A DNA stretch of 23,703 nt from positions 1 to 23,703 of the IMG/VR virus record IMGVR_UViG_3300010316_000051; one strand, written 5' to 3'. Made by a program: the position numbers and the translations under genes. Under the pieces are notes generated by a model. It was given only the letters and a program-made list of their open reading frames with translations. It did no database searches and had not been told where the DNA came from. The DNA is from a virus. This document shows, one piece after another, positions 1 through 23,703 of this stretch; within the stretch, counting starts at the first letter, position 1, and each line of letters starts with the position of its first letter.

Positions 1-1724
1 AACAGCTTTATATTTGGGATGGTGCAGCTTGGCAACAAGCCGCTTTCTCTGCCTCAGGTACAGTACTATCATTCAATACAAGAGATGGAGCTGTAACACT
101 TTCTAGTGCTGATGTTACAAATGCTTTAACATACACTCCTGCTGATGTAGCAAACTTAGGTTCTATAGCTTCTCAAAATGCTAACAATGTTACTATTACT
201 GGTGGTTCTATTGTTGGTATGGCTTCTCCTACAACAGGAAATGAAGTTGCCACTAAAGATTATGTAGATAATGCTGTTACTGGTTTAGTTTGGAAAGCTC
301 AAGCTAACTTATTAGAAGATTCAAATATTGCTTTATCAGGCACTACAGGTACTTTAGTTATTGATAGTCATGCTGCATTAGTTACTGCAGATGATGGCTA
401 TCGAATCTTATTAACAGGACAGTCAACAGATTCAGAAAATGGTATCTATCAGTATAATGATGATGGAGCTAACTACACATTAACACGACCTACTGATGCA
501 GATGCTTATACAGAATTAGAAGGTGCTACAATCTTTATTGTAGAAGGTACTGTATATGGTGCTACTGGTTGGACTCAAACTAACTATGCACTAACAGACT
601 TTACTGGTCAAACATGGGTACAGTTTGCAGGTGCAGGTACTTATGCTGCAGGATTTGGTTTAACACTAACAGGTAATGTTTTTGCTGTAGATGTTGCTAC
701 TCTTTTATCAGGAGCTATTGGTACTAGTGTACAAGCATGGGATGCAGGACTAGATGATATTGCAGCCCTTACACCAACCGATAGTAACTTTATTGTAGGT
801 GATGGTGCTAACTGGGTAGCAGAAACAGGAGCAACTGCAAGAACCTCTTTAGGTCTTGGAGCTCTTGCTACATTAAGTACAGTAGGTGCTGCACAAATAG
901 ATACAAATGCTGTTACTTCAGCTAAAATTGCTGCTAACGCAGTAACTGCAGATGAACTTAATGTAACAGGTAATGGAACTGCTGGACAATACTTAGGCTC
1001 TGATGGTGATGGTTCATTTACTTGGACAACTATCTCTGCTGACCCAACAATGGGTGGAGACTTAACAGGTACAGCTTCTAATGCTCAAATTGCTGCAGGA
1101 GCTGTAGGTACTACTGAGTTAGCTACTAATGCAGTTACCGCAGATAAGATTACTGCTGCTACAATTACTGGTGATAAACTTGCTAATGATACAATTACTG
1201 CAACTCAAATTGCAGCAAATGCTGTTGGAGCTTCTGAAATAAACGTTACTGGAAATGGTACAGCAGGTCAGTTCTTATCTTCAGATGGAGATGGAACAAT
1301 GACTTGGGCTGATGCAGGAGGTGGTTTTGATTCAGGTACTAGAATGGCTTTTAACCAAACAGCAGCTCCTACTGGATGGACTAAAGATACAACAGCAGCT
1401 ATTAATGATGCTCTTTTAAGAACAGTTACTGGAACAGTATCTTCAGGTGGTTCAACAGCATTTAGTACTTTTAATGCTTCTACTACTACTGGTGCTACTA
1501 CATTGAGTACAGCACAGATTCCAAGCCATACTCATACCTATCAAGTACCATACGCAGCAATGCAGGCACTAAGAAGTGGGGAAGGTACAGGAGCTTTTCA
1601 ATCAGCTTATAGGAACTTACTTACTGGTGGTACTACAGGAGCTGCTGGTAGTGGAGGTTCGCATACCCACTCATTAGCTACAAGTATTAAGTACTACGAT
1701 TTTATTATAGCAAGTAAAGACTAA
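1..1724 (+). CDS. Tail fibre protein, 5' truncated by window edge
   Basis: Receptor-binding tail fibre, distal part; about 573 codons are visible and the frame is open back to base 3, so the start lies outside the window. The first visible residues carry the NTRDGAVTL and ALTYTPADV pattern, then VATKDYVDNAV, both common in phage fibres. The middle is built of short repeats rich in T/A/N (ATNAVTADKI, AANAVTADEL type) with two copies of a NGTAGQ-x-L-x-SDGDG-x-x-TW unit (about 961-1030 and 1240-1306), as expected for a trimeric beta-structured shaft. The C-terminal part has the AAPTGWTK collar-type motif and two His-x-His motifs (HTHTY at 1527-1541, HTHS at 1662-1673), which in T4 gp37 coordinate iron in the fibre tip; that role here is inference. 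It shares its TAA with the next ATG (TAATG). Confidence 0.88.
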   Translation, partial: QLYIWDGAAWQQAAFSASGTVLSFNTRDGAVTLSSADVTNALTYTPADVANLGSIASQNANNVTITGGSIVGMASPTTGNEVATKDYVDNAVTGLVWKAQANLLEDSNIALSGTTGTLVIDSHAALVTADDGYRILLTGQSTDSENGIYQYNDDGANYTLTRPTDADAYTELEGATIFIVEGTVYGATGWTQTNYALTDFTGQTWVQFAGAGTYAAGFGLTLTGNVFAVDVATLLSGAIGTSVQAWDAGLDDIAALTPTDSNFIVGDGANWVAETGATARTSLGLGALATLSTVGAAQIDTNAVTSAKIAANAVTADELNVTGNGTAGQYLGSDGDGSFTWTTISADPTMGGDLTGTASNAQIAAGAVGTTELATNAVTADKITAATITGDKLANDTITATQIAANAVGASEINVTGNGTAGQFLSSDGDGTMTWADAGGGFDSGTRMAFNQTAAPTGWTKDTTAAINDALLRTVTGTVSSGGSTAFSTFNASTTTGATTLSTAQIPSHTHTYQVPYAAMQALRSGEGTGAFQSAYRNLLTGGTTGAAGSGGSHTHSLATSIKYYDFIIASKD

Positions 1725-1954
1725 TGCAAAAAGAAGTAGATATAATATGTCCTCTTGTTAAAAATAGGACTTTTCCTGAATGTTGTGAAGGATGTGTCTT
1801 TGCTATAAAAACTTTAGATACTAACAAACTTATTGGATGTGCTATTAGAAAAAATGTAAAACTTCTTTCTGAAAGACAAAAGATAAGTAGGAAAAGTTTA
1901 AATAAAGTAACTAATTTAAAAAGAAGGATGATGAATGGCAACTCAGAAAGTTAA
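1724..1954 (+). CDS. Small cysteine-patterned protein (76 aa)
   Basis: Unknown function. It begins with a CPLVK motif at Cys9, followed by a Cys20-Cys21-x2-Cys24 cluster and Cys39 in a CAI motif, then a Lys/Arg-rich C-terminal helix. The downstream gene has the same CPLxK opening at the same residue number and a CAI motif, so the two look like diverged tandem paralogues. The Cys spacing could bind a metal, but no known zinc-ribbon or Fe-S pattern fits exactly. The start ATG shares one base with the fibre stop codon (TAATG), which implies translational coupling; there is no clear Shine-Dalgarno. The last 20 bases overlap the next gene. Confidence 0.7.
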   Translation: MQKEVDIICPLVKNRTFPECCEGCVFAIKTLDTNKLIGCAIRKNVKLLSERQKISRKSLNKVTNLKRRMMNGNSES

Positions 1955-2273
1955 ATATTGCCCTTTAATAAAAGATGAGTGTATAGAAGATGGAGCAATA
2001 AAAGATGGTAAGTTAGTTGCATGTAACTTTTGGGTTAAGCTTAGAGGTAAAGACCCTCAAACAGGACAATCAGTAGATGATGGAGACTGTGCAATTAATT
2101 GGATACCTATGTTGCTTATTGAAAATAATAAAGTTAATCTAGAATCAGGAGCTGCAATTGAATCATTTAGAAATGAAATGGTAAAGGCAAATGATAAAAA
2201 TACACAGATTTTAATAAAAAAACTAGAGCTAAATACAAACAAAAGTGAACCTAAACTTATTAAAGGAAATTAA
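1935..2273 (+). CDS. Conserved phage protein with CPL...CAI motifs (112 aa)
   Basis: A recurrent small phage protein type with no established function that I know of. Cysteines lie at 9 (CPLIK), 16, 30 (ACNFWVKL) and 52 (DCAINWIPMLLIE); a GxDPQTG turn lies between the third and fourth, and a SFRNEM motif starts the polar C-terminal helix. Four conserved Cys suggest a small metal-bound or redox-stabilised fold (inference). AAGGA at 1924-1928 with a 6-base spacer supports this ATG. It overlaps the preceding paralogue-like gene and abuts the next ATG (TAAATG). Its place directly behind the fibre suggests a virion or fibre-related role, but nothing in the sequence proves it. Confidence 0.75.
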   Translation: MATQKVKYCPLIKDECIEDGAIKDGKLVACNFWVKLRGKDPQTGQSVDDGDCAINWIPMLLIENNKVNLESGAAIESFRNEMVKANDKNTQILIKKLELNTNKSEPKLIKGN

Positions 2274-2615
2274 ATGAAAGTAACCATAATTAAAGATGAT
2301 AATGCTGTATATAAAGATAATATATCTTATATGGGATTAGATTTATTTTTTATACCTGCAGATATTCATGCCTTACAATGGAAAGATACTACAGGATGGA
2401 TTGAATATAATGATGAAGAAACTCAACCTCAACCTATTTCAATGCTACCTTCTTGGGCAGAAGATTGTTTACTAGCATGGCAAAAAGCTTATGATGAAGA
2501 ACAAGCTTTTATAGAATTAGAGAAAAAACTAGAAGCAGAACGTCTAGCATTAGAAGCATTAGAAGAAGCAGAACGTTTAGAAAAAGAAGCAGCTAAAGCA
2601 ACTTCTGTTGTATAG
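2274..2615 (+). CDS. Hypothetical protein with C-terminal coiled coil (113 aa)
   Basis: Unknown function. The N-terminal half (about residues 1-70) is a compact mixed domain starting MKVTIIKDDNAVYKD and containing ALQWKDTTGWIEYND; this domain recurs next to fibre genes in marine podoviruses as I remember them. The C-terminal third (about 70-108) is a charged Glu/Lys/Leu/Ala helix with heptad-like spacing, probably a coiled coil. The arrangement recalls tail-fibre assembly chaperones, which also sit directly downstream of fibre genes, but no diagnostic motif is present and the chaperone role is only inference. It follows the previous stop codon without a gap. Confidence 0.65.
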   Translation: MKVTIIKDDNAVYKDNISYMGLDLFFIPADIHALQWKDTTGWIEYNDEETQPQPISMLPSWAEDCLLAWQKAYDEEQAFIELEKKLEAERLALEALEEAERLEKEAAKATSVV

Positions 2616-2617
2616 TT

Positions 2618-3244
2618 ATGGTAGAGGTTAATTTAAAGAAGACACCTTTTCCACATGCAATTATAGATAATTTTTACTCAGAAGAAGAGTTAGAATTACT
2701 TTGGAAAGAGATGGAGTATCTTACTTCTCCTAACAGAATGGTAAAGTCAGGTAAAGACTTAGGAACGGCAGAGAGCAGCTTATCTGCTACTCCGCTATCA
2801 AATGGACATGGTATCTTTTTAGGTGATATTTATAAAGAAGAAAGTTACTCTGATATACTTACAATTACTAATAAAATATTTAATCCTAATTTGTTAGAAG
2901 AAATTTCAAATTTAAATTATTTATATGGCGATGTACCAAGTTTAAATAAAAGTAGTACAAAGCTAAGATATTATAATGATACAGAAGAGTACTTTAGCCA
3001 TAGAGATACTTCTAGATATACAATGATAAGTTACTTTTATAAAGAACCAAAAGCTTTTACAGGTGGCGATTTACACTTTAAAGACTTTGATTACACTATT
3101 GAAATTAAACCTAATAGAGTAGTGTTTTTTAAAAGTTGTTTATATCATGCTTCTACTAAACTAATAACAACAAAAGAAGATAAAGCTTTTTCAAGTATGG
3201 GTAAATATTCCATCACTAAATTTTTGGAGTCTGACTTGTGTTAA
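2618..3244 (+). CDS. 2-oxoglutarate/Fe(II)-dependent oxygenase, prolyl-hydroxylase-like (208 aa)
   Basis: A dioxygenase of the double-stranded beta-helix fold that would hydroxylate a substrate using 2-oxoglutarate and O2. The Fe ligands are readable: His128-x-Asp130 (YFSHRDTS) and distal His177 (LYHAS). Between them is FTGGDLHF (147-154), typical of the prolyl 4-hydroxylase-like group. The usual 2OG-binding Arg in the R-x-S motif after the distal His appears as Lys196 (GKYSIT), a conservative but notable change. The N-terminus (PFPHAIIDNFYS) matches the family's usual opening. There is no clear Shine-Dalgarno; the gene starts two bases after the previous stop and overlaps the next gene by seven bases. 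The substrate is unknown. Arginines are all AGA. Confidence 0.85.
   Translation: MVEVNLKKTPFPHAIIDNFYSEEELELLWKEMEYLTSPNRMVKSGKDLGTAESSLSATPLSNGHGIFLGDIYKEESYSDILTITNKIFNPNLLEEISNLNYLYGDVPSLNKSSTKLRYYNDTEEYFSHRDTSRYTMISYFYKEPKAFTGGDLHFKDFDYTIEIKPNRVVFFKSCLYHASTKLITTKEDKAFSSMGKYSITKFLESDLC
3226..3229 (+). promoter_or_regulatory. Ribosome binding site fixing a GTG start
   Basis: GGAG lies 8 bases upstream of GTG at 3238, inside the end of the first oxygenase gene. It supports GTG as the start of the second oxygenase rather than the internal ATG at codon 14. Confidence 0.65.
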
Positions 3245-3738
3245 TAAAGTATAATGAGTTTTTAAATACTTCAGATATGGACTATATTAATAATATAGCT
3301 ATGTCTAAAGGTTGGATTTGGGGTCACTCATCAGCAGAAAATAATCCAAATTATTTTTGGAGATATGATGATTTAGAAACTGATAAGTTTTTTAACGAAT
3401 ACTTATTCAATAAAATTAAAGAGCTTACTAATGATGAATTAATATTAGAAAGAGTCTATTTAAATGGTCATACAGCATGTAGTCAGGGTACTCCTCATCA
3501 AGACTCAAAAGACCCTAATGGTAGAACTTTTTTAGTATACTGTAACGATGTATGGAAATCTGAGTTTGGTGGAGGTACTGCTTTTGTAGCAGATGATGAA
3601 GTAGCTACTGTAGCTTTTAAACCTAAAGCTGCAATTTACTTTCAGAATAATATCTTTCATCATGCTACACCTTTAAGTAAAAATTTTAAAGGTTTAAGAG
3701 TTACGTTAGCATTTAAAATGAGGTTAGCTAATGTATAG
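3238..3738 (+). CDS. Second 2-oxoglutarate/Fe(II)-dependent oxygenase (166 aa)
   Basis: A second dioxygenase, clearly different in sequence from the one before it. The Fe site is His87-x-Asp89 (PHQDSK) and a distal His in FHHAT (142, or 141); Arg154 in GLRVTLAFK is the expected 2-oxoglutarate-binding Arg. FGGGTAFV (110-117) corresponds to the GG-T/D-L segment of the prolyl 4-hydroxylase superfamily. It starts at GTG with a GGAG upstream and overlaps the previous gene by 7 bases and the next by 8, so it belongs to one translationally coupled unit with them. Short single-domain members like this are frequent in marine phages, usually with unknown substrates. All catalytic residues look intact. 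Confidence 0.85.
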   Translation: MLIKYNEFLNTSDMDYINNIAMSKGWIWGHSSAENNPNYFWRYDDLETDKFFNEYLFNKIKELTNDELILERVYLNGHTACSQGTPHQDSKDPNGRTFLVYCNDVWKSEFGGGTAFVADDEVATVAFKPKAAIYFQNNIFHHATPLSKNFKGLRVTLAFKMRLANV

Positions 3739-4423
3739 TATATTTCATACTTCTCATTGTGGCAGTACTTTATTAAGTGCTTTGTTAAGTAAATCTTTAC
3801 CTTCTTATGCTGAACCTAATTGGTCACATCAGTTATGCAATGTGGATGATAAATTATTTTATATAGAGGCTCACCAACCTAAAGGTAGTATTGTAAAGTA
3901 CTCAAGTGCTTACTGTAGTTTAATGCCTAAACTAAAAGGTAAAAAGATTTTTATCTATAATAAACTTTATCCTCATTTAGTTAAGCATGCTAATAATCAA
4001 AGAGGTTTAGAGTTTCAAAGAGACATAATACTACAAGATTTACATACAAAGTCTACAAAGCATGTTTATCCTCTTGGACAAATAGTTGCAGAAAAAGCTT
4101 ATTTATGGGCAGATAGAATGTATTATGCTTTTGATTCAGAAGATACAATATTTATTGATTGTGAAGAGTTATTTAAAAATAAACACTATGTATTAGAAAA
4201 AATATGTGCTTTTTTAGAAATTCCTTATATATATACTGGTATTGATTATCATGTAAAAGCAGCAGGTTTTTTGCACAAAGATGACCCTATTAACTTAGAC
4301 TTAGTTCTTAAAAAAGATAAAATTAGAATAATAGAACCTTATCGTCCTTTTAATAAAGACTTACTAGATTGGTGTTATGAATCTTATGGTTCTAAAGGTC
4401 TATTATCTTCTTTTATATACTAA
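3731..4423 (+). CDS. Sulfotransferase-like P-loop protein (230 aa)
   Basis: Probably transfers a sulfuryl group from PAPS to an acceptor. The N-terminus IFHTSHCGSTLLSALLS (4-20) is the 5'-phosphosulfate-binding P-loop of the bacterial sulfotransferase superfamily (HCGSTLL/RSGSTLL type), followed by an AEPN segment (28-31) placed as in that family. The second, 3'-phosphate-binding motif is not obvious to me; the KKIFIYNKLYPHLVKHANNQR region (from 71) is the candidate. The start is ATG with GAGG at 3720-3723, overlapping the previous gene by 8 bases. The neighbour downstream resembles APS kinase, which makes PAPS; this supports the call. An unrelated P-loop transferase remains possible. The acceptor cannot be inferred. 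Confidence 0.72.
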   Translation: MYSIFHTSHCGSTLLSALLSKSLPSYAEPNWSHQLCNVDDKLFYIEAHQPKGSIVKYSSAYCSLMPKLKGKKIFIYNKLYPHLVKHANNQRGLEFQRDIILQDLHTKSTKHVYPLGQIVAEKAYLWADRMYYAFDSEDTIFIDCEELFKNKHYVLEKICAFLEIPYIYTGIDYHVKAAGFLHKDDPINLDLVLKKDKIRIIEPYRPFNKDLLDWCYESYGSKGLLSSFIY

Positions 4424-4424
4424 T

Positions 4425-4814
4425 ATGAAAATACTAATATTTGGATTATCAGGTTCAGGAAAAACAACTCTAGCTAATAGATTAAATAAGTATCTAGGTT
4501 ATACAAGAATCAATGCAGATGAAATAAGAGCTTTATGTAATGATTGGGATTTTACCACAGAAGGTAGACTTCGCCAGGCTAAAAGATTAAAAAAATTATC
4601 AGATATACCTAAAGATAGTATAACTGATTTTATAGCACCAACAGCAGAGATGAGAACTATTTTCAATGCTGATATAACAATATGGATGGACACTGTAAGT
4701 AGTAGTAAGTATGAAGATACAGATGTTTTATTTGAAAATCCAATAGATGTAAATTATCATGTAACTGATAAGGATGCAGCTAAGTGGGCAAAATTAATAT
4801 ATGAGGATATTTAA
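4425..4814 (+). CDS. Adenylylsulfate (APS) kinase-like protein, short phage form (129 aa)
   Basis: A P-loop kinase related to CysC, which phosphorylates APS to PAPS. GLSGSGKTT (7-15) is the Walker A as in APS kinase. NADEIRA (30-36), then NDWDFTTEGRLRQAKRL (39-55), occupy the place of the APS-binding GDxxR and DRxENIRR segments, and ITDFIAPTAEMR (66-77) matches the ISPYRxxR segment. The end IWMDTV...KYEDTD...F is the form seen in short phage homologues. At 129 aa it is well below the ~200 aa of CysC, so the activity on APS is inference. An in-frame ATG at 4377 lies inside the sulfotransferase gene and would add an unrelated 16-residue leader; ATG 4425, one base after that gene's stop, is preferred. 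Confidence 0.75.
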   Translation: MKILIFGLSGSGKTTLANRLNKYLGYTRINADEIRALCNDWDFTTEGRLRQAKRLKKLSDIPKDSITDFIAPTAEMRTIFNADITIWMDTVSSSKYEDTDVLFENPIDVNYHVTDKDAAKWAKLIYEDI

Positions 4815-4999
4815 TGGCAACAACTGCAACGCAAGTACATGAAAAGCTACACTCTCATGAAGAGATATGTGCTTTAAGATATGAAGCTATACACATGAGG
4901 TTAGACAAATTAGAACGCTTAATGATGAAGGCTATTTGGTCAGTAATGACAGTGATGTCAGCAGGGATAGGTGCATTATTTTTACTAATCTTAAAATAG
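4814..4999 (+). CDS. XhlA-like membrane protein of the lysis cassette (61 aa)
   Basis: Likely holin-associated membrane protein. The first 38 residues form an amphipathic, charged helix (HSHEEICALRYEAIHMRLDKLERL) and residues about 40-60 form one hydrophobic membrane segment ending in a single Lys. This order, a cytoplasmic coiled coil then a C-terminal membrane helix, is that of the haemolysin XhlA family, which cooperates with a holin in Bacillus PBSX. Similarity is by architecture rather than a diagnostic motif. It starts by TAATG overlap with the kinase-like gene and stands before two more membrane proteins and the endolysin, which supports a lysis role. Confidence 0.7.
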   Translation: MATTATQVHEKLHSHEEICALRYEAIHMRLDKLERLMMKAIWSVMTVMSAGIGALFLLILK

Positions 5000-5018
5000 C
5001 ATTCCACAAATTTCATTC

Positions 5019-5023
5019 AGGAG
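5019..5023 (+). promoter_or_regulatory. Ribosome binding site for the 52-aa membrane protein
   Basis: AGGAG lies 9 bases upstream of ATG 5033. It decides in favour of the frame starting there over the competing longer open frame in the same region. Confidence 0.65.
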
Positions 5024-5032
5024 AATTTATTG

Positions 5033-5191
5033 ATGATTTATTTTATATGGGTGACTGGTACCATAGTTCTATGGGAACTTATTATACGCAGCAAATTGAT
5101 AGTAAGCGTAGACTCTTTGAAGAGGAGCCTAGTAAAAGCAAACCTAAGGTTAAAAAAAGCTTGGAAAAGTCTCATTAGCGAGGAAGTATAA
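5033..5191 (+). CDS. Small single-helix membrane protein in the lysis cassette (52 aa)
   Basis: Not recognised as a named family. The protein opens with a hydrophobic segment, MIYFIWVTGTIVLWELII (residues 1-18), then a basic amphipathic helix (KRSLVKANLRLKKAWKSL) to the end. One membrane helix with a positively charged tail would put the tail in the cytoplasm or against the inner membrane face. Evidence for the gene is an AGGAG with good spacing, a stop that overlaps the next ATG as TAATG (the junction used by both lysis-cassette neighbours), and a sensible membrane-protein composition. A longer open frame (TTG 4936 to 5178) crosses the same bases but has no such signals. It may be a holin partner, antiholin or spanin-like piece; this is inference from position. 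Confidence 0.7.
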   Translation: MIYFIWVTGTIVLWELIIRSKLIVSVDSLKRSLVKANLRLKKAWKSLISEEV

Positions 5192-5583
5192 TGTTAAATC
5201 TTTTAATACCTTTAATTTCTACAGTAATTGACAAAGTTGTTCCTGATAAAGTAGGAGCAGAAAAAGCAAAGCAAGAGATTGAGAAGACTCTTATTGAGAA
5301 TGCGAATCAATTAAATCTTGCACAGATTGACGTAAACAAAGTAGAAGCAGCTAATAGTAATCTTTTTGTAAGTGGTTGGAGACCAGCTATTGGTTGGAGT
5401 TGTGCTTTTGGTTTCTTTTGGTTATTTATAGGGTATCCTATGGCTGACTGGATGCTTTACTTAAATGGTATTGAAACAGAGCTACCTAAGATTGATTCAG
5501 AGATTTTAATGGAGCTTACCTTCGGAATGTTAGGTATGGCAGGTTTAAGAACATTTGAAAAAATAAAGGGTGTAACTAAGTAA
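5191..5583 (+). CDS. Holin, three-helix (Holin_3TMs-like) family (130 aa)
   Basis: Forms lesions in the inner membrane that release or activate the endolysin. An amphipathic N-terminal helix (1-17) and a charged linker are followed by the family's signature NLFVSGWRPAIGWSCAF (57-73), a membrane helix through about residue 82, a short loop (MADWMLYLNGIETELPKID) and a last hydrophobic helix ending GMLGMAGLRTFEKIKG (112-127). The GWRP...GW and LGxxGLRTxEK motifs are characteristic of the three-helix holins found in many alphaproteobacterial phages and gene transfer agents. AGGA at 5181-5184 supports the ATG. It overlaps the preceding small membrane gene and the endolysin gene, both as TAATG. Confidence 0.88.
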   Translation: MLNLLIPLISTVIDKVVPDKVGAEKAKQEIEKTLIENANQLNLAQIDVNKVEAANSNLFVSGWRPAIGWSCAFGFFWLFIGYPMADWMLYLNGIETELPKIDSEILMELTFGMLGMAGLRTFEKIKGVTK

Positions 5584-6017
5584 TGACTCCTCATTTTACA
5601 TTAGCTGAGTTTACAGCAAGTAATACTGCAATAAGATTAGATATAGATAATACACCAACAGAAGAAGCATTAAAGAATCTTCAAATACTTGCAAAAGGAT
5701 TAGAAAATGTTCGTACAAAACTCGATGGTAATGCTATACGAATTTCTAGTGGGTATCGCTGTATTGAACTCAATCGTTCTGTTCGTTCCAAAGATGGTTC
5801 CTATCACGTTAAAGGACTAGCGGCAGATTTTACTTGTCCTGGTTATGGTACAGTTAATGATGTTATGCGTACTATTGCTAACTCAGGCATAGAATTTGAC
5901 CAATTAATTTATGAGTTTAATTCATGGATTCATATAGGATTTCCTGAAGAAGGAAAGAAAGCAAGACGACAAATATTTGCAATAACAAAGAATGGAGTAG
6001 AAGCGTATGACTATTGA
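5583..6017 (+). CDS. Endolysin, M15 family zinc peptidase (144 aa)
   Basis: Cleaves the peptide part of peptidoglycan at host lysis. The single M15-type domain shows the zinc ligands His75 and Asp82 (SYHVKGLAADF) and His117 (SWIHIGF), with Glu111 in LIYEFN as the likely catalytic base; ISSGYRCIELN (54-64) is the conserved substrate-side segment and FTLAEFTAS the usual opening. No signal peptide or cell-wall-binding domain is present, so export depends on the holin. Length is normal for this class. It starts at a TAATG junction with the holin gene and its last codons overlap the next gene by 11 bases. Confidence 0.9.
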   Translation: MTPHFTLAEFTASNTAIRLDIDNTPTEEALKNLQILAKGLENVRTKLDGNAIRISSGYRCIELNRSVRSKDGSYHVKGLAADFTCPGYGTVNDVMRTIANSGIEFDQLIYEFNSWIHIGFPEEGKKARRQIFAITKNGVEAYDY

Positions 6018-6276
6018 TTATCGAGGTGAAAAGTTTTCAGGTTATAACAAACCTAAGAAAACTCCAAGTGGAAGTAAATCTCATGCAGTGTTAGCTAAAG
6101 AAGGAGATAAGGTAAAACTTATTCGCTTTGGTCAACAAGGTGTTAGTGGAGCTGGAGCTAATCCTAAGACTTCTTCTGAAAAAGCAAGACAAAAATCATT
6201 TAAAGCTCGACATGCTAAAAATATTGCTAAAGGCAAAATGTCAGCAGCTTACTGGGCAGATAAAGTAAAATGGTAG
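6007..6276 (+). CDS. Small basic phage protein (89 aa)
   Basis: Function unknown. It has a Lys-rich sequence, a LIRFGQQGVSGAG turn (38-50) and an end (ARHAKNIAKGKMSAAYWADKVKW) that I recognise as recurrent in phage proteins near packaging genes, without an assigned activity. The length and position, between lysis and terminase large subunit, match T7 gp18 (terminase small subunit, also 89 aa), but the sequence does not resemble it and no helix-turn-helix is apparent. GGAG near 5994-5997 supports the start, which lies within the endolysin gene; the stop overlaps the next start. Confidence 0.7.
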   Translation: MTIDYRGEKFSGYNKPKKTPSGSKSHAVLAKEGDKVKLIRFGQQGVSGAGANPKTSSEKARQKSFKARHAKNIAKGKMSAAYWADKVKW

Positions 6277-6452
6277 TTAAAGCGAAAAGTACAGTAAATA
6301 AAGCAGGTAACTATACTAAACCTACTATGCGTAAAAATCTTTTTAATAAGATTAAAGCTGGTAGTAAAGGAGGTAATCCTGGTCAATGGTCTGCTCGTAA
6401 AGCTCAATTACTTGCTAGTGAATATAAAAAAGCAGGTGGAGGTTATAAATAA
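6270..6452 (+). CDS. Small Lys-rich protein (60 aa)
   Basis: Function unknown. It contains 12 Lys and 2 Arg against a single Glu. The C-terminal half carries a GNPGQWSARKAQLLASEY segment (35-52) and ends AGGGYK, a pattern I have met in other phage small proteins; related segments occur in plural copies in such genomes. A strongly basic short protein in the packaging region could bind DNA (inference). It overlaps the preceding gene by 7 bases and shares its stop with the next start as TAATG. Confidence 0.68.
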   Translation: MVVKAKSTVNKAGNYTKPTMRKNLFNKIKAGSKGGNPGQWSARKAQLLASEYKKAGGGYK

Positions 6453-6691
6453 TGGCTCTTGCTAAATCACAGAAAAGCTTAAAAAAATGGACTGCACAAG
6501 AATGGACTACTTCTAGTGGTAAGCCTAGCGAAGGTAAAAGACGTTATTTACCTAAGGCTGCTTGGGATTCTTTAAGTCCTGCAGAAAAGAAAGCTACGAA
6601 TCAAGCTAAAGCAAAAGGAACTAAGCAAGGCAAACAATTTGTAGCTCAACCTAAAAGTGTAGCTAAGAAAGTTAAAAAATACAGAGCATGA
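6452..6691 (+). CDS. Small Lys-rich protein with KKW...KRRYLPKAAW motif (79 aa)
   Basis: Function unknown. It contains 18 Lys and 3 Arg against 4 acidic residues. The core KKWTAQEWTTSSGKPSEGKR (11-30) followed by RYLPKAAWDSLSPAEKKAT (31-49) is a recurrent domain in phage and some bacterial small proteins; the tail KKVKKYRA is strongly basic. It lies immediately before the terminase large subunit and overlaps it as ATGA, so the two are translated together. It might bind nucleic acid or serve as the missing small terminase partner, but no fold evidence supports either. Confidence 0.7.
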   Translation: MALAKSQKSLKKWTAQEWTTSSGKPSEGKRRYLPKAAWDSLSPAEKKATNQAKAKGTKQGKQFVAQPKSVAKKVKKYRA

Positions 6692-8217
6692 GTAAAATAG
6701 ATGAAATAAGACAGGCTGCTGAATCAGACCTCTTAGTCTTTATTAAATTATTAGCTCCACATTTAATGTTAGGTGCTATACATGAAGAGATAATTCAATG
6801 GTGGGGTCGTAGTGAGGCTAAACACAATCAGCTTGTCCTGCTGCCTCGTGGACACATGAAAAGTAAGCTTATAGCATACAGGACTGCTTGGCATATTACT
6901 AAACATCCTGAAACTACAGTACTTTATGTATCTGCTACTGCTGACTTAGCAGAAAAACAATTGTATGCTATTAAACAAATTATTGATTCTAGTATTTATC
7001 GTAGATATTGGTCTGATATGATTCATCCTGAGGAAGGTAAACGAGAAAAGTGGGCAGTTGCTGAGATTGCTGTAGACCATCCTCAACGTAAATTGGAGGG
7101 TATTCGAGATGCAACTTGTAAAGCTGTTGGTCTTACTAGTAATACTACTGGCTTTCATGCTGATGTTGTCATTTTGGACGATATTGTCGTTCCTGGCAAT
7201 GCATATACACAAGATGGTAGAGAAAAAGTAGCTTCAGCTTATTCACAACTAGCTTCTATTGAGAATCCTGGTGCATTTGAATGGGTAGTAGGTACTAGAT
7301 ATCATCCTCGTGATATTTACGATACGATGATTAACATGCAAGAAAGTTTGTATGGAGATGATGGAGAACTAGAATCAGAAGAAGCTGTATATGAACTATT
7401 TCAAAGAGTAGTAGAGACTGATGGTGAGTTCTTATGGGCAAAGCAAACAAGAGCAGATGGTAAACAATTTGGATTTGATTCTAAAGAGTTAGCCCGAATT
7501 AAAGCTAAGTATGTAGATAATACTCAATTCTATGCTCAATACTATAATAATCCTAATAGCACAGAAACAGCAAGGATTGATTCTAATAACTTTCAATATT
7601 ATGAAAGAAGTCTTCTTACAAATAGAGAAGGTGATTGGTATATGAAAGATAGAAAACTTAATGTTTATGCAGCAATTGACTTTGCGTTTTCATTAAGAAA
7701 GAAGGCTGACTTTACAGCACTTGTAACTGTAGGAGTTGACTCTTTAGGAAACTTTTATGTACTTGACATAGATAGATTTAAAACAGAACGGATTGTAGAT
7801 TACTATGACCATATTGTTCAAGCTTGGCAAAAGTGGGGTTTTAGGAAGTTAAGGGCTGAGACTACTGTTGCACAACAAACAATTGTTCGTGAATTAAAAG
7901 AAAGTTATCTTAAACCTAATGGTATTCCTTTGTCAATAGATGAATTTAGACCAACACGAAGTTTAGGTGATAAGTTTGAAAGGGTTAGTGCAGTACTTGA
8001 ACCTAAGTATGATAACTTGCAAATATGGCATTATAAAGGTGGTAATTGTCAAGCATTAGAAGAAGAACTAGTAATGGTTCATCCTCCTCATGATGATATT
8101 AAGGATGCTTTATCTAACGCAATCTCGATTGCTATTATACCTAAACAAAGGTCAGGAGCATTTCAAGTAAACAAAAATGTTATGTCACACTCTCGCTTTG
8201 GCGGTGTATCTTATTAA
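6688..8217 (+). CDS. Terminase large subunit (509 aa)
   Basis: Packages DNA into the prohead by ATP hydrolysis and cuts the concatemer. The ATPase domain has Walker A PRGHMKSK (53-60), the T7 gp19-like PRGHxKS form, Walker B VVILDDIV (160-167), and a GTRYH coupling segment (202-206). The C-terminal RNase H-like nuclease shows its acidic residues at Asp331 (AAIDFAF), Glu391 (RAETT) and Asp473 within HDDIKDALSNAI. Length is usual for the family. The start overlaps the previous gene by 4 bases. No recognisable small subunit is encoded next to it. Confidence 0.95.
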   Translation: MSKIDEIRQAAESDLLVFIKLLAPHLMLGAIHEEIIQWWGRSEAKHNQLVLLPRGHMKSKLIAYRTAWHITKHPETTVLYVSATADLAEKQLYAIKQIIDSSIYRRYWSDMIHPEEGKREKWAVAEIAVDHPQRKLEGIRDATCKAVGLTSNTTGFHADVVILDDIVVPGNAYTQDGREKVASAYSQLASIENPGAFEWVVGTRYHPRDIYDTMINMQESLYGDDGELESEEAVYELFQRVVETDGEFLWAKQTRADGKQFGFDSKELARIKAKYVDNTQFYAQYYNNPNSTETARIDSNNFQYYERSLLTNREGDWYMKDRKLNVYAAIDFAFSLRKKADFTALVTVGVDSLGNFYVLDIDRFKTERIVDYYDHIVQAWQKWGFRKLRAETTVAQQTIVRELKESYLKPNGIPLSIDEFRPTRSLGDKFERVSAVLEPKYDNLQIWHYKGGNCQALEEELVMVHPPHDDIKDALSNAISIAIIPKQRSGAFQVNKNVMSHSRFGGVSY

Positions 8218-8228
8218 AGGAAAAGTAA

Positions 8229-10058
8229 ATGGCAGGTAAAATAGCACAAATTAGACAAATGTTTGAAGAACGAGATGGTTTAGCAAAACAACTATCACAT
8301 CTTTATAATAATTGGTGGATACAACGAAGTGAAAAAGAAGCAGAATGGAGAGAACTTCGGAACTATCTTTTTGCAACAGATACAACTAAAACAACAAACT
8401 CTAAGCTTCCGTGGAAGAATAAGACTACATTACCTAAGCTTACACAGATTAGAGATAACTTGCATGCTAACTATTTAGATGCTCTTTTTCCTAATGACAA
8501 CTGGATGAAGTGGGAAGGTTCTAATCTTAAAGATTCTACTAAAAAGAAACGTAAAGCTATTGAGTCTTATCTTAAAACGAAGTTAAAAGAATCTAACTTT
8601 AGAGAAACTGTTTCACAATTACTTTACGATTATATTGACTATGGAAATACTTTTGGTGAGGTAGTATTTGCTGATGAACGTCATATTGACCCTTTTGATG
8701 GTGAAGAAGTAATTACTTATAGAGGTCCTAAGTTAGTTCGTCTATCTCCTTTTGATATTGTATTTAATCCTACAGCAAGTACATTTGCAGACTCTCCAAA
8801 GTTTACTCGCTATGTTAAATCAGTTGGAGAACTTAAGAAGGACTTTAAATATCGTCCTGACCTTAACTATGATGAAGAAGCTTTTAAGAGTGCTATGGAC
8901 TTCCGTAGAGCAATTACAGCATTTAAACAGGAAGATGTAAACAAAGCAGAAGCTTTTATGGTTGATGGCTTTGGTTCATTGCAAGAGTATTACCAATCAG
9001 GATTAGTTGAGATTATTGAGTTTGAAGGTGATATCTATGATGAGATTAATGATGAGCTTTTAGAAAGACGTATCATTACTATTATTGATAGAAGTTATGT
9101 TATTCGCAATGTTGAGAATCCTTCTTATTTACGAAGAGATAACAAACACCATGTAGGTTGGAGAAGTCGTCCTGATAACCTTTATTGTATGGGACCTTTA
9201 GATAACTTAGTAGGTTTACAGTACCGTGTTGACCATCTAGAGAACTTAAAAGCAGATGCTCTTGATATGACTATTCATCCACCATTAAAAATTAAAGGTG
9301 ATGTAGAACCATTTGAATGGCATCCTGAAGCTACGATTCACATTCCTGAAGATGGCGATGTAGAAGCTATGCCTCCTAATGCAGCAGCGTTCCAAGTAAA
9401 TAATGAGATTGCTGTGTTATTAAGTATTATGGAAGAGATGGCAGGTGCTCCTAAAGAAGCTATGGGTTTCCGAACTCCTGGTGAGAAGACAGCTTTTGAA
9501 GTACAACAATTAAGTAATGCTGCTTCACGGATTTTCCAACATAAAATTAATAAGTTTGAAGTTGAGTTTTTAGAACCAGTACTCAATACAATGTTAGAGA
9601 TGTCTAAACGTAACTTAGATGTTGCAGAGGTAGCTCGAACTATTGATGATGATATTGGTGTACAAGACTTTATGACTATTACTAAAGAAGATATTACTGC
9701 ACGAGGTAGATTGCGTCCAATAGGAGCTCGACATTATGCAGCTAGAGCACAGTTAGTTCAGAACATGATAGGCTTATTTAACAGCCCTATGGGACAATTA
9801 ATCTCTCCGCATATTTCAGCTAAACGATTAGCAGGTATGGTAGAAGAGTATATGGGCTTTGAACAGTATGAGTTTATTAAAGACAATGCAGCTTTATTTG
9901 AACAAGGAGAAACAGCTAAGTTACAACAGCAAATTCAAGCAAGTATTCAAGCAGAGCAAGCACAACCAGGAATGGAAGAGCAGATGTTAGGACAACAAGA
10001 GCAAGCTTTAGGTAATGAAGTAGCACAACTTCCTCCTGAAGAAATGCCTCAAGTATAA
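8229..10058 (+). CDS. Portal (head-tail connector) protein (609 aa)
   Basis: Forms the ring at the packaging vertex through which DNA enters and leaves. The N-terminus has the podoviral layout: a helical region with YNNWWIQRSEKEAEWRELRNYLF (26-48), then LPKLTQIRDNLHANYLDALFPN where the portal core begins, a DYIDYGNTFGEVVF segment, and a long helical stretch before the end. The C-terminal 45 residues are Gln/Glu-rich and low in complexity. It is somewhat longer than T7 gp8 (536 aa). AAGGA at 8217-8221 lies upstream of the ATG. It directly follows the terminase gene and is the last gene before the promoter-containing gap. Confidence 0.92.
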   Translation: MAGKIAQIRQMFEERDGLAKQLSHLYNNWWIQRSEKEAEWRELRNYLFATDTTKTTNSKLPWKNKTTLPKLTQIRDNLHANYLDALFPNDNWMKWEGSNLKDSTKKKRKAIESYLKTKLKESNFRETVSQLLYDYIDYGNTFGEVVFADERHIDPFDGEEVITYRGPKLVRLSPFDIVFNPTASTFADSPKFTRYVKSVGELKKDFKYRPDLNYDEEAFKSAMDFRRAITAFKQEDVNKAEAFMVDGFGSLQEYYQSGLVEIIEFEGDIYDEINDELLERRIITIIDRSYVIRNVENPSYLRRDNKHHVGWRSRPDNLYCMGPLDNLVGLQYRVDHLENLKADALDMTIHPPLKIKGDVEPFEWHPEATIHIPEDGDVEAMPPNAAAFQVNNEIAVLLSIMEEMAGAPKEAMGFRTPGEKTAFEVQQLSNAASRIFQHKINKFEVEFLEPVLNTMLEMSKRNLDVAEVARTIDDDIGVQDFMTITKEDITARGRLRPIGARHYAARAQLVQNMIGLFNSPMGQLISPHISAKRLAGMVEEYMGFEQYEFIKDNAALFEQGETAKLQQQIQASIQAEQAQPGMEEQMLGQQEQALGNEVAQLPPEEMPQV

Positions 10059-10064
10059 TAACAC

Positions 10065-10093
10065 TTGACTTTTTTATAAATCTGTGATATAAT
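10065..10093 (+). promoter_or_regulatory. Sigma70-type promoter
   Basis: TTGACT (10065-10070) and TATAAT (10088-10093) are separated by exactly 17 bases, with an extended -10 TGa directly before TATAAT. Only the last base of the -35 differs from consensus. It lies just behind the portal stop in the longest non-coding gap of the window and points at the scaffold and capsid genes. Transcription would start near 10100, giving a leader of about 80 bases. Confidence 0.8.
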
Positions 10094-10118
10094 ATTATTT
10101 ATAATAAAGTAATTAATA

Positions 10119-10159
10119 ATCTTTAATAATAAATTATATAATTATATCTTTGATAATAA
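10119..10159 (+). repeat. Imperfect direct repeat flanking a palindrome in the leader
   Basis: ATCTTTAATAATAA (10119-10132) recurs as ATCTTTGATAATAA (10146-10159), 13 of 14 bases equal, 27 bases apart. A perfect 12-base palindrome AATTATATAATT (10132-10143) lies between. The whole leader is extremely AT-rich, so chance is a real alternative; a regulatory site is possible because it sits directly downstream of the promoter. Confidence 0.4.
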
Positions 10160-10178
10160 CTAGAAATTTAACTAAACT

Positions 10179-10400
10179 ATGGATTTAAAATCAGAAAAGG
10201 CTAGGAGTCTGACCAAGAATCAGGTCTTTGAAGAACTTAACAAGTATTTTAAAGAGCAGATAGAACTGTCACAAAGAAAATGTATGGATGAGTCTAATTT
10301 TTCTCATCCTGCATGGTCTGAGTTACAAGCCTATCAACTTGGATTACAAAAAGCATTTACAAAGGTTCTAAATCTCATACCTGACCAAGGAGAGCAATAA
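10179..10400 (+). CDS. Conserved small protein preceding the scaffold (73 aa)
   Basis: Function unknown; helical, without cysteine cluster or membrane segment. It has an opening LTKNQVFEELNKYFKEQIEL (11-30), a CMDESNFSHPAWSELQAYQLG segment (35-55) and a short basic/hydrophobic end. Similar proteins stand at this position before the scaffold gene in marine podoviruses as I remember them. It is the first gene behind the promoter at 10065-10093. No Shine-Dalgarno is visible before its ATG, so translation may rely on the unstructured AT-rich leader. The stop overlaps the scaffold start as TAATG. Confidence 0.75.
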   Translation: MDLKSEKARSLTKNQVFEELNKYFKEQIELSQRKCMDESNFSHPAWSELQAYQLGLQKAFTKVLNLIPDQGEQ

Positions 10401-11107
10401 TGAGTGAAGAAACATTAAACGAACAAACAGAGCCTAGTACTAACGAAGCTCCTGTAGTAGGTACCTCAACAACAAAATTTGAAATTCCGACCGAAGCTCA
10501 AGAGTTTGTAGGCGAGGGTAAGAAGTATAAGAGTGCAGAAGATGCTCTTAAATCAGTTCCTCATGCACAACAGCATATATCCACATTAGAACAAGAGTTG
10601 GCTGCTGTAAAAGAAGAACTATCTAAGAGACGAACCACTGAAGAACTTCTTGATGAAATAAAGTCTGGCGTTCAGCCTGAGCGGACTGCACAGTCGCCTG
10701 AATTAGATACAGATAGATTAGAACAATTAGTTTCACAAACTTTAGAAAAGCGTGAGATGCAACAAAGTGCAAAACAAAATGCTTCTTCAGTAGCTAATAA
10801 GTTTACTGAGAAGTTTGGCGATAGTGCACAAACAGCATATGACCAAATTGCTAAAGATAATGGATTAACTGTTCTGCAATTAAATAACTTAGCTGCTACT
10901 TCCCCAAGTGCGGTTCTAAGACTGGCAGGACTAGATGGTAAAACAGCTACTACAATTGCTAAACCAACTGGTACTGTAAATACTCAATCTTTACGAGGAA
11001 ATCCAACAGATGAATTATCTGCTAGAGTTCCACGCGGAGCGAGTACTAAAGACTTAGTAAACGCTTGGAAAGCTGCTGGCGAAAAAGTAAAATCTAAATA
11101 TAACTAA
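10400..11107 (+). CDS. Scaffolding (capsid assembly) protein (235 aa)
   Basis: Guides capsid protein into the prohead and then leaves it. It is acidic and Glu/Gln/Thr-rich at the N-terminus, has a GEGKKYKSAEDALKSVPHAQ segment (39-58) common to podoviral scaffolds, a coiled-coil stretch (STLEQELAAVKEELSKR, 61-77) and a basic C-terminal helix (LVNAWKAAGEKVKSK), the part that usually binds the capsid shell. Position directly upstream of the major capsid gene fits T7 gp9. It is shorter than T7 gp9 (307 aa). Confidence 0.85.
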   Translation: MSEETLNEQTEPSTNEAPVVGTSTTKFEIPTEAQEFVGEGKKYKSAEDALKSVPHAQQHISTLEQELAAVKEELSKRRTTEELLDEIKSGVQPERTAQSPELDTDRLEQLVSQTLEKREMQQSAKQNASSVANKFTEKFGDSAQTAYDQIAKDNGLTVLQLNNLAATSPSAVLRLAGLDGKTATTIAKPTGTVNTQSLRGNPTDELSARVPRGASTKDLVNAWKAAGEKVKSKYN

Positions 11108-11111
11108 GGAG
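11106..11111 (+). promoter_or_regulatory. Strong ribosome binding site of the capsid gene
   Basis: AAGGAG with a 6-base spacer to ATG 11118, overlapping the scaffold stop codon. It is among the strongest Shine-Dalgarno sequences in the window, as expected for the most abundant virion protein. Confidence 0.75.
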
Positions 11112-11117
11112 ACTTAA

Positions 11118-12098
11118 ATGTCACAATTAACAGGAAATACTACAGCTTTTATTGAAGCTCAACAGTATTCTCAGTTCATCCTTGAAAACTTACATGATTA
11201 CCTGTTGCCTGAAGGCATGTGGCGAGATGTATCTGACTTCGGTTCAGGTACAACTTTAAACATCAAAACAGTTGGTTCTGTAACAATTCAAGATGCTGCT
11301 GAAGATACACCTTTAAACTACTCACCTATTGATACAGGTACATTACAACTTACAATTACTGATTATGTTGGTGATGCATGGAAAGTTTCAGATGACTTGC
11401 GTGAAGATGGTTCACAAGTTGATTCATTAATGGCTATGCGTGCTATGGAATCTACTCGTGCTCTTGGTGAAAACCACGAATCACGTTTCTTATCAGTAGC
11501 AAACCTTGCTCAAACAGCAGCAGGTGTAAACTTAGTAAACGGTCGCCCACATCGTTGGGTTGGTTCTGCTGCAGCTAATGCACGCACTGTCACACTACAA
11601 GACTTTATCTCTATGAAACTTGCTTTCGATAAAGCTAATGCTCCTGCTAGTGGTCGTATTGCTATCGTTGACCCAGTTGTTGAAGCTAGTCTAAATAGTA
11701 TCTCTAATTTAGTTAGCGTTTCTAACAACCCAATGTTTGAAGGTATCGTTACTGAAGGTTTTGCAAAAGACCATAAGTTCGTTAAAAACATTTTTGGTTG
11801 GGATATCTACACATCTAACTTCTTACCTACATTGACTGCTGCAGAAGCTATTGATGCTTCAGGCTATGGCTTGACATCTGAAACAGCAGCTATTGGTGAT
11901 AAGGCTAACGTATTTATGTGTATTGCCGATGACTCATGTAAACCAGTTATGCATGCATGGAGACGTGCTCCGCAAACTGAAGGTTGGCGTGATGAAGAAA
12001 CTCGTTCTGATAAGTTCCAAGTAACTTCTCGTTTCGGCTTTGGTGCACAAAGGGTAGATACTCTAGGTGTTATTCTAACTCATCCATCAAATTACTAG
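11118..12098 (+). CDS. Major capsid protein (326 aa)
   Basis: Builds the icosahedral shell, presumably with the HK97 fold. Called from position (scaffold just upstream, decoration and tail tubular genes downstream), length and sequence character: a helical start (FIEAQQYSQFILENLHDYLLPEGMW), then a beta-rich segment with KTVGSVTIQDA (50-60) and a long central helix region. Arginine codons are biased to CGT/CGC (12 of 15), unlike most neighbours, and the gene has an AAGGAG ribosome binding site; both point to very high expression. The end (GFGAQRVDTLGVILTHPSNY) resembles the closing strand of podoviral capsids. Confidence 0.9.
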   Translation: MSQLTGNTTAFIEAQQYSQFILENLHDYLLPEGMWRDVSDFGSGTTLNIKTVGSVTIQDAAEDTPLNYSPIDTGTLQLTITDYVGDAWKVSDDLREDGSQVDSLMAMRAMESTRALGENHESRFLSVANLAQTAAGVNLVNGRPHRWVGSAAANARTVTLQDFISMKLAFDKANAPASGRIAIVDPVVEASLNSISNLVSVSNNPMFEGIVTEGFAKDHKFVKNIFGWDIYTSNFLPTLTAAEAIDASGYGLTSETAAIGDKANVFMCIADDSCKPVMHAWRRAPQTEGWRDEETRSDKFQVTSRFGFGAQRVDTLGVILTHPSNY

Positions 12099-12107
12099 GA
12101 GATTATT

Positions 12108-12590
12108 ATGGGATTTGAAATTGATGCAAAACGTGGCGTTGCAAACCACTACGGAGTTAGAACTACTGATGGTTCATTAGGTGCAGGTGCTTGTGATGAC
12201 TTGTATAAATGGGCTGTATGGGATTTTGATTACAACAATCTTCCAACATATGGTTCTAATAATCTACAACAAGTAGTTCCTGCAAATGCTACTATTGTTT
12301 CTGCAGAATTAATTGTAGATACAGCATTTACATCTACATCTACAACAACTGATTTAGTAGTTGGCTTATATACAGCAGCAGGTGATGCTATTGATGCTGA
12401 TGGTTTAATTGCTGCTACTGATGCTACTCAAACAGCTATTCTTGTGGAAAATAGTCGCATTGTTGGTGCTGGTGATTTAGTTAATAAAGGCATTGGTGCT
12501 GTAGCAGGTGAACTAGTTGTTGCAGGTACTGACACAGACCTATTAACAGGTGCTGGTCGTGTAATTGTGAAATACGTTTACAACAAGTAA
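12108..12590 (+). CDS. Putative capsid decoration / minor head protein (160 aa)
   Basis: Not a family I can name. It is a beta-rich, Ala/Thr/Val/Asp-rich protein without cysteine pairs or membrane segments; it opens GFEIDAKRGVANHYGVR and contains long hydrophobic/polar alternation (VSAELIVDTAFTSTSTTTDLVV). An own ribosome binding site (AGGAG about 10 bases upstream) and placement between the capsid gene and a terminator-like hairpin suggest abundant synthesis together with capsid protein, as for decoration proteins. This role is inference from place and composition. Confidence 0.65.
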   Translation: MGFEIDAKRGVANHYGVRTTDGSLGAGACDDLYKWAVWDFDYNNLPTYGSNNLQQVVPANATIVSAELIVDTAFTSTSTTTDLVVGLYTAAGDAIDADGLIAATDATQTAILVENSRIVGAGDLVNKGIGAVAGELVVAGTDTDLLTGAGRVIVKYVYNK

Positions 12591-12596
12591 GACCTC

Positions 12597-12632
12597 GAAG
12601 GAGGGTACTTTTTCTCGGAAGTGCCTTCCTTC
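12597..12632 (+). terminator. 14-bp hairpin behind capsid/decoration genes, T7 T-phi-like position
   Basis: The arms GAAGGAGGGTACTT (12597-12610) and AAGTGCCTTCCTTC (12619-12632) pair along all 14 positions (two are G-U), with an 8-base loop TTTCTCGG. It starts 6 bases behind the decoration-like gene. The tail is CC followed by TAATTTAATA, not a clean T-run, so it may be an inefficient terminator, an mRNA-stabilising hairpin or an RNase III site. T7 has its late terminator at the corresponding place behind gene 10. Confidence 0.72.
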
Positions 12633-12657
12633 CCTAATTTAATACAAGGAATTTAGA

Positions 12658-13392
12658 ATGACAATTCAACATAATATTATTGCTGACCCTGATATTCATG
12701 AGCCCAAGGGAGTAGCGACTGCTGCAAGCAATAGCATTTATGTAGCAAACGGAAGTGGCTCAGGCGTTTGGACAGTACCAGCACCTTTAGCAGGTTTTCC
12801 ATCAGCTCTTGATGGGCACGTATTTATTGCAGATGGAGCAGGAGGAGGTTCTTGGACCTATCCTGTAGAAGGTCAAGATACTGCTTTAGATGGACAAGTA
12901 TTTATATCTGATGGTGCAGGTGGAGGCTCCTGGGCTTCTCCTACAGACCATCCTATTGCAGAGATATATATTGCAGGAGGTACGACAGTACATACTTTAG
13001 CTGCCGCTAGTGCTTATACTTTACTAAACCCTGTAGGTGAGTGGACAGAAGGAGTTACTAATGTTCTAACAACTACTGCAGGAAGTGGACATATCAATTT
13101 AGAGAAAGCAGGTAATTACTACATTAGTTTTTGGGCTAACTTTACAACAGCCTCTGTTTCTACAGGAAGTGCCTATAAATTTAAGTATAGTTTAGATGGA
13201 GTACTTTCAACAAGATTGTTTCAAATAGCTAAGTTTACTAACGGAGCAGACCAAGTAGCAGTATCCGCATCTGGAATAGTAACAGCAACAGCAGGTCAAG
13301 AACTTGCTATATATGCTGCAGGTGATGGTACTTCAAGTTCTACAAATATAACAGTTACTGAAGCAGGGTTACAAGCCTTGTATTTATCATAG
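12658..13392 (+). CDS. Virion surface / head-fibre-like protein (244 aa)
   Basis: Probably a beta-structured virion appendage. The N-terminus MTIQHNIIADPDIHEPKGV is a recurrent opening of phage structural proteins. Two tandem copies of LDGxVFIxDGAGGGSWxxP lie at about 51-69 and 77-95, a repeat class also present in the fibre at the window start. The C-terminal half (about 100-244) is a beta-rich domain with jelly-roll character like TNF/C1q-type phage tips (GHINLEKAGNYYISFWANF). AAGGA at 12646-12650 supports the start. It follows the hairpin and precedes tail tubular protein A. Confidence 0.68.
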   Translation: MTIQHNIIADPDIHEPKGVATAASNSIYVANGSGSGVWTVPAPLAGFPSALDGHVFIADGAGGGSWTYPVEGQDTALDGQVFISDGAGGGSWASPTDHPIAEIYIAGGTTVHTLAAASAYTLLNPVGEWTEGVTNVLTTTAGSGHINLEKAGNYYISFWANFTTASVSTGSAYKFKYSLDGVLSTRLFQIAKFTNGADQVAVSASGIVTATAGQELAIYAAGDGTSSSTNITVTEAGLQALYLS

Positions 13393-13401
13393 GATATTAT
13401 T

Positions 13402-14181
13402 ATGGCTAAGATGACACTACTTGACATGACCCAAAACATTTTATCTGATATGGATTCAGATGAAGTAAACAGTATCACAGATACTCAAGAGGCTCTTCAA
13501 GTAGCAACAATTATTAAAACTACTTACTATAATATTATTGATGGTAGAGACTTTCCTTTTCTTTATGAAATGTTTCAAGTTAATGCTGTAGGAGGTACTG
13601 CAAGACCTACACACATGAAACTACCTGAAGATATTATTGATTTAAAGTGGATTAAGTACAATAATAAAAAACTATCTGATATTAAAAATAAGTATGAGAA
13701 AATAGAGTATAAGAATCCTGAAGACTTCTTACAAATAACAGATAGTAGAGATAGTTCTGCTTCAGATATCTTAGTTGTACAAGACTCTAGTGATATTCGA
13801 ATTAATGTTTATAATGACAGAGGTCCTAAATACTTTACATCCTTTGATGATGAGAACTTAGTATTTGACGCATACGACTCAGTAAAAGAAACAAACTTAA
13901 CTGAAGATAGTACACAAGGCTATGGTAAGCGTTCCGTTACATTTTCTTTAACAGACTTATTTACTCCTGACCTTCCAGTACAAATGTTTAGTTATTTGCT
14001 TTCAGAAGCTAAGTCAACAGCTTTCTTAACATTAAAACAAATGGCTAACCAAAAAGCTGAACAACAGTCTGTATCACAAAAGCGTAGAATGTCTCAAGAT
14101 GCTTGGCGACTTAAGAATGGTATTACCTATGGAAACTATGGTCGTACTAAAGGAAGTTCTTTTTCTAGGAGAAAAGACTAA
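13402..14181 (+). CDS. Tail tubular protein A (T7 gp11-like adaptor) (259 aa)
   Basis: Ring protein that joins portal and nozzle in short-tailed phages. The opening MTLLDMTQNILSDMDSDEVN (4-23) and the following helix (TQEALQVATIIKTTYYNII) are typical of the gp11-like adaptors. DGRDFPFLYEMFQ and PTHMKLPEDIIDLKWIKYN follow in the usual order, then a beta-rich middle and a basic C-terminal helix. It is longer than T7 gp11 (196 aa). AGGA upstream at 13392-13395; the stop overlaps the next small ORF as TAATG. Confidence 0.88.
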   Translation: MAKMTLLDMTQNILSDMDSDEVNSITDTQEALQVATIIKTTYYNIIDGRDFPFLYEMFQVNAVGGTARPTHMKLPEDIIDLKWIKYNNKKLSDIKNKYEKIEYKNPEDFLQITDSRDSSASDILVVQDSSDIRINVYNDRGPKYFTSFDDENLVFDAYDSVKETNLTEDSTQGYGKRSVTFSLTDLFTPDLPVQMFSYLLSEAKSTAFLTLKQMANQKAEQQSVSQKRRMSQDAWRLKNGITYGNYGRTKGSSFSRRKD

Positions 14182-14297
14182 TGCTAACCTCTAACACCAA
14201 AGCTTTTGTTAATGCTCAACAATATGGAAAAGCAAAAAAGAAAGTAGCTAATCCATTTAAACACCTTCAATCTAAACTTAAACCTAGGAGTAAATAA
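14181..14297 (+). CDS. Tiny basic protein (38 aa)
   Basis: Function unknown. It has 9 Lys and 1 Arg, no acidic residue, and reads MLTSNTKAFVNAQQYGKAKK with a basic remainder ending KPRSK. AGGAG at 14167-14171 with a 9-base spacer and the TAATG junction with the preceding gene support real translation. It is first of three such genes between tail tubular proteins A and B. Confidence 0.6.
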   Translation: MLTSNTKAFVNAQQYGKAKKKVANPFKHLQSKLKPRSK

Positions 14298-14298
14298 C

Positions 14299-14415
14299 AT
14301 GATGTATAAATCACCAGTTGCTAAAATGACAGCGAAAAAGAAACCTAAAAACAAAGATGCAAAAAGTGGTTATGGTAAACCTATGACTATGAAAAAGAAA
14401 GTGATGAAGAAGTAA
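14299..14415 (+). CDS. Tiny, extremely Lys-rich protein (38 aa)
   Basis: Function unknown. It contains 14 Lys in 38 residues against one Asp, and six Met. GGAG at 14287-14290 with an 8-base spacer supports the first of two consecutive ATG codons. The stop overlaps the next start as TAATG. Composition would suit electrostatic binding to DNA or an acidic protein surface; nothing more can be read. Confidence 0.6.
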
Positions 14416-14552
14416 TGCCTTTAAAAAAAGGAAGTTCGAAGAAAGTTATCTCTTCTAACATTAGAACAGAAATAAAACATGGTAAGCCTCAGAAACAAGC
14501 TGTGGCTATTGCCTTATCTAAGGCAGGTAAAAGTAAAAAGAAAAAGGTATAA
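14415..14552 (+). CDS. Small basic protein, KGSSKK...[17 protein letters not shown] type (45 aa)
   Basis: A recurrent phage mini-protein with unknown function. It has 13 Lys and 1 Arg against one Glu. The [20 protein letters not shown] segment (15-34) is the recognisable core, a short helix behind a HGKPQKQA turn, followed by [11 protein letters not shown]. It starts at a TAATG overlap and ends two bases before the next gene. Confidence 0.68.
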
Positions 14553-14554
14553 GC

Positions 14555-14815
14555 ATGAGTGAATTTAAAACACCAGGCAATAAAACAATAGAAGCGTACA
14601 TAGAGCCCTCAACGGCTCATGTGCGTATTCGACTTAAAGAAGGTGGCAAACTTCCTGAGGAACTCTCAGGTGTTTATACTTCTATGGCTATAGCTGAGTT
14701 AGCTATTAATACTTATTTATTAACAAATAAAGAAGTTCAAACTGAAGTAGCAAAGAAAAAGGAAGTTAAAAAAGAGTTTATTAAAGACTTTGTTGCTGAA
14801 CATAAGGACGACTAA
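14555..14815 (+). CDS. Hypothetical protein (86 aa)
   Basis: Not recognised. A short beta-rich N-terminal part (KTIEAYIEPSTAHVRIRLKEG, residues 9-29) is followed by a helix (SMAIAELAINTYLLTN) and a charged C-terminal helix with KKKEVKKEF. No metal-binding, membrane or catalytic pattern is visible. Its stop overlaps the tail tubular protein B start as TAATG, so it is likely translated with it and may be a minor tail or assembly factor (inference). Confidence 0.65.
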   Translation: MSEFKTPGNKTIEAYIEPSTAHVRIRLKEGGKLPEELSGVYTSMAIAELAINTYLLTNKEVQTEVAKKKEVKKEFIKDFVAEHKDD

Positions 14816-17061
14816 TGGCAGCTAAAACTGAAAAGGTCTTTAACACTTTTGTCAAGGGATTGATAACTGAGGCAAGTCCTCTTACATTTCCTGAGAATGC
14901 TTCACTTGATGAAAAGAACTTTGTTCTTAATAGGGATGGTTCGCGTTCTAGACGTTTAGGTTTAGACTATGAAGACCTTTACGAAAAAGTATCTACAGGA
15001 TTTACTGCTGAACAGTTAGCTACAGGCAAACAATCTTTTCATAAATGGGAATCTCCAGGTGGCGATACAACAGTATCTATTGGTGTTGTTCGTATAATTA
15101 ATAAACTTTGGTTTGTTGACTTACTAACAACTAATCCAAGTGGAAATCTATTAAATAGTGGAAGTCCTATTACTATTACAGGATTAAGTACAAGTAATAT
15201 TGAAACTACTTCTATTAATAACAAGTTAATTATTGTCTCTTCAGATTTAGACTATCCAGTAGTTCTATCTTATACTCCTTCTACTGAAGCAGTAACTCAA
15301 ACAAATAAAATTATTTATGTTCGAGATATTTGGGGAGTAGAAGATGGTTTAGACAATGATATTAGACCTGCTACATTATCACAGGCTCATAAGTATAATC
15401 TTCGTAATCAGGGCTGGAATGAATCTATTGTTACAACAAGTGGAGCTGATGCAATTAATCAGACCTTTACTGACTTAGGTGTATATCCAAGTAACTCAGA
15501 TGTATGGACTTTAGGTAAAATAAGTAATCCTGCTAGTGCTAACTATGAAAAGTTTGACCCTGCTACAATGGAAAGAAACTCAACTTCTAAATTCCAAGTA
15601 GCTAGAGGTTCGTTTATAATTGATGCATTCAATCGTGGAGCAGACAGGGTAGGACTATCAGATGCTACTGGACTGCCTACAGACCAAGAGCAAGGTACGA
15701 TTACTACTCTAGCTTCCTATGCACAACGAGTCTTCTACTCAGGTGTATCTTCTAATGTAGTAAATGGTGATGCTTACTCTCCTAACTATTCAGGATATAT
15801 TTTCTTTACTCGAGTTATTCAATCAGATGATGACTTAGGAAAATGTTACCAAGAGGCTGACCCTACTGATGTAGCTATTAGTGACTTAATTGACTCAGAT
15901 GGTGGCTCTATTCAAATCCCTGAAGCAACTAAGATTGTTAAGATTGCAGCTTCTCAAGCGTCTCTTTTAGTATTCTGTGAGAATGGTGTATGGGAAGTTT
16001 ATGGAGATACTGGTGGATTTATTGCAACATCTTTTCAGACATCTAAGATTTCTACGAATGGTATTTTAAATCCGCAATCAGTAGTTAATGTGAATGGTAC
16101 CTTTATTTATTGGTCTAAAGCAGGTATTTATGTACTAACTCCTGAAGCAGCTAGTGGACGATTTAAAGCAGAGTCTATCTCTTTAACTTCTATTCAGTCA
16201 TTGTTTTTAGAGATTCCTGATTTAGCTAAGAATAATTGTAAAGGTTTTTATGATGAAAAAGAAAACCGAGTACGCTGGTTATATAATGACTCAGATACTT
16301 ATACTCAAGTCAATTATCTTAATAAATATAATAAAGAATTAGTTTTAGATTTAACACTGCAAGCTTGGTATGTAAATGAGATATCAGACTTAGCTTCAAA
16401 TTCTCCTTTTGTTGCAGACTACATAGAGGTTCCTGGATATGCTGTAAGCTCTATTGATACTGCTGTAGAGGTAGGAGGAGATGGAGTTATTGTTACTTCA
16501 ACTGACCAAGTAGTTATTACAGAACCATTACTAATTAATCGAAGTGCTTTATTTAGTTTCTTAACTATTAGTGGAACAAGTTTTACTATTGCTAAATATA
16601 AAAATACAGGCTTTGTAGATTGGTTTGAAGAGGATGATACTGGAGCAGACTATAGTAGCTATATTATAACAGGCTATGAACTCTTTGGTGATTTAATGAG
16701 AGAGAAACAAGTCCCTTATATATTCTTTTACTTTAAGAAAACTGAAGATGGCTATACTGACTCAGGCTCAGGACTAATTCTTAATAATCAATCATCTTGT
16801 AAAGTACAAGCTCAATGGAATTGGGCTAATAGTACTAATAGTGGTAAATGGGGACCTGAGTTTCAAGCTTATAGATTAAATAGATTCTATATGCCTTCAG
16901 GAGAATCTGACCCTTTTGATAATGGTGACTCTGTAATTGTTACAAAAAACAAAGTAAGAGGTTCAGGAAAGACTTTAAGTTTAAAGATTACCTCTGAAGC
17001 AGGAAAAGATATGAAACTATTAGGATGGGCACTTCCAGTTACAGCAGCCTCTATTGTATAA
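14815..17061 (+). CDS. Tail tubular protein B (T7 gp12-like nozzle) (748 aa)
   Basis: Forms the tail nozzle beneath the adaptor ring. The opening FNTFVKGLITEASPLTFPEN (9-28) followed by ASLDEKNFVLNRDGSRSRRLGLDYE is characteristic of nozzle proteins of T7-like and marine podoviruses. The body is beta-propeller-like, with motifs such as SLLVFCENGVWEVYGDTGG and YWSKAGIYVLTPEA about 400-455. Length is close to T7 gp12 (794 aa). The last region (KTLSLKITSEAGKDMKLLGWALP) is a typical closing beta unit of this family. Confidence 0.93.
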   Translation: MAAKTEKVFNTFVKGLITEASPLTFPENASLDEKNFVLNRDGSRSRRLGLDYEDLYEKVSTGFTAEQLATGKQSFHKWESPGGDTTVSIGVVRIINKLWFVDLLTTNPSGNLLNSGSPITITGLSTSNIETTSINNKLIIVSSDLDYPVVLSYTPSTEAVTQTNKIIYVRDIWGVEDGLDNDIRPATLSQAHKYNLRNQGWNESIVTTSGADAINQTFTDLGVYPSNSDVWTLGKISNPASANYEKFDPATMERNSTSKFQVARGSFIIDAFNRGADRVGLSDATGLPTDQEQGTITTLASYAQRVFYSGVSSNVVNGDAYSPNYSGYIFFTRVIQSDDDLGKCYQEADPTDVAISDLIDSDGGSIQIPEATKIVKIAASQASLLVFCENGVWEVYGDTGGFIATSFQTSKISTNGILNPQSVVNVNGTFIYWSKAGIYVLTPEAASGRFKAESISLTSIQSLFLEIPDLAKNNCKGFYDEKENRVRWLYNDSDTYTQVNYLNKYNKELVLDLTLQAWYVNEISDLASNSPFVADYIEVPGYAVSSIDTAVEVGGDGVIVTSTDQVVITEPLLINRSALFSFLTISGTSFTIAKYKNTGFVDWFEEDDTGADYSSYIITGYELFGDLMREKQVPYIFFYFKKTEDGYTDSGSGLILNNQSSCKVQAQWNWANSTNSGKWGPEFQAYRLNRFYMPSGESDPFDNGDSVIVTKNKVRGSGKTLSLKITSEAGKDMKLLGWALPVTAASIV

Positions 17062-17370
17062 ATGTCTGAAGTAGTAAGTCTTTATGAAGAAGAAGGAGCC
17101 TTTATCAGGCTTCGTTGGGATGAAGTACTAGGTGTTTGGGTAATGCATTTAGATTGCACAACATGGAGCAAGTCTGAGTTCAAACGATATATGAAAATAT
17201 TTAAGATGGTTCTTTCTGACTTGAAAGCCAAAGGAATTAACGAAGTCTATGGACTTTGTGAAGACATGAAAGCAGTTAAATTTAATAAAATGTTTGGTGC
17301 AACTGTTGTAAAACATATGTGTTTAATGGACGATGGAAGCTATCAAATTTTAATGAGAATGGAGACATAA
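17062..17370 (+). CDS. GNAT-like internal virion protein, T7 gp13 position (102 aa)
   Basis: Probably a small GNAT-fold protein. It has the strand pattern of that fold (GAFIRLRWDEVLGVWVMHLDC, residues 12-32) and a KFNKMFGATVVKHMCLMDDG segment near the end that resembles the last strands of acetyltransferases. The acetyl-CoA binding R/Q-x-x-G-x-G/A loop is absent, so activity is doubtful. It directly follows the nozzle gene, where T7 has gene 13. The start ATG follows the previous stop without a gap. Confidence 0.65.
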   Translation: MSEVVSLYEEEGAFIRLRWDEVLGVWVMHLDCTTWSKSEFKRYMKIFKMVLSDLKAKGINEVYGLCEDMKAVKFNKMFGATVVKHMCLMDDGSYQILMRMET

Positions 17371-17371
17371 C

Positions 17372-17926
17372 ATGGGTGGAGCAGTTAAAGCAGTTGCTAA
17401 AGTAGTAGGTAGTGCAGCAGGATTTTTTGGAGGTCCTTTAGGTACACTTGCCTCATTAGCTTTCCAAGGCTATAGCATGATGCAAGAAAGAAAGCAAGGC
17501 AAAAGGGCATCTAGAGCAGCTACTGCTCAAGCACAAATTCAACAAAAGCAAGAGGAAAGCCGAGTTCGATATTCACAAGTACAAGCACAACGTGAACGAA
17601 TTGCACAGCAACGTCAAGCTCGTATTCGTCAAGGACAACTTGTAGGACAAGCTGGTGCAGGTGGTATAGGAATGGCAGGAACTTCAGGATTTACAGGAGC
17701 TTCTAGTTCTATTGCTTCTCAACTAGGAACTAACATTGGAAACATTGGTGTAGCTCAAGGCTTTGCACAAGAGCAATCAGGTTATAATATTGCAGCAGCA
17801 CAACAAGCAACTACAGCAGGACAAGCTACAGCCTCTGCTGCAGGATGGAATCAAATGGCAACTCTAGCAAGTAATGTAAATCCAGGAAATTTTGGTAATA
17901 TCTTTGATATCGAAAAAAAAGCTTAA
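17372..17926 (+). CDS. Internal virion protein, T7 gp14-like (184 aa)
   Basis: Likely the outer-membrane part of the ejectosome. It has a Gly/Ala-rich hydrophobic N-terminus (AVAKVVGSAAGFFGGPLGTL, 7-26), then a Gln/Arg-rich helical stretch (36-88), a Gly/Ser/Ala-rich middle and an Ala/Gln helix to the end. This composition and order are those of gp14-type proteins, although sequence identity in this class is low. GGAG just upstream (17361-17364). It is followed 9 bases later by the giant internal protein, as in T7-like genomes. Confidence 0.78.
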   Translation: MGGAVKAVAKVVGSAAGFFGGPLGTLASLAFQGYSMMQERKQGKRASRAATAQAQIQQKQEESRVRYSQVQAQRERIAQQRQARIRQGQLVGQAGAGGIGMAGTSGFTGASSSIASQLGTNIGNIGVAQGFAQEQSGYNIAAAQQATTAGQATASAAGWNQMATLASNVNPGNFGNIFDIEKKA

Positions 17927-17935
17927 GGAGTATTA

Positions 17936-20900
17936 ATGTTTAAAGCAACAGACCAACTAGCTCCTCAACCAGCTCCTACCGAAGCATTAGTGCCTAGTAA
18001 AAAAGCTGTAGACAAAGCTTATTTTACAGCTAAATCCTATGAACCTGGAGAAATGGACTATATGTTTAATAAGGTTCATGATGACCTTGTTGAAACTGGC
18101 TATTCAGATGCTGTACAGAACGCAACAAATCAGTTTGTTGAAGAGCAGAACTCTGAGAATAAACTTATTATAGCAAACCTTATTGAAGATGAGACTGTAC
18201 CTAAGGTTCAAAAAATACAGTTGCTTCAACAATATAGAGAAGGCTTTGTAAGTACAGACTTACGAGATAAGTATGCTATACAAATAGCTTCTCGTGATAA
18301 TAGTACTACTCCAGTTGAACAAGAAGCACAAGAGCTCCGTGTAGATGACTTACAAGCAAACCTACAAACAGCCTCTCAGTCAAGGGACTTAAATGATGCC
18401 GATGATGCTTTAGAAGATATTGGTGGTGAGGTTATATCTTTAGCTAACTTTATTGTAGAGGGTATTGGCGGAGCTGCTGACTTTGGTGTTCGTATCTATG
18501 ATGCTCTTAAACAAAAGGTTACTAAGGGTGAAGTAGACTGGATAGAAAACAGTACTGCAAAAGAGCGTCTAGGAGAAGGGTTTTTCCTTAAAGGTGGTTT
18601 GAACTTAACTGGCTGGAACTTGCGTTGGATGGCTGATAAATTAGGTATTCGAGAAGACTTTGATGAGTCCTATCTTAATACAGGTGCAGGTTTTGTTGGT
18701 GAAAAGATTACTGGTCTAGCTGATATAGCTGTGGAAAAAGGTCTTTTTAAGAATCGAGAGCAAGCTATGTTCTCTTTAGAGGCTATTGCTACTTTAATTC
18801 CTGCTGGTTTTACAGCAAAGAGAGCTTTAAAATTTCGTCATACTCCAAATGGTGGAGCTGATATTAACATTAAGGCAAATCCAAAAGCTGCTGGAGATGA
18901 GTTAGCAGATGCTATTGCTGACCCTGACCCTAAAAAAGCAAATAGAATGAATACAAATCAAGAGACTATTGCTGCTGAAAATATTCTCCCTAATGATATC
19001 AATGATATTCCTGATGATGTAACTCCTGATATTAATACTCGTCTAGACAAGTTCTCAGGTGTTGAAGACATGACTATGCAAGAACGCTTAGTGTTTGAAA
19101 CAGCTATTGATGACTCTCTAGTTAAACGTGAAGCTAGGATTGCAGATAGGAATAGACGAATAGATGTAGCAGAAGCTTCAGGATTATCTGTAAATACAGC
19201 TAACTCACAAATTCAAATGCTAGGTAATTACTTAACAGGTCGCTTGACTTTTACTCAAACTCCTGATTATGCCTTTGCTTCTAAAGGTGCTGCTATTGAA
19301 GCTGCTAAACGATTAAAAACATTAGCTGACGAAATGGATGCAAAAGAGGTTGGCTTTGACTTGGCTCAAGGAATTGCAACTGAACGTAAAGCAATTAAAA
19401 ATAATGTAATTATTCGAGATGTAAAGTCTAAGCAAGAGTTTACTATTGATGAGCTTGAGAAAACTAAAGTAGGCAGACGTAACTTTGTAGTTGAATATCG
19501 TTTTAATAAACAGTATGACTTACTAGGAGATGATTTACTTGGCAAACGCTTAGATGACTCTGAGATTTCTGTTCTAGGTAGTGAGTTTGTTGGTAGAGCT
19601 TTAAATAGAAGCTTTGCAGGTGAACAGTTATTTGGTACAGGCTTTGCTGCGAAATGGTTTGAGAAGTCTCGTGCTTCTCTATCTCCTAAATCAGGACGTA
19701 TTGCTAGAGAGGTTCAACAAAACTTTAATAAAGTAGTTGACCAAAATAAAAAACTAAGTAAACCTTTAGCTCAAGTAATTAGTGAACAAGCTAAACAAGG
19801 TTTAGATTTACTAACAGAAACTCAACTGAATAGAATGTTTAGAGACCTTCCTCAAAAGGATATCAAGGCTCTAGATACTATGCAGAAAGCTTGGCGTGAT
19901 ACTCAAAACACTATCTATGAAATTACTAATGCAGGTGTAAAACAAAATCTTCTTAAAGAAGGTTACAAAAAAGGGTACTTTAATAAGAATGGTGTTTACG
20001 AAGGAGCTATTCGAGAGTTATCTCCTCAAGCTGCTAAAGAGCTAGACACTAAAGGTCTTAAAGTATATGACCCTGAGCTTGATGACTATGTATCAGTTAA
20101 ACGTAATAAGGCTCGTGAAGATAGTTTCTATACAGAGGATGGACGTAAGCTTGTTAAAATGGAAGGTAACTTACGAGGTAAACTTGTAAAAGATAATAAC
20201 AGCTCTGATTTTATGCTAGTTAAAGATTCTAATCTTGACGTACTACCTAATCAAGTAGTTACTAAGATGGGAGGTCACTATCATAAAGAGTATAAAAGCC
20301 GTTTCTTTGTAAGTGTTAAGCCTAAAGAAGGCAAGTTAATGCATAATGGTAAGCCTGTTACAGGTACTGCTATTAATGATTTCATTGTAACTAAAGGAAC
20401 TTCTTCTACTAAGCCAGGTGCTGAAATGTTAGCACAACAGATTCTAAAGGACTTAGGAGATGACTTTGAAATTGCAGAGATTCGAAATGCTTCTATTGAT
20501 AACTTAACAGACTATGTTTCAGAATATAGAATGGCAGAGGATGTTTATAAGAACAATGTTAGCCGAGTAGATATGCGAGTTCTACAAGGTGATGATGTAC
20601 TTATTGACCCTAGAGAAGCTTTAAGTCGTGCTACTAATCGAATTGTTAAGACTGGTGTATATAGTCAGTTTGACCAAGGGTTTCAAAAAGCTTTTGTGCG
20701 AGACTTTAAAGATGTTCTTCCTGAAGGAAAGTTTCCTGACGCTGTTACTAAGATATCAGATAGAGGGAATCGTGCTCTATCAGGTCAAGCTGCGGAAGCT
20801 AGAAGACTTTGGCAACGTCAAACACATTTCCAAGGTAATCAAGTATCAGGTTTAGATGTTAAGTTTTCAAATATTCTTCATAGTGTAGCAGATGTATTTG

Positions 20901-22651
20901 ATAAAATGGATACTAAGAAACTAGCTTTATTGACTAGAGACTTAGGTGATGTAGGTATTACAGGTGTAAACAATCAAGTAAAACGCTTTGCTTCACTCAT
21001 GTATATTACCTTCTCTAGTCCTCTCAGACATCATGTAATACAACCTATGATGTACTATGAGCAAATGGCTATCTTTCCTAAGACGTTTAAAAAGACTATA
21101 GCTAAGACTCCTATGCACGTTATGGCACTACTTCATACAGGTAATCCTGTTATGAAAGGTACGTTGGATAAGATGCTTAAAACTATGAATAAGGCTGACA
21201 GAGCTGAGTTTGAACTTGAGCTTGCAGCAATGAAACGTCAAGGAGTTCTTGATTCTATTGACCAAAACTTGGCTGTACAAGAGGCTTTAAAAGGTCCTGT
21301 AGGTAAGCTTGAAAAGACTGGTAGTGTTGCAGAAAAAGTAGGAGAAGGCTTTGAAGCAGTTAAAGGTGCTTTTAATAAGTATGGATTCTCTTCAGGTGAG
21401 TTGACCAACAGGGTAGGTTTATGGTTGCAGAATAAAGAACGCTGGAAAGCTGACCCTAAAAATGCAGGTAAAGACTGGTCAGAGATTCGTAATGCGGATG
21501 ATATTGGTTTTGAAGCTTGGAAACAATCAGGTGCTATGACCTCTTCAGGTGCATTAATTATGCAACGAATCCCTTTCTTTTCGTTCTTAACACAGTTCCA
21601 GTCTATTGGTATGAAGGGTTTTATGAATATCATACAAGACAATGCAACTAATCTAACTAAAGCTGATAGAGTAAAACTCACTGCAGCTCGGTTAGTTATG
21701 CATGGTCTAGAGTTTGGAGCTCCTTTAGCCTCAGGTAAGTATATCAACAACTACTTTAGAGAACATGAAGACCCTGAGGTACGCAAGGTAGCTTCTGAAT
21801 TAACTCGTGGAGTTGTAGATAGAGCTTTCAATGAAATGACAGAGATGATAACAGGTGAGCCTAGTGATATAACAGTATCACTTTCAGGTTCTCTTGGAGC
21901 TACGAATGCCTATGCTGATACATTAGAACAAATGTTGCAGATTGGTAAGTTCATGATTAATGACCCTGATGCTAGAAGTCCTAATATTCCTTCAGTTCAA
22001 GCTTTGGGTAGAACCTATGAAAAAGTACAAGCTGTTTATGATATGTTTACGATGCAGCCTGTAACTCCTAAACTTGTTATGGAATCTGTGGCAAGTCTTG
22101 CTTCTGTAACTTCTGTAGGTAATAACCTATTTAGAGGTATAGAGATGTATACAATGGAAGAGTTGACCTCAGCCAAAGGTAATAAGAAGGGTTCTAAATA
22201 TGATGTAGGACAGTTTGCTTGGCAAGCTCTAGGAGGCTTTAAATCTAGAGATGACTTTAACTCTCGAGTTATTAATGAGATTAAATATGATGTAGATAAG
22301 AAGGTTAAGATAGCTGCAGAAACTTATAATAGACGTATTAGTAATAATGCTAAGACTCCTGAAGAGGCTATGAAGTATATTCAGTTATCTGCTTCTATGC
22401 TAGTTCAAGAGGGTATTTATTCAAATACAGAGATGCAACAAGTGTTTAATATGATTATATCTGAACAGAAACGTAAGTTTACTTCTAATCAAATGGATAA
22501 CTTATTCTCATGGATTAAACAATCAGATAGTAAGTCTGCGGATATGAATAAACTTAAGTCATTATTAAGTGAGCATTCTGACCCAGTTGTAAGAGATGCA
22601 ATATCTTATGCAGATGGTAAATCACAAAAACAAATTTTTAAGGAAGAGTAA
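17936..22651 (+). CDS. Large internal virion protein, T7 gp16-like ejectosome component (1571 aa)
   Basis: Very large, mostly helical virion protein presumed to leave the capsid and span the cell envelope during DNA entry. Size and place match T7 gp16 (1318 aa). The C-terminal third shows the type of region found in these proteins: FASLMYITFSSPLRHHVIQP (from ~1020), SSGELTNRVGLWLQNKERW, then MQRIPFFSFLTQFQSIGMKG, an amphipathic/hydrophobic segment. I see no lytic transglycosylase E-S motif with its GLMQ/N-x-x-S context near the N-terminus, which T7 gp16 has. Hydrophobic patches also occur about 160-185 (EVISLANFIVEGIGGAADFG) and 280-292. AAGGAG (17925-17930) precedes the ATG. Confidence 0.85.
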   Translation: MFKATDQLAPQPAPTEALVPSKKAVDKAYFTAKSYEPGEMDYMFNKVHDDLVETGYSDAVQNATNQFVEEQNSENKLIIANLIEDETVPKVQKIQLLQQYREGFVSTDLRDKYAIQIASRDNSTTPVEQEAQELRVDDLQANLQTASQSRDLNDADDALEDIGGEVISLANFIVEGIGGAADFGVRIYDALKQKVTKGEVDWIENSTAKERLGEGFFLKGGLNLTGWNLRWMADKLGIREDFDESYLNTGAGFVGEKITGLADIAVEKGLFKNREQAMFSLEAIATLIPAGFTAKRALKFRHTPNGGADINIKANPKAAGDELADAIADPDPKKANRMNTNQETIAAENILPNDINDIPDDVTPDINTRLDKFSGVEDMTMQERLVFETAIDDSLVKREARIADRNRRIDVAEASGLSVNTANSQIQMLGNYLTGRLTFTQTPDYAFASKGAAIEAAKRLKTLADEMDAKEVGFDLAQGIATERKAIKNNVIIRDVKSKQEFTIDELEKTKVGRRNFVVEYRFNKQYDLLGDDLLGKRLDDSEISVLGSEFVGRALNRSFAGEQLFGTGFAAKWFEKSRASLSPKSGRIAREVQQNFNKVVDQNKKLSKPLAQVISEQAKQGLDLLTETQLNRMFRDLPQKDIKALDTMQKAWRDTQNTIYEITNAGVKQNLLKEGYKKGYFNKNGVYEGAIRELSPQAAKELDTKGLKVYDPELDDYVSVKRNKAREDSFYTEDGRKLVKMEGNLRGKLVKDNNSSDFMLVKDSNLDVLPNQVVTKMGGHYHKEYKSRFFVSVKPKEGKLMHNGKPVTGTAINDFIVTKGTSSTKPGAEMLAQQILKDLGDDFEIAEIRNASIDNLTDYVSEYRMAEDVYKNNVSRVDMRVLQGDDVLIDPREALSRATNRIVKTGVYSQFDQGFQKAFVRDFKDVLPEGKFPDAVTKISDRGNRALSGQAAEARRLWQRQTHFQGNQVSGLDVKFSNILHSVADVFDKMDTKKLALLTRDLGDVGITGVNNQVKRFASLMYITFSSPLRHHVIQPMMYYEQMAIFPKTFKKTIAKTPMHVMALLHTGNPVMKGTLDKMLKTMNKADRAEFELELAAMKRQGVLDSIDQNLAVQEALKGPVGKLEKTGSVAEKVGEGFEAVKGAFNKYGFSSGELTNRVGLWLQNKERWKADPKNAGKDWSEIRNADDIGFEAWKQSGAMTSSGALIMQRIPFFSFLTQFQSIGMKGFMNIIQDNATNLTKADRVKLTAARLVMHGLEFGAPLASGKYINNYFREHEDPEVRKVASELTRGVVDRAFNEMTEMITGEPSDITVSLSGSLGATNAYADTLEQMLQIGKFMINDPDARSPNIPSVQALGRTYEKVQAVYDMFTMQPVTPKLVMESVASLASVTSVGNNLFRGIEMYTMEELTSAKGNKKGSKYDVGQFAWQALGGFKSRDDFNSRVINEIKYDVDKKVKIAAETYNRRISNNAKTPEEAMKYIQLSASMLVQEGIYSNTEMQQVFNMIISEQKRKFTSNQMDNLFSWIKQSDSKSADMNKLKSLLSEHSDPVVRDAISYADGKSQKQIFKEE

Positions 22652-22654
22652 CTA

Positions 22655-23703
22655 ATGGCTAATTTTGGAGTAAAAACAACAGACTTAGGAAGTTCTAACT
22701 TCTCAGGCTATATTCAACAGGGTGTCGTAGACAAAGGTAAGGCTATGGATACTGCTGTAAACTTTAAAACTGTTTCTGATGTAGGTAACTTTGTTAATGA
22801 TACTTACCAAGCATATGATAAATATAAGACTCTTAAACAAGTATCTGAAACTGTAGGTGAAGTTATTAATGAGCAGGAAGACAGAAGCCTTGCAGGACAA
22901 CAAGCAGCACGAGATGAAAAACAAAGACTAGAACAAGAACAGGCAGACACAGAAAAGGCTTTAGGTTATGATGGTACTTATCCTACTATGCTTAACGCAA
23001 ACCTTTCAGAAGCTACTCGAGGTATTCAAAACTCTCTTGCTGAAAAAACAGATAAACTCACTATGGCTAGAGAGCAAGGAGTTATGGATGACTTTGAAAT
23101 GCAGGAGCGTTTAAAGAAAATCACTCGTGAAGCTATTACTAATAATCCTGCGTATGCTTCAGAGATTGTAGCTCATGTAACTAACGTTGCAGAGATGAAT
23201 AATCTTACTGCTCGAATTAAACAAGATGCAGATACTCTTAAAGCTAGACAGGCAGCTTCAGATGCTGAAGCAAAAAGACTACTGACTTTAGCTAGTTCAA
23301 AAGACTATCAAATTGATATCTATGGTTCTAAGTACCAACTTGAAGATGGCAGCATGGATATGAATAGTATTGCTGCAGATGTTTCAACACGAACTCAAAA
23401 ATTAAATCAAGATAGATTAGTAGAGGAATCTGTAAAAGGTAATACAGAACAGTATAAGATAAATGCTCAAGAGTTTATTGCGAACGGATGGCAGTGGGAA
23501 TTAAACTCTAATACTATCTTAGGAGCTAAGAATAGAATTATTTCCATCTTAGATGGACAAGGTGATAGGGTAGCTAAGGTTTCTCAAATTCAACAAATTA
23601 AAGGTGAGTTACTAGCACGAAATAGAAAATTCTATGCTATGAAACAGATACCTAACAATGACCCTGAAATTGAGGCTGCTCATGCACGCCTTGAGGCTCA
23701 ACT
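22655..23703 (+). CDS. Internal virion protein (gp15-like?), 3' end beyond window
   Basis: About 349 codons are visible and the frame is still open at the end of the window. It starts MANFGVKTTDLGSSNFSGYI, then long charged helices (TYQAYDKYKTLKQVSETVGE; RDEKQRLEQEQADTEKAL), without membrane segments or catalytic motifs. Strongly helical, Gln/Glu/Ala-rich composition and the place next to the gp16-like gene suggest the remaining ejectosome component, the counterpart of T7 gp15. AGGA at 22641-22644 lies 10 bases upstream. The order (large protein first, this second) is reversed relative to T7 15-16 if the assignment is right. Confidence 0.75.
   Translation, partial: MANFGVKTTDLGSSNFSGYIQQGVVDKGKAMDTAVNFKTVSDVGNFVNDTYQAYDKYKTLKQVSETVGEVINEQEDRSLAGQQAARDEKQRLEQEQADTEKALGYDGTYPTMLNANLSEATRGIQNSLAEKTDKLTMAREQGVMDDFEMQERLKKITREAITNNPAYASEIVAHVTNVAEMNNLTARIKQDADTLKARQAASDAEAKRLLTLASSKDYQIDIYGSKYQLEDGSMDMNSIAADVSTRTQKLNQDRLVEESVKGNTEQYKINAQEFIANGWQWELNSNTILGAKNRIISILDGQGDRVAKVSQIQQIKGELLARNRKFYAMKQIPNNDPEIEAAHARLEAQ

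Follow-up and report, generated by a model that had tools for sequence, protein, structure and literature searches.

Phage T7 carries internal promoters (phi9 and phi10) after its head-tail adaptor gene and ahead of its scaffold and capsid genes, and a stop signal (Tphi) after the capsid gene. The locus described here is arranged in a similar way in a phage of the family Zobellviridae. ICP2, a member of the same family, has a depositor-annotated sigma-70 promoter ahead of scaffold and capsid (NC_015158, 16733-16760). The nearest cultured phages are the Methylophilales phages MEP401 and MEP402 (Zobellviridae), for which a passage of the paper describing them gives a latent period of about 17-20 h; its main text makes no mention of a promoter, RNA polymerase or RNAP (PMC10580990). 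Phage transcripts are said to be often leaderless in a passage of the phage AR9 paper (PMC5312081), and, among the titles and abstract openings listed by searches of an open-access library, none describes a leaderless capsid operon or promoters of Zobellviridae.

Genome setting and capsid cassette

We use the term window for the whole stretch of DNA that was analysed, an entire virus record of 23,703 bases from a marine phage, which is probably a genome fragment. Its genes lie in one direction: holin, endolysin, TerL, portal, a 73-aa gene, a scaffold homologue, major capsid and tail genes. The capsid protein is 75-76% identical to those of MEP401 and MEP402 (75.9% to MEP402) and the portal protein about 70%, and the gene order around the capsid cassette is common to the window and both phages. 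Gene order and capsid and portal homology place the window among the MEP401-like Zobellviridae, with a capsid protein slightly closer to that of the metagenomic phage MW202697 (78.9%) than to those of MEP401/402. The genes of interest and the hairpin that closes the cassette are as follows.

8229-10058, + strand: portal (head-tail adaptor) gene, upstream of the promoter (phrog_332, E 2.5e-98)
10179-10400, + strand: first cassette gene, 73 aa (phrog_8956, E 6.4e-6)
10400-11107, + strand: scaffold gene (phrog_7931, function unknown; homologue annotated scaffold in MEP401/402)
11118-12098, + strand: major capsid gene (phrog_267; 75.9% identical to MEP402)
12108-12590, + strand: fourth cassette gene, 160 aa (phrog_17024, E 9.3e-6)
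12597-12632, + strand: 16-bp hairpin closing the cassette (-23.2 kcal/mol, z -4.75)

Scans of the window against Rfam and for tRNAs gave no match. Elsewhere in the window, at 2618-3738, a 2OG-Fe(II) oxygenase match (phrog_61) adjoins a match to phrog_274, named DNA endonuclease V, and the oxygenase gene itself also matches phrog_274 weakly. Amidoligase and glutamine amidotransferase genes recur among the relatives (L278:1069-3569, L279:1616-4128 and L004:3514-6521); they are annotated in MW202697, fall below the Pfam cut-off in MEP401, and are named in a passage of PMC10580990.

Promoter sequence and intergenic gap

The near-perfect sigma-70 promoter that the sequence-only reading had reported, TTGACT and TATAAT separated by 17 nt with an extended TG, is present exactly where it had been placed. 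Its location 3' of the portal gene and 5' of the 73-aa gene, scaffold and capsid genes also confirms the reported position ahead of scaffold and capsid, the name scaffold resting on the MEP401/402 annotation.

10065-10070, + strand: -35 hexamer TTGACT (TTGAC invariant in 97/97 aligned sites)
10085-10086, + strand: extended -10 TG (17-nt spacer and TG in 97/101 distinct relatives)
10088-10093, + strand: -10 hexamer TATAAT (4/6 positions invariant in 97 aligned sites)
10100-10178, + strand: predicted AT-rich 5' leader of about 79 nt, lacking a Shine-Dalgarno sequence, clade-specific (start placed from the -10 position)

The hexamers at 10065-10093 match the consensus at 11 of 12 positions, and the site has the features of an extended -10 sigma-70 promoter: a TTGACA-like -35, a spacer of 16-18 nt, TG and a TATAAT-like -10. 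It is the sole site with 11 matches among the 53 promoter-like sites found in 1-12000 and the 34 found in 12001-23703. Because such loose sites are not enriched (45.3 and 35.1 expected, respectively), only 10065-10093 stands out. The exact pattern, TTGACW-N14-TGN-TATAAT, has a single match in the window, and not one of 100 shuffles contains it.

The promoter lies in a gap of 120 nt (10059-10178) with a GC content of 12.5%, compared with 35.5% for the whole window. This had been called the only long gap of the window, which does not hold at a 60-aa ORF cut-off, where 14182-14554, between two tail genes, forms a longer gap of 373 nt. The description is right in substance, since three small ORFs can fill 14182-14554 and the next-longest gap otherwise measures 67 nt (12591-12657). 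The three ORFs (14181-14552) are tiny (38, 38 and 45 aa) and rich in lysine codons.

Conservation among relatives

Relatives were gathered by capsid and portal searches of viral contigs, using the best 80 matches per search. Among the matches listed, 229 loci carried the portal gene and the homologue of the 73-aa gene (the small gene), and 101 of these had distinct 120-base surroundings. The promoter with a 17-nt spacer and TG was found in 97 of the 101, and L098, added by pattern, brings the count to 98. The 97 aligned sites were preselected for spacer and TG, which are therefore invariant by construction (the unselected count being 97/101); in addition, TTGAC and four positions of the -10 hexamer are the same in every site, with a strong TTT following the -35 and a strong TA preceding the TG, while bases in mid-spacer drift freely.

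Among the exceptions, L098 has kept promoter and ATG ahead of a broken small gene, and L080 has lost the promoter along with half of the small gene. L072 and L139 have an intact small gene with no such promoter ahead of it. In L072, GAAGGAG stands in place of the promoter, as would be expected if the small gene there were read from upstream mRNA.

Distance from promoter to start codon

The distance from the end of the -10 hexamer to the ATG of the small gene is exactly 6 nt in 78 of the 101 distinct relatives and 6-9 nt in 87. The remaining spacings are 12 nt in one relative and 32-85 nt in nine, including the window (85). Shine-Dalgarno (SD)-like 4-mers precede the small gene in 0/87 relatives with 6-9 nt spacing and precede the capsid gene in all 84 whose capsid start could be read. 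A distance of 6 nt after the -10 hexamer places the usual start point on the A of the AUG. The 6-9 nt spacing and the missing SD predict a leaderless mRNA in most relatives, whose message would probably begin at the start codon itself. The small-gene ATG is probably the true start because the frame is under protein-level selection from the first codons, with an uncorrected pN/pS of 0.45-0.50 over the N-terminal codons (91 distinct ORFs) and 0.45 over codons 2-8. A T directly before this ATG (84/87) was considered as proof of the start point and dropped, as the portal ATG shows the same (62/66).

In MEP401, an SD core of four or more bases precedes 52 of the 67 genes. Both the small gene of its capsid cassette and a DUF3310 gene lie 6 nt behind a promoter of this class and lack an SD. 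The 6-nt spacing ahead of DUF3310, with the same promoter class, is seen at 10759-10794 in MEP401 (L278) and at 11524-11559 in MEP402 (L279), making this gene a second leaderless candidate in these phages, as judged from the spacing and, in MEP401, the missing SD.

A scan of viral contigs with a stricter pattern returned at least 122 distinct sites. Considering ATGs that open ORFs of 40 or more aa among the matches listed, an offset of 6 was commonest (19/49). Twelve of those 19 sites belong to the same small gene, and when its 13 copies are left out, offset 6 accounts for 7/36 and offset 11 for 6, again among the matches listed. The corresponding scan of host genomes returned mostly Clostridia and Saccharibacteria among the matches listed, with offset 6 (5/27) tied with 8 and 9. 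In a second phage group (L329:2062-2107, L366:12512-12550 and similar loci), TTGACTTTT..TATGGTATAAT occurs 5-11 nt before a gene of 215-218 aa. This gene matches the tail protein phrog_10775 in L329 and L366, the two members tested, and L366 carries portal and phrog_267 capsid genes. Going by this spacing, the group may offer a further, independent instance of a structural gene with leaderless mRNA.

Leader in the clade of the window

Since the clade of the window carries a leader, the leaderless reading applies to the relatives and not to the window itself: a leaderless gene would lack an SD and have its -10 some 6-7 nt from the start codon, and here the distance is 85 nt. Leaders (32-85 nt, AT-rich) are confined to this clade. 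In the tree, the window and the six other rows with a leader group in a single clade of nine (SH-aLRT 99, quick method), whose two further members are L039, which is leaderless, and L072, which lacks the promoter; long branches led to the removal of L004, L139 and three of the four outgroups from the tree. The leader was probably derived within the clade by insertion between the -10 box and the gene. We found no stable fold in it. The stretch 10100-10200 folds worse than its shuffles (z +1.72; 198/200 of them fold equally well or better), which would suit an open landing site for ribosomes.

Left ends of short contigs

The cassette is carried by 18 contigs with lengths of up to about 3 kb, and in 17 of them the left end falls on the base preceding the small-gene ATG or further downstream. 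The left end of L199 lies exactly at -1 and those of L061, L268, L026 and L033 at +12 to +19; the short contig L031 begins inside the portal gene, as does the 3.4-kb L053. For six short contigs that gave no small-gene match, the ATG position was estimated from the capsid gene. Among longer contigs, 9/20 left ends lie at or after the base before the ATG and 11/20 upstream (Fisher P 2e-4), a contrast that arises in part because short contigs holding the capsid gene cannot reach far upstream. The long-contig list was made by hand from 98 loci, 20 of which have left ends in the compared stretch; L053 and L182 (analysed as part of a 5.4-kb contig) are in neither list. Under random placement around the capsid gene, P is about 0.008 for 17/18 and about 1.5e-5 for the 5/18 that lie within -1 to +25, a range chosen after seeing the data. 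A literature search with six sample numbers belonging to short contigs gave no match. Their left ends suggest that the short contigs are perhaps transcript assemblies.

RNA polymerase and further promoter copies

Because the window is probably a fragment, the search for a phage RNA polymerase suggested by the sequence-only reading rests on relatives. PF00940, the T7-type RNA polymerase family, was detected in 0/16 related records (three complete GenBank genomes and several fragments) and 0/4 distant records (ICP2, CW02, Pecta and GP100), while the T7 positive control matched with E 9.9e-110; the search covered this one polymerase family, in relatives. A T7-type promoter and polymerase system is thus unsupported, in agreement with what had been proposed. 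With the site kept in 98/101 relatives and PF00940 missing from all 16 related records, host RNA polymerase appears well supported as the best candidate for driving capsid expression, as that reading had held.

The further copies of the promoter that had been anticipated were also found. Nine related genomes, one of them scanned over 40 of 45 kb, each contain 3 to 7 sites of the promoter class above a chosen score, and the capsid site is among them in all nine. Some further sites lie 6-8 nt before an ATG, namely that of a 71-aa gene (MEP401, MEP402 and G005) and those of 177-189-aa ORFs (G001, G003 and G005); some precede an AAGGAG leader; and those inside coding sequence may be chance matches. 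A conserved protein motif probably accounts for a promoter-like match inside the annotated DNA polymerase gene (L278:8052-8080 and L279:8593-8621, with similar matches in G001, G002, G004 and G005). The same promoter class precedes replication-arm genes; as it serves both the replication and the late arm, promoter type alone does not explain late timing.

Hairpin closing the cassette

The gap after the fourth cassette gene folds into a hairpin in all 68 distinct gaps that were folded. Covariation was scored on the 15 of these 68 that align as one type. Pairing holds in 94.6% of the cells of this alignment, with a covariation score of 0.181 as against 0.092 for shuffled and at most 0.072 for slid alignments; two pairs have changes on both sides, no higher than in shuffles (340/500 reach it). 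A run of U after the hairpin is clear in L137, L148 and L150, but many relatives, like the window, have a weak one or none, and a terminator scan of the window did not list 12597-12632. The hairpin may thus be a terminator, an attenuator or a stabiliser of the mRNA 3' end.

Proposed model and alternative explanations

We propose that 10065-10093 would act as a strong extended -10 promoter of the sigma-70 class, read by host RNA polymerase with no phage factor. It would give an internal transcript within the late block, encoding the 73-aa protein, scaffold, major capsid and the 160-aa protein, which the hairpin after the fourth gene would end or trim. Capsid mRNA would then be made in larger amounts than that of neighbouring genes, the effect that phi10 and Tphi have on T7 gene 10. 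Across most of the lineage, the first transcribed base would be the A of the small gene's AUG, giving a leaderless mRNA, with the capsid gene using its SD, and in the clade of the window an AT-rich leader of 32-85 nt would lie between promoter and gene. Built on the observed promoter sequence, its conservation and spacing, the missing SD, the hairpin and the lack of a T7-type polymerase in relatives, this model, including the use and strength that it predicts for the promoter, the start point, leaderless translation and the hairpin's part, is in our view likely as a whole.

A chance promoter-like sequence in AT-rich DNA would fit the GC content of the gap and the loose promoter-like sites, which are as common as in shuffles, yet we rejected it as extremely improbable, given that no shuffle contained the exact pattern and 98/101 distinct relatives conserve the promoter. 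A real promoter may still be gated by a phage factor (anti-sigma, activator or alternative sigma), which would make it a middle or late promoter of the sort known from T4 and phiEco32. Near-consensus promoters are expected to fire at once and capsid genes are expected late, and many MEP401/402 proteins are annotated as hypothetical. But the site fits the simple sigma-70 consensus, and promoters of that kind normally work without a factor; the same motif also precedes replication-arm genes; such gating therefore seems rather unlikely.

Other alternatives accept the promoter and concern the start point or the spacing. Transcription could begin a few bases inside the small-gene ATG, in which case the 73-aa protein would come from read-through mRNA only and the promoter would serve scaffold and capsid alone. 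Of the 18 short contigs, four do have left ends at +12 to +19 and one has its left end at -1, although a few terminal bases may go missing in assembly. With a distance of 6 nt the usual start would be the A, read-through mRNA would equally lack an SD there (0/87), and protein-level selection acts on the small-gene frame right from its opening codons, all of which makes an internal start a decidedly poor prospect. The tight spacing might instead reflect genome compaction only and have nothing to do with leaderless translation. Most relatives have a gap of 36-51 nt, and in the viral scan offset 6 is hardly ahead of offset 11 once this small gene is set aside (7 and 6 of 36, among the matches listed). 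Against compaction, the spacing is exactly 6 nt in 78/101 relatives and recurs at other genes of the same phages, and compaction alone is not expected to strip every SD from this one gene (0/87); we consider it unlikely. A predicted leaderless message in most relatives remains our preferred reading.

More speculatively, and with little confidence, one promoter class may serve both replication and capsid genes, late output being set apart by the mode of translation, with the clade of the window having swapped in an unstructured leader. If true, leaderless capsid mRNA would be favoured by 70S-type initiation when ribosomes and initiation factors run short late in infection. The clades with and without the leader offer a natural comparison, and the near-fixed 6-nt distance between promoter and AUG makes a leaderless major structural operon testable in cultured MEP401 and MEP402. 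More generally, the proposed model is a concrete account of how widespread phages that lack a T7-type RNA polymerase could overproduce capsid, by bracketing the cassette between a host-type promoter and a hairpin.

Comparison with known systems

Within the Zobellviridae, the promoter is a trait of the subgroup of the window, and placement around the capsid gene varies in the family, as distant members differ. In CW02, ICP2, Pecta, Asterion, Vibrio phage 1.264 and GP100 the long gap occurs one gene later, between the small gene and scaffold, and in the corresponding stretch of these six no comparably strong promoter was found, only ICP2 having a fair one. The ICP2 promoter is weaker than that of the window (TTGACT-16-TAGAAT, with no TG) and overlaps the small gene at its end, and the ICP2 scaffold gene has a leader and an SD ahead of it. 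In SIO1 (L287), full-consensus TTGACA-17-TATAAT sites occur on the minus strand at 37512 and 8612, with more than 20 identical bases following the -10 box in both. The 37512 site, which has no TG, lies just after the capsid gene (38505-37573), ahead of the next gene, and was rejected as the same site as that of the window, which lies before the capsid gene.

The likeness to T7 in layout comes with two differences: the promoter here is a host-type sigma-70 sequence and not a phage-polymerase promoter, PF00940 being absent from the 16 related records, and the hairpin lies one gene later than the T7 stop signal. The phage lambda cI gene, transcribed from PRM, provides a leaderless phage mRNA from a host-polymerase promoter, in that case for a lysogeny repressor and not for a structural cassette. 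In Deinococcus-Thermus, according to a passage of PMC12340547, leaderless mRNA likewise arises where a -10 motif stands about 6-7 bp ahead of the ORF; the motif there is TANNNT and concerns nearly a third of D. radiodurans genes, whereas the phages studied here have a full -35 and an extended -10 on few genes. Kasugamycin leaves leaderless transcripts unaffected, according to a passage of PMC5230787. Leaderless phage mRNAs are known generally, and what appears to be new here is a T7-like capsid cassette run by host-type promoters and, on the spacing evidence, leaderless in most of the lineage examined.
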